From positions 1 to 64,000 of the forward strand of contig NZ_JAAOIV010000002.1 of NCBI RefSeq assembly GCF_011440275.1: 64,000 nucleotides of DNA. Direction: 5' to 3'. The notes under the pieces were generated by a model. The model made no database searches. It had not been told where the DNA came from and saw nothing but the letters and a program-made list of their open reading frames with translations. Origin of the DNA: Metallococcus carri. GTDB lineage: Bacteria > Actinomycetota > Actinomycetes > Actinomycetales > Dermatophilaceae. Numbering within the stretch: position 1 is the first letter of the stretch; every line of letters begins with the position of its first letter. A program made the position numbers and the translations under genes. This document shows positions 1 to 64,000 of the stretch, piece by piece.

Positions 1-97
1 GGTCTACAACCAGCGCCGGCGACACAGCTCGCTCGGCCAAATCAGCCCGATAGCCTTCGAGAACACACTCATCACCGCGGCCGACCAAGCCGCTTAA
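1..97 (+). CDS. IS3-family transposase, C-terminal end only
   Basis: Frame 2 reads 31 codons to TAA at 95-97. The peptide contains YNQRRRHSSLGQISPIAFE, which matches the conserved tail of the DDE integrase domain of IS3/IS481-type transposases (pattern YN..R.HSSLG..SP..FE). This part lies after the catalytic acidic residues, which are upstream of the window, so activity cannot be judged. Family membership is clear; the subgroup is not. Confidence 0.8.
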   Translation, partial: VYNQRRRHSSLGQISPIAFENTLITAADQAA

Positions 98-102
98 CGA
101 GA

Positions 103-127
103 TGTCCACGAAACGGGGTCAACCCCA
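103..127. repeat. Terminal inverted repeat of the IS3-like element (right end)
   Basis: The 25 bases after the transposase stop start with TGTCCACG and end with CAACCCCA. They contain the small dyad GGGGTCAACCCC at 114-126. TG/CA termini and this position directly after the transposase fit an IS3 right end. The matching left end is not in the window. Confidence 0.6.
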
Positions 128-247
128 AGCGACTGGACGGTGACGATGACCGAGGACGGCGTCTGCACCTGGACCAGCCCGCACGGCAACACCTACATCA
201 CCGAACCCGAAACCACCACCACCGCCCGACTCGACCGCGCGAGCTAA
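128..247 (+). pseudogene. DUF222 / HNH endonuclease, C-terminal fragment cut by the IS
   Basis: From the IS junction an open frame runs 39 codons to TAA at 245-247. It encodes WTVTMTEDGVCTWTSPHG followed by a short hydrophilic tail. The W-T-S-P-x-G-x-x-Y segment is the typical C-terminus after the HNH motif in actinobacterial DUF222 proteins. These genes are multicopy in many actinobacteria and are often hit by transposons. The HNH residues themselves lie left of the IS, outside the window, so the fragment alone is non-functional. Confidence 0.65.
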
Positions 248-290
248 CCGAGGTCGACGGTGACCACGTCCGGGAACGCAGGTCGCTCGG

Positions 291-497
291 TCACGGCTGA
301 TCGTCGGGCCGACCCGCGCCGGACCCAGCGCCGGACCCCGCTGACTCAGCGTCGTCGGTCGGCTGGTGGCCGTCGGGGTCGCACGCCAGTCGCACCGGAT
401 CGTCGTGGTGGCGCAGCACCGTCCATGCCAACAGCGTGACCAGCACCCCGAACATTACCCACGCCGCGAGCACCACCAGGCCGCCGGTCTGCGTCAT
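291..497 (-). CDS. Small single-span membrane protein
   Basis: This is a 68-residue protein with one hydrophobic segment at about residues 7-28 (VVLAAWVMFGVLVTLLAW), then a short basic stretch and an acidic, Gly/Ser-rich tail. The start was chosen at 497 because ATGA there overlaps the stop of the upstream PRC-barrel gene, giving 4-base translational coupling. It is the last gene of the coupled operon that begins with the lipoprotein at 2905. No family is recognised. A role as a small membrane partner of the PRC-barrel proteins or the transporter is only a guess from position. Confidence 0.6.
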   Translation of the reverse strand: MTQTGGLVVLAAWVMFGVLVTLLAWTVLRHHDDPVRLACDPDGHQPTDDAESAGSGAGSGAGRPDDQP

Positions 498-835
498 GAC
501 TCCTCCACCGCCGGCCGCCGATCCGCGCCGGAGCGCAGGGTGACTTTGCGGTGCTCCACCCGCTCGAGGTCGGCCCAGGCCACGACGAACGAGCGGGCCG
601 CCATACGGCGAAAGATCAGGGTGAGCGGCCACGGTCCGGCCATCTGCGCGCGACCATAACCGAGCCGGTGCGCGAACCCGGCCGGCCCGATGACGAGCGA
701 ACCCATCGCGTATGCCGGCTCACCCGAGTCGCGCGTCGGACGCGCCCCGGATTCCAGCCGCAGGTCGTGGACCGTGCCAACATGCTGGCCGTCGGCGTCG
801 TAGGCGTCGGCGCCGAGCAGGTCCAAGGTCCTCAT
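494..835 (-). CDS. PRC-barrel domain protein
   Basis: The product is 113 residues. The first 40 (LLGADAYDADGQHVGTVHDL) have the PRC-barrel pattern of a short beta-rich domain in which 'D.dG..vG.V.Dl' forms two strands. PRC-barrel domains occur in photosynthetic reaction-centre H subunits, RimM and many small stress proteins, where they serve as protein or RNA contact modules. It overlaps its neighbours by 4 bases on both sides. The next gene upstream encodes a related protein, so the two probably arose by duplication and may act together. Molecular function is unknown. Confidence 0.65.
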   Translation of the reverse strand: MRTLDLLGADAYDADGQHVGTVHDLRLESGARPTRDSGEPAYAMGSLVIGPAGFAHRLGYGRAQMAGPWPLTLIFRRMAARSFVVAWADLERVEHRKVTLRSGADRRPAVEES

Positions 836-1221
836 CGTGAGCCGCCCGGGATCTGGCAGACGATATGTTCGCGGGTCCAGTCGGCGAAACGGTGCGTGCC
901 GAGGGGCCGGGCGGATTCGCGCAACCGGATCTCGCGGCGGTTGACCCGGTCGACCTGCGTCATCGGCACCCGCACCGGGTCGCTGCCGGTCGGTGAGAGC
1001 CGCCGACCGATGGCCCAGACCGTCAGCCCGACGAGCCCACCGAGGCGGGGTCCGAAGGCGGACGGCCCGCACAGGATCGCGGTGAGCACCGGCGCACCAC
1101 CGTCCGACGGCGTGGTGAACTCCAGGTCGTCGACCTTGCCGAGCGGCTCGCCGTCGGCGGCGTAGATCTGCACGTCCAGCAGTTGGTCCACGGTGGCGGC
1201 TTCCCACTCCCACTCAGCCAT
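832..1221 (-). CDS. PRC-barrel domain protein
   Basis: The product is 129 residues. Residues 10-50 (VDQLLDVQIYAADGEPLGKV) match the PRC-barrel start seen in the downstream paralogue, and both have a conserved centre (CGPSAFGPRLGG here, IGPAGFAHRLGY there). The C-terminus carries REHIVCQIPGG. The ATG at 1221 shares one base with the stop of the Nramp-like gene (TGATG), so translation is coupled to the transporter. The arrangement suggests the pair modulates or senses something related to the transporter or the upstream sigma factor; that is inference from gene order only. Confidence 0.65.
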   Translation of the reverse strand: MAEWEWEAATVDQLLDVQIYAADGEPLGKVDDLEFTTPSDGGAPVLTAILCGPSAFGPRLGGLVGLTVWAIGRRLSPTGSDPVRVPMTQVDRVNRREIRLRESARPLGTHRFADWTREHIVCQIPGGSR

Positions 1222-2450
1222 CAGGCGCCTCCTCGAGTCCAGAACAGCAGCGGCAAGGTGACGACCGAGACGACGACGGTCACGGCCAGGAAGACCACGC
1301 CCATCACATTGGCGAATCGGCCGTTGACCTGGTCGCCGAGATAGTCGCGGTCGTTGGCGATCACCAGCACGGGCAGGAAGGTCAGGGGGATCGCCGCCGC
1401 GCCGAGGACGACGGCGACCAAGGTGATGGTGATCGGGTCGATCGTGGTCAGCACGAGCATGGTGCCGAGGATCATGGTGATCAGGCAGATCACGTGGAAC
1501 TGCGGCGCCGACGACGGCCGCAACCATTTGCCCCAGGCCCAGCCGAAGTACTGCGACACGGCATACCCCGTCGAGAGCGTCGCTTCGGCACCGGCGGCGA
1601 AGGTCGCGGCGAAGAAGCCGACGATCGCGAAGGCCAGCCCGACCTTGCCGAGCGCCAGCGCCACCGGCAGCCCGACCTGACTGAGATGGCCGACGTCGGT
1701 GCCCAGCGGCTGCAACACCACCGCCGAGGTCGCCATGATCGCAATGCTGAGCACGCCGCCGAGCGGAAAACCGACGATGGTGTTGAGCCGCATCTGAAAC
1801 ATCGAGCTGCGGGTCCAGCCCTCCTCCACCCCACCGGAGGAGAAGAAGATGATCTGGTAGGGCACGAGGCACGCGCCGATGAGCGAGACCGCGTAGAAGA
1901 AGTAGGTCGTGTACGCCTCCGTCGGCGGCACCGAAGGATGCAGGGCGCTCGAGGTCAGCGACCCCCAGTCGACGGGCAGCCAGAACAACGCGACGATGAA
2001 GACCAACAAGGACAGGCCGATCACCCCGAAGAGGTTTTCGATCACCTTGAACGGCAGCCGCCACAGCGCGCCCCACAGCGCGAGCGCGATCAAGGGCACC
2101 CAGAGCAGATAGCTGACATCGCTCACGAGTTCCAGCGCCATGCCGATCCCGCCGATCTCCGCGGCCAGCGTGAGCAGGTTCAGCAGGCAGCACGCGAGCA
2201 GGTTGAACAACCCGAAGCGCACACCGAGCCGTTCGCGCACCACGTGGAAGACGGGGCGGCCGGCGACGGCGGCGACCCGGCCGGCCATCTCGGCATACAC
2301 CGTCATGCCGATCGTGCCGACGACGATCGCCCAGGTCAGCGACATCGAGAAGCGGGCGCCGGTCACCCCGCTCGTCACCAGGTTGCCGATGTCGACGAAC
2401 CCGCCGATTGCGGTGACCAGACCGAGCGCGACGGCGAAGATGCGTTTCAT
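1221..2450 (-). CDS. Nramp-family divalent-metal transporter, atypical metal site
   Basis: This is a 409-residue polytopic membrane protein with about 11 hydrophobic segments. The first contains GGFVDIGNLVTSG, equivalent to the Nramp TM1 motif DPGN. The sixth contains LVPYQIIFFSS where canonical Nramps carry an MPH motif. Canonical Nramp/MntH proteins use Asp and Asn of TM1 and Met of TM6 to bind Mn2+ or Fe2+. Here the TM1 Asp/Asn are kept but the Pro is Ile and the TM6 Met-His is missing. Nramp-related Mg2+ transporters also lack the Met, so substrate cannot be assumed to be Mn/Fe. The gene is coupled to the lipoprotein upstream (4-base overlap) and PRC proteins downstream. Confidence 0.8.
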   Translation of the reverse strand: MKRIFAVALGLVTAIGGFVDIGNLVTSGVTGARFSMSLTWAIVVGTIGMTVYAEMAGRVAAVAGRPVFHVVRERLGVRFGLFNLLACCLLNLLTLAAEIGGIGMALELVSDVSYLLWVPLIALALWGALWRLPFKVIENLFGVIGLSLLVFIVALFWLPVDWGSLTSSALHPSVPPTEAYTTYFFYAVSLIGACLVPYQIIFFSSGGVEEGWTRSSMFQMRLNTIVGFPLGGVLSIAIMATSAVVLQPLGTDVGHLSQVGLPVALALGKVGLAFAIVGFFAATFAAGAEATLSTGYAVSQYFGWAWGKWLRPSSAPQFHVICLITMILGTMLVLTTIDPITITLVAVVLGAAAIPLTFLPVLVIANDRDYLGDQVNGRFANVMGVVFLAVTVVVSVVTLPLLFWTRGGA

Positions 2451-2905
2451 AAGCCGACCTGCTGCAGCGGGCCGAGCGTCGTGAGGGGCTGTCGGAGCGC
2501 GGCGACCGCCTGGGCGACGCCGCGACGATCATTGCGCCGCAACGCAATACGCAGATCGGTCAGCGCCGAGGAGATGTCCTGCAGCGGCTTGTCGAGTCGG
2601 CCCTTCAGGGCGACGGCCGCGGCGGTCGGTGGCTGCCGGCTGTCGTAGGTCTGAATGATGCTGGAGACGTCATCCTCCGCCTCGGTGACCAGGGTGTCGG
2701 CATACGCATCGGTGAGCTGGCCGCGCGACCAGGCCTGCGCGCTCACTTGTGCCACCGCAGCCGTGCCGGCCACCGCGCGGGCGGTCGTGCGCGTCTTGGT
2801 CTGGAAGTCCGACATGGTGGGCGACGGTGAGGCGCACCCGCTCACGAGCAGCGCGAGCGGCACCGCCCCGGCCACGATCCGGCGGCCGATGACTCGAAGG
2901 GACAT
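2447..2905 (-). CDS. Small helical lipoprotein
   Basis: The product is 152 residues with a type II signal peptide: positive start MSLRVIGRRI, hydrophobic core, then the lipobox LVSGC at about residues 20-24. The mature part is Ala/Thr/Gln-rich and mostly helical by composition (QVSAQAWSRGQLTDAYADTL; LQDISSALTDLRIALRRND). No named family is recognised. It lies 9 bases downstream of the sigma-factor gene and overlaps the Nramp-like gene by 4 bases, so it is probably co-transcribed with both. Confidence 0.65.
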   Translation of the reverse strand: MSLRVIGRRIVAGAVPLALLVSGCASPSPTMSDFQTKTRTTARAVAGTAAVAQVSAQAWSRGQLTDAYADTLVTEAEDDVSSIIQTYDSRQPPTAAAVALKGRLDKPLQDISSALTDLRIALRRNDRRGVAQAVAALRQPLTTLGPLQQVGL

Positions 2906-2914
2906 GACAGATAT

Positions 2915-3742
2915 CTACCCGGATTCGTCAGCCCTAATCAGTCGGCACCCGGCCGGGGCCGGTTCGGCGGTCAGCTCTCGGCGCAGCTGCTCGAAGATGG
3001 CGGCGAGCAGCCGCGACACCTGCATCTGACTGGCCCCGATCTGCTGCCCGATCTCACGTTGGGTGAGGTTCTCGCCAAAGCGCAGCCGCAAGATCTCCCG
3101 CTCGTGGGTCTCGAGCCGGGCGACCGCGGGCTGCAGGAAGATGCGCAGCTCGACTCGGTTGAAGGCTTCCACCGCCGCTGAATCGGTCAGGGTGTCGCCG
3201 AGCGTGCCGGAGGTGTCGTCCGACACCGGCGCGTCCAAAGACACCCACCGATAGTGGCGATCGGCGTCCTCGGCTGCGCGTACGGCCACTGCCGACCGGC
3301 CGACGGCCGCAGCGGATTCGCCGGCGTCCGGCGCCCGGCCCAGGCGCTGCTCGAGCCCAGGGCGCGCCGCCCGCAGACTGAGCCGGGTCTCTTGCACCGC
3401 ACGCGGTGGCCGTACCGCCCAGCCGTGGTCACGGAAATATCGTTTGAGCTCACCGGAGATCGTCGGGATCGCGTAGGCGGCGAAGGCATAACCGGTTTCG
3501 GGACGGAACCGGTTGACGGCAAGAACGAGGCCGAGCAGGGCGACCTGCCGCAGATCGTCGGCTTCGACGCCACGGCCCTCGAACCGATGCGCCACCCGCA
3601 GCGCCATCGGCCGATGCATCAGCACAACGCGATCACGCAGCTCGGCCGCATCCGCAGGGTCGGTCGCCTGCGCCGTGCGCAACAACTGCAGCGTGCGGTC
3701 TTCGAGGTCGTCGGAGGTGGGAAGAGACGTCACCGTGCTCAT
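2915..3742 (-). CDS. RNA polymerase sigma factor, SigB/SigF/SigG type
   Basis: The 275-residue product has sigma-70 region 2 at about residues 40-110 (VEADDLRQVALLGLVLAV; FAAYAIPTISGELKRYFRD) and then the HGWAVRPPR motif that marks region 3 of the SigB/SigF stress and sporulation group. Region 4 lies near residues 225-265 (LTQREIGQQIGASQMQVSRL helix-turn-helix). Such factors are usually controlled by anti-sigma factors and direct general stress responses. No anti-sigma gene is adjacent. It heads a same-strand run (lipoprotein, transporter, PRC proteins) separated by only 9 bases, so it may drive its own operon. Confidence 0.88.
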   Translation of the reverse strand: MSTVTSLPTSDDLEDRTLQLLRTAQATDPADAAELRDRVVLMHRPMALRVAHRFEGRGVEADDLRQVALLGLVLAVNRFRPETGYAFAAYAIPTISGELKRYFRDHGWAVRPPRAVQETRLSLRAARPGLEQRLGRAPDAGESAAAVGRSAVAVRAAEDADRHYRWVSLDAPVSDDTSGTLGDTLTDSAAVEAFNRVELRIFLQPAVARLETHEREILRLRFGENLTQREIGQQIGASQMQVSRLLAAIFEQLRRELTAEPAPAGCRLIRADESG

Positions 3743-3949
3743 GTCTGCCGTTCGCAGAAATGGACCTGGGTCAGCCCGGCTGCTTGAGCTGATGTCGTCC
3801 CCGCAAGCAGACCACGTCCGACGCCCGCGGACAAGGGTGCGCTCCGCACCCCGAGGGGTGGTGAGGCCGTATGCCGGGGTCCGCGCGTGCCTTGAGTCGC
3901 GTTCGAGCTTGCGGTGCCGTTCGGCCGTATGCCGGGGTTCGGGCGTGAT
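3743..3949. other. Intergenic stretch upstream of the sigma-factor gene
   Basis: These 207 bases between the sigma-factor start and the SDR stop hold no convincing gene. They contain two copies of the octamer GTATGCCG (3869-3876 and 3927-3934) inside a short imperfect direct repeat. A promoter for the sigma-factor operon must lie here or just upstream, but no clear -35/-10 pair was recognised. Confidence 0.5.
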
Positions 3950-3966
3950 TCAGTCGCGCTCGAGAT
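3866..3966. repeat. Imperfect direct repeat, two copies of about 45 bp
   Basis: Both copies start with GGCCGTATGCCGGGGT (3866 and 3924) and continue with a G/C-rich spacer, then 'gagtcgcg.tcgag' or a close variant. The second copy runs past the SDR stop codon at 3950, so the C-terminal codons of that gene are part of the duplicated sequence. This looks like a local duplication. Confidence 0.5.
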
Positions 3967-4906
3967 TGCGCCGGGCCGCCCGCTCACCGAGCGCGGTGAG
4001 CCCGCGCAGCACGGACCGGCGGCGCCGGCTGAGGCCGGCCTCGACGCGAGCGCCGGAGGTCGTGCCGGTCGCTGCCAACTGTTGCTCGGAGGCCCGGGGG
4101 AGCAGCCGGGCGACCACGCCGAGCACCCGGGTGGTGAGGCCGGGAGCCAGACCGTTGACCCGGGCGCCGAGCTGCGCAAGCGGGGTGAAGGTGACGAAGG
4201 TGCGCCCTCGCTCGACCCCGTCGACGATCCGGCGGGCGGCGGTGTCGGCATCGATGGCCAGCAAGGGCGCGGACGCTCCGGCGGCGAACCACGCGTATTC
4301 GGCGTCGCGGTCACCGGCGAATTCGGCCGCCAGATGGGAGCCGACGCGCATCAGGCCAGGAGCGACCGTGGTGAGCGTGACGCCGGTGCCCGCGAGCTCG
4401 GAGGCGAGCCCCTGGCTGAAGCCGATGGCGCCGAATTTCGCTGTGCTGTAAGGCAACAGGTGTGGCGCCGACACCAGTCCGCCCACCGAGGAGACGATGC
4501 CGATCCGCCCGCGGCCGCGGGCCGTCATACGTCGGGCGAGCGGGAGCGCGAAGTGGATCGGCCCCCACAACATCGTGTCGATCGCGTCGGCGAACTGCTC
4601 GCGCTCCCAGCTCGACCACGGCCCGACCTGGATGACGCCCGCGACATGCAGGCCGAGATCGATCGGACCGACATCGCGCTCGACCCGGTCCAGATGGGCG
4701 GCCACCGCCGATGCGTCCCGCACGTCGCACTCCCAGGCGAGCACCGCATCGGGTGAGGCGCCCCGGCCGATGAGGTGGTCTCGCGCGCGGTCGCAGCGCG
4801 CTTGCGAGCGGGAGGAGATGACCACCCGGTAACCGCGTGCGAGCAGCTGCTGGGCGCACAGCAGCCCGAGCCCACGGGAGGCACCCAGCACGACGGCGAC
4901 GCTCAC
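3950..4906 (-). CDS. Short-chain dehydrogenase/reductase (SDR)
   Basis: The product is 318 residues, a classical SDR with a C-terminal extension of about 60 residues. It has the nucleotide motif GASRGLG at residues 8-14, the catalytic serine context IVSSVGG and the YSTAK active-site Tyr-Lys. It uses NAD(P)H on an unknown substrate. The tail after the core is Arg-rich (SRRRRSVLRGL) and may be a membrane-associated or regulatory part. GTG at 4906 was taken as start because it sits directly before SVAVVLGASRG. It overlaps the stop region of the upstream gene (4903), so the two are probably co-transcribed. Confidence 0.8.
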   Translation of the reverse strand: MSVAVVLGASRGLGLLCAQQLLARGYRVVISSRSQARCDRARDHLIGRGASPDAVLAWECDVRDASAVAAHLDRVERDVGPIDLGLHVAGVIQVGPWSSWEREQFADAIDTMLWGPIHFALPLARRMTARGRGRIGIVSSVGGLVSAPHLLPYSTAKFGAIGFSQGLASELAGTGVTLTTVAPGLMRVGSHLAAEFAGDRDAEYAWFAAGASAPLLAIDADTAARRIVDGVERGRTFVTFTPLAQLGARVNGLAPGLTTRVLGVVARLLPRASEQQLAATGTTSGARVEAGLSRRRRSVLRGLTALGERAARRNLERD

Positions 4907-5424
4907 GAAGACATCGCTCCGGGATAGCGCGGCAGAGCAGCGGCGGCACGGGCGTGCAGCGCATCGAGTCGATCGACCTGCTCGTCCGCGCGGTCGATCA
5001 GCCGGCGCAACTCCGCCTCGTCGAACCGGTCGTCACGCTCGGCGAAACCCAGCATCGCCAGCCATCCCTGGCGCTTGGAGCGCACCGCCATGACCAGCGC
5101 CTCGAGCTCGACCAGGTCGGTCAAGGCGGTGCGGCGGGTGAGCGAGCCATTCGGCTTGAGCCGGCCGAGGCGTTCGCCGGCGACCATGAGTTGCTGGCTC
5201 AGGGACGCCTGGCCCACACCGACCCGATCGGCGATCTCCCGCAGCACGGTGCGGTCTTGCCGGACCTGCTCGGCGAGTTCGGCGAGTTCGGCGCGGACCT
5301 GAGGGTCCGGCATACCGGAGGCAGCGCGGGCGAACATTTCGACGCCGCCGCGGGAGGCGACCCAGTGATGATGAACGTAGGTGCGGATCAAGGTGTTCGG
5401 GTCAACGGTTGCGTGGGTGGTCAT
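4903..5424 (-). CDS. Conserved helical protein of unknown function
   Basis: The product is 173 residues, almost entirely amphipathic helix, with charge-rich stretches (RAELAELAEQVRQDRTVL; LTDLVELEALVMAVRSKRQG; FDEAELRRLIDRADEQVD). The composition suggests a four-helix bundle of ferritin-like or DinB-like shape, but no metal-binding His/Glu pattern is evident. Similar proteins of about 170 residues are common in actinobacteria without a named function. A good ribosome-binding site (AAAGGACG, about 5393-5440 complement) precedes the ATG at 5424. The gene is divergent from the GAF-ANTAR regulator, with 177 bases between them that must hold both promoters. Confidence 0.65.
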   Translation of the reverse strand: MTTHATVDPNTLIRTYVHHHWVASRGGVEMFARAASGMPDPQVRAELAELAEQVRQDRTVLREIADRVGVGQASLSQQLMVAGERLGRLKPNGSLTRRTALTDLVELEALVMAVRSKRQGWLAMLGFAERDDRFDEAELRRLIDRADEQVDRLDALHARAAAALPRYPGAMSS

Positions 5425-5601
5425 GGTCGTCCTTTCGTCACGACCATCGTGTGTGTTCGCGCGGTGGTTTGGTCGGATCCGTCCGCGGGCCTCGGCGAAT
5501 CCACCCTTTCGTGGCGCGTGCGCGCGATGCACGGGTAGCTGGGAGCAGCTTTCATCAAGCTGGCAGACCATGATGAGGCGGAGAGCGAACGAGGAGGGGT
5601 G

Positions 5602-6291
5602 ATGGACGACAAGGCGCAGGCCGACGACATGGCGCAACTGGCGGAGCAGCTGCATGCCGCTGCCAGCCCGGCCGCCACGGCGGAGCAGGTCGTCCGCTAC
5701 GCCTGCCGGGAGCTCGAAGCCGACCATGGCGGGATCACCCTGGTCCGGCGCGGCAACACCCTGCAGACCATCGCCGCCACCGACCCGCTGGTCGTGCGGC
5801 TGGACCAGTTGCAGCAGGCCTTCGGCCGCGGGCCGTGCGAGGAGAGCGCGATCGAGCAGGAGACGATCTTCTCGGCCGACCTCGGCATCGACCGGCGCTG
5901 GGGCGACTGGGGTCCGGCCGCCGCGACGCTCGGCATCATCAGCGTGCTGGCCACCCGGTTGCGCGGCGTCGACGGTCGCGGCCTCGGCGCGCTCAACCTC
6001 TTCTGGACCCGGGCGCACGCCTTCGACTCCGAGGACATCGCCTTCGCCGCCCTCTTCTCCCGGCACGCGGCGGTCGCCCTGGAGGACGCGCAGATCCAAG
6101 AAGGGCTGCGCACCGCCCTCGACGCCCGCAAACGCATCGGCCAGGCCCAGGGGATCCTGATGGAGCGCTACCGGCTGGACCCGGAGCAGGCCTTCGAGGC
6201 GCTGCGCCGCTTCTCCCAGGAGCACAACCTCAAACTGCGCGCGGTCGCCGACCACCTGGTCACCCAGCGCAAGCTGCCGGCGGGTGACTGA
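5602..6291 (+). CDS. GAF-ANTAR antitermination regulator
   Basis: The product is 229 residues. Residues about 20-165 form a GAF domain (FGRGPCEESAIEQETIFSAD is a typical core). Residues 170-225 form an ANTAR domain (RKRIGQAQGILMERYRLDP; AFEALRRFSQEHNLKLRAVA). ANTAR proteins bind paired RNA hexaloops and prevent termination; the GAF part probably senses a ligand or redox state. The ATG at 5602 was chosen over the in-frame GTG at 5599 because GAGGAGG (5591-5597) is correctly spaced only for the ATG. The GT2 gene follows immediately. The RNA targets are not identifiable here. Confidence 0.85.
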   Translation: MDDKAQADDMAQLAEQLHAAASPAATAEQVVRYACRELEADHGGITLVRRGNTLQTIAATDPLVVRLDQLQQAFGRGPCEESAIEQETIFSADLGIDRRWGDWGPAAATLGIISVLATRLRGVDGRGLGALNLFWTRAHAFDSEDIAFAALFSRHAAVALEDAQIQEGLRTALDARKRIGQAQGILMERYRLDPEQAFEALRRFSQEHNLKLRAVADHLVTQRKLPAGD

Positions 6292-6292
6292 G

Positions 6293-7195
6293 ATGAGCCC
6301 GCCTTTGTCGGATCGCCTCACCGTGGTGCTGCTGACCTACAACTGCGGCGAGTGGATCGCCCGCACCGTCGACCACCTGCAACGCCTCGGCCTGCCGATG
6401 ATCGCCGTCGACAATGCCTCGCGTGATGACAACGTGGCCCAGCTGACCGCCGCCGGCGTCGAGGTGATGCGGCTGCCGCGCAATATCGGTGCGGCAGCCC
6501 GCAATGTGGGCGCGCGACGGGCGCGGACGCCATACCTCGCCTTCTGCGACGACGACGGCTGGTTCACCGGGGAGGGGCTCGACGCGGCGGTCGCGGCGCT
6601 CGACCGGCACCCGCGGCTCGCGCTGGTCAACGCCCGGATCCTCGTCGGCGAGGAGGAGCGGCTGGACCCGATCAGCGCCGAAATGGCGCAGTCGCCGTTG
6701 CCGGTGGGCGACCTGCCGGGGCTGCCGCTGCTCGGGTTCATGGCCGGCGCGGTGATCGTGCGCCGGTCGGCCTTCCTCGACGTGGGCGGGTATGACGAAC
6801 GCCTGTTCATCGGCGGCGAGGAGGAAACGCTGGCGGTGCCGCTGGCTGCGGCCGGATGGCAGCTGCGCTATCTGCCCGAGGTGGTGGTGCGGCATTTCCC
6901 GAGCACCGCCAATGCCGGACACATCCGGCATTTCGGGGTGCGCAACACCCTGGTCACGGCCTGGCGCCACCGCCCGGCGGCGCGCGCGGCATCGTGGACC
7001 TGGTTCATCCTGCGCACCACCCCGTCGCGGCGGGTCGCGGTGCGCGGCCTGGCGATGGCCGGGGCGATGCTGCCCTCGGTGTTGCGCGAGCGCCGGGTGA
7101 TCGATGCCGAGCTCGACCGCCAGCTCACGCTCCTCGAGCAGCGGCGGCGGCAGGCGACACCGACCCGCCGGCGCGCGGCGCATTCGGTGTGGTGA
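6293..7195 (+). CDS. Glycosyltransferase family 2
   Basis: The 300-residue product has a GT2 fold: VVLLTYNCGEWIARTVDHL near the N-terminus, AVDNASRDD, the nucleotide-sugar metal motif CDDDGWF at about residue 80, and a late GGYDERLFIGGEEETL that fits the catalytic-base region. It transfers a sugar from a nucleotide donor, presumably in the cytoplasm. ATG 6293 is preferred to GTG 6284 because GGCGGG sits 8 bases before it. The gene faces the GT9 gene and the two coding regions overlap tail to tail by 71 bases. Function in the neighbouring glycoconjugate locus is likely. Confidence 0.82.
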   Translation: MSPPLSDRLTVVLLTYNCGEWIARTVDHLQRLGLPMIAVDNASRDDNVAQLTAAGVEVMRLPRNIGAAARNVGARRARTPYLAFCDDDGWFTGEGLDAAVAALDRHPRLALVNARILVGEEERLDPISAEMAQSPLPVGDLPGLPLLGFMAGAVIVRRSAFLDVGGYDERLFIGGEEETLAVPLAAAGWQLRYLPEVVVRHFPSTANAGHIRHFGVRNTLVTAWRHRPAARAASWTWFILRTTPSRRVAVRGLAMAGAMLPSVLRERRVIDAELDRQLTLLEQRRRQATPTRRRAAHSVW

Positions 7196-8099
7196 ACCCC
7201 CGCGCGGCCGCCACGACCTCCTCCACGGTGACCGCGGCGATGCGCGGGTCGAGCCGGTCGGCATTGGGCAAGCCAGGACTCGGGATGTCGTCATGCCAGA
7301 TCACCAGATGGTGGTCCTGATCGATCCGCGGTCCCCAGACACTCGGAGAGATCGGGCCGAAGATCGCCACCGACGGCGTGCCCATCGCCAGCGCCAGATG
7401 GGCGATCCCGGTGTCGGTGCTGAGCACCAGACGCGCCGAGGCGACCTCGGCGGCGAGCGCCGGCAGGTCGAGGGCGCCAGTCAGGTCGGTCACCCGCGCC
7501 GACGCCTGCGCGACGGCTCGGCCGAGCTCGCGTTCGCCGGCTGAACCGGTGACATGCACGTCGGCCGGCAGGTGCTCGGCGACGGCGCGCCACCGCTCGA
7601 CCGGCCACTGCCGCGCCCGGGCCTTCGCCCCCGGATGTATGACGATGTGCTCACCTCGCGCGCGCTCCGGCACCGGGAGGCGCAGGTCGTCCACCGAGCA
7701 CGCGCCGCCATAGAACTCGATGAGCGAGCACCATTTGTCGACCTCGTGGGCGGCGGCATCCCAGATCGGCCCGTCGGTGAAATCCACTGGGGGACAAGCG
7801 AATCCGAACAGTCTGCGAGGGCGGAGTCTGCTGAGCAGAGTGTGGCTCTCCGGCCCGTTGCCGTGCAGGTCGACCGCGACATCGGGTGGTGGCCCCGTCC
7901 ACTCGAGCGGGCGGTCCAGGCCGGCGGTCGGCAGCACCGCGTCGATGATGGCGAGGTCGACCAGCCAGTCGCCCATCGCCGGCGGGCAGGCCAGGGTGAT
8001 GCGGTGCTCGGGCAGCAGGCGGCGCAGCCCACGCAGCGCGGGCACGCCGGTGAGCGTGTCGCCGAGTCCGAGCGCGCGCAGCACCAGCGCGTCAGGCAT
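7125..8099 (-). CDS. GT9-family (heptosyltransferase-like) glycosyltransferase
   Basis: The product is 324 residues. GT9 signatures are LRALGLGDTLTGVPALRGL at the N-terminus, VIHPGAKARARQWPVERW in the middle and STDTGIAHLALAMGTPSVAI near the C-terminus. GT9 enzymes such as WaaC/WaaF add heptose from ADP-heptose to LPS core in Gram-negatives; in actinobacteria the acceptor is unknown. It is the last gene of the minus-strand run starting at 16797 and overlaps the HldE-like gene by 8 bases. Its 3' 71 bases overlap the facing GT2 gene. Confidence 0.85.
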   Translation of the reverse strand: MPDALVLRALGLGDTLTGVPALRGLRRLLPEHRITLACPPAMGDWLVDLAIIDAVLPTAGLDRPLEWTGPPPDVAVDLHGNGPESHTLLSRLRPRRLFGFACPPVDFTDGPIWDAAAHEVDKWCSLIEFYGGACSVDDLRLPVPERARGEHIVIHPGAKARARQWPVERWRAVAEHLPADVHVTGSAGERELGRAVAQASARVTDLTGALDLPALAAEVASARLVLSTDTGIAHLALAMGTPSVAIFGPISPSVWGPRIDQDHHLVIWHDDIPSPGLPNADRLDPRIAAVTVEEVVAAARGFTTPNAPRAGGSVSPAAAAARGA

Positions 8100-9492
8100 C
8101 GGCCGCGGTCTCCAAGGCGGCGCGCCCGACGATGGTCTGCACCAGGCCGGTCGTGGACATCCCGGCCACGAAGGGCAGGATCACCACCTCGCCGCCCCAG
8201 CTGCGCACCAGGTCCGCTTCCGGCAGGGTCTCCGGGTCGTAGTCACCGCCCTTGGCCCAGATGTCGGGGCGCAGCGTGGCCAGCAGGCGGCACGGGTCGT
8301 CCTCGTCGAAGATCACGACCTCGTCAACGACATCGAGCGCCCGCAGCACGGCGGCGCGGTCGTCCTGGGTCTGCACCGGCCGGGTCGGCCCCTTGAGCCG
8401 GCGCACGGACCGGTCCGAGTTGAGCAATTCCACCAGCCGGTCACCGAGGCTGCGCGCCGCGCGCAGGGAGCCGATGTGGCCGGCGTGCAGTAGGTCGAAG
8501 CAGCCGCCGGTCGCCACGACCCGCTCGCCGGGCGTCCGCGGGAGGCCGGCCGAGTCGAGCACGCCAGCCGAGTCGCCCATCGGACCGACGCGGCCAGATC
8601 GCTGCCGGAAGCCGGTCGTCCCATTGCCCCGCACCCACTCCGCGGCGTCGGCAGCGGCCCGGTGCACGGCGGCATACAGGGTGTGGCCGGTGGCCAGGCT
8701 GCGGGTCAGGCTGGCCGCGAAACTGTCACCCGCCCCACAGGTGTCGCGGTCGCGCACGTCCGGCACCGGAACGCGCGTCAGCGGGTGTCCGGCGCGGGCG
8801 AGCAGCGCGCCGTCAGCACCCCGAGTCACGCAGACCGCCTCGGCCGACCACTGTGCCCGGAGTGCCTCGGGAAGGTGGGTCGTCGGCCGTTCTATCGGCG
8901 AAAAGTGTTGGGCCTCACCGAGATTCGGCGTGACCACCGCACAACCGGGCAAGGGTGTCGTGCCCCGGGGATGAGGATCCCAGACGATCGGCGCACGACC
9001 ATCGCGCGCCGTTCGCGCGAGCAACTCGCGCAGCCCCGCGTGGCTGGTCGTGCCGGCGCCGTAGTCCGAGACCAGGATGGCGTTCGCCTCCCGTAGCAAT
9101 GCCCCCACCGCGTCGGGCGGGGCTCCGGGCGGTGGCGTCCCGGGGCCACCTTCGTCATACCGCGTGATGACCCGGTCGCCGGCGCGCAACCGTGTCTTGG
9201 TGCGGGTGCCGCCGAGATGCGGCAGGGCGGTCAGGCCGACACCCGCGTCACTCAGCGCGGCGCGCAGCTGCTCACCCCGGGCGTCGGCGGCCAGCGGGGC
9301 AATGAGGTGGACATCGGTGTCGGGTGCGACGGCGAGCAGCGCCGCGAGCCCGGCACCGCCGGGACCCTGGACCGAGCGTTCGACGTCGAGCACGGGTGCG
9401 GGCGCGTCCGGGCACTCGCGCTCGACCCGCCCGTCGACATCGCGATCGAGCACCAGGTCACCGACCACGACGATGCGAGCCCGCCGGGTCAT
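8092..9492 (-). CDS. HldE-like bifunctional sugar kinase / nucleotidyltransferase
   Basis: The 466-residue product has an N-terminal PfkB/ribokinase domain (VVVGDLVLDRDV at residue 8; SVQGPGGAGLAALL; active-site DTCGAGDSFAASL near 255). It is followed by a cytidylyltransferase-fold domain (GGCFDLLHAGHIGSLRAAR near 335; WAKGGDYDPETLPE; STTGLVQTIVGRA at the end). This two-domain order matches HldE/RfaE, which phosphorylates heptose-7-phosphate at C1 and later adenylylates heptose-1-phosphate to ADP-heptose. It sits between two glycosyltransferases with 4-8 base overlaps. A GmhB-like phosphatase, the step between the two HldE reactions, is encoded 3 kb upstream; GmhA is not in the window. Confidence 0.85.
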   Translation of the reverse strand: MTRRARIVVVGDLVLDRDVDGRVERECPDAPAPVLDVERSVQGPGGAGLAALLAVAPDTDVHLIAPLAADARGEQLRAALSDAGVGLTALPHLGGTRTKTRLRAGDRVITRYDEGGPGTPPPGAPPDAVGALLREANAILVSDYGAGTTSHAGLRELLARTARDGRAPIVWDPHPRGTTPLPGCAVVTPNLGEAQHFSPIERPTTHLPEALRAQWSAEAVCVTRGADGALLARAGHPLTRVPVPDVRDRDTCGAGDSFAASLTRSLATGHTLYAAVHRAAADAAEWVRGNGTTGFRQRSGRVGPMGDSAGVLDSAGLPRTPGERVVATGGCFDLLHAGHIGSLRAARSLGDRLVELLNSDRSVRRLKGPTRPVQTQDDRAAVLRALDVVDEVVIFDEDDPCRLLATLRPDIWAKGGDYDPETLPEADLVRSWGGEVVILPFVAGMSTTGLVQTIVGRAALETAADA

Positions 9493-10706
9493 GCCGGCAC
9501 CTCCACCGCGCGCCGGCCGCGGACGACGCCGAGCAGGCTCGCCTCGGTGCGCTCGGCGACGCGTTCCCAGCCGTAGCGGGTCACCGCGCGGGCACGGGCG
9601 GTGCGGCCCCAATCGGCAAGAGTCTCAGGGCAATCCAGCATCTCGGCGATGGCGGAGGCGAGTGCGCGCGGGTCTCGTTCCGGCACGAGGCGACCGGTCT
9701 GGCCGTCGACCACGGTGTCGAGCAGACCGCCCACCGCCGAGCCGACCACGGCCTTGCCGCAGGCGGCCGCCTCCAGCGGCGTGATGCCGAAGGGTTCGTA
9801 CCACGGTGTGGCCAGGACAAGGTCGGCGCTGCGGTAGAGCTCCGGCATACGCTCGTGGGCGACCTGACCGGTGAAGAGCACGCGATCGCCGACGCCGAGA
9901 GCGTCGGCGAGTTCCCGCAGGCGGCGGGCCTCGGCATCCTGGTCGAGCTCTGCTCGTGGCGGACCGCCGGCGATGGTGAGCTCGGTGTGCGGCAACGCAA
10001 CCAGCGCGCGAACCGCGGTGTCCAGGCCTTTGCGCGGCACCAGCCGCCCGACGCTGAGCAGCTTGGCCGGGGAGCGGGGCGGGCGCGGAGCAGCGGCGGG
10101 GGAGAAGAGCATGGTGTCGACGCCGCAGGGCACCACCGCGATCCGGTCGGCGGGTGCGCCCAGGCGGGTGAGTTCGGCTGCCTCGTCGGAGCAGGTCGCG
10201 ATGATCAGATCGGCGGTGCTCGCCAGGCGCCGCTCGAGCTCCAGCCGTTGCGGTGGGCTGGTGTCGGCCAAACCCTGGTGGCGACGCTTGACCACGCCGA
10301 GGGCGTGGAAGGTGATCGCCCAGGGGATGCCCGGCAGGGCACACGCCTGCGCCGCGGCCAGCCCGGACATCCAAAAGTGCGCGTGCACGACATCGGGGGT
10401 CCCGGTGCGGGCCCAGTCCTCGCTGAGCCAGTCGCCGAAGGCGCCCATGAAGGGCAACAGCTCGTCCTTGGGGATCGCGCGCGCCGGTCCGGCGGGGACG
10501 TGCACCACCTCGACGCCGTCATTGAGCGCCACCCGCTCCGGCTGCTGCGACTCGGGCTGGTCGCGCCGGGTGTAGACCCGCACCTCGTGACCGCGCCGGG
10601 CCAGCTGCGTCGCCAGGGCGGCGACGTGGACATTCTGGCCGCCCGCGTCCACCCCACCGAGCGCGGCGAGCGGACTGGCGTGTTCGGACACCATTGCGAT
10701 CTTCAT
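9489..10706 (-). CDS. GT4-type glycosyltransferase
   Basis: The 405-residue protein has GT-B architecture. The N-terminal part has the GGVDAGGQNVHVAALA loop typical of MshA/sucrose-synthase-like GT4 enzymes and VHAHFWMSGLAA. The C-terminal part has SVGRLVPRKGLDTAV and the E-x7-E motif in YEPFGITPLEAAACGKAVV. It retains the sugar configuration of its nucleotide donor. Start 10706 overlaps the stop of the upstream gene by 4 bases (ATGA). It belongs to the same polycistronic run as the HldE-like gene; donor and acceptor are unknown. Confidence 0.85.
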   Translation of the reverse strand: MKIAMVSEHASPLAALGGVDAGGQNVHVAALATQLARRGHEVRVYTRRDQPESQQPERVALNDGVEVVHVPAGPARAIPKDELLPFMGAFGDWLSEDWARTGTPDVVHAHFWMSGLAAAQACALPGIPWAITFHALGVVKRRHQGLADTSPPQRLELERRLASTADLIIATCSDEAAELTRLGAPADRIAVVPCGVDTMLFSPAAAPRPPRSPAKLLSVGRLVPRKGLDTAVRALVALPHTELTIAGGPPRAELDQDAEARRLRELADALGVGDRVLFTGQVAHERMPELYRSADLVLATPWYEPFGITPLEAAACGKAVVGSAVGGLLDTVVDGQTGRLVPERDPRALASAIAEMLDCPETLADWGRTARARAVTRYGWERVAERTEASLLGVVRGRRAVEVPA

Positions 10707-11686
10707 CGGGCCATCTCCTTCAACAATGCGTCCCAGTCGGTCAGGAAACGCTCGAGTCCGTAGTGGCGCAGGGCGTGCGCGCGACCCACCGCGCCGGCCG
10801 CGCGGGCCGCGTCCGGGTCGGCCAGCCAGATCCGGGCTTGGTCGCGCAGGCGATCGAGGTCGTTGGTCACCAGACCGGCGCCGGGCGGGACCGCCGTCGG
10901 TGCCTCGGTGGTCGCCAGGGCGAGCACCGGCAGGCCGATGAGCATCGCCTCGATGAGGGACAGTCCGAGGCTGGTCCACCGGGGTGTGTGCAGATAAGCC
11001 CGGTGATCGGCCAGCGCCGCGTGCATCGCCGCTTGCGGCAGGTCGTCGTGCAACCGTTCGGCAAGTTGCGGTATGCCGTGAGCTCTCGCGTGGTCGCCCA
11101 ATGGGGCCATCGCCATGCCGTAGACATGCACGGGCAACTCGCGGGCGACGGCGACCAGCAGGTCGGTGCCGACCGTGCGCCAGCGCCGCATCGGCTCGTT
11201 GACCACGACCGCGAGGCTGCGGTCCCGGCCGGTGTAGGCGATGCCCGGATCGGCGACGCCGTGCTCGATCACCTCCACCTGGCGGTCGCCGTTGTCCCAC
11301 GCCATCGCGTTGAACCAGGTGACATGCACGATCGGGATGCGGGCGGTAGCGGGATCGGCGGCGATCGGGTGCACCGTCGTCACCGCTGGGCCGTCGGGGG
11401 CATTGTGTTCGACGTAGACCGCCGGCAGGTCACGCCCGGGGCGCCGGCCGGTCCACTTCGCACACCACTGCACCTCCTCGGGGCGTTGCAGCACAACGAG
11501 ATCCAGCTCTTCGGACCGCAACTGGTCGATCGGCACCTCGCGGACTCGGTCCGGCCAGGTCCAGGTCCGTGCGCGGCCCCGACCCTCGGGTCCACGGCCT
11601 GGTGCGAGGGGCAGCACGACGTCGTGAGCGCCGGCGACGAAGGAGGTCGTCCAGGACCCGTGGACATGCCACATCAGGATGCGCAT
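10703..11686 (-). CDS. Glycosyltransferase, GT4-like
   Basis: The product is 327 residues, GT-B type, with a recognisable C-terminal half (HTPRWTSLGLSLIEAMLIGL, the E-containing donor-binding motif, and LATTEAPTAVPPGAGLVTN). The N-terminal half is less typical, with MRILMWHVHGSW and a VYVEHNAPDGP loop. The start at 11686 was chosen at MRILMWHVHG, where the conserved beta strand begins. This overlaps the upstream GT9 gene by 13 bases. Specificity is unknown. Confidence 0.78.
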   Translation of the reverse strand: MRILMWHVHGSWTTSFVAGAHDVVLPLAPGRGPEGRGRARTWTWPDRVREVPIDQLRSEELDLVVLQRPEEVQWCAKWTGRRPGRDLPAVYVEHNAPDGPAVTTVHPIAADPATARIPIVHVTWFNAMAWDNGDRQVEVIEHGVADPGIAYTGRDRSLAVVVNEPMRRWRTVGTDLLVAVARELPVHVYGMAMAPLGDHARAHGIPQLAERLHDDLPQAAMHAALADHRAYLHTPRWTSLGLSLIEAMLIGLPVLALATTEAPTAVPPGAGLVTNDLDRLRDQARIWLADPDAARAAGAVGRAHALRHYGLERFLTDWDALLKEMAR

Positions 11687-12717
11687 GCGGCCTCCGATCG
11701 GGCGGTCAGCTGCTGGATCGCTGCGAGCACCTCGCCCGCGGTCACCGAGGACACGCAGGGGTGGCCCGGGACGGGGCAGGTGCGGGCCCGGCTCAATGCG
11801 CAAGCAGCGGTCTGATCGCCGAGCAGCACGTGCGGCACACCCCAGGGCGCCCACCGCGCCGCGGGCACGACAGGGGAAAAGACGCTGACGACCGGCGTGC
11901 CGACCGCCGCCGCGAGATGTGCCGGTCCGGTGTTACCCACCACGACCACGGCCGCGCCGCGCAGCACGGACGCCAGCGTGGGCAGGTCGGTGGATCCGCT
12001 CAGATCGGTGACGCCTGGGCAGCGTCGCCAAGGTGCGGTCTCGGCGGGCGAGCCGGTCAGCAGCACGTGCCAGCCGTCCTGAGCGAGGGCGGCGATCGTC
12101 TCGGCGACCAGGGTGGGCGGGAGCGCCCTGGTCGGGGCGGTGGAGCCGGGGTGGATCACGGCATACCGGCCGGGCGGCAGCTCGATGGGAGCGGTGGACC
12201 GGATGGCCAGCCGTCGGTCGTCACCCTCCGGGAGCGCGAATCCGGCGGCAGCGGCGAGGTCGAGCGCGGCCTCGACCTCGTGCCCACCCTCCGGCCCACC
12301 GTCGTCGTCGCGGCCGTCGGCAGAGCGTCGATGCCGGACGTCGAGCAGGCTCCCGGGGTGAATGTCACTCGTGCCGGCGATGAACGGTATGTCGGCCATC
12401 CGGCATACCAGCGCTGCGGGCAACGGGCTCTGGTGGTAGGACGTGAAGATCACCGCGGCGGCATACACGCGGCGGCGGAGCCCTTGGATGAGATGCTCGA
12501 TGGCCGCCGGATCTGCCTGTGGCGCAACGATTCCCGACCAGGGCACGGCATGGGTGATGACGTCGTCGACCCCAGGCAACAGGGCCGCCGCAGCGGCACC
12601 CTCCGGAGCGACCAGCAGGTCCACGTTGTCAGCATGTGCCGCGAGCGCGCGGATCGCCGCCCCGGTGAGCAGGACGTCGCCCAGGCTGTCGGTGCGGACC
12701 GCCAGCACCCGGTTCAC
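11674..12717 (-). CDS. GT9-family (heptosyltransferase-like) glycosyltransferase
   Basis: The 347-residue product starts LAVRTDSLGDVLLTGAAIRA, has YAVIHPGSTAPTRALPPTL in the middle and VVGNTGPAHLAAAVGTPVV towards the end, all GT9 hallmarks. It is the second GT9 of this operon and is clearly diverged from the one at 7125-8099, so the two probably make successive linkages. A Cys-rich tail (CALSRARTCPVPGHPCVSS) resembles the C-terminus of Gram-negative heptosyltransferases. It overlaps the GT2-phosphatase gene by 4 bases. Confidence 0.85.
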   Translation of the reverse strand: MNRVLAVRTDSLGDVLLTGAAIRALAAHADNVDLLVAPEGAAAAALLPGVDDVITHAVPWSGIVAPQADPAAIEHLIQGLRRRVYAAAVIFTSYHQSPLPAALVCRMADIPFIAGTSDIHPGSLLDVRHRRSADGRDDDGGPEGGHEVEAALDLAAAAGFALPEGDDRRLAIRSTAPIELPPGRYAVIHPGSTAPTRALPPTLVAETIAALAQDGWHVLLTGSPAETAPWRRCPGVTDLSGSTDLPTLASVLRGAAVVVVGNTGPAHLAAAVGTPVVSVFSPVVPAARWAPWGVPHVLLGDQTAACALSRARTCPVPGHPCVSSVTAGEVLAAIQQLTARSEAACAS

Positions 12718-14240
12718 GGCGCACCGCCGTGCAGGATGAGGTCGACCGCAGCGGGCAGGTCGTCGGCGCGAGCGGGTGCCGCGGCGATCTCGACCGGCAG
12801 GGTGTGCTCGGTGGGCACAAGGACGCTGCGGGCCCCGGCGCGCAGCGCAGCGGTGACATCGCTGCCGATATCGCCGACGACGGTCAAGGCGCTCGGCGGC
12901 AGACCCAGCTCGGCGGCGGCGCGCCGGACCATGCCCGGCTCAGGCTTGCGGCACGCGCAGCCCTCCTCCGGGGTGTGCACGCACACCTGCCAGGTGTCGA
13001 ACGGACCGAGCAACTCCTCGACCCGCGCGTTGACAGCATCCATCTGTGCCCGGGTGATGTCACCGGCGCCGACGGCCGACTGATTCGAGACGACACCGAC
13101 GCGAATCCCCTTGTCGCGCAGGCGAGTCACGGCTTCACGGGCACCGGGGGTGGGCTCGACGAGCGAGGGATCGGTGTTCAACGGGACATCCCGGATCAGC
13201 GTGCCGTCCCGGTCGAAGAGCACCGCGCGCGGCGCCCGTGGCCAGGGCGGAGTCGAGCGATAGCGCCATTCGCCACGCAGCCGGTGGAAGACCGCCGCCG
13301 GGGGGATCACCGCGCTGGTGGCGGTCATCACCGCGACCTCGCGGAGGGTGCGTGACCCGGGGGCGATGCGCTTGGCGGCGAAGGCAGCTGTGGAGAGCAG
13401 ACCCGCGGTCGCGGCGGTGAGCGGGACCGCCCGGCGCACGGGCACACCCAGGCCACGCACCACCGCCGTCAGGTCGGCGAGTGCGTAGGCGGCCACTGTG
13501 GCGACATGCCAGGCGAAGGCACCCCTGGTCTCCCGGGCCGCGTGGCGCCAGCCGACGCCGTGCAGCCGGCGCATCAGGGCATCGTCGGCGTTGCCGCGCT
13601 GCATCGAAACGCTCACCCACGGGCCGGCGGGGCGGACCGGATGCAGCACCCGGCGGCGCCCGCGGTCGAGCTGCCAGCCGTTCTGCTGCAACCGCAAGGC
13701 CAGATCGGCATCCTCGCGGAACGCTCGCCGGAAGCGCTCGTCGAAGCCCGCGACCTCCTCAAGTGCCTGGCGGCGCACGGCGAGGTCGGCGGTGATCCAC
13801 CAGGCGCCTTCGAGCCCGGCGGTGTTGCGCTCCCAATCGGTCGGCTTACGGTCGGTCGGCAACGGCACCGTGACCCGTCCCTGGCTGCCGGCCAGGGTGG
13901 CCGGTGCCGCCCGCAGGTCGGAGGCCAGCTGGTCGCTCCAGCCGTCGGTGACCAGCACGTCGTCGTCGAGGAAGACGACCCACTCGGTGTCGGTGACCCG
14001 CCAGCCGAGATTGCGCGCTGCCGCCGGACCGCGACCCCAGGACCGCAGCCGGGTGACGGGCACCCCGCCGACCGTCGCCGGCAGCTCGACATCGGGCACC
14101 GGCTCGCCACGATCGTCGACCACCACGATCCGGTCGGCCTCCAGCCGCCGTTGCCGCGCCAGCGCGTTGAGCAGGTCCCGCAGGCTCGCTCGCCCCACCG
14201 TCGGGATGACGATGCTGTATGCCGGTGCGCTGTCGGTCAC
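12714..14240 (-). CDS. GT2 glycosyltransferase fused to GmhB-like HAD phosphatase
   Basis: The 508-residue fusion has residues 8-230 as a GT2 domain (SIVIPTVGRASLRDLL; VVFLDDDVLVTDGW; FREDADLALRLQQNGWQLDR). A hydrophobic linker near 260-310 follows. From about 340 a HAD-IIIA domain carries LFDRDGTLI, VVSNQSAVGAG, the zinc loop CVHTPEEGCACRKPEPGM and VVGDIGSDV. The Cys-x-His...Cys-x-Cys zinc loop is diagnostic of GmhB, which removes the C7 phosphate of heptose-1,7-bisphosphate between the two HldE steps. Fusing it to a glycosyltransferase ties precursor synthesis to sugar transfer. Both gene ends overlap neighbours by 4 bases. Confidence 0.85.
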   Translation of the reverse strand: MTDSAPAYSIVIPTVGRASLRDLLNALARQRRLEADRIVVVDDRGEPVPDVELPATVGGVPVTRLRSWGRGPAAARNLGWRVTDTEWVVFLDDDVLVTDGWSDQLASDLRAAPATLAGSQGRVTVPLPTDRKPTDWERNTAGLEGAWWITADLAVRRQALEEVAGFDERFRRAFREDADLALRLQQNGWQLDRGRRRVLHPVRPAGPWVSVSMQRGNADDALMRRLHGVGWRHAARETRGAFAWHVATVAAYALADLTAVVRGLGVPVRRAVPLTAATAGLLSTAAFAAKRIAPGSRTLREVAVMTATSAVIPPAAVFHRLRGEWRYRSTPPWPRAPRAVLFDRDGTLIRDVPLNTDPSLVEPTPGAREAVTRLRDKGIRVGVVSNQSAVGAGDITRAQMDAVNARVEELLGPFDTWQVCVHTPEEGCACRKPEPGMVRRAAAELGLPPSALTVVGDIGSDVTAALRAGARSVLVPTEHTLPVEIAAAPARADDLPAAVDLILHGGAP

Positions 14241-15913
14241 GATCGGACCTCCTCGGCGAGCAGGTCACTGCGCCGCACCAGGTGGGGGCCGAGCACGAGG
14301 ACATCCACCGGCGTCGACCCGAGGATCTCCAGCGCCTCCCGCGGGGTGTCGACCATCGGCCGGCCGGCGGTGTTGAGGCTGGTGTTGACGAGCACCGGCA
14401 GGCCGGTGAGCTCGGCGAACTCGCTCAGCACCGCGGCGATGCGCGGCTGCCCGGCCGGGTCGACGGTCTGCACCCGCGCCGTGCCGTCGACATGCGTGAC
14501 GGCCGGGATGCGCTTGCGCCAGTCGGGGGCGACGTCGTGCACGAAGAGCATGTAGGGGCTCGGCAGCGGCCCTCGGCCGAAGATCTCCGCGGCGCGGTCG
14601 ACGAGCACCATCGGGGCCACCGGCCGGAACTGCTCGCGGCCCTTGATGTCGTTGAGCCGCTGCAGGTTGGCCGCCTCGCCGGGGTGGGCCAGCAGCGATC
14701 GTTGGCCGAGAGCGCGCGGCCCGAACTCGCTGCGCCCGTCATACCAGGCGATGACGCCGTTGCCGGCGAGAATCGCAGCGACCTGCTCGGCCAGATCGGC
14801 GGGCGTGGTGAAGGGCAGGCGGGCGCGCCGCAGTTCGCTCGCGAGCTCCTCGTCGTTCCACCCGCGGCCCAGTGCGGCGGTGGGGAAGGGAGCCGGCGTC
14901 ACCAGGTCGCCCTCGCTCGCGGTGAGGTGGAGCGCCGCGCCGAGGGCGGTGCCCGCGTCGCCGGCGGCCGGCTGAACCCACACGCTCCGGAACGGACCCT
15001 CGGCGAAGATGCGAGTGTTCGCAACGCAATTCAGCGCTGTGCCGCCCGCCATCACCAATCGGTCGTCGCCGGTTTCGCCGTGCAGCCAGACGGCCAGCTC
15101 GAGCAGCGTGTCCTCCAGGCAGCGCTGCACCGAGGCGGCGAGGTCGGCATGCGGAGCGCTCCAGTCCTCATCGTCCGGCTCGCGCGGCGGCGCCCACTGG
15201 GACCAGTCCGGCGCCTGGGCGCGGAAGCCGCCCGCACCGGTCGCGTGGACGTGCTGGCCGATCTCGTTTGCCCACCGGGGAGTGCCGTAGGACGCGAGCG
15301 CCATCACCTTGTATTCGTCGCTGGAGCGCAGGAAGCCGAGATGCTCGGTCAGCGACTCGTAGACCAGCCCGAGCGAATCAGGCAGGGCCTGAGTCGCCAG
15401 CACCTCCACCCTGCCGTCCGGCGCGTAGTGTCCGGCCAGGTGGGAGGCCTGCTCCCCACGACCGTCGACCACGAGGACACTGCAACCCCCGGTCGAGCCG
15501 TCCGGGTCGACCAGGCCGGCCGACCCGGCGTGCGCCAGGTGATGCGGCACGAAGCGGACCCGGTCCACAGCAAGGCCGGGCAGCGCGGTGGAGATGAAGC
15601 CGGGTGACTCCTCGGCATACATCCGGCGTAGGTGATCCCACGGATCGTCGAGCCCGAGGTCCTCGGCCGGCCGCGCGAGGGCGGGGTCGAAGGAGTAGGC
15701 GACCGCGTCCAGCTCGGCGGCCTGGAGACCTGCCTCCTCGAGACACCAGCGCATGGCCTGCTCGGGCAGCTCCCAGGCCGAGAACGGCACGGGACGCTTG
15801 CCGTGCTTGCGGCGGCTGAAGCGTTCCTCCTCCGCGCACGCGACGATCTCGCCGTCGACGACGAGCGCGGCGGCGGGATCGTGGAAGAGGGCGTTGACCC
15901 CGAGGACGTTCAT
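14237..15913 (-). CDS. Carbamoyltransferase, NodU/CmcH family
   Basis: The 558-residue product is full length for the family. The N-terminal ASKHA-like domain starts VLGVNALFHDPAAALVVDG and has EEERFSRRKHGKRPVP and HHLAHAGSAG. The C-terminal YrdC-like part includes RSEFGPRALGQRSLLAHPG, GREQFRPVAPMVL and VLVNTSLNTAGRPMVDTP. These enzymes make carbamoyl-AMP from carbamoyl phosphate and ATP and transfer the carbamoyl group to a sugar hydroxyl. In this operon the likely substrate is a sugar of the glycoconjugate. The gene starts 2 bases after the upstream SDR stop. Confidence 0.9.
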   Translation of the reverse strand: MNVLGVNALFHDPAAALVVDGEIVACAEEERFSRRKHGKRPVPFSAWELPEQAMRWCLEEAGLQAAELDAVAYSFDPALARPAEDLGLDDPWDHLRRMYAEESPGFISTALPGLAVDRVRFVPHHLAHAGSAGLVDPDGSTGGCSVLVVDGRGEQASHLAGHYAPDGRVEVLATQALPDSLGLVYESLTEHLGFLRSSDEYKVMALASYGTPRWANEIGQHVHATGAGGFRAQAPDWSQWAPPREPDDEDWSAPHADLAASVQRCLEDTLLELAVWLHGETGDDRLVMAGGTALNCVANTRIFAEGPFRSVWVQPAAGDAGTALGAALHLTASEGDLVTPAPFPTAALGRGWNDEELASELRRARLPFTTPADLAEQVAAILAGNGVIAWYDGRSEFGPRALGQRSLLAHPGEAANLQRLNDIKGREQFRPVAPMVLVDRAAEIFGRGPLPSPYMLFVHDVAPDWRKRIPAVTHVDGTARVQTVDPAGQPRIAAVLSEFAELTGLPVLVNTSLNTAGRPMVDTPREALEILGSTPVDVLVLGPHLVRRSDLLAEEVRS

Positions 15914-15915
15914 CC

Positions 15916-16797
15916 TCAGAAGACCGGCTTGCCGCCGGTGACGCCCAGGACGGTGCCGGACACATAGGACGCCTCGGTCGGCGAGGCAAGGAAGACGAAG
16001 GCCGAGGCGCATTCGGCCGGCTGACCGGCGCGTCCGAGCGGCGTATCGGTGCCGAACGACTCGATCTTGTCCGGCTCCTGGGTGGCCGGTTGCAAGGGCG
16101 TCCAGATCGGGCCGGGTGCCACGGCGTTGACCCGGATCCCCGCTTCGCCGAGCTCGGCGGCCAGGTTGACGGTGAGGTTGTTGAGCGCGGCCTTGGTGGC
16201 GGCGTAGTCGAGCAGTGAGGTCGAGGGCTGGAAGGCCTGCACGGAGCTGACGTTGATGACGCTGGACCCCTTGCTGAGATGGGGCAGCGCCGCCTGGACG
16301 AGCAGCAGCGGGGCGTAGAGATTGGTCTTGAAGATCCGGTCGATGCGCTCCAGGCCCATGTCGGCCAGCCCGTCGTCGCGCGCCATCTGCACGCCGGCGT
16401 TGTTGACCAGGATGTCCAGGCCACCGAGCCCCTCGACCGCGTCGGCGATCAAGGTCTGGCAAGCCTGCGGGTCGGTGAGATCGGTGGGGCAGAGCACGGC
16501 CGTGCGGCCGGCCTTGCGGATCCACTCGGCGGTGTCCTGGGCGTCCTGGTCCTCGTCGGGCAGGTAAGCGATCGCGACATCGGCTCCCTCCCGGGCGAAG
16601 GCGATCGCGACGGCGCGGCCGATGCCGGAGTCGCCGCCGGTGATCAGCGCGCGCAACCCGTGAAGACGGGCGTTGCCGCGGTAGCTCTCCTCGCCGTGGT
16701 CAGGCACCGGGTCCATCTGCTGGGTGGCGCCGGGCAGGGTCTGCTCCTGGCGGGGAAAGCCGTCCTTGAGAGCGTCATAGTCACCGGGCTGGGGCAT
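15916..16797 (-). CDS. SDR oxidoreductase, YhdF/YghA-like
   Basis: The product is 293 residues with an N-terminal extension of about 45 residues before the Rossmann core (ALITGGDSGIGRAVAIAFA), then NNAGVQ, NVSSVQ and YAATKAAL. The extension rich in Pro/Gln/Asp with GATQQMDPVPDHGE is typical of the general-stress SDR group (B. subtilis YhdF/YdaD, E. coli YghA) and is not seen in the HldD epimerase family. It uses NAD(P)H on unknown substrates. It heads the minus-strand glycoconjugate run, but its family suggests it may be a stress gene sharing the promoter. Confidence 0.82.
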   Translation of the reverse strand: MPQPGDYDALKDGFPRQEQTLPGATQQMDPVPDHGEESYRGNARLHGLRALITGGDSGIGRAVAIAFAREGADVAIAYLPDEDQDAQDTAEWIRKAGRTAVLCPTDLTDPQACQTLIADAVEGLGGLDILVNNAGVQMARDDGLADMGLERIDRIFKTNLYAPLLLVQAALPHLSKGSSVINVSSVQAFQPSTSLLDYAATKAALNNLTVNLAAELGEAGIRVNAVAPGPIWTPLQPATQEPDKIESFGTDTPLGRAGQPAECASAFVFLASPTEASYVSGTVLGVTGGKPVF

Positions 16798-16923
16798 CGG
16801 GTCCTCCTCGATCGGGTGTGGGCTTTACCTAGCCCTTACCCCGCTCGAGGGCGGCTAAACGCGATCCGGCCCAAACCACCGGTAGGGGTGGGGGCCCGCT
16901 GTGCCGGCGCTTGACCGGCGCAC

Positions 16924-17634
16924 TCACCGGCGTGCGCGCCGGTAGAGCGCCGCCGGGCGGCCGCGCAGGCCCGCCGCGGTGACGACCTCGCCGCGTCGGG
17001 TGACCGGGGTGAGGAAGGGCTTCATCCGCCGGTTGAAGTTGTCCTTGTGCAGTTCGGCGCCGACGACGGCCTCGTGCACCTTGCGCAGCTGATGCAGGGT
17101 GAACGGCTCGGGGAGGAAGTGGTCGGGGTCGGGCCGTGCGTCGTCGAATTCTGAATAGCGGTAACGGAATTCGTAGCGTGACCGCAGGTCGGCGACCGCC
17201 GCGGCGACGATGTCGTCGTGGTCGAACAGCAGCGGCTCGTGACCCCGCAGGCGGCCATCGTCGCCCACCGCCGCCAACTCGCCGACAGCTCCGGTCAGCG
17301 CCGCCTCGGTCACCGACAGGGAGTGCGCCGCCGAGATCGTCCACGTGCGCGAGTCGCGCGCGGGGTCGTCATACAGCTGCAGGAGGCGAGGGGTGGGCAG
17401 GCGGTCGGGGGAGATGGCGACCTTGCGGGTCAGCACGTCGCGCACGGTGTCGGCGACGGTATGCCGCTCGCGGATGAACGCCCCCGGAAGGGCCCGGCCG
17501 GTCGGGTCGGAGCGGTCCTGGATGAGCACCCGCAACGAGGGGGCACTGTCGGTGGTGCCGACTATCGTCAGCAGTGCCAGGTCGACAGTGACACCGGGGC
17601 GGGGGAACTCTTCCAGATCGGTCGCTGGGGACAT
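16924..17634 (-). CDS. NrtR-like Nudix-related transcriptional regulator
   Basis: The product is 236 residues. Residues about 15-150 are Nudix-like (VDLALLTIVG; ALPGAFIRERHTVADTVRDV), but the Nudix box lacks the REx2EE catalytic glutamates, so hydrolysis is unlikely. Residues 170-236 form the winged helix typical of NrtR (FTLHQLRKVHEAVVGAELHK; NFNRRMKPFLTPV). NrtR proteins repress NAD-metabolism genes and are released by ADP-ribose. The gene is divergent from an ADP-ribosylglycohydrolase operon, and a tandem palindrome lies between them at 17645-17688, which supports autoregulation and control of that operon. Confidence 0.8.
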   Translation of the reverse strand: MSPATDLEEFPRPGVTVDLALLTIVGTTDSAPSLRVLIQDRSDPTGRALPGAFIRERHTVADTVRDVLTRKVAISPDRLPTPRLLQLYDDPARDSRTWTISAAHSLSVTEAALTGAVGELAAVGDDGRLRGHEPLLFDHDDIVAAAVADLRSRYEFRYRYSEFDDARPDPDHFLPEPFTLHQLRKVHEAVVGAELHKDNFNRRMKPFLTPVTRRGEVVTAAGLRGRPAALYRRARR

Positions 17635-17644
17635 GGCGTAGACA

Positions 17645-17688
17645 TTAGCGCGAACAGCGTGCTAATAATAGCTAGGACAGAGTGCTAA
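17645..17688. promoter_or_regulatory. Tandem imperfect palindromes, probable NrtR-like operator
   Basis: Two 21-bp copies lie at 17645-17665 and 17668-17688. They match at 16 of 21 positions and are offset by 23 bp, about two helical turns. The first is a near-perfect dyad TTAGC...GCTAA; the second keeps GAGTGCTAA on its right arm. They fill most of the 66-base gap between the divergent Nudix-like regulator and the TY-Chap gene, and the second abuts the ribosome-binding site AAAGGAGG (17687-17694). Position, dyad symmetry and repetition support an operator. Confidence 0.65.
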
Positions 17689-17700
17689 AGGAGGTTCGTC

Positions 17701-18642
17701 ATGAACGAACACAACAGCCCGGCCGGCCCGGTCGAGGAACTCGACATCGAAGGCGCGTGGAGCCAGTTCACCGCCGCCCTGGAGCGCTACATCCGCGGTA
17801 TGGCCAGCTGCGACGACCTGCTCCTCGTGGAGGTGCCCGGTGAGGAGACGCCCGCCGGGTGTCGGCCCTACCTGCAGGTGATCGCGCGCGGCGGCGGGAA
17901 GCCGCTGCGGGCCGAGCTCTGCGGCAACGTCCACCTGCTGCCGCAGCTTCGCCTCTCGGAGGAGCGAGACGTGCTGCTGCGCGAGATCTTCGGGTGGGAG
18001 GGCAATGACGACTCGTCGGCCAACTGGTTCGCAGACTTCATGCCAGAGCGGTCCGGCGAGATCGCCGGCCGACTGGTGGCGGCGCTGCGCCTGGGCTTCG
18101 CCATCCTGCACCCACAACTGATGACCTACCGGGCCTCGGGACCCGCAAAGGACAACGCCTCGTTGCTCGGCCTGGTCGAGACCGCCGATGTGCCCGAGGA
18201 GGACGCGAGTCCGCCGCAGACGGAGGCGGCGTTCTGGGCGGCTGACGGTGAGCAGCTGAAGACCCGGGTCGGCTGGGTGCTGAACGAGCTGTGCAGCATC
18301 GACCCCGAGGAGGTGGACGAGGACGGCGACTTCGTGCTGCCCGGGCCGGGTCAGTCAATCTGGGTGCGCGTGCACGGCGACATCCCGGCGATCGAACTCC
18401 TGGCCATCCCGACGTATGGCGTGTGGTCGCGTCGCGCGACCGCCGTGGAACTGAGCCTGCTCAACCGCTCCCACCAGCTGGTGAAGTGGACGCTGCGCGA
18501 GCGGACGGTCTGGCAGACCCTGATGATCCCGGCACTGCCCTTCGCTCCGCGTCAGCTGAGCGAGATGCTCGAAGTGTTCTGCACCGCGCTGGTGCAGACG
18601 CGCGAAGACCTGGCGCTGCGCGTCGGCGGCCGGGTGGCCTGA
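17701..18642 (+). CDS. TY-Chap domain protein
   Basis: The 313-residue soluble protein has repeated alpha/beta units of the TY-Chap kind (related to type III secretion chaperones and YbjN). These are an N-terminal unit with WSQFTAALERYIRGMASCDD, a middle unit with LPQLRLSEERDVLLREIFGW and a C-terminal unit with GPGQSIWVRVHGDIPAIELL. TY-Chap domains are predicted peptide-binding chaperones in NAD/ADP-ribose conflict and signalling operons. The gene has a strong ribosome-binding site (AAAGGAGG, spacing 6) and ends one base before the ADP-ribosylglycohydrolase gene, so they form one unit. The family assignment is by remembered pattern. Confidence 0.6.
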   Translation: MNEHNSPAGPVEELDIEGAWSQFTAALERYIRGMASCDDLLLVEVPGEETPAGCRPYLQVIARGGGKPLRAELCGNVHLLPQLRLSEERDVLLREIFGWEGNDDSSANWFADFMPERSGEIAGRLVAALRLGFAILHPQLMTYRASGPAKDNASLLGLVETADVPEEDASPPQTEAAFWAADGEQLKTRVGWVLNELCSIDPEEVDEDGDFVLPGPGQSIWVRVHGDIPAIELLAIPTYGVWSRRATAVELSLLNRSHQLVKWTLRERTVWQTLMIPALPFAPRQLSEMLEVFCTALVQTREDLALRVGGRVA

Positions 18643-18643
18643 G

Positions 18644-20089
18644 ATGGAACTCACTGCAGCACAACGGGATCGGGCGTGTGGCGCTGTGCTGGGCACCGCG
18701 ATCGGGGACGCGCTGGGGGCCGGCTACGAGTTCGGCTCGGCGCCGCTCGGACCGGAGGGGCCGCGGATGATCGGTGGCGGGCTCGGCGGTTTCGCCCCGG
18801 GGGAGTGGACCGACGACACCTCGATGGCGTGGTGCATCGCCGAGGTGGCCGCCCGTGGGGTCGATCTGCACAGCGAGGCTGGACTGACCGAGGTCGCCCG
18901 CAACTTCCGCGCGTGGCACGACAGCCGGCCACCGGACATCGGCATACAGACGGCTCGGGTGCTCGGCGCGGTCGGTGCGGAACCGACGGGTGCGTCGATG
19001 ACCGCTGCGGCCGAAGCGCTGCACGAGCGCACCGGCCGCAGCGCGGGCAACGGCTCGCTGATGCGGACGGCGGCGGTGTGCCTGCCCGCTCTGGACGACC
19101 CGGTTGCGGTGGCGCAGGCGGCGCGCGCAGTGAGTGCGCTGACGCACACCGACCCGGACGCGGGTGACGCGTGCGTGCTGTGGTCGCTGGCGATCCGGCA
19201 CGCAATTGTCAACGGGGACAGCGACATGCGCGTCGGTCTGGAGGCGCTGCCGTCGACTCGCCGGGGCCGGTGGGCGGGGCTGATCACCGAGGCGGAGACA
19301 CGTGCTCCGGAGCACTTCACGCCCAACGGCTGGGTCGTGACGGCCTTCCAGGCGGCGTGGTCCTCGATCGTGCACACGCCGGTGCCGGAGGCTGTGCCGT
19401 GCCGCCAGTTCGCGGACGCGCTGGCGGTCGCCGTCGGGGTCGGACACGACACCGACACGGTCGCGGCGATCGCGGGTGCTCTGCTCGGTGCGCGCTGGGG
19501 TGCGTCCGCGGTGCCGGCTGCGTGGCGGCGGATCAGCCACGGCTATCCCGGCATCACCGGTGAGCGGCTCGTCGAGCTGGCCACCCTCGCCACCGGCGAC
19601 GCGGTGCGTTACGGCTGGCCGAACGTCCGGCGAATCGACTACTCCGAGCCGGGGTCGGCGATGGCGCCGGTGCGTCACCCGGATGACGACGGGGTCTGGC
19701 TATCCGGCGTGGGCGGGCTCGACCATCTGCCCGCCGACGTGACGGCCGTGGTGAGCCTGTGCCTGGTGGGCGGTGAGCAGGTGCCGGCCGGTCTGGAACA
19801 TGTGGTGTTCCGGCTGATCGACTCGCCAGACGAGGCGGACAATCCGAACCTCGACTTCGTCGTCGCCGACGCCGCACAGACGGTGGCGGACCTGCGGGCC
19901 GAGGGGCATGTGGTGCTGCTGCATTGCGTTGCGGCACAACACCGCACGCCCACCATCGCCATTGCGTATGCCGTCCTGCGTGGCGTACCGCTCGACCAGG
20001 CGACGACGCGGGTCAGGGCGGTGCTGCCGCAGGCTCGCCCGAACCGTGCGTTCGCAGCGGCATTGACCCGCTTCCGACACCCGTCGTAA
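18644..20089 (+). CDS. ADP-ribosylglycohydrolase fused to a dual-specificity phosphatase-like domain
   Basis: The 481-residue fusion has residues about 5-320 as an ADP-ribosylglycohydrolase (DraG/ARH): GTAIGDALGAGYEF, the metal motif TDDTSMAW, SAGNGSLMRTAAV and GVGHDTDTVAAIAGALLGA, which supplies the second metal-binding Asp set. Residues about 345-481 have the tyrosine/dual-specificity phosphatase P-loop HCVAAQHRT (HCx5RT) preceded by hydrophobic strands. The first domain removes ADP-ribose from modified targets; the second could dephosphorylate a protein, nucleotide or ADP-ribose-1''-phosphate. The stop codon lies inside the left end of a dispersed repeat. Confidence 0.85.
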   Translation: MELTAAQRDRACGAVLGTAIGDALGAGYEFGSAPLGPEGPRMIGGGLGGFAPGEWTDDTSMAWCIAEVAARGVDLHSEAGLTEVARNFRAWHDSRPPDIGIQTARVLGAVGAEPTGASMTAAAEALHERTGRSAGNGSLMRTAAVCLPALDDPVAVAQAARAVSALTHTDPDAGDACVLWSLAIRHAIVNGDSDMRVGLEALPSTRRGRWAGLITEAETRAPEHFTPNGWVVTAFQAAWSSIVHTPVPEAVPCRQFADALAVAVGVGHDTDTVAAIAGALLGARWGASAVPAAWRRISHGYPGITGERLVELATLATGDAVRYGWPNVRRIDYSEPGSAMAPVRHPDDDGVWLSGVGGLDHLPADVTAVVSLCLVGGEQVPAGLEHVVFRLIDSPDEADNPNLDFVVADAAQTVADLRAEGHVVLLHCVAAQHRTPTIAIAYAVLRGVPLDQATTRVRAVLPQARPNRAFAAALTRFRHPS

Positions 20090-20168
20090 AGGAATCTGGC
20101 GCCTATAGCGAGTCGAAACCCGGACAGTGGTCGCCATCACGACCGCTCTGCTCTACTACGGATGTAGC
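20076..20168. repeat. MITE-like dispersed repeat, copy 1 (93 bp)
   Basis: This element shares long blocks with the reverse complement of 37474-37571: ACACCCGT.GTA.AGGAATCTGG at one end, CTATAGC inside, and GCTCTACTAC.GATGTAGC at the other. Its ends are imperfect inverted repeats of 16 bp (12 matches). It fills exactly the gap between two convergent stop codons (20087-20089 and 20168-20170), and its left end encodes the last four residues of the phosphatase fusion. Confidence 0.7.
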
Positions 20169-20521
20169 TAGCGGTCGGTGGCGGGGACCTCGATGTATTC
20201 CAGCACCGCACCGTCCGGGTGTCGCGCGACCATCCGGCGACCGTTCGGCCCGGGAGCGGGAGGTTCGAGCACGGAGCCGCCATACCGCTCAAGTTCGTGG
20301 ACGGTCGCCTCCATGTTCTCAACGAGAACCGTTGCGGCACGGTCGAGTTGGGCGCGTCGGGCTGGGGGCGCCTCCAGCAGCAGGAACGGACCCACCCAGG
20401 CGAGTTGCACGTCCCCGAACTCGAACAGCCGTGGCGCGGCGTCATCGGCCAGTGCACGGTAGAGGGGCAGGGCAGCGGCCAGATCGTCGACGAAGATGCG
20501 GGCGAGCGCTCGGGCGGTCAT
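20168..20521 (-). CDS. VOC (glyoxalase/bleomycin-resistance fold) protein
   Basis: The 117-residue product has the paired beta-alpha-beta-beta-beta pattern of the vicinal oxygen chelate superfamily (ARIFVDDLAAALPLYRALAD; VELER-type helix; MVARHPDGAVLEYIEV at the end). The terminal E in LEYIEV is at the usual metal-ligand position. Substrate is unknown; members bind antibiotics or act as small-molecule lyases or isomerases. The start at 20521 overlaps the stop of the ABC permease by 4 bases, so it is the last gene of the sugar-uptake operon. Confidence 0.7.
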   Translation of the reverse strand: MTARALARIFVDDLAAALPLYRALADDAAPRLFEFGDVQLAWVGPFLLLEAPPARRAQLDRAATVLVENMEATVHELERYGGSVLEPPAPGPNGRRMVARHPDGAVLEYIEVPATDR

Positions 20522-21333
20522 TCCCGCACCGCTCCCTCGAGCATGCCGGCGATGAAATGCCGCTGCAGGAAGGCGTAGAGGACCACGATCGGGGTGGCGA
20601 CCAGGCAGGCGGCCGCCGCGAGCAGCGTCGTGGCCGAGGTGTGCTGGCCCTGGAAGAAGGCCAGGCCGAGCGGAGCGGTCTGCAGGCTGTCTTTGGTCAC
20701 CATGACCAGGGGAATGAGGAACTCGTTCCAGGTCCACATGAACACCAGCAGGGTGAGGGTGACGATCGCCGGACGGCCGAGCGGCACGAGCACCGACCAC
20801 AGGGTGCGCCAGGAGTTGGCACCATCGAGCCGCGCCGCCTCCACCATCGAGCGGTTGCCGGCACGGAAGTAGGCCCGCATCCAATAGGTGCCGAACGCGA
20901 TCGACTGTGCAATCTGAGGGAGCACCACCGCCCAGATCGTGTCGGTGAGATGAACGCTGCGCAGGTCGTAGTAGAGCGGCACGACGATCACCTCATTGGG
21001 CATCATCATCCCGATCAAGAAAAGGTAGAACAGCGCGTCGGCGCCGCGGAAGCGCAGCATGCCGAGCGCGTAGCCGGCGAGGATCGAGCACAGCACGCTC
21101 ACCACGACGACGATCACCGAGACCAGCAGGCTGGTGCGCAGGTAGCTGCCGAAGTGGCCGGTCTGCCAGGCGTCGACGAAGTTGCCCGGGTGCACTCCGA
21201 GGATGCCGCCACCTGATCCGCTGTCCGCCGGACCGAGCGCGATCGCGACGATCTTGCCGATCGGGTAGAGCGCGAAGATCGCGAAGGCGACCAGGATGAC
21301 GTAGTTCGCGGCCCGTTCGCCGCGCCCGATCAT
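20518..21333 (-). CDS. Sugar ABC transporter permease, MalG type
   Basis: The 271-residue protein has six hydrophobic segments and the EAA loop EAARLDGANSWRTLWSVLVP, which docks on the ATPase in CUT1 importers. The C-terminus HFIAGMLEGAVRE is typical of MalG-type permeases. It partners the MalF-like permease upstream (4-base overlap) and the solute-binding lipoprotein. No ATPase gene is in the operon, so a shared MsiK-like ATPase encoded elsewhere is expected, as is common for actinobacterial CUT1 systems. Confidence 0.9.
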   Translation of the reverse strand: MIGRGERAANYVILVAFAIFALYPIGKIVAIALGPADSGSGGGILGVHPGNFVDAWQTGHFGSYLRTSLLVSVIVVVVSVLCSILAGYALGMLRFRGADALFYLFLIGMMMPNEVIVVPLYYDLRSVHLTDTIWAVVLPQIAQSIAFGTYWMRAYFRAGNRSMVEAARLDGANSWRTLWSVLVPLGRPAIVTLTLLVFMWTWNEFLIPLVMVTKDSLQTAPLGLAFFQGQHTSATTLLAAAACLVATPIVVLYAFLQRHFIAGMLEGAVRE

Positions 21334-22193
21334 GAGGTGCTCCGATCGCCGATCCTGTTGACCAGGAACGAGATTGCGAAGATCAGGACCGTCAACGTCA
21401 CACCGACCGCTGCCGCCGAACCGACCTGGTTGGTGCGGAACGCGCGGTCGAACACGATGTATGACGGCACGAGCGTCGTCGTGCCCGGGCTGCCCTTGGT
21501 GGTCATGTAGATGAGGTCGAAGGTCTTCAGCGCGGCGATGATCGTCAGGGTCAGCGCGACGGCGATCTCACCGCGCACCGACGGCAGGGTGACGGCGAAG
21601 AACTCGCGCACCGGGCCGGCTCCGTCCAGCCGCGCCGCCTCGTAGAGCTCGCGCGGGATGCGGCTCATCCCGGCGAGCAACAGCACCGTCGCCAGGCCGA
21701 TCTCGAACCAGGTGCCGATGAGCCCGACCGCCGGCAACGCCAGCGAATAGTCACCGAGCCAGCCCCGCACCGGACCGAAGCCGCTCGTCGGGTCGTAGAT
21801 CTGCTTCCAGGCGATGGCGATCACCACCATCGCGATCACCTGGGGCAAGAACACGACCGTCCGGAAGAACCCCAACCCACGCACCCGTGCCCGGTTGAGG
21901 ATCGAGGCGAGCAGGAGTCCGATCGCGACCGGCAGCAAGGCGAAGAACAGGATGAGCACCAGCGTGTGACCGAAGGCGCCCCGCAGGATCGGATCGGTGA
22001 AGACATCGGTGTAATTGCGCAGGCCCGCCCAGGTGCCGAGCGTCTGCCCGTCCCAGTCGTAGAACGACAACTGGACGGCTCGCCCGAGGGGGAACAGCGC
22101 GAACCCGGCATACAACAGGAAGGCAGGCAGGACGTAGAGGTAACCGATCGCACGGGGCTCTCCCGGCGGTCGGCCAGAACCGTTGCGCGCCAT
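21330..22193 (-). CDS. Sugar ABC transporter permease, MalF type
   Basis: The 287-residue inner-membrane permease has the CUT1 MalF pattern: N-terminal IGYLYVLPAFLLYAGFALFP, six spans and the EAA loop YEAARLDGAGPVREFFAVTLP. It forms the translocation pore with the MalG-type protein encoded downstream. The gene begins 6 bases after the solute-binding protein stop, indicating one transcript. Confidence 0.9.
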   Translation of the reverse strand: MARNGSGRPPGEPRAIGYLYVLPAFLLYAGFALFPLGRAVQLSFYDWDGQTLGTWAGLRNYTDVFTDPILRGAFGHTLVLILFFALLPVAIGLLLASILNRARVRGLGFFRTVVFLPQVIAMVVIAIAWKQIYDPTSGFGPVRGWLGDYSLALPAVGLIGTWFEIGLATVLLLAGMSRIPRELYEAARLDGAGPVREFFAVTLPSVRGEIAVALTLTIIAALKTFDLIYMTTKGSPGTTTLVPSYIVFDRAFRTNQVGSAAAVGVTLTVLIFAISFLVNRIGDRSTS

Positions 22194-22199
22194 AGGGAT

Positions 22200-23576
22200 T
22201 CAGCCGTTCTTCGCGACGAACCCGGAGTAGTCCTGCTGCAGCGTGTCGAGGAACTGTGCGGGCGTCTTGCGGCCGGCGAGCAGGTCCTGCAGCGCCGCAC
22301 CGAGGGTGTCGGCCATCGTCGGCGTCGCGTAGTCGAGATAGGGCACGAGACCGTTGGCCTCGACGACCTTGCCGAAGGCGGTGAGGACATCCTTGTCGAG
22401 CGGGGTGGCCGCCGTCTGCTCACTGGTGTTCGCGACCGGCACGTTGCCGGTCGACGCCAGCACCTTCATCGCTTCGGGGCTGGTGATGAAGTTGATGTAT
22501 GCCGCAGCCGCGTCCGGGTGCTTGGTCTTGCTGGAGATCGCCCACGGGATGCCGGTGCCGCCGGTCGAGACCTCTTTGCCCCCGGCCGCCTTGGACGGAG
22601 GCGGCAGGATGAAGCGCACCTTGCTGCCGAGTGCCGGCATCGGGTCGGCGGCCAGCCAGGTGCCGGCCATCAGGAAGGTGCCCTTGCCCTGGGAGAACGC
22701 TTTGTTGGCGTTGTCGTAGCCGGTGCCGATCGTCTTGGCGTCGAGATAGCCGGCCTTCATCCAGTCGACCAGCGTCTGCGCGGCCTGCTGGTTGCCCGGT
22801 GTCTTCCAATTGGCGCCCTTTTGACCGAATGCGAGCTTGCGGATGTCGTCGGGGGCCACGAACTGCGCCTGCGTCGGACCGAACACGTGGATCGCCGGCC
22901 ACTTGTCCAGGTCGCCGAGCACCATCGGCGCCTCACCAGGCCGCTTCGCCTTCAGCGTCTTCATCGCCGCCACGAGTTGCTCCCAGGTGGTGGGCATCGC
23001 CAGCCCGGCCTGCTGGAGGTGCTCGGTGTTGACATAGAGGTCGACCACCTCGCCGACCTGCGGCAGCCCGTAGAGGTTGCCGGTGCCGAAGGTCTTGCCG
23101 TCGGGGGAGTAGCTGCTGTACTGCCGCACCGACTGCGGATAGCGCTCGTCCCAGCCGTAGGCCTTGGCGTATTTGCCGAGGTCGAGCAACTGGCCGGCCT
23201 TGACGAACGCTCCCATGTCACCGCGACCGTTGTTGACCTCGGCGACATCGGGCGGGTTGTCGCCCGAGAGGGCGAGCTTGATGGTCTTGCCCAGGTCGTC
23301 GAACGAACGCGGCACCCGCTTGATCGTGATGTTGGGGTACTTCTTCTGGAAGGCCGCGTTGAGCTGGGTGATCTGCTTGGCCTGACCGCCGCGCACCTCC
23401 TGATCCCACACCGTGAGGGTCACCTTGCCAAGCTTGGCCGGGTCGGTCTGTGCGGGCGCACTGGCATTGGATTTCGAGGCCGACGAGCCGCCGCTCGAAC
23501 CGGGCGCGCACGCGGCGAGCCCAAGACAGCTGACCGCTGCGATCACTGTGCCGGTGCGAAAGACGTTGCGGCTCAT
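22200..23576 (-). CDS. Sugar ABC transporter solute-binding lipoprotein
   Basis: The 458-residue protein has a lipoprotein signal peptide (MSRNVFRTGTVIAA, lipobox LAAC at about residues 20-23) and a Ser/Gly-rich linker. It then has a family-1 extracellular binding fold (VTLTVWDQEVRGGQAKQIT; PPDVAEVNNGRGDMGAFV; GTFLMAGTWLAADPMP). It captures an oligosaccharide outside the membrane for the two downstream permeases. The neighbouring PfkB kinase and divergent GH4 6-phospho-glycosidase suggest a beta-glucoside or related sugar, but the binding pocket cannot be read from sequence alone. The start overlaps the PfkB stop by 4 bases. Confidence 0.88.
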   Translation of the reverse strand: MSRNVFRTGTVIAAVSCLGLAACAPGSSGGSSASKSNASAPAQTDPAKLGKVTLTVWDQEVRGGQAKQITQLNAAFQKKYPNITIKRVPRSFDDLGKTIKLALSGDNPPDVAEVNNGRGDMGAFVKAGQLLDLGKYAKAYGWDERYPQSVRQYSSYSPDGKTFGTGNLYGLPQVGEVVDLYVNTEHLQQAGLAMPTTWEQLVAAMKTLKAKRPGEAPMVLGDLDKWPAIHVFGPTQAQFVAPDDIRKLAFGQKGANWKTPGNQQAAQTLVDWMKAGYLDAKTIGTGYDNANKAFSQGKGTFLMAGTWLAADPMPALGSKVRFILPPPSKAAGGKEVSTGGTGIPWAISSKTKHPDAAAAYINFITSPEAMKVLASTGNVPVANTSEQTAATPLDKDVLTAFGKVVEANGLVPYLDYATPTMADTLGAALQDLLAGRKTPAQFLDTLQQDYSGFVAKNG

Positions 23577-24724
23577 GGGTGCTCCTTGAACAGGTCGTTG
23601 TAGTGGGCCAAAGTCGCGTGGGCGCGACGAGTCGCGCCTTGGGGCACCTGCGGCACGAGAGCGTCCAGGAAACCGAACCGTCGACGGAGGGCCTTGTCGT
23701 ATGCCGACCCGCTGGTCGCCGTGGTCTGCCGGTGCCACCAGTCGGCGATATCGCCCCAGCCCGGGGCCGCGAGGGATCCACCGAACTGCTGCACGGCGAG
23801 CGCGCTGCACAGGCTGGCGAAGGCGAGCCGGTCCTGCAGCGGCCAGTGCGCGAGAGTGCCGAGCACGACGGCGGCGCCGAACACGTCGCCGGCGCCGGTC
23901 GGGTCGAGCGCCTGCACCCGCAGGGCCGGCACCGTGGCCTCCTCGCCGGTGCTGCTGTCGAGCGCCAGCGCGCCGTTGACGCCATCGGTCACCACGGCGA
24001 GCGGCACCCGGTCGGCGAGCGCGTAGAGCGCCTCGTGCGCCGAACTCGTGCGCGTGTAGGCCATGGCCTCCAACGCATTTGGCATGAACGCGTGGCAGGT
24101 CTGCAGCTGGTCGAGCAGGCGCTCGTCCCACTGACCCGAGGGGTCGAAACCGACGTCGGCGAAGACGAGTGAACCGTCGCGGCGAGCCCGTTCGACCCAG
24201 GACGGTTCGTCCGCGGTGCCGACGACGTCCTCGCCTGGTGCGAGGTCGACCATCACTGCGGCCGCGGTGGGCGGGCGGCCGATCATCTCGGTGACGGGGA
24301 TGGGTGCCGGGTGCCCGTGCGTCACCATCGCCCGGTCCACGCCGTCAGCCATCGAGATGGTGACCGCGGTGTGCCAGTCGGCGAACCGCCGCGATCGGGA
24401 CAGGTCCACGTGCTCGTTCTCGGCGAGCGTGGTCCAGCAGAAGTCGCCATACGCGTCGTCGCCGAACGCGGCGGCGAGACCGGTGCGCAACCCGAGACGG
24501 CTGGCGGCGACGGCGAGGTTGGCGATGCCGCCGGGCGTCGAGCCCATGCCCTCGGACCAGATCTCCTGGCCGCGCTGGGGGAGGGCGCGCAGACCGGTGA
24601 AGATGATATCGAGGAAGACCTGGCCCTCGACGAACAGATCGAGCTCGGGACCACCGGCCGCGCGGTCGGCCGCCAGCGGGTCATAAGGCTGGCATTCCGG
24701 CTCGGACGGCGACTGCTGCGACAA
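23573..24724 (-). CDS. PfkB-family carbohydrate kinase
   Basis: The product is about 383 residues, a ribokinase/PfkB sugar kinase: FLDIIFTGLRALPQRGQEIW with GGIANLAVAASRLGLRTGLA at the substrate end, and the anion-hole motif LDPTGAGDVFGAAVV with the catalytic Asp. The TTG at 24724 is chosen because AAGGAG lies 5 bases upstream; the adjacent GTG at 24727 has only 2 bases of spacing. It phosphorylates an imported sugar or derivative. It leads the minus-strand operon (kinase, binding protein, permeases, VOC) and is divergent from the GH4 gene, with about 150 bases of shared promoter region. Confidence 0.82.
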   Translation of the reverse strand: MSQQSPSEPECQPYDPLAADRAAGGPELDLFVEGQVFLDIIFTGLRALPQRGQEIWSEGMGSTPGGIANLAVAASRLGLRTGLAAAFGDDAYGDFCWTTLAENEHVDLSRSRRFADWHTAVTISMADGVDRAMVTHGHPAPIPVTEMIGRPPTAAAVMVDLAPGEDVVGTADEPSWVERARRDGSLVFADVGFDPSGQWDERLLDQLQTCHAFMPNALEAMAYTRTSSAHEALYALADRVPLAVVTDGVNGALALDSSTGEEATVPALRVQALDPTGAGDVFGAAVVLGTLAHWPLQDRLAFASLCSALAVQQFGGSLAAPGWGDIADWWHRQTTATSGSAYDKALRRRFGFLDALVPQVPQGATRRAHATLAHYNDLFKEHP

Positions 24725-24872
24725 CACTGCTCCTTCGCTGGTGGGACCCGGCTGTCGTTGGGATCCTTGCCGAGCCGGTGCAGGCGTGCAAGCAGCACCG
24801 GTTGCGCGACTATGTTTTTCGCCGTATGCCGTGTTCGCCGGCCGACGACTGGGAAACGAAGGTGATGCTCGC

Positions 24873-26210
24873 GTGAAGCTGACGATGGTCGGAGGCGGGG
24901 GTTTCCGCACGCCGTTGGTCTACCGGGCGCTGCTCGCCGATCCGCACGAGCGACGGATCACCGAAGTCGTCCTGCACGACCTGTCCGAGACCCGGCTGGC
25001 AGCGATCGAGCGGGTGCTGCGGGCGATGGCGACCGGTCGGGCGGACGCGCCGACGGTGAGCGTCACTACTGACCTGGACCGCGCCCTCGACGGAGCCGAC
25101 TTCGTCTTCTCGGCGGTGCGCACGGGCGGTTTGCGGGCGCGCACGGCCGACGAGCGCGTCGCCGTCGACCTGGGCCTCTTGGGCCAGGAGACCGTGGGAC
25201 CGGGTGGGATCTCCTATGGGTTGCGCACGGTGCCGGTGGCGCTCGACCTGGCCGAGCGCGTGCGCCGAGTGGCACCGCAGGCCTGGGTCATCAACTTCAC
25301 CAACCCGGCGGGGTTGATCACCGAGGCGATGTCGGCGGTGCTGCCGGGCCGCGTGGTTGGCATCTGCGACAGTCCAATTGCTATGGCGCGCAGGGCGATT
25401 CGGCTGATCGGGGCGACCGAGCACACCACGCGGATCGATTACCTCGGGCTCAACCACCTCGGCTGGCTGCGGCGCCTGGAGGTGGACGGCGTGGACCGGC
25501 TGCCGGAGCTGCTCGACGACGACGCCCGGCTGCTGACGATGGAGGAAGGGCGGCTCTTCGGGCCGGAGTGGCTGCGCACGATCGGTGCGCTGCCCAACGA
25601 ATATCTCTACTACTACGACTACGCGCGTGAGGCGCTCGAGGGCATCCGAGCCGCCGAGCGAACGAGAGGCGAATACCTTCTCGCGCAACAGGATTCGTTC
25701 TATGCGTCCTTGGCCGATCCATCGGCGGACGCCCTCGGCGAGTGGGACCGGGTGCGGCTCGAACGCAACGCGACCTACATGAAGGAAGCGCGCGCTGAGG
25801 GGGACGAGCGCGATGAGGAGGACGTGCAGGGCGGCGGCTACGAGGGGGTCGCCCTCGCGCTGATGGCCGCGATCGCCCGCGACGAGCCCGCCGAGCTGAT
25901 CCTCAATCTGCCGGCCGGCGCGCTGATCACCGGCCTGGACGATGCTGCCGTGATCGAGGTCCCGTGCCGGGTGACCGGGGCCGGTCCGGTGCCACACGAG
26001 CTGCCGTCGTTGACCGGTGCACCGCTCGGGCTGGTGCAGCAGGTCAAGGCCGTCGACCGGCTGGTGATCGAGGCGGCCACCACAGGCTCGGCCGAGCGTG
26101 CGGTGCAGGCCTTCGCGGTGCATCCGCTCGTCGATTCGGTGACCGTGGCCCGCGAGCTGCTGCGCGGTTATCGGGCCGCGATTCCGGAGCTGGACGCCGT
26201 CTTCACTTGA
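24873..26210 (+). CDS. GH4-family 6-phospho-glycosidase
   Basis: The 445-residue product is of the NAD- and Mn-dependent GH4 family. It has N-terminal nucleotide binding KLTMVGGGGFRTPLVYRAL, the phosphate/NAD region NFTNPAGLITEAM, the metal Cys in GICDSPIAMARR and the metal His in DYLGLNHLGWLRRL. The closest remembered type is 6-phospho-beta-glucosidase. The enzyme hydrolyses phosphorylated disaccharides by a redox mechanism, although the partner importer is ABC-type rather than PTS; the adjacent PfkB kinase could supply the phosphorylated substrate. The GTG start at 24873 has GAAGGTG upstream. Confidence 0.85.
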   Translation: MKLTMVGGGGFRTPLVYRALLADPHERRITEVVLHDLSETRLAAIERVLRAMATGRADAPTVSVTTDLDRALDGADFVFSAVRTGGLRARTADERVAVDLGLLGQETVGPGGISYGLRTVPVALDLAERVRRVAPQAWVINFTNPAGLITEAMSAVLPGRVVGICDSPIAMARRAIRLIGATEHTTRIDYLGLNHLGWLRRLEVDGVDRLPELLDDDARLLTMEEGRLFGPEWLRTIGALPNEYLYYYDYAREALEGIRAAERTRGEYLLAQQDSFYASLADPSADALGEWDRVRLERNATYMKEARAEGDERDEEDVQGGGYEGVALALMAAIARDEPAELILNLPAGALITGLDDAAVIEVPCRVTGAGPVPHELPSLTGAPLGLVQQVKAVDRLVIEAATTGSAERAVQAFAVHPLVDSVTVARELLRGYRAAIPELDAVFT

Positions 26211-26226
26211 GCCTCCCCATCGGTGG

Positions 26227-26358
26227 TTGAGCGTTGTCCTGAGCGAGCGTTGTCCTGAGCGAGCGGAGCGAGTCGAAGGGCGGAGCGAGTCGAAGGGTAA
26301 GGACCGACGGAGGCGACGTCCTGAGCAGCGCGACGCAGGAGCGCGTGTCGAAGGGAGG
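26227..26358. repeat. Intergenic direct repeats, dispersed-repeat type
   Basis: Between the GH4 and ClC stops the block GCGTTGTCCTGAGCGA occurs twice in a row and GCGGAGCGAGTCGAAGGG twice in a row. A third diverged version (GTCCTGAGCAGC ... GTGTCGAAGGG) follows at 26319-26355. Blocks of the form CCTGAGC...GTCGAAGGG are a familiar intergenic repeat class in many bacteria. The interval has no gene. It may act as a convergent transcription end or be selfish DNA. Confidence 0.65.
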
Positions 26359-26381
26359 GCCGCATCGAAACCCGTTGTGTC

Positions 26382-27695
26382 TCAAGCGAGTCCCGCACGT
26401 TGGGCCGCCTCGTTCTCAGCTGCCCGCAGCGCGGCCCGCTCGGTGAGCGCGTCGTAGATCGGCGTCGACCGCATCATCATCGCGACCAGCATCGCGATCG
26501 CGCACGCACCGAGCATCGGCGGCAGCAGCACCACCGAGCCGGTCATCTCGGTCGCCAGGATGATGCCGGTCACCGGCGCCCGCACCGAGGAGGCGAAGAA
26601 CGCCGCCATACCGATGAGGGCAAGGGCGGCCGGCTCGGGGGCGAGGCCCGGCATGAAGCGGTGCCCCAACAGGCCCACCAGCAGACCCAGATGGGTGCCG
26701 AGGACGAGCATCGGCGCGAAGAGGCCGCCGGGCACGGCGGCGGCATACGACACGACACCGAGGATCGTGCGGGCGAGCAGCACACCGCAGACCGCGAGCA
26801 CGGTGCCTTCCCCGAGCAGCGCGCGCTGGGTCAGCAGGTCGCCCCCGCCGACGAGATCCGGGGCGAACCACGCCACGGTGCCGACGGCCGCTCCGATCGC
26901 GAGGGCCCGCACGACCACGTGGATGCGGCTGCGGTCGGCGACGCGCAGACCGAGCATGACCAACCGGTTGTAGAGCGCGCCCGCGACACCGGTGAGCAGA
27001 CCGACTGCGAGCACGAGCGGAGCCTGGGACAGTCGTGGTTCGGCCAGCGGCGCCAGGTGGAAGTCGGTGTTGAGTCCGAAAAGCACACGGGCACTAGCGA
27101 ATCCGGTCGCCGAGGAAACAAGCGTCGCGATCGTGGTGCGCGGGTCGAATCGCTTCAGCAACTCCTCGAGCACGAAGACTCCGCCGGCGATCGGCGCGCT
27201 GAACGCGGTCGCGAGCCCCGCCGCGGCACCGCCCGCGACGAGGACGCGCAGTTCGTCACGCGTGCACCCCATCGCCCGGGCCACGATGACCCCGATATTG
27301 CCGCCCATCTGCACCGACGGACCTTCCCGGCCGAGCGCGAGACCGGAGCCGATCGATAGCAGGCCACCGAGGTATTTCACCGGCAGGATCCGGGGTCGTC
27401 CTGGCTCGGTGCGGCCCTCGACGACCGCTTCCACACGCGGTATGCCGCTGCCTTCCGCGTGGGGCTCGATCCGGTGCACCAGCCAGGCCGCGGTGGCGGT
27501 GGCGACGGCGGCGAGGCCGATCACGACGGCCGCGGTGAGCGGGCTCGAGGCGTGCGACCACCGGATCAGATCACCGCGGAGCACCGTGGCCGAACGCAGC
27601 ACGACGGCGAAGCTGGCTGCCGCGATGCCGGTCAGCACGCCGATGACCGCGGCGGCCAGGGTGAAATGAAGCGTGCGTGCTGGGGAGGTGGACAC
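26382..27695 (-). CDS. ClC-family chloride channel/antiporter
   Basis: The 437-residue polytopic protein has ClC signatures: EGSGIPRVEAVVEG (the GSGIP chloride-binding loop), GLALGREGPSVQMGG (GREGP with the gating Glu) and PGGLFAPMLVLG (the third selectivity loop, GxFxP type). No CBS domain follows. ClC proteins exchange Cl- for H+ or conduct Cl-; the retained gating Glu is compatible with an antiporter. The GTG start at 27695 lies just after a GACAAT hexamer on the minus strand, a possible -10 for a nearly leaderless message. Confidence 0.92.
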   Translation of the reverse strand: MSTSPARTLHFTLAAAVIGVLTGIAAASFAVVLRSATVLRGDLIRWSHASSPLTAAVVIGLAAVATATAAWLVHRIEPHAEGSGIPRVEAVVEGRTEPGRPRILPVKYLGGLLSIGSGLALGREGPSVQMGGNIGVIVARAMGCTRDELRVLVAGGAAAGLATAFSAPIAGGVFVLEELLKRFDPRTTIATLVSSATGFASARVLFGLNTDFHLAPLAEPRLSQAPLVLAVGLLTGVAGALYNRLVMLGLRVADRSRIHVVVRALAIGAAVGTVAWFAPDLVGGGDLLTQRALLGEGTVLAVCGVLLARTILGVVSYAAAVPGGLFAPMLVLGTHLGLLVGLLGHRFMPGLAPEPAALALIGMAAFFASSVRAPVTGIILATEMTGSVVLLPPMLGACAIAMLVAMMMRSTPIYDALTERAALRAAENEAAQRAGLA

Positions 27696-27840
27696 CCCTC
27701 AATTGTCCACTGCAACGGTTCGAGGCTGGGAGCTTGGTCAAGCCTGTGAGGTCGAGACCCGCCACCGGGGCCGTGGCGTGGCTAGCGTTGGGATCAGCGG
27801 CAGCAGCCCGCTGCCCTTCTTTGGAGACCGGAGGTGGCTC

Positions 27841-28839
27841 GTGGTGAACGACGAGCAGCAGCGGACGACCGATGACCACAATTCAGGGGCGGCCCCGTCG
27901 CCCGCCGGCCAGCCGGGTGGCGGTGAGCAGCACCGGCAGCACGGCGGCGGATCGCAGAGCGCGACCGACGAGCGCAGTGAAAGCACGCACAGCCACGGCG
28001 ACTCGCAGGCGACGACCAACCAGGGGGACCAGGGCCGGCACCGCGAGCGCGGCGACAGCGACGGCGACCAGAGTGATGGCGGTGGCCGGGACGAGGACCG
28101 TGGCGGCCGGGATGGCGACAACGACCGGGATGCGCAGCGGCAGCGGGAGCAGGACGAGCGAGACGCCCAGCGCCAGCAGGAGCAGTTCGCCAAAGAGCAC
28201 GACCCGGACAAGCACGACGTCGAGGCGGGTGAGGAGTTCCGGCAGCGCGGTGATTGGACCGCCGACGACGGCGCGCAGCCGCAGGTCTGGGACGCGGACG
28301 GCAACCTCGTCGAGGGCAGTGAGGTCGGCGGATCGCAGCCGACCGGCGGTGGCCAGGGCGGCCCCGGCCAGTCCGACGGCGGCCAGTCCGACGGCGGACA
28401 TTCCGACGGCGGCCAGGCCGAAGGCGGACACGCTGATCGCGGCGCCTCCGCCGGCGGTTCGTCGAGCATCGGGGGCGGTGCGGCCAGCTATGACGTCGGG
28501 TCATCGACCTCCGACGCGGACTCCTCGCCATCCGGGTCCTCAACCGCCGGCTCCTCGCTGGGCAGCAGTGACTCGTCGAGCGCTGAGACTGGGTCGGCGA
28601 GCGGTGACGATGGCCGTCGGACCTCCGAGCTCGACGAAGTGCGCGACGGCGGCTACTCGGTCGGTTCCGCAGCCCCCATCGACGACGGCGCGATGCCGCT
28701 CGGTCACCCGGTGAAAGGGTGGGAAGACACCAAGACCTACGCCACGCCGGAGCACCCGGCATACGCCGGAAGCGAGCCGCACGTCTGGTTCACCGACGGC
28801 GGCGCGGCTGAGCGGGCGGGCTTCCGGCCCGCGGACTAG
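27841..28839 (+). CDS. Disordered protein with C-terminal sunset-like domain
   Basis: The 332-residue protein is largely low complexity: residues 5-120 are Gln/Asp/Arg-rich, and 150-250 are Gly/Ser/Asp repeats with several GGQSDGGHSDGG-like units. The last 45 residues are folded-looking (GHPVKGWEDTKTYATPEHPA ... HVWFTDGGAAERAGFRPA). They fit the short 'sunset' domain, which in actinobacteria is appended to ribosomal or nuclease-like proteins and marks GxxxWFxxxxxAxxAGxRPA. The GTG at 27841 is preceded by GGAGG with 6-base spacing. Function is unknown; the composition suggests a highly charged linker that could bind basic partners. Confidence 0.65.
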   Translation: MVNDEQQRTTDDHNSGAAPSPAGQPGGGEQHRQHGGGSQSATDERSESTHSHGDSQATTNQGDQGRHRERGDSDGDQSDGGGRDEDRGGRDGDNDRDAQRQREQDERDAQRQQEQFAKEHDPDKHDVEAGEEFRQRGDWTADDGAQPQVWDADGNLVEGSEVGGSQPTGGGQGGPGQSDGGQSDGGHSDGGQAEGGHADRGASAGGSSSIGGGAASYDVGSSTSDADSSPSGSSTAGSSLGSSDSSSAETGSASGDDGRRTSELDEVRDGGYSVGSAAPIDDGAMPLGHPVKGWEDTKTYATPEHPAYAGSEPHVWFTDGGAAERAGFRPAD

Positions 28840-28994
28840 CGGCGATAGACGCGCACGGCCGCATTGGGCAGTGGGATCTCCCAATCGATCTCGCGCACGG
28901 TGCGGCCGTGCAGCATCGCGTCAATCACGCGGTCGTTCGCACGACGATGACCAGGCGGGACACGCGCCCACTCTAGGCGCGTCCTTACACTCAC
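28836..28994 (-). CDS. Possible small ORF or gene remnant
   Basis: A frame of about 52 residues ends RVIDAMLHGRTVREIDW plus a short strand-like tail to the stop at 28836. Codon use has the strong third-position GC of neighbouring genes and the end looks like the C-terminus of an enzyme, but no start with a ribosome-binding site is evident and no family is recognised. It shares 4 bases with the stop of the sunset-like gene and its 5' end abuts the cobQ promoter. It could be a remnant or a chance frame. Confidence 0.3.
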   Translation of the reverse strand: MSVRTRLEWARVPPGHRRANDRVIDAMLHGRTVREIDWEIPLPNAAVRVYRR

Positions 28995-28998
28995 CAGC

Positions 28999-30468
28999 GT
29001 GACGACGCGCGCTCGGGGACTGCTGGTGGCCGGCACGAGTTCGGACGCGGGCAAGTCGCTGGTGACGACCGGGCTGTGCCGAGCCCTCGCCCGTCGGGGC
29101 CTGCGGGTCGCGCCGTTCAAGGCTCAGAACATGTCCAACAACTCGATGGTGTGCGCCGACGGCAGCGAGATCGGCCGTGCGCAATATCTGCAGGCACAGG
29201 CCGCGCGCATCGCGGCGGACTCGTCGATGAACCCGGTGCTGCTCAAGCCGGGCACCGACCGGCGCACCTTCGTGGTCGTGCGGGGCCAGCCCGCAGGGAC
29301 GCTGGAAGCGGGGGAGTACGCGACCGGGCGTCGGCACCTCGCCGAGGCGGCGTTCGCGGCATACGAGGAACTCAGTGCGCGAGTCGACCTGATCGTCAGC
29401 GAGGGCGCGGGGTCGCCGGCTGAAATCAACTTGCGCAGCGGCGACTACGTGAATCTCGGCCTGGCACAACGGTTTCGGCTGCCGGTTCTCCTGGTGGGGG
29501 ATATCGACCGTGGTGGCGTGCTGGCCGCGCTCTATGGCACCTGGGCGCTGCTGGACGACGCCGATCGGCCCCTGCTCGCGGGCTATCTCATCAACAAATT
29601 CCGTGGGGATGAGTCAGTGCTCACCCCTGGGCTGGTCGAGATCAGCCGGCGCACCGGGCTGCCCTGTCTGGGGGTGCTGCCCTGGCTGCCGGACGTGTGG
29701 CTGGACAGCGAGGACACCCTGCAGGTCGGCCGCTGGCGACCCGAAGCCGAAGCTCCCGACGCGTTGCGGGTCGCTGTCGTGCGATTCCCGCGCGTGTCCA
29801 ACGCCACCGATGTCGACGCCCTGATGACCGAGCCAGGCGTGGACGTCGCGGTCACCGCGGACCCCGCCGTATGCCGAGCCGCTCACCTGCTCGTGCTCCC
29901 CGGCTCCCGCTCCACGGTCAGCGACCTCGCCTGGCTGCGGGAACGGGGGATCGCCGGGGTGGTGCGAGAGCGCCTTGCGGAGCAGCGCCCGGTGCTCGGG
30001 ATCTGTGGTGGCTATCAGATGTTGACCGCGCGCATCGAGGACGACATCGAATCCCCTTGTCCCACAACGGTTGATGGGTTGGGAGCGTTGCCGGGGACAA
30101 CGCGGTTCCGGCAGGAGAAGGTGCTCGGGCGACCGCGTGGTGCGTGGCGTGGGGTGTCGGCCGGCGGCTACGAGATCCATCACGGCGTCGTGATGGATGC
30201 CGACGGTGAACCATTCCCGGGTGGCAGTGCAGTCGGCGCGGTCAGCGGCACCATGTGGCACGGCCTGCTGGAGGGCGACGACTTCCGGCGCGCCTATCTC
30301 CGCGAGGTCGCCACGCTAGCGGGCGCGTCCTGGCGGCCGGACCCCGCCGCGCCATCCTTCGCCGCGCGACGCGAGGACATGATCGACCGGCTCGCGGACG
30401 CCGTGGAGCACCACGTCGACCTGGATCGCGTGCTCGAGCTGACTCCCCTCAGCCGAGCAAACCCTTGA
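28999..30468 (+). CDS. cobQ: Cobyric acid synthase
   Basis: The 489-residue amidotransferase starts LLVAGTSSDAGKSLVTTGL (P-loop-like, ATP site) and has APFKAQNMSNNSMV and EGAGSPAEINLR. The C-terminal class-I glutaminase domain has GICGGYQMLT with the nucleophilic Cys at about residue 335 and YEIHHGVV with the catalytic His. It amidates the b, d, e and g side chains of adenosylcobyrinate a,c-diamide. The GTG at 28999 lies 7 bases after TACACT (28986-28991), consistent with leaderless transcription. It is separated by 5 kb from the other cob genes in this window. Confidence 0.93.
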   Translation: MTTRARGLLVAGTSSDAGKSLVTTGLCRALARRGLRVAPFKAQNMSNNSMVCADGSEIGRAQYLQAQAARIAADSSMNPVLLKPGTDRRTFVVVRGQPAGTLEAGEYATGRRHLAEAAFAAYEELSARVDLIVSEGAGSPAEINLRSGDYVNLGLAQRFRLPVLLVGDIDRGGVLAALYGTWALLDDADRPLLAGYLINKFRGDESVLTPGLVEISRRTGLPCLGVLPWLPDVWLDSEDTLQVGRWRPEAEAPDALRVAVVRFPRVSNATDVDALMTEPGVDVAVTADPAVCRAAHLLVLPGSRSTVSDLAWLRERGIAGVVRERLAEQRPVLGICGGYQMLTARIEDDIESPCPTTVDGLGALPGTTRFRQEKVLGRPRGAWRGVSAGGYEIHHGVVMDADGEPFPGGSAVGAVSGTMWHGLLEGDDFRRAYLREVATLAGASWRPDPAAPSFAARREDMIDRLADAVEHHVDLDRVLELTPLSRANP

Positions 30469-30997
30469 CGTAGGCCGCCTGTCCGATGTGCTGCGTGACG
30501 TCGTTGACGACGCTCACCACGCGGGTCGCAAGGGTCACCGGCGGGTCCCAGCTGTCGTCCACGATGGCGTCGAAGTCGTTGTCCGACAACGGTTTCAAGA
30601 TCTCGACCGTGCGTTGGTGCACGGCCGCGTAATAGCCGATGAGCAACTGCGGGTCGCTGATCGTGAACCGCCCGACCTCGTCGCTGGTCTGACCGTAGCC
30701 GATCGCGTCCTCGGGGTAGGGGAGCCCGAACCGGCGTGCCCAGCCGTCGGCGAGCCACACCTGGCTGGTTCCTCCGGCGCCAGCGGTGCCCGTGCCGGAG
30801 CCCTCGACGACAGCGGCCACGCCGGCGAGGTGGTCGTCCTCGACGCGAGCGAGATGCCAGATCAGCCAACCGATGGAGTTGGCGTCCGGCCGCGGCCGGT
30901 GCAGCAGATCCTGCACCGAGAGTCCGTCCACCACCTGAGGCACGGTCTCCGCGACCCGGTCGAAGGCGTCGATGAGAGCGTCGTGTGCGGTCGTCAT
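30449..30997 (-). CDS. DinB-family protein, DUF664/MDMPI-like
   Basis: The 182-residue four-helix protein has metal-site histidines in WLIWHLARVEDDHLAG and at the end in TQHIGQAAYVKGLLG. The final HxxQ motif and length are typical of the DinB/YfiT superfamily, whose members are thiol transferases or isomerases that use mycothiol or bacillithiol. Substrate is unknown. The 3' end overlaps the convergent cobQ gene by 20 bases. CACAAT lies 6 bases before the ATG on the minus strand, a possible -10. Confidence 0.75.
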   Translation of the reverse strand: MTTAHDALIDAFDRVAETVPQVVDGLSVQDLLHRPRPDANSIGWLIWHLARVEDDHLAGVAAVVEGSGTGTAGAGGTSQVWLADGWARRFGLPYPEDAIGYGQTSDEVGRFTISDPQLLIGYYAAVHQRTVEILKPLSDNDFDAIVDDSWDPPVTLATRVVSVVNDVTQHIGQAAYVKGLLG

Positions 30998-31051
30998 GAC
31001 CTCATTGTGCAGCGTTGTCTGCTCGCCCGTCGCCGGACGGTTACAGCGTGG

Positions 31052-31954
31052 TCAGTCGACGCGAGCGCGCTGCGTCACCACGATGCAGGCCAGTACCGCT
31101 ACTGCCGTCAACGGCACAACGGCAGGGAATTGCTCCCCGAGCAGGAGCACCGCCCAGACCAGGGTGAGCAGGGGCTGGGCCAGTTGAAGCTGACTCGCGC
31201 GGCTCACCCCGATGAGTCCCATGCCGCGATACCAGACCACGAAACCGCCGAACTGCGAGATCGCCGCGACATAGCCGAGCCCGACGAGGGCGTGCGCTCC
31301 GAGTCGCATGGGCTCCTCAACGAGGGCGACGGCGGCCACCACAAGGTTGATCGGCGCCGCCAGCAGGACGCCCCACGCGATCACCCGCCAACCCGGCAGA
31401 TGCGCGGACAGGCGACCGCCCTCGGCATACCCCGCGGCGCACACCACGAGCGCGGCGAACAGATAGCCGTCAGCCAGCGTGATGGCACCGCGGCTTTGCA
31501 CGAGCGTGAAACCGATGACGATGATCGCTCCGGCAATCGCGCCCGCCCAGAAGGTCGACGACGGCCGTCGCCCGGTGCGTAGCGCTCCGATAGTTGCCGT
31601 CGCCACCGGCAGCACACCGATGACCACCGCCGAGTGTGCGGTGGACGAGGTCTGCAGGGCGAGCGTGGTGAGCAGGGGGAAGCCGACCGCACAGCCCACC
31701 GCGACGACGATGAGCCCGGGCCAGTCGTCGCGTGCGGGGAACGCGCCGCGGCTGGCGAGCAGCGCGACAGCGGCGAGGACGGCCGCGAGCGCGCCGCGAA
31801 GGCCGGCGACCGTCCACGGCCCGAAGCCCTGCAGAGCCCACGCCGTGGCGGGAAAACTGAAGGAAAAGCTCAGCACCCCGAGCGCTGCCAGTACGGTGCC
31901 GGAGGCCACGGGCGATACCGAGCCGGTCGAGATAGCGCTATTGTCAGCTGACAT
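31052..31954 (-). CDS. EamA/DMT-family transporter
   Basis: The 300-residue protein has ten hydrophobic segments in two EamA repeats (VLAALGVLSFSFSFPATAWA ... ; GAIAGAIIVIGFTLVQSRG ...; GVSRASQLQLAQPLLTLVWA at the second repeat's conserved loop). DMT exporters of this type move amino acids, vitamins or other small metabolites. The gene is divergent from a MocR-type regulator and the two start codons overlap within CATG at 31952-31955, so the regulator very likely controls the exporter. The cargo may relate to pyridoxal or amines, an inference from the MocR partner. Confidence 0.85.
   Translation of the reverse strand: MSADNSAISTGSVSPVASGTVLAALGVLSFSFSFPATAWALQGFGPWTVAGLRGALAAVLAAVALLASRGAFPARDDWPGLIVVAVGCAVGFPLLTTLALQTSSTAHSAVVIGVLPVATATIGALRTGRRPSSTFWAGAIAGAIIVIGFTLVQSRGAITLADGYLFAALVVCAAGYAEGGRLSAHLPGWRVIAWGVLLAAPINLVVAAVALVEEPMRLGAHALVGLGYVAAISQFGGFVVWYRGMGLIGVSRASQLQLAQPLLTLVWAVLLLGEQFPAVVPLTAVAVLACIVVTQRARVD
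31942..31953. promoter_or_regulatory. Perfect palindrome across two overlapping start codons
   Basis: TGTCAGCTGACA is a perfect 12-bp dyad, and TGACA recurs one base further right (31954-31958). It sits where the divergent EamA and MocR reading frames begin. TATTGT at 31939-31944 lies 8 bases before the MocR ATG and could be its -10. TACCGT on the minus strand at about 31960-31965 could serve EamA. A MocR-type dimer bound here would block both promoters. Confidence 0.5.
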
Positions 31955-33371
31955 GACAGACGGTAGCAGCTGGGAAGCGATCGCGCGCGAGCTGGCCGAC
32001 GAGGTGGCGCCGCTGCCGCCCGGGAGGCGCATCCCGACCCAGCGTGAGTTGGTTGCGCGGTATGGCGTCAGCGCGACGACCGTCGCCCGCGCGGTCGCCG
32101 CTGTGGCCGCTTCGGGTCTGATCGAATCCCAGCCCGGTGCCGGCACTTTCCGTAGTGCCAAGCAGGCGGCGCGCAACCTCGGCGACACCTCGTGGCAGGA
32201 GGCTGCGCTGGACCTCGACGGTTCGGGCAGCCGGGATGTCGACGCGATCGCGCTGGGGGCGACGGTCACGGCATACGGACCCGAAGTGGCGGATCTCAAC
32301 GCGGGCTACCTGCATCCGGAGCTGCAACCGACGGTCGCGCTCGGCCGCGCTCTCAGCCGCGCCGGCCGGCGCACCGACGCCTGGCAGCGGCCCGACCCGG
32401 CGGGTTTGCCTGAGTTGCGCGATCACTTCGCCGCTCAGATCGGAGCTGGCCTGTCACGCCACGATCTGCTGGTCGTGGCAGGGGGTCAAGCAGGGCTCTC
32501 GCTCGCGCTGCGCGCCGTCGGTATGCCGGGGGACCCCGTGGTGATCGAATCGCCGACCTATCCGGGCACGCTCGCGGCGGCGCAGGCGGCCGGGCTGCGG
32601 CCGGTCCCGGTGCCGGTCGACGCCGAAGGGCTGCGGCTCGATGACCTGGAGCAGGCGCTGGTGCGCACGAAGGCGCGTGTCATCGTGGTGCAGCCGCTCT
32701 TTCAGAATCCGACCGGGGTGACGCTTTCCGTTGGGAGACAACGAGATCTGCTCGAGCTGGCCACCCAGCACGGCGCCTTCGTGATCGAGGACGACTTCGC
32801 CCGGCAGATGGCACACGCCGACGCCCGCCCGCTGCCGCCACCGCTGATCGAGCACGACACGGTCGGGACCGTGCTGCACCTGCGGTCGCTCACCAAGGTC
32901 ACCTCGCCCAATCTGCGGGTGGCTGCCATCGCGGCCCGTGGACCGGTGCTGGCGCGATTGCGCGCCGCGCACATCGTGGACGCGATGTTCGTGCCGGCGC
33001 CGCTGCAGTTCACCGCGCTCGAACTGCTGACCGCCGCCTCGTGGCAGCGCACCATCCGCTCGCTCGCCGGCAACCTGACCGAGCGGCGTTCGGCGGCGCT
33101 TGCTGCTGTGACCGAGCGGCTGCCGCAGGTGGAGGTGCCGCACGTGCCCCGGGGCGGTTATCACCTGTGGCTGCGACTGCCCGCCGACCGCGACCCGCGG
33201 CAGCTGGCCGCCGTGGCGCTGGTGCACGGCGTCGCGGTGACGCCCGGGTCCAACTACTACGCCACCGCCAATCCGGCGCCGCACCTTCGGTTGAGCTATA
33301 TCGGTGTCCCGTCGGTGCCCGACGTGGTGACCGGCATCGAGCGGCTCGCCCGCGCGTTCGAGACGCGTTGA
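31953..33371 (+). CDS. MocR-type (GntR/aminotransferase) regulator
   Basis: The 472-residue product has an N-terminal GntR winged helix (PPGRRIPTQRELVARYGVSA; SGLIESQPGAGTF). It is fused to a fold-type-I aminotransferase-like domain with GGQAGLSLALRAVG, VIESPTYPGTL, QPLFQNPTGVTLS and the PLP-lysine loop RSLTKVTSPNLRVAA. The Lys is present, so PLP binding is likely. MocR regulators sense PLP or PLP-amino acid adducts. It is divergent from, and shares start-codon bases with, the EamA transporter it probably controls. The message appears leaderless. Confidence 0.88.
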   Translation: MTDGSSWEAIARELADEVAPLPPGRRIPTQRELVARYGVSATTVARAVAAVAASGLIESQPGAGTFRSAKQAARNLGDTSWQEAALDLDGSGSRDVDAIALGATVTAYGPEVADLNAGYLHPELQPTVALGRALSRAGRRTDAWQRPDPAGLPELRDHFAAQIGAGLSRHDLLVVAGGQAGLSLALRAVGMPGDPVVIESPTYPGTLAAAQAAGLRPVPVPVDAEGLRLDDLEQALVRTKARVIVVQPLFQNPTGVTLSVGRQRDLLELATQHGAFVIEDDFARQMAHADARPLPPPLIEHDTVGTVLHLRSLTKVTSPNLRVAAIAARGPVLARLRAAHIVDAMFVPAPLQFTALELLTAASWQRTIRSLAGNLTERRSAALAAVTERLPQVEVPHVPRGGYHLWLRLPADRDPRQLAAVALVHGVAVTPGSNYYATANPAPHLRLSYIGVPSVPDVVTGIERLARAFETR

Positions 33372-33402
33372 GTGCACCGCGCGGCGCTCTAGGGTGGGGC
33401 GC

Positions 33403-34170
33403 GTGCTCGAGACCATCACCGCGACCCGGTACATCACCCCCTTGAAGGAGGGTGGGTCGCTGCCGGGTCTCATCGAGGCGGACGACTGCGGCACCTATGT
33501 GCTGAAGTTCCGCGGCGCCGGGCAGGGCCTGAAGGTGTTGGTCGCCGAGGTGCTCGTCGGCGAGCTCGCGCGAGCGCTGGGGCTCGATGTGCCCCGGCTC
33601 GCGGTGGTCGACCTGCAGGCGCCGATCGCCAAATACGAGGCCGACGAGGAGGTGCAGGATCTGCTCACCGCGAGTCTCGGATCCAACCTCGGGATCGACT
33701 TCCTGCCCGGGTCATTCGGGTATGACGGCAGCCACCCGCCAGCACCGGACACGGCGGCCGACATCCTCTGGCTGGACGCCTTCACCGCCAATGTCGACCG
33801 CACCTGGAGCAACCCGAATCTGCTGATCTGGCACCGCAATCCGTGGCTGATCGACCACGGCGCGGCGCTCTATTTCCATCACTCCTGGCCCAGCCGGGCG
33901 CCCGATCCGGAGCGTTTCGCCCGGCAACCCTTCGATGCCTCGGCGCACGTGCTGCGGGATGTCGCCTCGGATCTTGGTGCGGCGCACGAGCGGCTCGCGG
34001 CTCGGATCGACGATGCGCTATTGACGACCGTGGTGGACTCGGTGCCCGCTGAATGGCTGGAGCCGGCAGTCGGCCTCGCGGATGCGCCAGCCGTGCGAGC
34101 GGCATACCGGGATCACTTCCTCGCCCGCCTGCAGACGCCACAGATCTGGTTGCCGGGAGGTGCGTCGTGA
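33403..34170 (+). CDS. HipA-like kinase-fold protein
   Basis: The 255-residue protein resembles the C-terminal kinase core of HipA. It has YVLKFRGAGQG with the ATP Lys, VPRLAVVDL, the catalytic loop DAFTANVDRTWSNPNLLIW (D..N..DR..NPN) and the DFG-equivalent LIDHGAAL. The HipA N-terminal domain is absent, so it is shorter than toxin HipA (about 440). The GTG at 33403 is 7 bases after TAGGGT (33390-33395), supporting a leaderless start. Its stop overlaps the DUF3037 start by 3 bases (GTGA). A kinase acting with its DUF3037 partner is likely; the target is unknown. Confidence 0.75.
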   Translation: MLETITATRYITPLKEGGSLPGLIEADDCGTYVLKFRGAGQGLKVLVAEVLVGELARALGLDVPRLAVVDLQAPIAKYEADEEVQDLLTASLGSNLGIDFLPGSFGYDGSHPPAPDTAADILWLDAFTANVDRTWSNPNLLIWHRNPWLIDHGAALYFHHSWPSRAPDPERFARQPFDASAHVLRDVASDLGAAHERLAARIDDALLTTVVDSVPAEWLEPAVGLADAPAVRAAYRDHFLARLQTPQIWLPGGAS

Positions 34171-34547
34171 GCCTGACGCCCTACCAATATGTCGTGCTGC
34201 GCTGCGTCCCTCGCGTCGAGCGGGAGGAATTCATCAACGTCGGCGTGATCGTCTACAGCCAGGCCGAGGACTTCCTGGATGCGGACTGGCGTGTGGACGA
34301 GGCGCGACTGCGTGCGTTCGCACCGACGCTCGACCTCGACGCCGTCCGCGCGAGCCTCGACACGGTCTGCCGGGTCTGCCGCGGTGAAACCGGCGGCGGC
34401 CTGCCCACGCTCGGCGCGCTCGGCCGCCGGTTCGGTTGGCTGTCGGCGCCGCGCAGCACCGTCATCCAGCCGGGCCCGGTGCACGGCGGCCTCACCGCTG
34501 ACCCGCGCGCCGAACTCACCGCGCTGCTCGATCGCCTCGTCGTCTGA
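34167..34547 (+). CDS. DUF3037 protein, partner of the HipA-like kinase
   Basis: The 126-residue product has the DUF3037 pattern YQYVVLRCVPRVEREEFINV followed by GVIVYSQAEDFL. Many bacteria encode this domain directly beside a HipA-family kinase. GGGAGG sits 6 bases before the GTG, and the gene overlaps the kinase stop. The domain may be an antitoxin-like or substrate-recruiting partner, but its biochemical function is not established to my knowledge. Confidence 0.75.
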   Translation: MSLTPYQYVVLRCVPRVEREEFINVGVIVYSQAEDFLDADWRVDEARLRAFAPTLDLDAVRASLDTVCRVCRGETGGGLPTLGALGRRFGWLSAPRSTVIQPGPVHGGLTADPRAELTALLDRLVV

Positions 34548-34560
34548 TCGCGCGACGTCA

Positions 34561-34576
34561 GCACCCCAGCGGGTGC
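34561..34576. terminator. Short hairpin after the HipA-DUF3037 operon
   Basis: GCACCC (34561-34566), loop CAGC and GGGTGC (34571-34576) form a perfect 6-bp stem 14 bases after the DUF3037 stop. There is no U-tract, as is usual for high-GC actinobacterial terminators. The remaining bases to 34670 hold one GTATGCCG octamer (34581-34588) and no gene. Confidence 0.4.
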
Positions 34577-34670
34577 GGCGGTATGCCGGTGCTTGCCCGG
34601 GTCGCGCACCGCGCGTAGCGTCACGCCACTCAGGGCGGCTGCGAGTTTTCGCAGACGGGAAGGCGGAGGA

Positions 34671-35570
34671 ATGCGACGGATACGAATGACGACGCCGCTC
34701 GCGGCAATGATGGTGCTCGCGGGATGTAATGCCCAAAACGGTTCTACGACAACCACTTCGGACCCGGTGCCCAGTGCGACTCGCACTTCGTCGAGCACCA
34801 CCGCTTCCGCGTCGTCGAAGTCCGGCAGCCCGAACGGTGCTCTAGCCGCCGGCAGTCGGCTGGACGCGATCCTGGCGGCAAAAAAGCTCAAGGTGTGCAC
34901 CACAGGCGACTATCGGCCCTTCAGCTACCTGGACCCGAAGACCAAGCAGCGCAGCGGGATCGATGTGACGATGGTGCAGAACCTCGCGACATCGCTTGAG
35001 GTGCCGATCGAGTGGGTGCCGACGACCTGGAAGACGCTCATGCCGGACTTCACGAGGAAGTGCGATATCGCCGTGGGTGGGGTGTCGATCTCCACCGAGC
35101 GGGCGCAGAAGGCCTTCTTCTCTGACCCGGTGGTGACCGAGGGCAAGACTCCGATCACGTTGTGCAGCAATGTGTCGAAGTATTCGACCGTCGCCCAGAT
35201 CAATCAGCCGGGGGTGCGCGCGATCACTCCCGAGGGTGGCACCAACGAGAAGTTCGCCCGCGCCAACTTTCCCAAGGCAAAGATCATCGTTTGGGGCGAC
35301 AACAACACGATCTTCGACCAGATCATCGCCGGCAAGGCTGATGTGATGACCACCGACGCGAGCGAGACGGTATGGGTCGCTAACACTCAACCCAAGCTGT
35401 GCGCGGTACACCCGCAGAAGCCGTTCAACTTCAGTCAGAAGGCCTACCTGCTGCCGCGGGGTGATGTTGCCTGGCAGGAGTACGTCAATGAGTGGCTCAA
35501 TATCGCGCGGCATGACGGCACCTGGGCTGCGGCTACCAAGCCCTGGTTCGGTGCGACGAGGCTGGGTTAG
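34671..35570 (+). CDS. PheC-like lipoprotein (cyclohexadienyl dehydratase / amino-acid-binding fold)
   Basis: The 299-residue product has a short lipoprotein signal (MTTPLAAMMVLAGC, lipobox LAGC) and a Ser/Thr linker. It then has a type-II periplasmic binding fold with close resemblance to Pseudomonas PheC: VCTTGDYRPFSYLDPKT, WKTLMPDF, IAVGGVSISTERAQKAFF, EGGTNEKFARANF, TDASETVWVANTQPKLC and HPQKPFNFSQKAYLLPRGD. PheC dehydrates prephenate or arogenate and evolved from an amino-acid-binding protein; the Glu of GGTNE, catalytic in the enzyme, is kept. ATG 34671 has AAGG about 7 bases upstream. No ABC transporter genes adjoin it, which favours an enzyme over a transporter component. Confidence 0.75.
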   Translation: MRRIRMTTPLAAMMVLAGCNAQNGSTTTTSDPVPSATRTSSSTTASASSKSGSPNGALAAGSRLDAILAAKKLKVCTTGDYRPFSYLDPKTKQRSGIDVTMVQNLATSLEVPIEWVPTTWKTLMPDFTRKCDIAVGGVSISTERAQKAFFSDPVVTEGKTPITLCSNVSKYSTVAQINQPGVRAITPEGGTNEKFARANFPKAKIIVWGDNNTIFDQIIAGKADVMTTDASETVWVANTQPKLCAVHPQKPFNFSQKAYLLPRGDVAWQEYVNEWLNIARHDGTWAAATKPWFGATRLG

Positions 35571-35574
35571 CCGG

Positions 35575-37359
35575 CTAGACCGTGCGGGCGGCCGTGCGCC
35601 GCACCTGAAGGCCTTGCAGCAGCATCGAGGTCGCCAGGCACGCCCCGACGCCTTCGCCAGCGCGCAGGCGGAGGGAGAGGAGCGGTTCGAGCCCGAGTTC
35701 GCGCAGCACTAGGGCGTGTGCGCGCTCTCGACTGACCTGTCCCGCAACGAGATAGGCCTGCACCGACGGTTCGGTGCGCACCGCGAGAAGGGCAGCGATC
35801 GAAGTAGCCAGCCCGTCGAGCACCACCGGCATACCTGCGGCAACGGCGCCGAGCACGACGCCGGTGAGCACGGCGAACTCCGGTCCGCCCAAGGCGGCGA
35901 GGAGATCGATCGGATCCTGGTGGATCTTCTTGCGGGACAGGGACTTTCGCACGACGTGGATCTTGCGCTGGACGATCTCCGCATCCGAGCCCGCGCCGAG
36001 CCCGACGGTGTCCTCCGGGGCGATGCCGAGCACGGCGCACGTGAGGGCCGCGGCGACTGTCGTGTTGCCGACGCCGACCTCGCCGAGAGCCACGATGCCG
36101 TGACCCGCAGACCCGACGGCCCGACCTTCCTCGATCAGCCGCAGGACAGCGTCGGGGGAGAGGGCATCGCCCGATGCCAGGTCACCGCGTGGACCGCTCG
36201 CCCGGAGGTCGCGGGCGCCACGGACCGGCGGCCCATCGACACCGGCGTCGATCACCGTGCTGGCGAGACCGGAAGCGCTGGCGGTCGCGATGCCGACCGA
36301 GCGGCCCGCAACAGCAGCCTCGAGGACGTCGCGAGTGACCGACGCGGGGTAGGCGCTCACTCCCAGGGCGGCTACCGGATGGTCGGCGCCGACGAGCACC
36401 AGTTCGCCGCGGTCGAGGTCCGCGCCACCGATCGCGACGATGCGGTTGAGGGCACGGTCGAGCACGCCGAGAGCCTCGGGTGGCGTCAGCAGTTCGTCCG
36501 CCGCGTCGGTCGCACCGACGAGTTCGCCGGGCGCGGGTGCGCGCAGGTGAGAAACCGGCATCTGCGGACCATCCTCATCAGGCCAATGTTCTTGCAGCAC
36601 AACCGAATCCAGCGGCAAACGTCGCGACCAAGCGGCGCGCTCGAGGCCGGGCGCCGGAGGCCGCTCGTCCGGCCAGCCCAGGCACAGCCAGCCGAGGGTG
36701 ACGACGCCGTCGGGCAGATGCAGCAGTGCGGCGAGGTCGGCCGGTTCGAAGAGGGTGACCCAGCCCATGCCCAGCCCCACGGCGCGGGCGGTGAGCCACA
36801 TGTTCTGGATCGCACAAGCGCACGACCACAGGTCGGCGTCGGGGAAGGTCGCGCGGCCCAGGACGCCCGCGGCAGGTGTGCGGCGATCGCAGGTGACCAC
36901 CACGCCGAGCGGCGCCTCGCGCAGCCCCTCCAGCTTCAGGTCGAGCAACCGGGCGGCACGGTCCGGTTCGAGGTCGTTCGCTTGACGCAGCCGTGCCCGG
37001 TCGGCGAGGTATGCCGCTCGGTCGCGCACTGCCGGGTCTCGCACGACGATGAACCGCCATGGCTGGGAATGGCCGACCGAGGGTGCCCGGTGACCGGCCT
37101 CGAGGACCTGGCGCAGCAGCTCGTCCGGCACCGGATCGGGGCGGAACCGGCGGATGTCCCGACGCGCCTCGATCACCTCCGAGAGAGCCTCGGCGACTTC
37201 ACCGCTGAGCGCCCAGCCACGCGGATTCGCTTGTCGTTCAACGGCACTCGTGCGGTCACCGATGGTCGGCACCGGTCGCGGCCACCGCCGCTCGTCCGTC
37301 TTCGACAGAGGATCCGCCTCGCCGGCGTGCACAGCCTCAGTTCGCGGATCCCCGTCCAT
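35575..37359 (-). CDS. BluB-CobT fusion: DMB synthase plus nicotinate-nucleotide phosphoribosyltransferase
   Basis: The product is about 594 residues. After a 50-residue leader, residues about 65-260 form a BluB nitroreductase-type domain (EARRDIRRFRPDPVPDELL; HRAPSVGHSQPWRF; LWSCACAIQNMWLTARAVGL). Residues about 300-594 form CobT (LGEVGVGNTTVAAALTCAVL; GPEFAVLTGVVLGA; LRAGEGVGACLATSM with the catalytic Glu). BluB makes 5,6-dimethylbenzimidazole from FMNH2 and O2; CobT activates it to alpha-ribazole phosphate. The ATG at 37359 is taken because upstream codons lie in repetitive GTATGCCG-rich DNA. Confidence 0.88.
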   Translation of the reverse strand: MDGDPRTEAVHAGEADPLSKTDERRWPRPVPTIGDRTSAVERQANPRGWALSGEVAEALSEVIEARRDIRRFRPDPVPDELLRQVLEAGHRAPSVGHSQPWRFIVVRDPAVRDRAAYLADRARLRQANDLEPDRAARLLDLKLEGLREAPLGVVVTCDRRTPAAGVLGRATFPDADLWSCACAIQNMWLTARAVGLGMGWVTLFEPADLAALLHLPDGVVTLGWLCLGWPDERPPAPGLERAAWSRRLPLDSVVLQEHWPDEDGPQMPVSHLRAPAPGELVGATDAADELLTPPEALGVLDRALNRIVAIGGADLDRGELVLVGADHPVAALGVSAYPASVTRDVLEAAVAGRSVGIATASASGLASTVIDAGVDGPPVRGARDLRASGPRGDLASGDALSPDAVLRLIEEGRAVGSAGHGIVALGEVGVGNTTVAAALTCAVLGIAPEDTVGLGAGSDAEIVQRKIHVVRKSLSRKKIHQDPIDLLAALGGPEFAVLTGVVLGAVAAGMPVVLDGLATSIAALLAVRTEPSVQAYLVAGQVSRERAHALVLRELGLEPLLSLRLRAGEGVGACLATSMLLQGLQVRRTAARTV

Positions 37360-37473
37360 GGCCTTGAGGCTACGCGTCAGGTCGCCGAGCGAGCTCGTCC
37401 GCCCGCGCCGTCCTCGACGTATGCCGGGCGCGTATGCCGCCACGTATGCCGGGTGCGCGCCATGCCGACCTCC

Positions 37474-37571
37474 GCTACATCGGTAGTAGAGCGCAGCGGC
37501 TGTTATAGCCGCCCTGCGACCGGTGCGAGGCGTGGCGGCTATAGCGACCAGATTCCTCTACTACGGGTGTA
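37474..37571. repeat. MITE-like dispersed repeat, copy 2 (98 bp)
   Basis: The reverse complement aligns with 20076-20168. The ends are inverted repeats of consensus TACANCNGTAGTAGAG (14 of 16 match). Inside, TATAGCCGCC at 37504-37513 pairs perfectly with GGCGGCTATA at 37534-37543, giving a 10-bp stem. The copy lies between the divergent BluB-CobT and cobC genes, so it does not serve as a shared terminator there. A GTATGCCG triplet (37419-37451) lies just beside it. Confidence 0.7.
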
Positions 37572-37610
37572 AAGACGCTTCTACGGATGTCGTCTGCGAG
37601 GATGCCCGGC

Positions 37611-38759
37611 ATGGCGAGCGACCCGGCGCACCGCGACAGCGCCGACCCGCGTCGCCCGGATGTCGACCTCGGGCACCACGGCGATGCCGAGGTCGGGCCG
37701 GGGCTGCTGGACTTTGCGGTCAACGTGCGCCTGAGCCGACCGCCGCAATGGCTCGCCGACCGCATCAAGGCGAGCGTCGCCGATCTCGCGGCCTACCCCT
37801 CGACGGAGGCGGCCCGGCGGGCGATCGCCGCCGCCCACGACGTGGACCTGGCCAACGTGCTGCCGACCAACGGCGCAGCCGAAGCGTTTTCTCTTGTGGC
37901 GCAAGGCATTCCGGCGGTGCGGCCGTTGGTGGTGCATCCGCAGTTCACCGAGCCTGAGGCTGCGTTGAGGGCAGCGGGACGACGCGTCGAACGGGCCCTG
38001 CTCGGCCCCGCCGACGGCTTCCGGATGCGCTCGCTGCCGGAGGAGGCCGACCTGGTCATCATCGGCAATCCGACCAATCCCACCGGCGTGCTGCACCCCC
38101 GCGAGGCGCTGCTGAAAGTTCGCCGACCGGGCCGCACCCTTGTCATCGACGAAGCCTTCATGGATGCGGTGCCGGGAGAGATCGAGAGCCTGCTCGCGCC
38201 TGGGGCGGACCTGACCGGCGTGCTGGTGATCCGATCGCTCACCAAGACCTGGGGCCTGGCCGGGCTGCGCGCCGGGTATGTCGTCGGCGACCCCGCCCTC
38301 ATCGCAACCCTGGCCCGGCATCAACCACCGTGGTCGGTGTCGACTCCCGCCGCCGTCGCCATCGAGGCATGCCTGAGCGCCGACGCTCGGGCCGAGGCAG
38401 CCGCTGCGGCGGCCACGATCGCCGCCGATCGCGACTACCTCGTCACCGGGCTGCGCCGATGCGGCCTCAGGCCGCAGCCGAGCGAGGCTCCGTTCGTGCT
38501 GGTCGAGAGCCGACGTCACGAGCGCCTGCGAGAAGCGTTGCGCGACAAGGGAATCGCCGTTCGCCGCGGTGACACTTTCCCGGGCCTGGGCCCGCAGTGG
38601 GTGCGCATCGCCGTCCGCGACCGCGCGACGACCGATCGCCTGTTGGACGCATTGGCCGCCATCCGGGACGAAACCGACGGCGAGCCCGACAACGACGCCG
38701 CCGACGCATCGCAGGAGGTGGCATGCGCGACGGACTTCGCCTCGCAGTCGGCACCCTGA
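37611..38759 (+). CDS. cobC: CobC-like PLP-dependent aminotransferase-fold enzyme
   Basis: The 382-residue product is a fold-type-I PLP enzyme related to histidinol-phosphate aminotransferase: NGAAEAFSLVAQG, IIGNPTNPTGVLHP, VIDEAFMDAVPGE and the PLP-lysine loop VIRSLTKTWGLAGLRAGYVV. In cobalamin operons this family decarboxylates L-threonine-O-3-phosphate to the aminopropanol phosphate linker used by CobD/CbiB. The ATG at 37611 lies 7 bases after GAGGAT, consistent with a leaderless start; an in-frame ATG at 37602 is possible. The 3' end overlaps cobS by 37 bases. Confidence 0.85.
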   Translation: MASDPAHRDSADPRRPDVDLGHHGDAEVGPGLLDFAVNVRLSRPPQWLADRIKASVADLAAYPSTEAARRAIAAAHDVDLANVLPTNGAAEAFSLVAQGIPAVRPLVVHPQFTEPEAALRAAGRRVERALLGPADGFRMRSLPEEADLVIIGNPTNPTGVLHPREALLKVRRPGRTLVIDEAFMDAVPGEIESLLAPGADLTGVLVIRSLTKTWGLAGLRAGYVVGDPALIATLARHQPPWSVSTPAAVAIEACLSADARAEAAAAAATIAADRDYLVTGLRRCGLRPQPSEAPFVLVESRRHERLREALRDKGIAVRRGDTFPGLGPQWVRIAVRDRATTDRLLDALAAIRDETDGEPDNDAADASQEVACATDFASQSAP

Positions 38760-39481
38760 CCATCGTCCCGACCGGCCAGGTCGCGCCGATCACCCGCGAC
38801 ACCGCGGCCCGTGCCATGGTGCTCGCCCCCGTCGCTGCGCTCCCGGTCGCGATCGCCGCCGCTCTGATGGCAGCCGCCGGTGACTTCCTCGGGCTGCCCG
38901 CCTTGCTTACCGCCGTGCTGATCGTGGCCGCGAACGGGCTGCTCACCCGCGGCATGCACCTGGACGGACTCGCCGACACCGTCGACGGATTCGGCGCCGG
39001 GTGGGACCGGGCACGCGCCCTCGAGGTGATGCGCAAGGGTGACGTCGGCCCGATGGGCGCGGTCGCGCTGGTCGTGTTCGTCGTCGCCCAGACGGTCGCC
39101 ATCGCCGCCTGCCTCGACCGCCCGTGGGGACCGCTCGTGATCGCCGCAGTGATCGTCACCTCGCGTGCGGCCTGCGCGATCGTATGCCGAGCCGGGGTCA
39201 CCCCCGCGAGAAGCGACGGTCTCGGCAGCCCCATGGCGGGCGCCGTGCCGACCGCAGCCGCGCTGGTCGTCGCGCTCACGGTCACCGTGGTCCTCGCCTG
39301 CACCGTCACGCCGTTCTGGCAGGGCGCACTGGCAGCGGCAGCCGGCCTGGGGGCGGCATACCTGGTGGAACGCAAGGCAACTCGCGTCCTCGGCGGCGTG
39401 ACCGGGGACGTGATCGGGGCAGCGATCAGCGTCACCGAGACGGTGATCTTGATCGTGCTCGCGGCGAAGGGATGGCGATGA
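38723..39481 (+). CDS. cobS: Cobalamin-5'-phosphate synthase
   Basis: The 252-residue integral membrane protein has the CobS motif TRGMHLDGLADTVDGFGAG near residue 74, DVGPMGAVALV and several hydrophobic spans. It joins adenosylcobinamide-GDP to alpha-ribazole in the membrane. The ATG at 38723 has GGAGG 6 bases upstream and lies inside cobC, giving coupled translation. The stop overlaps the cobU start (ATGA). Confidence 0.9.
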   Translation: MRDGLRLAVGTLTIVPTGQVAPITRDTAARAMVLAPVAALPVAIAAALMAAAGDFLGLPALLTAVLIVAANGLLTRGMHLDGLADTVDGFGAGWDRARALEVMRKGDVGPMGAVALVVFVVAQTVAIAACLDRPWGPLVIAAVIVTSRAACAIVCRAGVTPARSDGLGSPMAGAVPTAAALVVALTVTVVLACTVTPFWQGALAAAAGLGAAYLVERKATRVLGGVTGDVIGAAISVTETVILIVLAAKGWR

Positions 39482-40008
39482 GGACGCTCGTCACCGGCGG
39501 GGTGCGCAGCGGCAAATCGCGCACCGCCGAGGAACTGATGGCCGGTCACGAAGCCGTCATCTATGTCGCGCCCGCACCGTTCGACCCCACGCAGGATGAC
39601 GAGTGGGCCGCGCGGATCGCCGAGCATCAAGCGCGCCGCCCGGCGCATTGGCGGACCGTCGAAACCCTGGCTGCCGCTGACTTGCTGCGCGAGTCCCATG
39701 GGCCGGTGCTGATCGACTGCCTCGGCACCTGGCTCACCGGGACGCTCGACGAACTCGGTGCTTGGCAGGACGACGAGCAGGTATGGCGGCCCCGGTTGCG
39801 TGAGCGGGTCGAAGACCTGGTCGCCGCCTGGTCGGCGACCGCAGGCCCGGTGGTCGCGGTGACCAATGAGGTCGGCTGGGGTCTGGTCAGCGAGCATCGG
39901 TCGGGGCGGATCTTCGCCGACGAGTTGGGCCGCCTGAACGCGCGCATCGCGGGAGTCAGCGACGAGGTGCTGCTCGTGGTCGCGGGTCGCGTGCTGCGGC
40001 TGCCGTGA
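39478..40008 (+). CDS. cobU: Adenosylcobinamide kinase / guanylyltransferase
   Basis: The 176-residue protein begins TLVTGGVRSGKSRTAEEL (P-loop), followed by HQARRPAHWRTVET (the region with the guanylylated His), IDCLGTWLTGTL and VTNEVGWGLV, which are CobU hallmarks. It phosphorylates adenosylcobinamide and transfers GMP to it. ATG 39478 was chosen because AAGG lies 7 bases upstream, and the alternative at 39472 has less space. Confidence 0.92.
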   Translation: MRTLVTGGVRSGKSRTAEELMAGHEAVIYVAPAPFDPTQDDEWAARIAEHQARRPAHWRTVETLAAADLLRESHGPVLIDCLGTWLTGTLDELGAWQDDEQVWRPRLRERVEDLVAAWSATAGPVVAVTNEVGWGLVSEHRSGRIFADELGRLNARIAGVSDEVLLVVAGRVLRLP

Positions 40009-41012
40009 AGCACCACCGCGCCGCGGGGCTGGTGCTCGGCGTCGCGTTCGACCATGCCTTCGGCGACCCGCGCCGGTGGCACCCGGTCGCCGGATTCGGT
40101 TGGGTGGCAACGCATTTGGAGCAACGCACCTATCCGATCGACGCCACGAGCCGACGCCTCGCCGGCGCGGCCCACACCGCCGTGCTCGTCGCCACCGCGG
40201 CCGCGACCGGCGCGCTCGCCGAGCGAGGCAGCCGGCGACCCATCCTCGTCACCGCCATCGCCACCTGGGTCGTGCTCGGTGGCCGCTCGCTCGACCGCGA
40301 AGCCACCGCGATCGCGCACCTGCTGGCGAAGGACGATCTCGCCGGGGCACGCCAGCGCATCCGCCATCTCGTCGGCCGCGACCCCACCGGACTGACCGCC
40401 GACGAGATCGCCCGCGCCTGCGTGGAGTCGATCGCCGAGAACACCTCCGACGCCGTCGTCGCACCCTTGCTGTGGGGCGCGACGGCCGGCATACCGGGTC
40501 TGTTCGGCTATCGCGCGGTGAACACCCTCGACGCGATGATCGGCCACCGCACCGAGCGCTATCGCGAGTTCGGTATGCCGGCCGCCCGCCTCGATGACGT
40601 GGCCAACTGGCTGCCGGCGCGACTCACGGCAGCGCTCGTCGCAGCCGCAGCACCCGTCGTGGGCGGCGCGCCGAGAGCGGCGCTGCGCGCCTGGCGGCGC
40701 GACGCACGACAGCACCCGAGCCCCAATGCCGGACCGGTCGAGGCGTCCTTCGCGGGAGCCCTCGGGGTCCGGCTCGGTGGCGTCAACCGCTATGGCAACC
40801 GGGTCGAAGACCGGGGACACCTCGGCGAGGGACCCGCACCCACGCCCGCGGATATCGCCCGGGTGGTGCGGCTCAGCCGGGCGGTGCAGCTCGCGGCGCT
40901 GGCCGTCTCGGTCATGATCGCCGGACGCAGCGAGGCTCCCCGTCGCTCATTGTTGCCAGCGACCATCGCCATCGTCGGACACCGCCACCGCCCGGCAGGC
41001 GACGCGGCATAG
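40005..41012 (+). CDS. cobD: Adenosylcobinamide-phosphate synthase
   Basis: The 335-residue membrane protein (CobD/CbiB family) has GDPRRWHPVAGFG near the N-terminus, IAENTSDAVVAPLLWGA, GYRAVNTLDAMIGHRTERYR, FGMPAARLDDVANWLPARLT and NAGPVEASFAGALGV. It attaches the aminopropanol linker to adenosylcobyric acid. GTG 40005 overlaps the cobU stop (GTGA). This ends the cob operon; no further cob gene follows. Confidence 0.92.
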   Translation: MKHHRAAGLVLGVAFDHAFGDPRRWHPVAGFGWVATHLEQRTYPIDATSRRLAGAAHTAVLVATAAATGALAERGSRRPILVTAIATWVVLGGRSLDREATAIAHLLAKDDLAGARQRIRHLVGRDPTGLTADEIARACVESIAENTSDAVVAPLLWGATAGIPGLFGYRAVNTLDAMIGHRTERYREFGMPAARLDDVANWLPARLTAALVAAAAPVVGGAPRAALRAWRRDARQHPSPNAGPVEASFAGALGVRLGGVNRYGNRVEDRGHLGEGPAPTPADIARVVRLSRAVQLAALAVSVMIAGRSEAPRRSLLPATIAIVGHRHRPAGDAA

Positions 41013-41022
41013 GGTCGCTGTC

Positions 41023-41589
41023 ATGCCTCGCCCCGACGTGAAGTTCTGCCGCCTGTGCGGGACGGCGATGACCACGACGATCCCGCCGATGGAGGACCGC
41101 GAGCGCGCGACCTGCCCCTCCTGCGGCTATATCGACTACCTCAACCCGATCAATGTGGTCGGCACCGTCACCACGCACGGCGAGGGTGATGAGCTACGAA
41201 TCCTGTTGTGCCGCCGCAATATTGAGCCGCGCAAGGGTTTCTGGACGCTGCCCGCCGGCTTCCTCGAACTCGACGAGAGCGTGGTGGAAGGCGCCGCCCG
41301 CGAGACGCGGGAGGAGGCCGGGGTCAACCCGCGGATGGGGGAGCTGTTCACCGTGATCGATGCGGTCCGGCCCGGCCAGGTGCACCTGTTCTTCCGTGCC
41401 ACGGCCGACACCCTCGAGGTCGACCCCGGGCCGGAGACCATCGAGTGCTGGTGGGTGCAGCCGGAGGAGATCCCCTGGGAGGAGTTGTCCTTCCAGACCG
41501 TGCAACTCACCCTGCGGCACTGGGTCGACGACCACGCCGCCGGCGAGTTCACCCTGCACCACGAGGTCGTCGGACGGATGCTGCCGTGA
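41023..41589 (+). CDS. Nudix hydrolase with N-terminal zinc ribbon
   Basis: The 188-residue product has CRLCG and CPSCGY (residues about 9-35) forming a zinc ribbon. A complete Nudix box GFLELDESVVEGAARETREE follows, with all catalytic acidic residues. Family members with this layout hydrolyse ADP-ribose or NAD(H)-like pyrophosphates; the exact substrate is not readable. The ATG at 41023 lies 7 bases after TAGGGT (41010-41015), consistent with a leaderless start. Stop and next start overlap (GTGA), so it is coupled to the amidohydrolase. Confidence 0.85.
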   Translation: MPRPDVKFCRLCGTAMTTTIPPMEDRERATCPSCGYIDYLNPINVVGTVTTHGEGDELRILLCRRNIEPRKGFWTLPAGFLELDESVVEGAARETREEAGVNPRMGELFTVIDAVRPGQVHLFFRATADTLEVDPGPETIECWWVQPEEIPWEELSFQTVQLTLRHWVDDHAAGEFTLHHEVVGRMLP

Positions 41590-42476
41590 CCACGCCCGGC
41601 CCGGTGACCGACGCCGACATCCCTGCTTATGTGGCCGCGCTCGGGCTGCCCGGGCTGGCCGATATCCACGTGCACTTCCTGCCCGAACCCATGCTGCGCA
41701 AGGTGTGGGCCTATTTCGCCGATGCCGAAGCCAACTACGGCCGCGCCTGGCCGATCCACTACGAGCTGCCCGAGCAGGAGCGACTGCGGCTGGTCCGGTC
41801 GTTCGGGCTGAAGGCCATTCCCGCGCTCACCTATCCGCACAAGCCCGGCATGGCGCGGTGGCTCAACGAGTGGGGCGCGCAGTTCGCCGCCCGCGAGCCG
41901 GACGTCATACCGTGCGCGACGCTCTATCCCGAGCCCGGCGTCGCGGACTACCTCGGCGACGCCCTCGCAGCCGGTGCGCGCCTGATCAAGATGCACGTCC
42001 AGGTCGGCGGCTACTCACCGGACGATCCGCTGCTCGACGACGCGTGGGGCTTGCTCGCCGACACGCGCGTCCCCGTCGTGCTGCACGCCGGATCGGCGCC
42101 GCTGCCCGGCGAGTTCACCGGCCCCGCGCCGGTCGCCCGGGTGCTCCAGCGGCACCCGGATCTCGCCCTGGTCATCGCCCATCTCGGTATGCCGGAGTAC
42201 GACGCCTTCGCCGACCTCGCCGAGCGCTTCGAGCGGGTGCATCTGGACACCACGATGAACGGGACCGACTTCACCGAGGCGGTCGCACCGCTGCCCCCGG
42301 CATACATCCGGCGGCTCGGCACGCTGGGGGACAAGGTGGTCCTCGGCAGCGACTTCCCGAACATCCCCTATCCCTACGCGCACCAACTGCAGGCCCTGGC
42401 CCGGCTGGACCTCGGCGATGAGTGGATGCGAAAGGTGCTGTGGCACAACGGAGCTCGGCTGCTGGGACTGGATTGA
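41586..42476 (+). CDS. Amidohydrolase-family metal-dependent hydrolase
   Basis: The 296-residue TIM-barrel protein of the amidohydrolase_2 type has the metal motif ADIHVHFLPEP at residue 26, then KMHVQVGGY, VLHAGSAPLPG, LVIAHLGMPEYDAF and the late metal Asp in VLGSDFPNIPYPYAHQL. These positions supply the mononuclear metal site (HxH, H, D). Substrates of this family include carboxylated aromatic or lactone compounds; none can be assigned here. It is coupled to the Nudix gene by a 4-base overlap. Confidence 0.82.
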   Translation: MTTPGPVTDADIPAYVAALGLPGLADIHVHFLPEPMLRKVWAYFADAEANYGRAWPIHYELPEQERLRLVRSFGLKAIPALTYPHKPGMARWLNEWGAQFAAREPDVIPCATLYPEPGVADYLGDALAAGARLIKMHVQVGGYSPDDPLLDDAWGLLADTRVPVVLHAGSAPLPGEFTGPAPVARVLQRHPDLALVIAHLGMPEYDAFADLAERFERVHLDTTMNGTDFTEAVAPLPPAYIRRLGTLGDKVVLGSDFPNIPYPYAHQLQALARLDLGDEWMRKVLWHNGARLLGLD

Positions 42477-42498
42477 CCAAACTGCGGACCGGCCCGAT

Positions 42499-42529
42499 TT
42501 GACAAGCTAAGGTAAGGCTAACCTAGGCT
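42499..42529 (+). promoter_or_regulatory. Promoter with IdeR/DtxR-type iron box
   Basis: TAAGGTAAGGCTAACCTAG at 42508-42526 closely matches the DtxR/IdeR consensus (TTAGGTTAGGCTAACCTAA; 16 of 19 by eye). It lies between TTGACA at 42499-42504 (-35) and TAGGCT at 42524-42529 (-10, spacer 19). Iron-loaded repressor bound here would block the promoter of the downstream iron-type ABC operon. Confidence 0.85.
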
Positions 42530-42567
42530 CACCCGCGTTTGCTGTTCCCGACGAATGGACTCATCCC

Positions 42568-43692
42568 GTGCCCACGCGCCGCTCACTTGCCCTCGCCCTG
42601 CTCCTCGCGCCGGCCCTCGCCGCCTGCGGATCCGGTGGTTCCTCGACCGGTTCGACCGGAGCAAGCAGCTCCTCGAGCTCAAGCTCGAGCTCGAGCTCCG
42701 ACTCGGCGACCGGGTCGAGCACCTCGAGCTCGAGCGCGTCGTCCTCCGCCCCCAAGCCGAGCGGCACCATCACCGTCTACAACGCCCAGCACGAGGGTCT
42801 GACCAAGGAATGGGTGGACGGGTTCACCAAGGCCACCGGCGTCAAGGTCGTCATGCGCAACGGCGACGACACCGAGATGGCCAACCAGATCGTGGCCGAG
42901 GGTGCCAAGTCACCCGCCGACGTCTTCCTCACCGAGAACTCGCCGTCGATGTCGCTGGTGGAGAACAAGGGGCTGTTCGCCAAGATCGACCCGGCCACCC
43001 TCGCCCAGGTGCCCGCGGACTACCGCCCGGGCACCGGCATGTGGACCGGCATCGGCGCCCGCTCGACGGTCTTCGTCTACAACAAGTCCAAGCTGAAGCC
43101 GAACCAGATGCCGGCCTCGATCATGGACCTGGCCAAGCCGGAGTGGAAGGGCCGCTGGGGCGCCTCGCCGTCCGGTGCGGACTTCCAGGCGATCGTGAGT
43201 GCGATGCTGCAGCTCAAGGGCAAGGACGCCACGCTCGCCTGGCTGAAGGCGATGCAGACCAACGTCAAGACCTACAAGGGCAACACCAGCGTGCTCAAGG
43301 CGGTCAACGCCGGCCAGGTCGACGGCGGCGTGATCTTCCACTACTACTACTTCGGCGACCAGGCCAAGAACGGTGGCGCCAACAGCAACAACGTCGGCTC
43401 CTACTACTTCAAGAAGCAGGACCCGGGCGCGTTCGTGTCGGTGTCCGGTGGTGGCGTGCTGAAGTCCAGCAAGAACCCGGTCGCGGCTCAGGCCTTCGTG
43501 AAGTACATCACCAGCAAGGCCGGCCAGGAGGTGCTGAAGAACGGCACGTCCTTCGAGTACCCGGTCGGCTCGGGGGTCACGCCCAACGCCAAGCTCGTCC
43601 CGCTCGCCGAGTTGCAGGCTCCGAAGGTCGACCCGGCCACGCTCAACGGCCCGGAGGTCGTCAACCTCATGCAGGAAGCGGGTCTGCTCTGA
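42568..43692 (+). CDS. fbpA: Iron(III) ABC transporter solute-binding lipoprotein
   Basis: The 374-residue product has a lipoprotein signal (MPTRRSLALALLL, lipobox LAAC at about 17-20), then a 40-residue Ser-rich linker. After it comes a ferric-binding fold: ITVYNAQHEGLTKEWVDGF, GTGMWTGIGARSTVFVYNKS, GADFQAIVSAMLQLKGKDA and the iron-ligand pair IFHYYYFGDQ. The tandem Tyr residues are the usual Fe3+ ligands. The IdeR box upstream agrees with an iron role. The Ser linker is encoded by repeated AGCTCG-like hexamers. GTG 42568 is the start. Confidence 0.88.
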   Translation: MPTRRSLALALLLAPALAACGSGGSSTGSTGASSSSSSSSSSSSDSATGSSTSSSSASSSAPKPSGTITVYNAQHEGLTKEWVDGFTKATGVKVVMRNGDDTEMANQIVAEGAKSPADVFLTENSPSMSLVENKGLFAKIDPATLAQVPADYRPGTGMWTGIGARSTVFVYNKSKLKPNQMPASIMDLAKPEWKGRWGASPSGADFQAIVSAMLQLKGKDATLAWLKAMQTNVKTYKGNTSVLKAVNAGQVDGGVIFHYYYFGDQAKNGGANSNNVGSYYFKKQDPGAFVSVSGGGVLKSSKNPVAAQAFVKYITSKAGQEVLKNGTSFEYPVGSGVTPNAKLVPLAELQAPKVDPATLNGPEVVNLMQEAGLL

Positions 43693-43730
43693 CCCTTGCA
43701 CTGCCGCGACAGGGCGGCCGTCCACCTCTG

Positions 43731-45221
43731 GTGGCGGTCGTCCTGTCGCTGTGCGTGGCGGCGCTCAGCCTGCTGCCGCTGGTCTACGTCGCCCGGGCGA
43801 CCGAGCAGACCGGCGTGGGCGCGATGGCCCGGCTGATCTTCCGCGGGCGCGTCCGCGAGCTGCTCGGCAACACCGTCCAGCTCGTCGGCGTCGCGGTGCC
43901 GCTGTGTCTCGTCATCGGGATTGGCGCCGCGCTGGCCGTTGAACGGGTGCGCCTGCCCCTGCGGGGGTTGGCGGCCGCGCTGCTCGCGGCGCCCCTGGCG
44001 GTGCCGGCATTCGTCAACAGCTACGCCTGGGCGACGGTCTGGCCGGGCATCGGCGGGTTGCGCGGTGCGGTGCTCATCTCGGTGTTGTCCTACTACCCCT
44101 TCGTCTACATCCCCGTGCTGGCCGCCCTGCGGCGCCTGGACCCGGCGGTCGAGGAGTCGGCTCGCTCCCTCGGGTTGTCCGGCCCGGCGGTCGTATGGCG
44201 GGTCGTCCTGCCGCAACTTCGGCTGCCGGCCCTCGGTGGCGCGCTGCTCGTCGCGGTGCACCTGCTCGCCGAATACGGCGCCTTCGCCTTCGTGCGCTTC
44301 GACACCTTCACCACCGCGATTTACGACCAATACCGCACAACCTTCGCCGGCCCGGCAGCGGCCGCTCTCTCGGCGGTGCTGGTGCTGCTCTGCCTGCTGC
44401 TGCTCGTCCTCGAGGCCGGCACTCGCGGCCGCGAACGCTACGAGCGCATCGGCGGCGGCGCCGCAGCCCGGGTCCGGCCGGTGCGGCTCGGAGCGGGCGG
44501 CATACCCGTGGCACTCGGGATCCTCGCGGTGCTCGGCGCCGCCCTCGGCGTGCCCGCCTGGAGCCTCACCACCTGGCTGACCGCGCGCGGAGGGGAGTGG
44601 ACCGCGGAGCTGCCGACCATCGTGTGGACGACGCTGCGCTTCTCGCTGCTGGCTGGCCTGCTCACCACGGTCGCCGCGCTGCCGCTCGCCTGGCTGTCCG
44701 TGCGGCGTCCGGGCCGCTGGACGCGGGCCCTGGAGGGCACCACCTTCGTGGCGACCTCGCTGCCCGGCATCGTGGTCGCCCTCGCCCTGGTGACGCTGTC
44801 GCTCGATCTGCTGCCCGCGGTCTACCAGACCTCCACCTTGCTCGTTTTCGCGTATGCCGTGCTCTTCCTGCCGCGCGCCCTCGTGACGGTGCGTGCTGGC
44901 CTGGCCCAGGCTCCACGGCGGCTGGAGGAGATCGCCATGTCGCTCGGGTGCCCACGCTGGCTGGCGCTGGTCCGCGTCACCATCCCGATCCTGGCGCCGG
45001 CGTTGCTGGGCTCGATCGCGCTGGCCTTCCTCGGCGCGGCCGGTGAGCTGTCGGCCACCCTGCTGCTCGCGCCGACCGGCACCGACACTCTCGCCACCCG
45101 CTTCTGGTCGCTGAGCAATGAACTGGACTACGCGGGGGCCGCGCCATACGCCCTCCTGCTGGTGGTGCTGTCGTTGCCGATGACCTACCTGCTCTACCGT
45201 CAGTCTCGAGAGGACGGTTGA
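43731..45221 (+). CDS. fbpB: Iron(III) ABC transporter permease (two fused halves)
   Basis: The product is about 496 residues with twelve hydrophobic spans in two halves, as in FbpB/AfuB. Each half has its own EAA loop (EESARSLGLSGPAVVWRVVLP and LEEIAMSLGCPRWLALVRVT). It forms the full pore for the ferric-binding protein. The start is uncertain: GTG 43731 is the first standard codon but has no ribosome-binding site and falls in the first span. A CTG at 43689, overlapping the fbpA stop, would allow coupling. The stop shares one base with the ATPase start. Confidence 0.85.
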   Translation: MAVVLSLCVAALSLLPLVYVARATEQTGVGAMARLIFRGRVRELLGNTVQLVGVAVPLCLVIGIGAALAVERVRLPLRGLAAALLAAPLAVPAFVNSYAWATVWPGIGGLRGAVLISVLSYYPFVYIPVLAALRRLDPAVEESARSLGLSGPAVVWRVVLPQLRLPALGGALLVAVHLLAEYGAFAFVRFDTFTTAIYDQYRTTFAGPAAAALSAVLVLLCLLLLVLEAGTRGRERYERIGGGAAARVRPVRLGAGGIPVALGILAVLGAALGVPAWSLTTWLTARGGEWTAELPTIVWTTLRFSLLAGLLTTVAALPLAWLSVRRPGRWTRALEGTTFVATSLPGIVVALALVTLSLDLLPAVYQTSTLLVFAYAVLFLPRALVTVRAGLAQAPRRLEEIAMSLGCPRWLALVRVTIPILAPALLGSIALAFLGAAGELSATLLLAPTGTDTLATRFWSLSNELDYAGAAPYALLLVVLSLPMTYLLYRQSREDG

Positions 45222-46249
45222 TGCTCAGCGTTCAGGACGTGACCAAGACCCTCGCCGGACAGCAGGTCCTGCGCGGGGTCTCCTTCGACGTGCCCGCTGG
45301 ATCGGTCGCCGCGGTTGTCGGACCGAGCGGCTGCGGCAAGACGACCTTGCTGCGCTGCATCGCCGGCTTCGAGACGCCGACGTCCGGCACGGTGACGATC
45401 GACGGTCGCGAGGTGTCGGGTGCGGCCACCGTGCCGCCGCACAAGCGCGGGGTCGGCTATGTCGCCCAGGACGGCGCGCTCTTCCCGCACCTGACGGTCA
45501 AGGGCAATGTCGGCTTCGGCCTGCCGCGCCGCGACCGTACGCCCGGCCGGATCGCCTCCTTGCTCGAGGCCGTGTCCTTGGACCCGGCGCTCGCCTCTCG
45601 GCGCCCGCACGAACTCTCCGGCGGACAGCAGCAGCGCGTCGCCCTCGCTCGAGCGATTGCCTTGCGGCCCAAGGTGATGCTGCTCGACGAGCCCTTCTCG
45701 GCGCTCGACACCGGGTTGCGGGCGCGCACCCGCGAGAGCATCGGTGCGGTGCTGCGCGACGCCGGCATCACGACGGTGCTGGTCACCCACGATCAGGCCG
45801 AGGCATTGTCCTTCGCCGATCAGGTCGCGGTGATGTCCGGCGGCAGCTTCCGCCAGGTCGGGGCGCCCACCCAGCTCTACACCGAGGCGATCGACCTCGA
45901 CACCGCGCGCTTCCTCGGCGAGACCATCGAGCTGTCCGGAGTGGTGTCCGGCAGCACGGCCCACACCGCATTCGGTGACCTGCCGGTCGTCGCGACCGAG
46001 CCCGGTGAAGCGGTGATCATGTTGCGCCCCAGTCAAGTTCGGCTGGTGCGGGCGTCCGGAGCGGCCGCTGCGACGGTCAGCCGGATCGAGGATCAGGGCG
46101 ACCACCAGCACGTCATTCTGGCCGCCGACGGTGTGCCCGAACTGCTCGTCGACGTGCCCTCCTGGGACGTGCCGCAGCCGGGCGAACGGGTGTCGCTGAG
46201 CGTGAGCGGCGCTGCGATCGCCTACCCGGGCTCGCCGGCCCACGCCTGA
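45221..46249 (+). CDS. fbpC: Iron(III) ABC transporter ATPase
   Basis: The 342-residue ATPase has the Walker A VGPSGCGKTTLLRCIAGF, signature LSGGQQQRVALARAIALRPK, Walker B VMLLDEPFSALD and H-loop VLVTHDQAEALSF. The C-terminal TOBE-like part (residues 240-342) fits the FbpC/PotA group. It energises the fused permease encoded just upstream (TGATG overlap). The 3' 28 bases overlap the convergent carboxylesterase gene. Confidence 0.92.
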   Translation: MLSVQDVTKTLAGQQVLRGVSFDVPAGSVAAVVGPSGCGKTTLLRCIAGFETPTSGTVTIDGREVSGAATVPPHKRGVGYVAQDGALFPHLTVKGNVGFGLPRRDRTPGRIASLLEAVSLDPALASRRPHELSGGQQQRVALARAIALRPKVMLLDEPFSALDTGLRARTRESIGAVLRDAGITTVLVTHDQAEALSFADQVAVMSGGSFRQVGAPTQLYTEAIDLDTARFLGETIELSGVVSGSTAHTAFGDLPVVATEPGEAVIMLRPSQVRLVRASGAAAATVSRIEDQGDHQHVILAADGVPELLVDVPSWDVPQPGERVSLSVSGAAIAYPGSPAHA

Positions 46250-47712
46250 CGGTCCTCGCGCCGCGGGTCGTTTACGGTCGCGATCTCGTCGCCGAACCGT
46301 TGCACCGGCCGGCGCTCGGTGTCGTATGCCGCCCAGCCCGGCTCGCCGTCCGTCGCGAAGCGCACCCAGGCGGCGTGCATCTGCGTCGCGAGCTCGTGGG
46401 GTGCGTCCGATCCCGCCATGCCCTCGCGGGCCGCGGCGAGGGTGTCGAAGACGAACGGCAGCTCGAGCGCGTGACAGGCGCCAAGCGCCTGCACCGTTGT
46501 GCGCCAATCGAATTCGTAGAGGTGCACCGGTGCGTGGTCGAGCTGACCCTGGGCCAGCCGCAGCGTGGGCTGGGTGAAGAGCAGGTCGGTGACGACGGCC
46601 GAGAAGACGTCGGCTGCAGCGGCGCCGGGGCGGCGCTCGGCATACCCGTCGACGACCTGGGCGGGCACGCCGAAGCGGGCGAGGGCAGGTCGCAGGGTGT
46701 CCTCGGTGATCTGGGCACCCATCCCCAGCCCGATGCTCCACAGGTTGAACTCCTGGGTGGTCGAGCCGATCAGCAGCGGGATGCCCGCTGCCGAACCGGA
46801 CCCGATCAGGCGCTCCGGGGCACCGCTCAGCAGGTCACCATCGATCGCGGGGAAGACGGGCATGATGCCGAAGCCACCGGTGATCGTCGTCGCGCCCCAG
46901 CGGGCCGGGTCGGGGTCGAGGATCATCGCGAGCGACACCTCGGTCTGCGCCTGCAGCAGCCGGTCGGGCTCGACCGCGCCCAGAGCCGCAGCCGTCGGCT
47001 GGACACCGAGCACCCGGGCGACTTCGGCGGTGACCTTGCCCAGGTCGTCCGGCGCGCCCGCAGAGACCCCGCCGCCGCTTTGGATGATCGCGCGGTGGAA
47101 GAGCCCGCGCGCCTGCGGCGTCGCCATCAGCGTCGCGACGCTCATCCCGCCCGCGGATTCGCCCATGATCGTGACCTTGCCGGGGTCGCCGCCGAAGGCG
47201 GCGATGTTGTCGCGCACCCACTCCAGCGCGGCGATCTGGTCGCGGATGCCGAGGTTGGTCGGCGCGTCCGGCAGCACCGGGAAGCCCGGCACGCCGAGGC
47301 GGTAGTTGATGCCGACCAGCACGACGCCGTCGCGGGCGAAGGCGTCGCCGTCGTAGGTCGCGATCGAGTTCGCGCCGCGCACGAAGGCTCCGCCGTGGAT
47401 CCACACCACCACCGGCAGCCCCTGCGCGCCCGGGTCCGGGGTCCACACCGCGACATTGAGGTAGTCGTCGCCGGGGTCGATCGCGTTGGGCAGCAACCGA
47501 TCCATCCCTGCCGGGTAGGGGCCTTGCAGCGAGGTCGGGCCGTGCTCGGTCGCGTCCCGCACCCCGTCCCAGGGCTGGCGTGGCTGCGCGGCAGCGAATC
47601 GCGCTGCGCCGACGGCAGGCTCGGCATACGGCACACCGAGGAAGGCGACACCATGCTCGGTGCGCTTGCCGCGCAACTGACCGGAGGAGATTGTGACGAT
47701 CGGTTCGCTCAT
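46222..47712 (-). CDS. Type-B carboxylesterase
   Basis: The 496-residue alpha/beta hydrolase of the carboxylesterase/para-nitrobenzyl-esterase group has the oxyanion region VVVWIHGGAFVRGANS, nucleophile GESAGGMSVATLMA at about residue 190 and catalytic His in GACHALELPFVF near 400. There is no signal peptide, so it is cytoplasmic. It hydrolyses small esters; natural substrate unknown. The start at 47712 is supported by the immediate beta-strand SEPIVTISSGQLRGKR. Confidence 0.88.
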   Translation of the reverse strand: MSEPIVTISSGQLRGKRTEHGVAFLGVPYAEPAVGAARFAAAQPRQPWDGVRDATEHGPTSLQGPYPAGMDRLLPNAIDPGDDYLNVAVWTPDPGAQGLPVVVWIHGGAFVRGANSIATYDGDAFARDGVVLVGINYRLGVPGFPVLPDAPTNLGIRDQIAALEWVRDNIAAFGGDPGKVTIMGESAGGMSVATLMATPQARGLFHRAIIQSGGGVSAGAPDDLGKVTAEVARVLGVQPTAAALGAVEPDRLLQAQTEVSLAMILDPDPARWGATTITGGFGIMPVFPAIDGDLLSGAPERLIGSGSAAGIPLLIGSTTQEFNLWSIGLGMGAQITEDTLRPALARFGVPAQVVDGYAERRPGAAAADVFSAVVTDLLFTQPTLRLAQGQLDHAPVHLYEFDWRTTVQALGACHALELPFVFDTLAAAREGMAGSDAPHELATQMHAAWVRFATDGEPGWAAYDTERRPVQRFGDEIATVNDPRREDRQAWAGEPG

Positions 47713-47802
47713 GAGCCGATCCTGCCCCGTCGGTGGCGCCAGCGTGGCGCGACCCGGCGGAATGCGGTGGACCGCGATGCGGCGGCCCGCGAGGCTGGCG
47801 GC

Positions 47803-48537
47803 ATGACGACCAGCGACCTGTGGGACGAGGACACGGCCAGGCGGTATGACGAGACCTCGGCGGAGATGTTCGACCCGAGTGTCCTCGACCCGGCGGTCGA
47901 CGTCCTCGCGGAGCTCGCCGGGCACGGCCCGGCACTGGAGTTCGCGATCGGGACCGGACGAGTCGGCATACCGTTGCGGGACAGGGGGATTCAGGTCACC
48001 GGAATCGAGTTGTCCCAGCCGATGGTCGACCAGCTGCGACGCCGCGCGGACGCCGACCGCGTCCCGGTCACGGTCGGCGACATGGCGACGACGCGGGTCG
48101 AGGGCGACTTCAGCCTGGTCTATCTGGTGTGGAACTCGATCTCCAACCTGCGCACCCAGTCCGAGCAGGTGGGGTGCTTCCGCAATGCCGCTCGGCATCT
48201 GCGCCCCGGAGGCCGCTTCGTGATCGAGCTGTGGGTGCCGCCGATCCGGCGGATGCCACCCGGGCAGCACGCGGTGCCGATGACGGCCACCGACGAACAC
48301 CTGGTCTTCGACACCTACGACCTGGTCACCCAGCAGTCGACCTCGCAGCACTACTGGACCGAGCCGGACGGCTCGGTGCGGCACGGGGTTGGCCGGTTCC
48401 GCTACATCTGGCCGGCCGAGTGCGACCTGATGGCGCAACTCGCCGGGATGGAGCTCGAGGCGCGGTATGCCGACTGGCACCGGCAGCCGTTCACCGCTGA
48501 CTCCCAATCGCACGTCTCTGTCTGGCGACGTCGCTGA
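47803..48537 (+). CDS. Class I SAM-dependent methyltransferase
   Basis: The 244-residue product has a Rossmann methyltransferase core: LEFAIGTGRVGIPLRDRGI (motif I), VTGIELSQPMVDQLRRRAD (acidic loop), VGDMATTRVEGDFSLVYLVW and RHLRPGGRFVIELWVPPI. The target is unknown. GAGGCT lies 6 bases before ATG 47803, a possible -10 for a leaderless message. It stands alone between the esterase and the toxin-antitoxin pair. Confidence 0.82.
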   Translation: MTTSDLWDEDTARRYDETSAEMFDPSVLDPAVDVLAELAGHGPALEFAIGTGRVGIPLRDRGIQVTGIELSQPMVDQLRRRADADRVPVTVGDMATTRVEGDFSLVYLVWNSISNLRTQSEQVGCFRNAARHLRPGGRFVIELWVPPIRRMPPGQHAVPMTATDEHLVFDTYDLVTQQSTSQHYWTEPDGSVRHGVGRFRYIWPAECDLMAQLAGMELEARYADWHRQPFTADSQSHVSVWRRR

Positions 48538-48626
48538 GCAGGGGGCCCGCAGCCGAGCCCGAGAACGGATCAAGCGGCAGGCCAGGTGTGGAACGCGCTA
48601 CTCATTTCCGGTTACACAATGCGTGC

Positions 48627-48632
48627 TACAGT
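48627..48632 (+). promoter_or_regulatory. Candidate -10 of the toxin-antitoxin operon
   Basis: TACAGT lies 13 bases before the toxin ATG at 48646 in a locally AT-richer stretch (48600-48650), so the message would have a leader of only about 6 bases. No good -35 was recognised. Confidence 0.35.
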
Positions 48633-48645
48633 GGAACATCGATGC

Positions 48646-48930
48646 ATGACGCCGAAGTGGACGGCCTCCAGCGACAAGCATGGGGTAGCCCGGCCAGATC
48701 AGGCTTACGCGATCGCGCACCGGACCTACGTCGACCACTTGCCGCAAGAGAGCATCGACGACGGCGAGGTGTGGCTGTTCATCGGCCCACGGCACGCACA
48801 GGCACTGCCCGAGGATGAGATCGAGGTCCTGGTGAACGTGTATAGCGACGGTAGACCGGCGCGGATCTTCCACGCTATGCCCCTCGGGCCGAAGTTCCGA
48901 CGCCACCGAGAGGAGAACCCCCATGACTAA
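48646..48930 (+). CDS. Probable toxin of a type II toxin-antitoxin pair
   Basis: The 94-residue protein starts with a helical part (KHGVARPDQAYAIAHRTYVD), followed by strands (EVWLFIGPRHAQ; IEVLVNVYSDGRPARIFHAM) and a basic tail. The layout recalls small BrnT-like or RelE-like nucleases found next to ribbon-helix-helix antitoxins in actinobacteria. The toxin-first order and 8-base overlap with the antitoxin gene support the call. ATG 48646 is chosen for its distance to a -10-like hexamer; in-frame alternatives exist upstream. No catalytic residues were assigned. Confidence 0.6.
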   Translation: MTPKWTASSDKHGVARPDQAYAIAHRTYVDHLPQESIDDGEVWLFIGPRHAQALPEDEIEVLVNVYSDGRPARIFHAMPLGPKFRRHREENPHD

Positions 48931-49288
48931 GAAGCAGAAGACCGAGGCGACCGACGAGCAGTTGGCGGCGCTGGCCGAGCGGCTGCAGGACCCGGAGCAC
49001 GCCATCGTCAGCGGCGGTGTGGCCAGCGACCCGGTCGCGGCCGACGGACGCGCGCTGCTGGAGCGCGAGTACGGCTCGACGGCCGAACTTGACCAGATGC
49101 TGCGCCAGGCCGGCCGGCCCAAGGTCGGCCAGACCGCCCGCGGCTCCTCCCCGACTGTCCGCGGGCGGATCAGCGAGGCCGACTACGCCGCGTTCAAGCG
49201 CCTCGCCGAGGCCACCGGACGCAGCCAGTCTGAGCTTGTCCGCGAAGCAGTGCACGACATGCTGACCCGCCACCAAACGGCCAGCTGA
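48923..49288 (+). CDS. Ribbon-helix-helix (CopG-type) antitoxin
   Basis: The 121-residue protein has a charged N-terminus (TKKQKTEATDEQLAALAERL). Its C-terminal ribbon-helix-helix segment has GRISEADYAAFKRLAEATGR followed by SQSELVREAVHDML. This is the DNA-binding fold of CopG/ParD antitoxins, here at the C-terminus with the toxin-binding region probably N-terminal. GGAGA lies about 8 bases before ATG 48923, and the gene overlaps the toxin by 8 bases. It likely represses the operon. Confidence 0.75.
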   Translation: MTKKQKTEATDEQLAALAERLQDPEHAIVSGGVASDPVAADGRALLEREYGSTAELDQMLRQAGRPKVGQTARGSSPTVRGRISEADYAAFKRLAEATGRSQSELVREAVHDMLTRHQTAS

Positions 49289-49572
49289 GCACTACCTCGT
49301 CTGTCGATCATGAACAGGTCGACGACGGACGCAGTGACGGGCACCGGGGAACGTGCCGGCCGCACCTCGGTGATGGCCACGCGCACACACCACTAGGCCT
49401 CACCGACCAGCCAGGGCGAAGCACCGCGCCACCACCTCTCACCCCACGCGACGGTCGGCGACGTCGCTCGGAGGATTGGTGCCCGCAACGTGCACGACAC
49501 GCCGCGTTCCTGACAATCACCAGACGACCTCGGCCGTCGCGTGGAGTCCCCTACGCGCGGTTCAGCCGGTCG
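49289..49572. other. Intergenic stretch after the toxin-antitoxin pair
   Basis: These 284 bases hold no convincing gene. They contain several frames without typical codon bias and no clear repeat or RNA fold. They may be degraded DNA left by the insertion of the toxin-antitoxin module. Confidence 0.4.
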
Positions 49573-50430
49573 TTAGGGGCGACGCAGGTCGCGCCAGTCA
49601 GGCAGCCGGGTGAATCCGGCCGACACATAGGCGGCGACGCCGCGGGTGTTCGCGCTGGGCGTGCAGACCGTCACGCTGGAGGCGCCCATCTCGCGCAGCG
49701 CGGCGGCCGCAGCGTGGGTGATGCCGCGGCCGTAGCCCTTGCCGCGGAAGTCCCGGTGCCCGCCGAGCGGCTCGATCAGCCCGGGACGACCTTCTCCGGC
49801 GGACCAGACCGTGGCCGCGGCGACCGCGTCCTCGCCCGCATAGCCGAGCAGGCACCGGGCGTCGGCGTATGCCGGGCCGGCCGCCATCGCCCGCCACTTG
49901 GCGAGGGTGAAGGTGGAGGTGTCGAAGGACGCTTTGTGCACGTCAACTCGCAGCTGCGCATCGTCCGGCCCGACGATCTCGATCCGCAGGCCGCTGTCCT
50001 CGACCGGGGCGGCGAGGCTGCGGTGCAGCGGCGTCCACGGCTCGTCCTCGGTCCAGCCGGCCTCGGTCAGGTGGCGCGAGAGTGCGCCGCCGAAGCGGGC
50101 CTCGACGGCGCCCCCACCCGCGGTGAGCACGCCACGGTCGGGATCGGCCAGGTCGGCGGTCATCGCCGCGGCGAGGTCGTCGTCCTCCCAGAGGTCGGGA
50201 GCGGCCGCGATCCGCGCGACGTCCCCGTCGGTCATCGCGACGGCGACGATGCGACCGTCGCGGGTCCAGGTGCGCAGGGCCGCTGCAATCGCTTCCGCGC
50301 CGTCGCGCTGGTTCCAGCCGATGTCACCCGGGTGGAGCTGCACCGGGCCGCCTTCGATCTGCCATTCGGCGACGGCGGTGATGACGGTGGCCAGGTCCTC
50401 GACCGTCGGAGTGTGCAGGGAGATGGACAT
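49573..50430 (-). CDS. GNAT-family acetyltransferase
   Basis: The 285-residue product has a C-terminal GNAT core: LIEPLGGHRDFRGKGYGRG is the acetyl-CoA pyrophosphate loop (R/Q-x-x-G-x-G/A), then ITHAAAAALREMGASSVTV and NTRGVAAYVSAGFTRL. The N-terminal 140 residues look like a second, degenerate GNAT-like half (LHTPTVEDLATVITAVAEW). Substrate is unknown. It starts with ATG 50430 and lies 45 bases from the MGMT gene on the same strand. Confidence 0.78.
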   Translation of the reverse strand: MSISLHTPTVEDLATVITAVAEWQIEGGPVQLHPGDIGWNQRDGAEAIAAALRTWTRDGRIVAVAMTDGDVARIAAAPDLWEDDDLAAAMTADLADPDRGVLTAGGGAVEARFGGALSRHLTEAGWTEDEPWTPLHRSLAAPVEDSGLRIEIVGPDDAQLRVDVHKASFDTSTFTLAKWRAMAAGPAYADARCLLGYAGEDAVAAATVWSAGEGRPGLIEPLGGHRDFRGKGYGRGITHAAAAALREMGASSVTVCTPSANTRGVAAYVSAGFTRLPDWRDLRRP

Positions 50431-50474
50431 GCGGTCACTCCACCACGCCGAGGGGAGCACCGGCCAGCGATTTG

Positions 50475-51056
50475 TCAGCCCGCGCGCGCCTCGAGCTCCA
50501 GCAGGACGCGCTTGGCGGCCTGGCCCCCGGCATACTCCCCGATGCTGCCGTCGGAGCGCAGCACCCGGTGACAGGGCACGAGGATCGGCAGCGGATTGGT
50601 CGCGCAAGCCGAGCCCACCGCCCGGGCCGCGCGCGGATGGCCGAGCTGCTGCGCGAGCCGGCCGTATGACGAGGTGGTGCCGTAGCCGATCGAGCTCAGC
50701 TGTCGCTGCACCTCGCCACGGAAGCCGTGCGACAGTCGCCGGTCGAGCGGCAGGTCGAAGGTCGAGCGCGAGCCGGCGAAGTATTCCTCAAGCTCACGTT
50801 GAGCGTGATCGAATCGCTTGCGGGACAGCAGGATTCGCGACCCCACGGCATCGGCGAGCCGGGCCAGGACGGCGTCGAAATCCTCTCGGGCGAAGGCGAC
50901 GCGCACCACGCCCGTCTCGGTCGCGGCGAGCAGCAGTTCGCCGACGGGGGAGTCGACCGTGCGATAGGCGAGGTCCAGGTCCCCACCGGCGTATGCCGAG
51001 TCGGCGAGCCGCTCGCGCAGGTCGTCCAGTCGGGTGTCGTCCACATCGAAGCGCAT
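50475..51056 (-). CDS. Methylated-DNA-protein cysteine methyltransferase (MGMT/Ogt type)
   Basis: The 193-residue product has an N-terminal domain (TVDSPVGELLLAATETGVVR) and the active-site motif PILVPCHRVLRSDGSIGEYA, in which the Cys accepts the alkyl group from O6-methylguanine. HxTH-like region SSYGRLAQQLGHPRAARAVG binds DNA. ATG 51056 shares one base with the stop of the ECF sigma gene. It is one of two MGMT paralogues flanking that sigma gene; it carries an extra N-terminal stretch of about 30 residues (FDVDDTRLDDLRERLAD). Confidence 0.88.
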   Translation of the reverse strand: MRFDVDDTRLDDLRERLADSAYAGGDLDLAYRTVDSPVGELLLAATETGVVRVAFAREDFDAVLARLADAVGSRILLSRKRFDHAQRELEEYFAGSRSTFDLPLDRRLSHGFRGEVQRQLSSIGYGTTSSYGRLAQQLGHPRAARAVGSACATNPLPILVPCHRVLRSDGSIGEYAGGQAAKRVLLELEARAG

Positions 51057-51520
51057 CACTCGTCCTCCTTCAGCACGGTGCGCAGGGTCTTCATGCCGTC
51101 CGCCGCCGCCCGGCGGGCCGCTTCGGGTGAGCCGCCCACGAGGGCGGCGACCTCGGCATACGGCAGTCCGCCGAGGTGGTGGTAGGCGACCGCGAGGCGC
51201 TGTCGCTCGGGCAGCGACCGCACGGCTTCCCAGACGGTGAGGGCGGTCGCGGGGTCCGGGTCGACGGTGCACGCTGGCACCTGATCGATCGGCAGGGTCC
51301 GGCGGCGGCGGACGATGTCGAGCGCCTTGCGGTGGGCGATGGTGACCAGCCAGGCCTCGACATTCGCGTCCTCGGCCAGGCTCGGCCAGGCACGCAGCGC
51401 CGCGAGGAAGGTCTCCGACCAGGCGTCCTCGGCCTCAGGATCACCGCCGAGCACCGCCCGGCATACGCGCAGCACGGTCGCCCCGTGGTGCTCGACGGCT
51501 CGCTCGAAGGGTGCCCGCAC
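51056..51520 (-). CDS. ECF-type RNA polymerase sigma factor
   Basis: The 154-residue product has sigma region 2 (EAEDAWSETFLAALRAWPSL; VEAWLVTIAHRKALDIVRRR) and region 4 (LPERQRLAVAYHHLGGLPYA; EVAALVGGSPEAARRAAADG). No anti-sigma gene adjoins it. The gene is embedded between two alkyltransferase genes with single-base overlaps, so all three are made from one message and the factor probably controls them. GTG 51520 is the start, shared with the stop of the upstream gene. Confidence 0.85.
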   Translation of the reverse strand: MRAPFERAVEHHGATVLRVCRAVLGGDPEAEDAWSETFLAALRAWPSLAEDANVEAWLVTIAHRKALDIVRRRRTLPIDQVPACTVDPDPATALTVWEAVRSLPERQRLAVAYHHLGGLPYAEVAALVGGSPEAARRAAADGMKTLRTVLKEDE

Positions 51521-52023
51521 TAGAAGAGCGCGGGCGCCACCGCACCCTCGAGTTCGAGCAGGCGGCGCTTGCGATCGAGGCCACCGGCGAAACCGGTCAG
51601 CGAGCCATCAGCGCCGACGACGCGGTGGCACGGGATGACGATGGAGATCGGGTTGTGCCCGACCGCCTGTCCGACGGCCTGCGCGATCGCACCATCACCG
51701 ATCTCGCGGGCGATCTCGCCATAGGTGACGGTCGTGCCGCGCGGGATCCGCCGCAGCCGGGCCCAGACGAGTTCCTGCAGCGGCGAACCTGAGGTGCGCA
51801 CCGGCAGGTCAAAATCGTCGCGCTCGCCGCGCAGGTAGGCGAGCAGTTGCTCCGCCGCCTTCGCGAGCACCGGATCGTCGGCCGCGCTCACCCGCGCGCC
51901 GAGGGTCGCCGCGGTCGTTGGATAGCGGTGCTGCTCGAACCAGATGCCGACGATCGCCTCGCCGTCGGCGGCGATGGTGAGCGGACCGACGGGCGAGTCG
52001 ACGATCGCGTGTCGTGCAGGCAT
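51520..52023 (-). CDS. Methylated-DNA-protein cysteine methyltransferase (MGMT/Ogt type)
   Basis: The 167-residue product is a compact Ogt: IVDSPVGPLTIAADGEAIV at the start, SPLQELVWARLRRIPRGTTV, TYGEIAREIGDGAIAQAVG and the active-site motif ISIVIPCHRVVGADGSLTGF. It repairs O6-alkylguanine in a suicide reaction. It is the first gene of the MGMT-ECF-MGMT operon. The ribosome-binding site AAAGGGG lies about 10 bases upstream, with TACCCT further up as a possible -10. Confidence 0.9.
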   Translation of the reverse strand: MPARHAIVDSPVGPLTIAADGEAIVGIWFEQHRYPTTAATLGARVSAADDPVLAKAAEQLLAYLRGERDDFDLPVRTSGSPLQELVWARLRRIPRGTTVTYGEIAREIGDGAIAQAVGQAVGHNPISIVIPCHRVVGADGSLTGFAGGLDRKRRLLELEGAVAPALF

Positions 52024-52083
52024 GGCCCCTGCCCCTTTCCGTTGAGTCGCAGGGTAGACGCCGGCACCGACGGATTCGTGAGG

Positions 52084-53577
52084 TCAGTCCTGGGATTCGC
52101 TGATCGGTTCCGTGCCGGTCGCGAGGCGCGAGTGGCGGTAGCCGTAGAACGCATAGATCAGCAGGCCGATCACCAGCCAGACCAGGAACCGGATCCAGGT
52201 CTCCACCGACAAGGCCGCCATCAGCGCGACACAGGACAGCGCGGAGATGATCGGCAGCAGCGGCACCTGCGGCGTGCGGAACGGTCGCTTCATCCGCGGC
52301 TTGGTGCGCCGCAGCACCGCGACCGCGATCGACACCACGACGAAGGCGAACAGCGTGCCGATCGAGACCATCTCGGCCAGCACGTCGAGCGGGACGAAGC
52401 CGGCGAGCAGGCAGACCACCGCGGTCGTGGCCAGGGTGATGCGCATCGGGGTGTGGAACTTCGGGTGCACCGCGCCGACCGAGGGCGGCAGCAACCCGTC
52501 GCGGCAGAGCGCGAAGCCGATGCGGCCCATCGCGACGATGTCGACCAGGATCACCGAGCTCAGGCCGGCGACGGCGGCGATGCCGATGAGGATCGAGGCC
52601 CAGCCCATGCCCACCTGGTCGAAGGCGTCCGACAACGGTGCGCCGGTGGACAGGTTGGTGTACTTCACCATGCCGGTCAGCACGAAACAGACCGCGAGAT
52701 AGAGCACGGTGCAGATGACCAGCGTGCCGATGAGGCCGCGGGGCATGTCCTTGGCCGGGTCCTTGGTCTCCTCGCCGAGGTTGGCGACCGCCTCGAAACC
52801 GCTGTAGGCGAAGAAGACGACCGCCGAGGCGACGAGGATGCCGGCGAAACCGAAGGACGAGGGCTCCACGCCGCTGACGAACTGCCACAGCGGCTGGGTC
52901 AGCCCGGAGGCCTTCTCGGCCGGCGGCTGCGACGGCGGCACGAACGGGCTGAGGTTGGCGGCCTTCACAAAGAAGATGCCGACCACGACGATGAAGACAC
53001 AGACCGAGACCTTGATGATCACCAGCGCGTTGGTGACCAGCTTGGACTCCCGGATGCCGACCGCGGCGACGATGCCGAGCACCAGCGCGATCGCGATAGC
53101 GCCGAGGTTGACCGTCGACTTCTCACCGAAGAAGGTGGTCGGCAGGTTGAGCGCCTCCTGCAGATAACCCGACCAGCCGCGCGAGACCACCGCCGCGCCG
53201 AGCGCGAACTCTAGCACCAGGTCCCAGGCGATGATCCAGGCGAAGATCTCACCGATCGTCGTATAGGCATAGGTGTATGACGAGCCCGCGGTCGGCACCG
53301 CGGCAGCGAGCTCGGCATAACACAGCGCGGCGAGCAGGCTCACCAGGCCAGCGATGGCGAACGAGACGATGATCGCCGGGCCGGCGTGGTTCTTGGCCTC
53401 GATGCCGGTGAGGGTGAAGATCCCGGTGCCGATGACGATGCCGATCCCGAAGCCCATCAGGTCCCAGGCGGTCAGTCGTTTGCTCAACCGGGCGTGGTGC
53501 CCGCCGTCGGATCCTTCGTCGTTTTGCCGGAGGACGGTGTCAACGTCCTTGGTGCGGACCAGTGAGCGGGAAGGCAT
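52084..53577 (-). CDS. APC-superfamily amino acid permease (CAT type)
   Basis: The 497-residue polytopic protein has about 12-14 spans. It has the APC start FGIGIVIGTGIFTLTGIEAK, LAALCYAELAAAVPTAGSSY and FFAYSGFEAVANLGEETKDP, all typical of the cationic-amino-acid transporter subfamily (YfnA/CAT). It imports an amino acid by proton coupling; specificity is unknown. The gene is followed by the MGMT operon on the same strand after a 60-base gap. Confidence 0.9.
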   Translation of the reverse strand: MPSRSLVRTKDVDTVLRQNDEGSDGGHHARLSKRLTAWDLMGFGIGIVIGTGIFTLTGIEAKNHAGPAIIVSFAIAGLVSLLAALCYAELAAAVPTAGSSYTYAYTTIGEIFAWIIAWDLVLEFALGAAVVSRGWSGYLQEALNLPTTFFGEKSTVNLGAIAIALVLGIVAAVGIRESKLVTNALVIIKVSVCVFIVVVGIFFVKAANLSPFVPPSQPPAEKASGLTQPLWQFVSGVEPSSFGFAGILVASAVVFFAYSGFEAVANLGEETKDPAKDMPRGLIGTLVICTVLYLAVCFVLTGMVKYTNLSTGAPLSDAFDQVGMGWASILIGIAAVAGLSSVILVDIVAMGRIGFALCRDGLLPPSVGAVHPKFHTPMRITLATTAVVCLLAGFVPLDVLAEMVSIGTLFAFVVVSIAVAVLRRTKPRMKRPFRTPQVPLLPIISALSCVALMAALSVETWIRFLVWLVIGLLIYAFYGYRHSRLATGTEPISESQD

Positions 53578-53595
53578 AACGAGGGATTCTAGGAC

Positions 53596-54282
53596 CTATT
53601 TCCCACGACTCAGGTATGCCGTGCGCTCTGGGCGGTTGCGGCCGCGCACGAGGCGCACCGCGACCAGCCAGGACAGGCCGACCAGGCCGGTGCCGAGCAG
53701 GAGACCGCCCACCACATCACTGGGGTAATGCGCACCGAGCAATACCCGATCGGCCGCCACCAGAGCAAGAAAGGCCACCGTGGCGATGACCGCGAGCCGG
53801 CGACCGGCTGGGCCCGCCACCGGGGCGAAGACCAGCCACAGGACGCTCACGACGACGGCGGCATTCATCGCGTGCCCGGAGGGGAAGGCGTAGCCGTGGA
53901 GGCGGGTGATGGGTTCGGCGAGCTCTGGTCGTGGCCGGCGCAACACGAGCTTGGAGAGTCCGGCGAGGATCCAGCAGGCTGGCAGCGTGCCGGCCGCCCA
54001 CGCCGCCCGGAGCCGCAGACCGGAGTGCCGCAGCGCGGCGGCGAGCACGGCGAGCGCCGCCAGCAGATAGAGCATGACCGGGTGGGCGAGCGTTTGCACC
54101 AGCAGCAGGAAGTCCCGCACCGCCGGATGCGGCCGGACCTGATCGGTCGCCCACCGCACCGATTGGGCGTCGAGGTTCATCAGCGGTGCGAAGCGCGCCC
54201 CGACCGCCAGGCTCACCACCAGCCCGAGGATGCCGCCGATGACGAACCCTCGGGCCATCCGGTCACTGGGCTGTGTGTGCAC
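53596..54282 (-). CDS. PAP2-family membrane phosphatase
   Basis: The 228-residue membrane protein has six spans and the three phosphatase motifs: KLVLRRPRP (motif 1), FPSGHAMNA (motif 2) and RVLLGAHYPSD (motif 3 with catalytic His). Such enzymes dephosphorylate undecaprenyl pyrophosphate or phosphatidic acid on the outer membrane face. It is divergent from corA with only 28 bases between the starts. Confidence 0.9.
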   Translation of the reverse strand: MHTQPSDRMARGFVIGGILGLVVSLAVGARFAPLMNLDAQSVRWATDQVRPHPAVRDFLLLVQTLAHPVMLYLLAALAVLAAALRHSGLRLRAAWAAGTLPACWILAGLSKLVLRRPRPELAEPITRLHGYAFPSGHAMNAAVVVSVLWLVFAPVAGPAGRRLAVIATVAFLALVAADRVLLGAHYPSDVVGGLLLGTGLVGLSWLVAVRLVRGRNRPERTAYLSRGK

Positions 54283-54310
54283 CCGACAGTTCTACCGGCA
54301 CGATGTCCCC

Positions 54311-55282
54311 GTGGACAGCGAACGAATGCACTGCCGGGTGTGGAAGAACGGCAAGCTGATCGGCACCGAGGTAGCCCGGGACAAGATCCTCGACGCGTTG
54401 CGCGACCCCGACCACCTGGTCTGGCTCGACCTGGTCGAGGCCACCGCTGAGGAATTCGCCTGGATCGCCGAGGCCTTCCAATTGGCTCCGACCGAGATCG
54501 AGGACATCACCGCGCCGCACGAGCGGCCCAAGGTCACCCGGCGCGGCACCCACCTGTTCTTCACCACCTATTCCGCCACGGTGGTCGACGGCGAACTGCG
54601 GATGCGGCGAATCTCCGGATTCGTCCTGCCGCAGGGCATGGTCACCGTCCGGCAGGCGGATTTCCCGATCGAAGCGGCGCTGCGCACCTGGGAGGAGAAC
54701 GCCGACCTGCTGGCGCACGGTCCACGAGCGCTGGTGCACGGGTTGATGGACTCGGTCGTCGACGGCCACTTCGAGACCATTCAGACCTTCGATGACCGGG
54801 TCGAAGCCCTCGACGACGTGCTCTTCGAGCGCGAGCGCACCGGGCCGGACTTCCTGCGTGAGATCTACGGCTTGCGCCGCGACCTGGTGTCCTTGCGGCG
54901 GGTGGTGCTGCCGATGCGAGAGGTCGTCAACGCGCTGGTCCGCCACGGCGGCCGCACCGACCCGGATCTGGACCCCTGGTTCGACGACCTCTACGACCAT
55001 GTGCTGCGCGCGGGGGAGTGGACCGACTCGCTGCGGGATCTGGTCTCCTCGATCTTCGAGACCAATCTGTCGCTGCAGGACGCGCGGCTCAACATGATCA
55101 TGCGCCAGCTCGCCGCCTGGGCCGCGATCATCGCCGTCCCGACCGCGATCACCGGGTGGTTCGGGCAGAACGTGCCCTATCCGGGCTTCTCCCAGACCTG
55201 GGGTTTCTGGGCGAGCGTGCTCCTCATCGTCGCAGGGTCGGCCGGCCTCTACTGGGCCTTCCGGCGCCGCGGCTGGGTGTGA
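54311..55282 (+). CDS. corA: CorA-like Mg2+/Co2+ transporter, GQN variant
   Basis: The 323-residue product has a large cytoplasmic alpha/beta N-terminal domain (VWLDLVEATAEEFAWIAEAF; VSLRRVVLPMREVVNALVRH) and two C-terminal spans. The first span ends ITGWFGQNVPYPGF. The canonical CorA pore signature is GMN; here the Met is Gln. A Gly-x-Asn with other residues is seen in related families. The GTG at 54311 lies 6 bases after CACGAT, a possible -10; the ATG at 54326 is an alternative. The gene is divergent from the PAP2 phosphatase gene. Confidence 0.85.
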   Translation: MDSERMHCRVWKNGKLIGTEVARDKILDALRDPDHLVWLDLVEATAEEFAWIAEAFQLAPTEIEDITAPHERPKVTRRGTHLFFTTYSATVVDGELRMRRISGFVLPQGMVTVRQADFPIEAALRTWEENADLLAHGPRALVHGLMDSVVDGHFETIQTFDDRVEALDDVLFERERTGPDFLREIYGLRRDLVSLRRVVLPMREVVNALVRHGGRTDPDLDPWFDDLYDHVLRAGEWTDSLRDLVSSIFETNLSLQDARLNMIMRQLAAWAAIIAVPTAITGWFGQNVPYPGFSQTWGFWASVLLIVAGSAGLYWAFRRRGWV

Positions 55283-55299
55283 CTCGCCGCAACGGCGAG
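55283..55299. terminator. Short hairpin after corA
   Basis: CTCGCCG (55283-55289), loop CAA and CGGCGAG (55293-55299) form a perfect 7-bp stem starting at the base after the stop codon. There is no U-tract. The rest of the gap to 55419 holds no gene. Confidence 0.5.
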
Positions 55300-55419
55300 G
55301 GCAAGTGACGAGAGGGCGCGTTCACAGGGATCGGCCTGGCGTGCGTGGCCGAACCCACCGGTGTTCTCAGTGTCGATGCACGGAAGAACTGTGCGACTCA
55401 CACGCCACCGCACGGCTAA

Positions 55420-55644
55420 CTAAACCCAGAGGGAGAGAAGCGAGGCGAGGGTGGCGACGAGTAGGCCGAGCAATGAACCCCTGGTGCGCCAGGTCTTCCC
55501 GGGCCCTCCGCGAAGCTCGGTAGACATCTCGAAGAGCCCGGGAGCCTTAGGAGCCTCGCGAACAGCTGGCGTGAATGATGCGAGCACAGCTGGGAGTTGA
55601 GCGCATAGAGCCATCAGATACAGGACGACTACTAAGATTTTCAT
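55420..55644 (-). CDS. Small two-span membrane protein
   Basis: The 74-residue protein has a hydrophobic N-terminal segment (ILVVVLYLMALCAQLPAVLA), a basic linker (ELRGGPGKTWRTRG) and a second span (LLGLLVATLASLLSLWV). No family is recognised. It lies 47 bases downstream of the 187-residue membrane protein on the same strand and closes the low-GC three-gene unit. Base composition is visibly less GC-rich than neighbours. Confidence 0.5.
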   Translation of the reverse strand: MKILVVVLYLMALCAQLPAVLASFTPAVREAPKAPGLFEMSTELRGGPGKTWRTRGSLLGLLVATLASLLSLWV

Positions 55645-55691
55645 CTTCACAGGTAACCATGCCGCAGCCTGATCGGTAGTTGCCCAAACGA

Positions 55692-56255
55692 TTAAGGAGC
55701 GAGACCGGCGACCAGAACTCCAACGACAAGGAGCGCGGTGCTGCTGCCCCACAGTGCCCAGTGGCGACTCCACCGCTTAGGCACCTCTCCGGCGTTCAGC
55801 AGAGTCTGGTGGGGTCGGTACTGGGAACCCAACAAGTCGGCAACTGCAGCAAATCCGACCAGGGCGAGGACTGCTGAGAAGGATTGCGATGAATTGTGCG
55901 CGCCCAGCAATTGCGCTGATACGAAGCCGAACCCATAAGCGAGGATCGGCATCACCGCCAGCGCGAAGCATCGCCCGTAAACCTCGAGCCATGCGTCGGC
56001 CAGATCTGCTTCGTCGGAGCACGCGTGGGTTTTGACGAGGTCATTGAGTCGAGTGGCGTTGAGAACAGCCGCTGACCACACGGCTAGGAGGCCTAGGGCC
56101 ATCCCCTCCGAACTAGCGGGCAGACTCCTGACAACGATCGGGAGGCCGACGCCGCCCAACGCGACTTCGGCCCACACCAGCGTTCGAAGATTTATTACAG
56201 AGGTCAGCGTGGGGATGCGCGGATCGCGTGCGCGGTTTGGTGTGGGGTCTTTCAA
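55692..56255 (-). CDS. Membrane protein of unknown function
   Basis: The 187-residue protein has about four to five hydrophobic segments (LVWAEVALGGVGLPIVVRSL; GMALGLLAVWSAAVLNATRL; FALAVMPILAYGFGFVSAQL; SSTALLVVGVLVAGLAP) and a charged N-terminus (KDPTPNRARDPRIPTLTS). No named domain is recognised. The ATG at 56255 overlaps the stop of the upstream gene by 4 bases, so it is coupled to it. GC content and codon use are lower than in flanking genes, which suggests transfer. Confidence 0.55.
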   Translation of the reverse strand: MKDPTPNRARDPRIPTLTSVINLRTLVWAEVALGGVGLPIVVRSLPASSEGMALGLLAVWSAAVLNATRLNDLVKTHACSDEADLADAWLEVYGRCFALAVMPILAYGFGFVSAQLLGAHNSSQSFSAVLALVGFAAVADLLGSQYRPHQTLLNAGEVPKRWSRHWALWGSSTALLVVGVLVAGLAP

Positions 56256-57260
56256 GGCCGCTCGCGAACTAGTTCAATGGCGAGCCTGACGAGGAAGACG
56301 AGCTCTTCTGCTAGCCAGACGGCGCAGGCGAGGAGGTATTCCTGGGCAAAGAAGGCAAGCGCGGCGACCAGCAGCGTCGACAGCGAGGTCGCCGCGACTG
56401 ACGTAATTGAAGACGTTCCCCGCACAGCGAGATCGGGACCACCAGTTCGCAATTGGTCATCCAAGAGGGCCGCCGCGCTGGTCTGGACCTCAGGAGTGGG
56501 TTCGAGGTGGTGCTCCTCGCAGAGCGCACTAAGTCCGTCGCGAAACTCTGCTTCGCTCAGACGACCGTTCTCCAGTCGAGCGCCCAGAATGCTCGACGAT
56601 CCGCGTGCCTCGGCCGCGGCTCGGAGATACCCCCCCGAGGCCGCCCGCACTCAAATCCGAGGTGAGGCGCTCAGTCAGCCCGCGCGGGAGGCTCATCCGT
56701 TCGGCGACGATTCGGCTGGTGAGAGCGCCGCCGGCGGTCATGTGGTTCTGGAGGCCGAGGGCGGTCATGTGGCTCTGGAGGCCGAGGGCGAACTTCTGGT
56801 AGCCGGCCAGCCCTTTGGGGATGCCGTGGGCGAGGGCGGTTTGGCGCAGCAGCGTGGAGAGGGGGCTTGGGGGTGCGAGTGTTGTCGCCAGGGCGCTGCT
56901 GGCGGTCATGTGGTTCTGGAGGCCGAGGGCGAACTTCTGGTAGCCGGCCAGCCCTTTGGGGATGCCGTGGGCGAGGGCGGTTTGGCGCAGCAGCGTGGAG
57001 AGGGGGCTTGGGGGTGCGAGTGTTGTCGCCAGGGCGCTGCTGGCGGTCATGTGGTCCTTGAGGTCGACGTTGAACCTTGACGAAGAGACGATGGCGGCGA
57101 TTCCGCTAGTAGCGGCGCTGACAGCCGTCAGGTGGTCACCGAGCCCACCGGGCAGTCTTGGCAGCCCTTCGTGCGAGCGGGCCGTGAGGCGGACGGCATA
57201 GTTCGGGTAAGGAACCGGTTTCGGCAATTTCAGATCTTCGTCATCGCCCGTGTGTGTCAT
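56252..57260 (-). pseudogene. Frameshifted gene: repeat-containing protein with C-terminal membrane helix
   Basis: Two overlapping frames make one protein if a run of seven G on the coding strand (56630-56636) is read as six. The 5' frame encodes MTHTGDDEDLKLPKPVPYPN and a region with two 47-residue tandem copies (NHMTASSALATTLAPP ... KFALGLQ) up to SDLSAGGLGG. The 3' frame then gives YLRAAAEARGSSSILGARLE, a helical charged segment and a hydrophobic segment near the end (LLVAALAFFAQEYLLACAVW). Without the shift the 5' frame ends in an Arg/Ser-rich tail and the 3' frame lacks a good start. The fused product would be about 335 residues. ATG 57260 is the preferred start; a TTG lies at 57275. Function unknown. 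Confidence 0.55.
56758..57055. repeat. Tandem duplication, 141-bp unit, about 2.1 copies
   Basis: Copies start near 56790 and 56931 (offset 141 bp) and are essentially identical, with one substitution visible in the left flank (GGCTCTGG versus GGTTCTGG). The unit is 47 codons, so the frame is kept. A shorter 27-30-bp repeat (TCATGTGG.TCTGGAGGCC) adjoins it at 56736-56790. The near-perfect identity indicates a recent event or ongoing copy-number change. Confidence 0.85.
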
Positions 57261-57275
57261 CGGTGTTTCGTCCAA

Positions 57276-57606
57276 TCGCGCAGGTCAGTGTTCTGACCGG
57301 ATCTCCCGAGGGAGCGAGGCAAGACCCTCGGCTGTTTGAGGCTCCCCGACGTGGGTTACCCCATTCATGAATCGTAGGTCGGTGCGCTGACAGGCGCTCA
57401 GACGTGTGAGCGCCTGCGTTTACAAGTGGACTGCCGACCGACGTCGGGTCTGCAGTCCGGCATGACGCAACCAGCGTCGGAGGAGTCATTGGCTCGGAAG
57501 TGGCATCGCGTGGGCGGCACTCCTCTCCCGGCGGTGGAGAGATCCCTACATGCGTAAGGAGGGCCCGGGGCCCGCCTTGTGTCCTTTTTCGGTTGGGCCT
57601 AGCCGC
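57276..57606. other. 331-bp intergenic region with three consecutive hairpins
   Basis: No convincing gene. Within 57391-57478 three dyads follow each other. The first is CAGGCGCTCA/TGAGCGCCTG (10-bp perfect stem, 6-base loop, 57391-57416). The second has GGACTG/CAGTCC with an inner CCGAC/GTCGG stem (57428-57458). The third is GACGC/GCGTC with loop AACCA (57464-57478). The region would be upstream of the minus-strand island operon and downstream of the DUF2207 gene. It could be a structured RNA leader, a small RNA or a protein-binding site; none can be named. Confidence 0.4.
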
Positions 57607-58743
57607 TCACCAGTCACAGCCGCCGCAGCCGTCCAGACCATCGCATCCGTCGCATCCGTCGCATCCGTCCAGCCCGTCGCAGCCGTCGCATCCGTCGATG
57701 CAGCCGGCGCCGTCGACGAACAGCGAGGTGGCGTCGCTCGCGAAATCGGTGAACAGGAACAGGTCCGGCATGCTGTCCCAGCCGCTGGTGAGATCGCCAT
57801 ACCCGGCGAGCTGGGCGTCGCGCTGCACATCACGCACGAGCTTGGCCCAGCGGTCGGCCAGGCCGAAGGCGAGCGCGAAGGGCAAATAACGCGGCAGGAG
57901 GTTGGCAGCCTCTTCGAACTTGATCTGGTCGGCTTCGGCGGTGGCGAGATATTCGCGAAAGCCCAGGACCTGGATCCGCGCCGCCGTGCCGGAGGCGGTG
58001 CGCGGCGTGCGACCCCGTCCGAAGGTGATCAGCACGATCGCCGCGGCCAGCGCCCCGGCCGGCAACGCCCACGCGTAGACCGCGCCCTGGTCGCGTTGCA
58101 GCGTGTAGGCGACCCAGGCGAGCACGGCGGCGCCGGGGATCAACAGCACGCCGATCAGTGCCGGTATGCCGTTGCGCGAGCGCGGGTGATCGCGATACCA
58201 GCCCCGCTGGATCATCTCCCGATACAGGTCGATCTGCACCTCGCGCAGCTTGATCTTCAGGTGTGGCCGCAACCCGGCGAGGCTGACCTGCGGACCGCCG
58301 GCGAAGATCGCACTCAGCATCCGCTGCTCCGCCGGGCTCAGCCGGTCACCGGACGGTGGCTGCGCAGCCTGGTGGAAGACCCAGTCACCCTTGCCCTTGC
58401 CCGGCGGTCCGATGTGCTGCAGCCGGTACCAGCCCCGCAGCGACAGGTCGACGAGCATCGCGGCCAGGTCGCGCGAGTCGACGCTGCCGTCGATGATCGT
58501 GCCCGCCACCGCCGGACCCATGCCTCGCGGCGGAGAGAACTGCGGAGCGACCTGACCCTTCCACTCCACGCCACCGCGCACCCGGCGCACCGACGCCGAC
58601 CTCGGGTCGACCGGCTCGAGACCGGGGGTGAGGCCGACATACTCCTGATCGCGCCGGCGCCGGGCGAGCACACTGACGACGAGGATCGCCAGGATGAGCA
58701 GGCCCACCCCGATGGCGATCGATTCGGTATCCAGCTTGGTCAC
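57607..58743 (-). CDS. DUF2207-like membrane protein with Cys-Asp-Gly repeat tail
   Basis: The 378-residue protein has an N-terminal span (SIAIGVGLLILAILVVSVLA), a cytoplasmic winged-helix-like region (LSLRGWYRLQHIGPPGKGKG) and two central spans (residues about 195-245). A helical region with DQIKFEEAANLLPRYLPFAL and ADRWAKLVRDV follows, as in DUF2207/TIGR04222-like proteins. These usually end in a Gly-rich tail; here the tail is about 30 residues of CDG and GCDG units with at least nine cysteines. The repeats in DNA are CGCATCCGT-like 9-mers at 57630-57700. The tail could bind a metal or form disulfides. GTG 58743 has AAAGGGG upstream. Confidence 0.7.
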   Translation of the reverse strand: MTKLDTESIAIGVGLLILAILVVSVLARRRRDQEYVGLTPGLEPVDPRSASVRRVRGGVEWKGQVAPQFSPPRGMGPAVAGTIIDGSVDSRDLAAMLVDLSLRGWYRLQHIGPPGKGKGDWVFHQAAQPPSGDRLSPAEQRMLSAIFAGGPQVSLAGLRPHLKIKLREVQIDLYREMIQRGWYRDHPRSRNGIPALIGVLLIPGAAVLAWVAYTLQRDQGAVYAWALPAGALAAAIVLITFGRGRTPRTASGTAARIQVLGFREYLATAEADQIKFEEAANLLPRYLPFALAFGLADRWAKLVRDVQRDAQLAGYGDLTSGWDSMPDLFLFTDFASDATSLFVDGAGCIDGCDGCDGLDGCDGCDGCDGLDGCGGCDW

Positions 58744-58843
58744 CGCGCCTGCCCCTTTCGCTGCCAGCCGTCCTAGGCTTCTGCAGTATGACGAGCCTCC
58801 CCGCCCGCCGCTGTGTCGTCACCGTAACCGGTGAGCCGCGCTG

Positions 58844-59671
58844 ATGGGCCGGCGTATCCACAGGCGACGGCTGACCGCGGTCCGGTTCGACGACCACGGC
58901 CAGGCGACCACGCACACCCGGGCCGAGGACCTCGCGGTCGAAGAGCCACTGGAAGTGCGGGTCGGCGGTGAGACGCTCACGGTGACGATGCGGTTGCCGG
59001 GTGACGACATCGAACTCGTCCACGGGCTGCTGCTCGGCGAGGGCCTGATCACCTGCCGTGAGGACGTGCTGCTCGCGCGCTACTGCGCCGACACCGAGAC
59101 GCTCAACGTGCTGGAGGTGACGCTGCGCGAGGGGGAGCGGCCGATGCCGGTCAACGCCCACCGCACGCTGGTGATGCACGGCGGCTGCGGACTGTGCGGC
59201 AAAGCCAGCATCGACGCGGTCCAGGCGGCCGGCCCGCAGGTCGACTCCGCCCATCTGCCCACGCTCGATGCGCGCACCCTGGCGAGCCTGCCGGAGCAGT
59301 TGCGCGCGCAGCAGAAGGCCTTCGACCGCACCGGCGGCACCCACGCCGCCGGCCTGTTCACCGCCAACGGCGAGCCGCTCGTGGTGCGCGAGGACATCGG
59401 CCGGCACAACGCGGTGGACAAGGTCATCGGCTGGAGCCTGCTCCAGGGCGTCAACAGGGTCAACCTCACCTTGACGGTGAGCTCCCGCGCCTCCTTCGAC
59501 ATCGTCCAGAAGGCCGCGATGGCGGGCATCGGCACGGTCGTGACGGTTTCCGCTCCCTCGGCGCTCGCGGTGCAAGCCGCCGACGACCTCGGCATCACCT
59601 TGGCCGCCTTCGCGCGTGGCGACCGGGTCACGCTGTGCTCCCACGAGGGCCGGGTCACGCTCGGAGCCTGA
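58844..59671 (+). CDS. fdhD: Formate dehydrogenase accessory sulfurtransferase
   Basis: The 275-residue product is FdhD: AEDLAVEEPLEVRVGGETLT, TMRLPGDDIELVHGLLLGEG, the conserved Cys motif HGGCGLCGKASIDAV near residue 115, EDIGRHNAVDKVIGWSLL and VSSRASFDIVQKAAMAGIG. FdhD transfers sulfur from IscS to the molybdenum cofactor of formate dehydrogenase. No formate dehydrogenase gene is in the window, so the target enzyme is elsewhere. ATG 58844 follows a short dyad CACCG/CGGTG (58821-58834). Confidence 0.92.
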   Translation: MGRRIHRRRLTAVRFDDHGQATTHTRAEDLAVEEPLEVRVGGETLTVTMRLPGDDIELVHGLLLGEGLITCREDVLLARYCADTETLNVLEVTLREGERPMPVNAHRTLVMHGGCGLCGKASIDAVQAAGPQVDSAHLPTLDARTLASLPEQLRAQQKAFDRTGGTHAAGLFTANGEPLVVREDIGRHNAVDKVIGWSLLQGVNRVNLTLTVSSRASFDIVQKAAMAGIGTVVTVSAPSALAVQAADDLGITLAAFARGDRVTLCSHEGRVTLGA

Positions 59672-59722
59672 CCGGCCGCCCGCCGGGGTGAGCCGCGTGC
59701 TCGCGGCATTAGGCTGACCGCC

Positions 59723-60307
59723 GTGGAGCAGCAGGAGGCCGTGTCCGACGCGGTGTGGACGATTCCCAACCTGCTGTCCGTGCTGCGCCTGGTCGGGGTG
59801 CCGATCTTCTTCTGGCTGATCCTCGCCCACCACGACCTGTGGGCGCTGCTGGTGCTCTTCCTGGCCGGCGTCACCGACTATCTGGACGGCAAGCTGGCGC
59901 GCGCGCTCGGCCAGACCTCGCGCCTGGGCCAGTTGCTCGACCCGGCCGCCGACCGGCTCTACATCCTCGCCACCATCGTGGCGCTCGCGATCCGCGCGAT
60001 CATCCCGTGGTGGCTGGTCGGGCTGCTCGTGGCGCGCGAAGCCTTCGTCGCCGCGCTCGGCCCGGTGCTGCGCAGCAACCGGTTGCCGCTGCCGCCGGTG
60101 CACTTCGTCGGCAAGGCCGCCACCTTCAACCTCATCTACGCCTTCCCGCTCGTGCTGCTCGGCCAACAGCCCGGAGCGGTCGGCGCGGTCGCCCAGCCGC
60201 TCGGCTGGGCGTTCGTGTGGTGGGGGACCGCGCTCTACTGGGTCGCCGGGATCATGTATGCCGCCCAGGTGCGCGGCATGGTGCGATCGGTGCGGGCGGC
60301 GGTATGA
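59723..60307 (+). CDS. CDP-alcohol phosphatidyltransferase
   Basis: The 194-residue membrane protein has the CDP-alcohol transferase motif DYLDGKLARALGQTSRLGQ followed by LLDPAADR (DGx2ARx8Gx3Dx3D), with all catalytic Asp residues present, and about six spans. It makes phosphatidylglycerol phosphate or a related phospholipid. GTG 59723 lies 7 bases after TAGGCT (59710-59715), consistent with a leaderless start. It heads the conserved block that runs to the window end. Confidence 0.88.
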   Translation: MEQQEAVSDAVWTIPNLLSVLRLVGVPIFFWLILAHHDLWALLVLFLAGVTDYLDGKLARALGQTSRLGQLLDPAADRLYILATIVALAIRAIIPWWLVGLLVAREAFVAALGPVLRSNRLPLPPVHFVGKAATFNLIYAFPLVLLGQQPGAVGAVAQPLGWAFVWWGTALYWVAGIMYAAQVRGMVRSVRAAV

Positions 60308-61155
60308 CGACGCGCCCCGCCCGCGACCCGGCCGCCTCGATGTCGCTCATCACCGAGTTGATGCGCAACCCGCTCGACCCGTCATACGAGGATGTCGCCC
60401 GACGCAAGCGCGCGCAGGGCAAGGCGACCGGCGGCAGCCTGCACTCACCCCTGCTGGTGGTGACGACGCTGCTGATCGGGTTCGCGCTCGCCGTCGCCGC
60501 GACGGCGCTGCGGGTGCCGAAGAACCAGGCGCAGAAGGACCACGACGCGATCATCAGCCGGGTGGAGGCTGGGCAGGCCACGATCGACAAGAACACCCGC
60601 ACGATCACCGGTCTGCGCAAGGAGATCGACGCCCGGCAGAATGCCGCGCTCACCGGCTCGGACCTGCCGCAGCGGATCACCACGCTGGAGACCGAGACCG
60701 GGGCTGGTGCCGTCACCGGCCCGGGCTGGCAACTCACCATCGACGACGCCCCCTCCTCGAGCACCGACGGCCAGGGCGACCCGCGCACCTCGACCTCCTC
60801 GCAGGGGCGGGTGACCTCCTCGGACCTGCAGGTCGTGGTCAACGGCTTGTGGCATTCGGGGGCCGAGGCCATCGCCATCAACGGTCAGCGGCTCGGCGCC
60901 ACCACCGCGATCCGGTTCGCCGGCGAAGCGATCCTGGTCAACTTCCGGCCGCTCGTCCCGCCTTATGTGATCAGCGTGGTCGGACCGTCTACCCTGCAGT
61001 CGTCGTTCAGCTCGGGCACCGGCGGGATCTATCTCGACGGCCTGGTGCAAGGCTTCGGGGTCCGCCGCTCGATGACCGCGGCGCCCAGTCTGCGCCTGCC
61101 CGCGCTGCCCAGCATCGAGCTCAACTACGCCAAGCCGACCAAGGAGGCCCCGTGA
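60304..61155 (+). CDS. DUF881 family protein
   Basis: The 283-residue protein has one N-terminal span (LLVVTTLLIGFALAVAATAL), a coiled-coil stretch (AGQATIDKNTRTITGLRKEI) and a DUF881 domain (GPGWQLTIDDAPSSS; GLWHSGAEAIAINGQRLGAT; ILVNFRPLVPPYVISVVGP). DUF881 proteins occur in pairs around the small basic protein in actinobacteria, near cell-division or envelope genes. The start overlaps the phosphatidyltransferase stop by 4 bases. Function is not established. Confidence 0.85.
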   Translation: MTTRPARDPAASMSLITELMRNPLDPSYEDVARRKRAQGKATGGSLHSPLLVVTTLLIGFALAVAATALRVPKNQAQKDHDAIISRVEAGQATIDKNTRTITGLRKEIDARQNAALTGSDLPQRITTLETETGAGAVTGPGWQLTIDDAPSSSTDGQGDPRTSTSSQGRVTSSDLQVVVNGLWHSGAEAIAINGQRLGATTAIRFAGEAILVNFRPLVPPYVISVVGPSTLQSSFSSGTGGIYLDGLVQGFGVRRSMTAAPSLRLPALPSIELNYAKPTKEAP

Positions 61156-61484
61156 TTCCCGCCCTCGGCCTGATCATCGGTGTGGTGGTCGGCGTGCTGC
61201 TGCACCCGGATGTGCCGACCTGGCTGCAGGCCTATCTGCCGATCGCGATCATCGCGGCGCTCGATGCGGTGTTTGGCGCGGTCCGCGCGGTGCTCGACGG
61301 CATCTTCGACGACAAGGTCTTCGTCGTGTCGTTCCTGTCGAATGTCGTCGTCGCCTCCCTGATCGTCTTCCTCGGCGACCAGCTGGGCGTCGGCACCCAG
61401 TTGTCCACCGGCGTGGTCGTCGTGCTCGGCCTGCGCATCTTCAGCAATGTGGCGGCGATCCGCCGGCACCTGTTCCACGCATGA
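61152..61484 (+). CDS. Small basic protein, DUF1290 family
   Basis: The 110-residue membrane protein has three hydrophobic segments (IPALGLIIGVVVGVLLHPDV; YLPIAIIAALDAVFGAVRAV; VSFLSNVVVASLIVFLGDQL). It is the DUF1290/Sbp protein that always lies between two DUF881 genes in this block. GTG 61152 overlaps the previous stop. Known only as conserved; a role with the division site has been suggested in related bacteria. Confidence 0.88.
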   Translation: MIPALGLIIGVVVGVLLHPDVPTWLQAYLPIAIIAALDAVFGAVRAVLDGIFDDKVFVVSFLSNVVVASLIVFLGDQLGVGTQLSTGVVVVLGLRIFSNVAAIRRHLFHA

Positions 61485-62365
61485 CCGGGCCCGACGAGCA
61501 CCCCGGCATACCGGATCCGACGCGTCGCGAGCCCGCGGACCGGCTCGCGAGCGAACCGGTGCAGTCCACCACGCGCGCCGAACACCATGAGCCGGCCGTG
61601 CAGGATGTCGCGGCCGCCGGCACGGAGGCGACGCCGGTCGAGACCCGCACCGAGGGCTGGTCCCGGCTGGCCCGCATGGGCAGACCGCGGCTCACCAAGG
61701 CCAACCTGCTCGCCACCGTGCTCGCCGTCGCACTCGGCTTCGGCGTCATGACGCAGGTGCAGCAGCAACACACCACCGGGCTGGCCAGCATGAGCCAGGC
61801 CGACCTGATCGCACTGCTCGACAGCGTCAACGCGCGCTCGGGCAAGCTCAACACCGAGATCGACACCCTCACCCGGCTGCGCGACTCGCTCAAGACCGGT
61901 GGCGACGCGGCCGCGCTCAAGGCCGCCCAGGATCGGCTGACGACCCTGCAGATCCTCGCCGGGACGATCCCGGTGCAGGGCCCCGGCATCACGATGACGA
62001 TCACCGACCCGCAAAAGTCGGTCGCCTCCTCCAACATCCTGGACGCGGTCGAGGAATTGCGCGACGCCGGCGCCGAGGCGATCCAGATCGGTCCGGTGCG
62101 GGTGGTCGCGAGCACGTGGTTCGCGCTGTCCGACCAGAACACGCTGATCGTCGACGGCACGACGCTCAAGCCGCCGTATGTCGTGAAGGCGATCGGCGAT
62201 TCACACACCATGTCGACGGCGATGGCGATTCCCGGTGGCGTGGTGGAATCGTTGCGGCAGTTGGGTTCCACCGCCACCATCACCTCCGCCAATGTGATCC
62301 AGGTGACCGCGTTGCGGGCGTCCTCGCAGCCTCGTTACGCTCAGCCGGACAAAGCAGCCGGCTAG
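61481..62365 (+). CDS. DUF881 family protein
   Basis: The 294-residue protein has a long polar N-terminus, one span (LLATVLAVALGFGVMTQVQQ), a coiled-coil segment (LIALLDSVNARSGKLNTEID) and a DUF881 domain (GPGITMTITDPQKSVASSNI; VEELRDAGAEAIQIGPVRVV; LKPPYVVKAIGDSHTMSTAM). It is the paralogue of the gene at 60304. The start overlaps the small basic protein stop by 4 bases. Confidence 0.87.
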   Translation: MTGPDEHPGIPDPTRREPADRLASEPVQSTTRAEHHEPAVQDVAAAGTEATPVETRTEGWSRLARMGRPRLTKANLLATVLAVALGFGVMTQVQQQHTTGLASMSQADLIALLDSVNARSGKLNTEIDTLTRLRDSLKTGGDAAALKAAQDRLTTLQILAGTIPVQGPGITMTITDPQKSVASSNILDAVEELRDAGAEAIQIGPVRVVASTWFALSDQNTLIVDGTTLKPPYVVKAIGDSHTMSTAMAIPGGVVESLRQLGSTATITSANVIQVTALRASSQPRYAQPDKAAG

Positions 62366-62399
62366 ATCTCCGGCGGCCCGCACGAGTCACAGGAGCATC

Positions 62400-62789
62400 A
62401 TGAGCGACCTCGAGTACCCGGCCGACCTGCGCTACACCGCCGACCACGAGTGGGTGCGCACGAACGGTGACGGTGCAGTGCGGGTCGGCATCACCGCCTA
62501 CGCCCAGGACGCTCTCGGCGACGTCGTCTACGTGAGCCTGCCGTCGGTCGGCGACGCCCTGACGGCGGGCGACAGCTGTGGCGAGGTCGAGTCGACCAAG
62601 TCGGTCAGCGACCTCTACGCGCCGCTCGATGGTGAGGTCACCGCAGTCAACGAGGCCCTGGACGCGACCCCGGAGCTGGTTAACAGCGACCCCTACGGCG
62701 AGGGCTGGATGTATGAGCTGAAGCTCGCCGACCCCGCCGCGGTCGACGCCTTGCAGGACCGCGACACCTACACCGCTTCCTTGGGCTGA
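62400..62789 (+). CDS. gcvH: Glycine cleavage system H protein
   Basis: The 129-residue lipoyl protein has YTADHEWVRTNGDGAVRVGI, ALGDVVYVSLPSVG and the lipoylation motif VESTKSVSDLYAPLDGEV with the modified Lys. It shuttles the aminomethyl group between the P and T proteins. AGGAG lies 4 bases before ATG 62400. The P and T genes are not in the window. Confidence 0.95.
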   Translation: MSDLEYPADLRYTADHEWVRTNGDGAVRVGITAYAQDALGDVVYVSLPSVGDALTAGDSCGEVESTKSVSDLYAPLDGEVTAVNEALDATPELVNSDPYGEGWMYELKLADPAAVDALQDRDTYTASLG

Positions 62790-62821
62790 CAGCCCTCAGC
62801 CCGCCAGCGAGAATGGACGAC

Positions 62822-63277
62822 ATGTCTGATCAGCAGTCACCGGAGTTTCGCGACTACTCCCAGCAGGACAGCACCGCCCAGTTCGACGTGGGCGAGGTCC
62901 AGCGCCAGCAGGAGTTCGTCGGGGAGCAGCGCCTCACCAGCGCCGACCAAGCGATGGTCGATGCTCTGCGCCCGGGCACCGCGCTGCTCATCGCGATGCG
63001 CGGGCCTAACGCCGGCGCCCGCTTCCTGCTCGACGACGCCGAGGTGAGCACCGGCCGCCACCCCGACAGCGACATCTTCCTCGACGACGTGACCGTCTCG
63101 CGCCGGCACGCGCTCTTCCGCCGTGGCGAGCGCGGGTATGCCGTCCAGGATGTCGGCTCGCTCAACGGCACCTATGTCAACGGCGAGGTCACTGACCACC
63201 GCGAACTGCAGACCGGCGACGAGGTCCAGGTCGGCAAGTTCCGCCTGGTCTACTACGGCGCGTCGGCCGCCTCCTAG
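62822..63277 (+). CDS. garA: FHA-domain protein, GarA/OdhI type
   Basis: The 151-residue product has a short N-terminal tail with a Ser-Thr pair (QQDSTAQFDVGEV) and an FHA domain at about residues 60-145 (VSTGRHPDSDIFLDDVTVSR; RHALFRR; LNGTYVNGE). In mycobacteria and corynebacteria this protein binds 2-oxoglutarate dehydrogenase until phosphorylated at a tail Thr by PknB-type kinases. ATG 62822 is preferred to 62813 because GAGAAT lies 7 bases upstream, as for other probable leaderless genes here. Confidence 0.88.
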   Translation: MSDQQSPEFRDYSQQDSTAQFDVGEVQRQQEFVGEQRLTSADQAMVDALRPGTALLIAMRGPNAGARFLLDDAEVSTGRHPDSDIFLDDVTVSRRHALFRRGERGYAVQDVGSLNGTYVNGEVTDHRELQTGDEVQVGKFRLVYYGASAAS

Positions 63278-63288
63278 ATCGCGGCCAC

Positions 63289-63969
63289 GTGTCGGCCGCA
63301 GAACCTGGCCTGAGCATCGGGGCGGTCCTCGCCCAGTTGCGCGAGGAGTTTCCCGACCTGTCGGTGTCCAAGGTGCGTTTCCTGGACGCCCAAGGTGTGG
63401 TGTCGCCGCAGCGCACCAGCTCCGGCTACCGCAAATACCGTCCCGAGGATGTCGACCGGTTGCGCTTCGTGCTGCGCGCCCAGCGCGACCGGTTCTGGCC
63501 GCTCAAGGTGATCCGCGAGGCGCTCGACGCCTACGACCGCGGCCTGCAGCCCGAGGAGGGTGGCGGCCGGCCGGTCGTGCCTGCTCCGGCGGTGGTCGAC
63601 GGCACGCCCTCAGAGCAGGAGGTCGCCGCTCCGGTCGAGGATCTGCGGCTCACCGCGACGGAGTTGTCCACCGCCACCGGCCTGGACGCCGACGCCGTCC
63701 AGGATCTGGTCGACTTCGCGCTCATCCGGCCCGACGCTAAGGGGCACTTCGACGGCGCGGACCTGCAGGTCGCGCACGCCGCCGCGACCCTGCTGTCGTA
63801 TGGCGTGCAGGCTCGCCATCTGCGGCCCTTCCGGCTGGCCGCCGACCGCGAGCTCGGGCTGATTGACCAGCTGTTGCTGGGGCCCAGCCGGTCCGACGCC
63901 GCCGAGGTCGCCCAGCACTGCCTGGCTCTGCACCTAGCTCTGGTTCGCGCGGGGCTGCCGCGGGGGTAG
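63289..63969 (+). CDS. ftsR: MerR-family regulator, FtsR-like
   Basis: The 226-residue product has an N-terminal MerR helix-turn-helix (LSIGAVLAQLREEFPDLSVS; KVRFLDAQGVVSPQRTSSGY; RKYRPEDVDRLRFVLRAQRD) and a C-terminal helical region without a Cys-metal site. The gene directly after garA in this block corresponds to FtsR, an activator of ftsZ in Corynebacterium. GTG 63289 is the start. Confidence 0.82.
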   Translation: MSAAEPGLSIGAVLAQLREEFPDLSVSKVRFLDAQGVVSPQRTSSGYRKYRPEDVDRLRFVLRAQRDRFWPLKVIREALDAYDRGLQPEEGGGRPVVPAPAVVDGTPSEQEVAAPVEDLRLTATELSTATGLDADAVQDLVDFALIRPDAKGHFDGADLQVAHAAATLLSYGVQARHLRPFRLAADRELGLIDQLLLGPSRSDAAEVAQHCLALHLALVRAGLPRG

Positions 63970-63979
63970 CGTTGGAGGC

Positions 63980-64000
63980 GTGAAAGCCGTCGACGTCATG
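63980..64000 (+). CDS. Bifunctional nuclease family protein, first 7 codons
   Basis: The reading frame MKAVDVM at the window edge matches the start of the BFN family (usually M..VDV.GVRV) that follows ftsR in this block. TAGCGT at 63967-63972 is 7 bases before the GTG. The rest is outside the window. Confidence 0.5.

Follow-up and report, generated by a model that had tools for sequence, protein, structure and literature searches.

A conserved actinobacterial locus for a possible carbamoylated heptose/xylose glycan of the general stress response

Introduction

One of the closest described systems to the locus reported here is the ADP-heptose pathway of Gram-negative lipopolysaccharide (LPS), with its enzymes GmhA, HldE, GmhB and HldD. 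The locus, which is from the actinobacterium Metallococcus carri, has the same enzyme domains up to ADP-D,D-heptose and two GT9 enzymes, but its genome holds no HldD match over cut-off, its GmhB-like domain is carried on a GT2 glycosyltransferase, and its gmhA lies in another cluster. Nearer by phylum are the tridomain NDP-heptose synthetases of actinobacteria that Tang et al. reportedly described in 2022. Compared by title only, these recall the GmhA-HldE fusions, in frame, of 7 of the best 80 loci among at least 566 relatives, whereas the M. carri protein is of two domains, with no GmhA domain in its chain and none adjoining it. The synthesis of NDP-heptoses in actinobacteria is, then, already published.

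Carbamoylated heptose is found in the LPS core of Pseudomonas aeruginosa, which contains 7-O-carbamoyl-heptose and is built by GT9-type heptosyltransferases (PMC7168646); the context there is LPS, which it is not here, and the comparison is with the published description of that core. The GDP-D,D-heptose pathway (HddA, GmhA and GmhB; M. tuberculosis GmhA, PMC7705670) also has a counterpart in M. carri, hddA-gmhA-gmhB at C12:317 kb, but this is a separate cluster, and the locus itself has an HldE-type enzyme and not HddA. A further likeness is to the mycobacterial SigF regulon, whose published promoter consensus, GTTT-N(15-17)-GGGTA (PMC7390352), is the form of a site in the DNA analysed here. 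The heptose locus was not found in papers on that regulon (PMC4694148, PMC7693655, PMC7390352), and a literature search for heptose with carbamoylation in actinobacteria returned no relevant paper. Nor was the combination of heptose enzymes, carbamoylation, a UDP-xylose branch and general-stress control found in the literature searched, in which the tridomain-synthetase paper was covered by its title only. The stress regulation of the locus is the new element here.

The locus and its genes

The window, i.e., the whole stretch of DNA that was analysed, is 64,000 nucleotides of M. carri (GCF_011440275.1, contig NZ_JAAOIV010000002.1, positions 1-64,000). A preliminary description had listed two GT9 enzymes, an HldE-like protein, a GmhB-like/GT2 fusion, two GT4 enzymes, an extra GT2 and a carbamoyltransferase, and the reading frames and Pfam domains bore out every one of these in its place:

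2915..3742, minus strand: SigB/SigF/SigG-family sigma factor (TIGR02980 SigBFG the best model, 215.6 bits, cut-off 234)
6284..7195, plus strand: further GT2 (PF00535, 66.9 bits)
7125..8099, minus strand: GT9b, heptosyltransferase-type (PF01075, 78 bits, cut-off 22)
8092..9492, minus strand: predicted HldE-like heptose-7-phosphate kinase / heptose-1-phosphate nucleotidyltransferase (TIGR02199, 181.6 vs 181.5 bits)
9489..10706, minus strand: GT4b, MshA-like (PF00534/PF13439 over cut-off; TIGR03449 239 vs 462.5, below the MshA cut-off)
10703..11686, minus strand: GT4a, GT4-type glycosyltransferase (PF13524 over cut-off)
11674..12717, minus strand: GT9a, heptosyltransferase-type (PF01075, 67 bits, cut-off 22)
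12714..14240, minus strand: GT2 fused to a GmhB-like HAD phosphatase, the HAD part at about 13229-12810 (PF00535 and HAD-IIIA TIGR01662 over cut-off)
14237..15913, minus strand: O-carbamoyltransferase, NodU/TobZ family (PF02543 and PF16861 over cut-off)
15916..16797, minus strand: SDR oxidoreductase, probable operon leader (PF13561, 203 bits; NF004782/NF005214 below cut-off)
16837..16860, minus strand: putative SigF/SigB-type promoter, GTTT-N15-GGGTA (exact motif match)

From the carbamoyltransferase to GT9b the genes run head to tail, with successive overlaps of 4, 4, 13, 4, 4 and 8 bases. The tight packing of 2-13 bases that had been given for the whole set held for this minus-strand run (4-13 bases) and failed for the further GT2, which lies on the plus strand outside the run and converges on GT9b with a 71-base tail-to-tail overlap. 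GC3 coding bias was high in all genes of the run and their Pfam domains scored above cut-off, which excludes a chance origin of the frames. The SDR gene at 16797-15916 ends 2 bases ahead of the carbamoyltransferase and is probably the operon start, one gene ahead of that enzyme; as a member of the conserved core it was rejected, having matches, mostly distant, in 14 of the 80 best loci (of at least 566).

Between the sigma factor and the locus, at 4903-5406 (minus strand) and 5599-6291 (plus strand), lie a GAF-ANTAR regulator and a small protein without a Pfam match; the GAF/ANTAR gene and an SDR at 3950-4906 were dismissed as conserved partners, being too rare among the loci of relatives. An NrtR-type regulator (16924-17700, winged-helix PF21906) is transcribed divergently from a series of genes that reaches an ADP-ribosylglycohydrolase-like gene (18644-20089); the inverted repeat TTAGC-N11-GCTAA lies between the regulator and this series.

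Heptose activation and transfer

Heptose activation and transfer, the central proposal of the preliminary description, continued to be the best reading of these genes. The nucleotidyltransferase domain of the HldE-like protein passed the model for heptose-1-phosphate adenylyltransferase, TIGR02199, if marginally (181.6 bits against a curated cut-off of 181.5), and the proteins of five relatives scored 169-183 bits on it; the nearest solved chain to the kinase domain was the heptose-7-P kinase 4e84 (73.6 bits, the next at 34); and gmhA lies by hldE in 80/80 of the best relatives (of at least 566). The kinase domain fell well under its equivalog cut-off (TIGR02198, 124 vs 345 bits), as did the protein on the full-length HldE model (265.5, cut-off 521). 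The GAGD, HAGH and STT motifs were all present, and the STTR5 region, a motif linked to the use of several NTPs (PMC11573728), read FVAGMSTT, with Met for the Arg of most relatives; this Met would predict that the protein favours ATP over CTP/UTP more than do relatives with Arg. The protein is thus predicted to work in the HldE manner, yet by score it is outside the HldE equivalog. The HAD domain of the GT2 fusion scored 93 bits on the GmhB model (cut-off 178), and its nearest solved chain was 4pnh, a D,D-heptose 1,7-bisphosphate phosphatase. The 6-epimerase HldD is required for L,D-heptose only. The window has no HldD-type epimerase, as had been noted, and none was over cut-off in the whole genome (best match 100.8 vs 274.6 bits), where the candidates were generic epimerases only.

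The genome has no GT9 genes (PF01075) other than these two. On the equivalog models for LPS heptosyltransferases I, II and III they scored 34-66 bits, short of cut-offs of 135-185, and the nearest solved chains to GT9b were those of WaaC (6dfe/2gt1). As the kinase, GmhB and GT9 equivalog cut-offs were all missed, some doubt attaches to the roles of HldE, GmhB and GT9. The carbamoyltransferase has both Pfam domains and the active-site motifs (PHHLAHA, GGTALN and GPRALG) of the NodU/TobZ family, and its nearest solved chains were the carbamoyltransferase 7xb6, TobZ and GdmN.

Conservation across Actinomycetota

The locus is not an oddity of one organism: at least 566 confirmed stretches came from a scan across bacteria and archaea, and the best 80 of these, which were used for gene counts, were all actinobacterial. 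Within these 80 (of at least 566), HldE and GmhA were each found in 80, GT9a and GT4b in 74, the short SDR in 73, GT4a and the HAD domain in 72, GT9b in 69, the carbamoyltransferase in 40 and GT2 in 38, i.e., a recurring core of HAD, GT9a, GT4a, GT4b, GmhA, HldE, SDR and GT9b; carbamoyltransferase and GT2 each occur in about half of the loci. An even sample of the phylum gave the HldE-like protein (E <=1e-50) in 36 of 296 genomes, in loci of mostly the same content. Fusions among the best 80 (of at least 566), namely GT2-HAD in 29, HAD-GT9a in 16, GmhA-HldE in 7 and GT4b-GmhA in 3, tie heptose activation to the glycosyltransferases. Relatives of the further GT2 occurred in 19 of the best 80 loci (of at least 566), and also in L133 and L136, adjoining UXS and the locus there.

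UXS (UDP-glucuronate decarboxylase) was inside the retrieved stretch in 29, and UDP-glucose dehydrogenase in about 19, of the best 80 loci (of at least 566); in relatives UXS adjoins GT9b or is a few kilobases off. Of 7 other locus-bearing genomes tested, 6 had the UXS ortholog in single copy, and 3 genomes without the locus lacked it.

Two variations in layout may be recorded. The GmhB-like HAD is joined to GT9a and not to GT2 in several Micromonosporaceae loci, L055, L056, L072, L078 and L103 among them. A second, more distant HldE-like gene (kinase part 29-41% identity) lies downstream of the locus in L048, L059, L061, L065, L070 and L119, from the genera Arthrobacter, Amnibacterium and Curtobacterium.

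Genes lost from the M. carri copy

The window copy has no gmhA, short SDR or UXS, of which the first is present in 80/80 and the second in 73/80 of the best relatives (of at least 566). GmhA had been reported as outside the window, and a search of the genome located one GmhA-type isomerase, the single SIS_2 match, at C12:317257-317622, 300 kb off; its motifs, HIAAELVGK and TPRIQEVHLLWGH, are intact and align with those of phosphoheptose isomerases. The UXS ortholog, also single copy, is next to this gmhA in a cluster with the order hddA-gmhA-gmhB-pgfA-UXS, in which hddA scored 278 bits on the HddA model (cut-off 600). The short SDR is lost, not relocated, the best matches in the genome being ordinary SDRs of 26-41% identity, and its lack may mean a changed or incomplete product from this copy. 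In two genomes of another family gmhA is likewise missing from the locus, with SIS_2 genes retained elsewhere. This copy of the cluster has lost one of its heptose genes, which a gene far from it probably replaces.

Stress control

Across both strands of the window, GTTT-N14-17-GGGTA had one exact match (0.15 expected), with a spacer of N15, and this sole SigF-type site lies 39 bases ahead of the first gene of the operon. Of 20 locus-bearing genomes, 8, from six families, have a sigma gene of SigB/SigF type no more than 10 kb from hldE, where about 0.6 (0.56) would be expected (P about 1e-7 with genomes taken as independent, 4e-6 by family). The motif was sought up to 130 bases upstream of 293 cluster genes, from 106 related loci, that had no other cluster gene close ahead of them. 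It stood ahead of 23 of the 293, with a spacer of 15 or 16 in 22 of these 23; the 80 permuted motifs averaged 0.9, and the real motif ranked top. The mycobacterial locus carries it at several separate transcription units, including those of GT4a, UXS and the divergent GT2.

The strict motif was missing from the operon leaders of 82 of 95 relatives, including Micromonospora and most operons led by the carbamoyltransferase, so the support for stress control extends to part of the family only. For the window and that part of the relatives, the promoter motif before the operon and its recurrence before homologous operons predict membership of a SigB/SigF regulon, and the locus is apparently switched on by a general stress sigma factor. 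A search ahead of the hddA-gmhA-gmhB-UXS cluster found no strict SigF motif. A separate recurrent site, GTTTCGCCCGG-N-GGGTA, was seen 8-10 kb upstream of hldE in L045, L051, L107, L108, L112 and L153, mostly Micromonospora.

Proposed product and alternatives

Our preferred reading, which we think somewhat better than evenly founded, is that the enzymes of the locus assemble, within the cytoplasm and under the SigB/SigF general stress response, an oligosaccharide conjugate that contains heptose and is carbamoylated. It builds on the gene content, the conservation, the relocated gmhA and UXS, the promoter motif and the association with sigma genes, and from these sequence observations we infer each enzyme activity, the list of sugars, the acceptor and the location. 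In this pathway GmhA, from 300 kb away, would convert sedoheptulose-7-phosphate to heptose-7-phosphate, the HldE-like protein would phosphorylate it at C1, the GmhB domain on the GT2 fusion would remove the 7-phosphate, and the HldE-like protein would complete ADP-D,D-heptose. The two GT9 enzymes would transfer the heptose, the GT4/GT2 enzymes would add other sugars, and the NodU-type enzyme would carbamoylate the product. Xylose is a likely addition: among relatives the locus includes UXS, and often UDP-glucose dehydrogenase, and the supply of UDP-xylose appears to form part of the pathway; the presence of UXS in the retrieved stretch of 29 of the best 80 loci (of at least 566) makes the sugar uncertain. 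More tentatively, with a confidence just short of even, we propose that a general-stress carbamoylated heptose/xylose glycan, assembled through ADP-heptose and UDP-xylose, is a widespread and undescribed actinobacterial product, for which some lineages would draw their heptose on a GmhA encoded elsewhere, here in the hddA-type cluster.

The preliminary description had foreseen a surface or secreted glycan, and in such a case the locus could serve a constitutive glycan of the cell surface or cell wall that acts like an LPS inner core, stress control being incidental. The combination of GT9, HldE, GmhB and carbamoyltransferase does resemble the Pseudomonas LPS core set with its 7-O-carbamoyl heptose (PMC7168646), and five glycosyltransferases fit an oligosaccharide, but the loci of relatives show no recurring gene for a membrane protein, exporter, flippase, polymerase or ligase, hydropathy gave no convincing transmembrane segment in the locus proteins, and general-stress promoters and sigma genes do recur. 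We consider this glycan unlikely; its surface location or secretion is conjectural, as the locus holds no export, flippase or ligase gene. The heptose in that interpretation is still the best reading, and the UDP-xylose branch, the lost gmhA, SDR and UXS, and the stress control were not part of it. The absence of an exporter from the locus sits well with a soluble glycoside or oligosaccharide kept inside the cell as a guard against osmotic or drying stress, as do the general-stress association and a salt-tolerant Frankia in which one GT9 annotated as a heptosyltransferase, of this locus or of another, is salt-induced (PMC5563000). Five or six glycosyltransferases and a carbamoyltransferase would, however, be costly for a compatible solute, and we find this rather improbable.

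That the window holds a decaying copy, whose product is no longer made after the loss of gmhA, SDR and UXS, is a reading to which those losses and the Met in the HldE motif lend some weight. It is decidedly improbable, we believe, as the remaining frames are all open, the overlaps tight and the catalytic motifs retained, a full GmhA and UXS are kept elsewhere in the genome, and other loci also lack the SDR or gmhA. We would be greatly surprised by a heptose-bearing secondary metabolite like those of the septacidin and hygromycin B clusters: streptomycetes do derive the heptose of septacidin by the ADP-heptose pathway (PMC10948575), and O-carbamoyltransferases are common in antibiotics, but here the same gene order is conserved across many families, polyketide, peptide and resistance genes were not seen recurring nearby, and control is of the general-stress kind.

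The preferred reading, a stress-induced heptose conjugate, gives the ADP-heptose enzymes of Gram-positive actinobacteria a testable role. If the stress link is true, Mycobacterium, Nocardia, Amycolatopsis and others would have heptose glycans in their general stress response, and the link would also tell when such bacteria make NDP-heptoses, a timing that matters because NDP-heptoses trigger ALPK1 immunity. The wider roles of NDP-heptose enzymes in their producers have been described as open (PMC11573728).

The hddA-gmhA-gmhB-pgfA-UXS run was met in L008 (10531-14822) and L041 (M. carri genome, C12:304-340 kb), and is, on its gene content, a second heptose-related envelope cluster. It lies beside GT2/GT4 genes and acyltransferases, and adjoins very large membrane-type proteins of 1255 and 1371 aa, which we take to be AftD-like.
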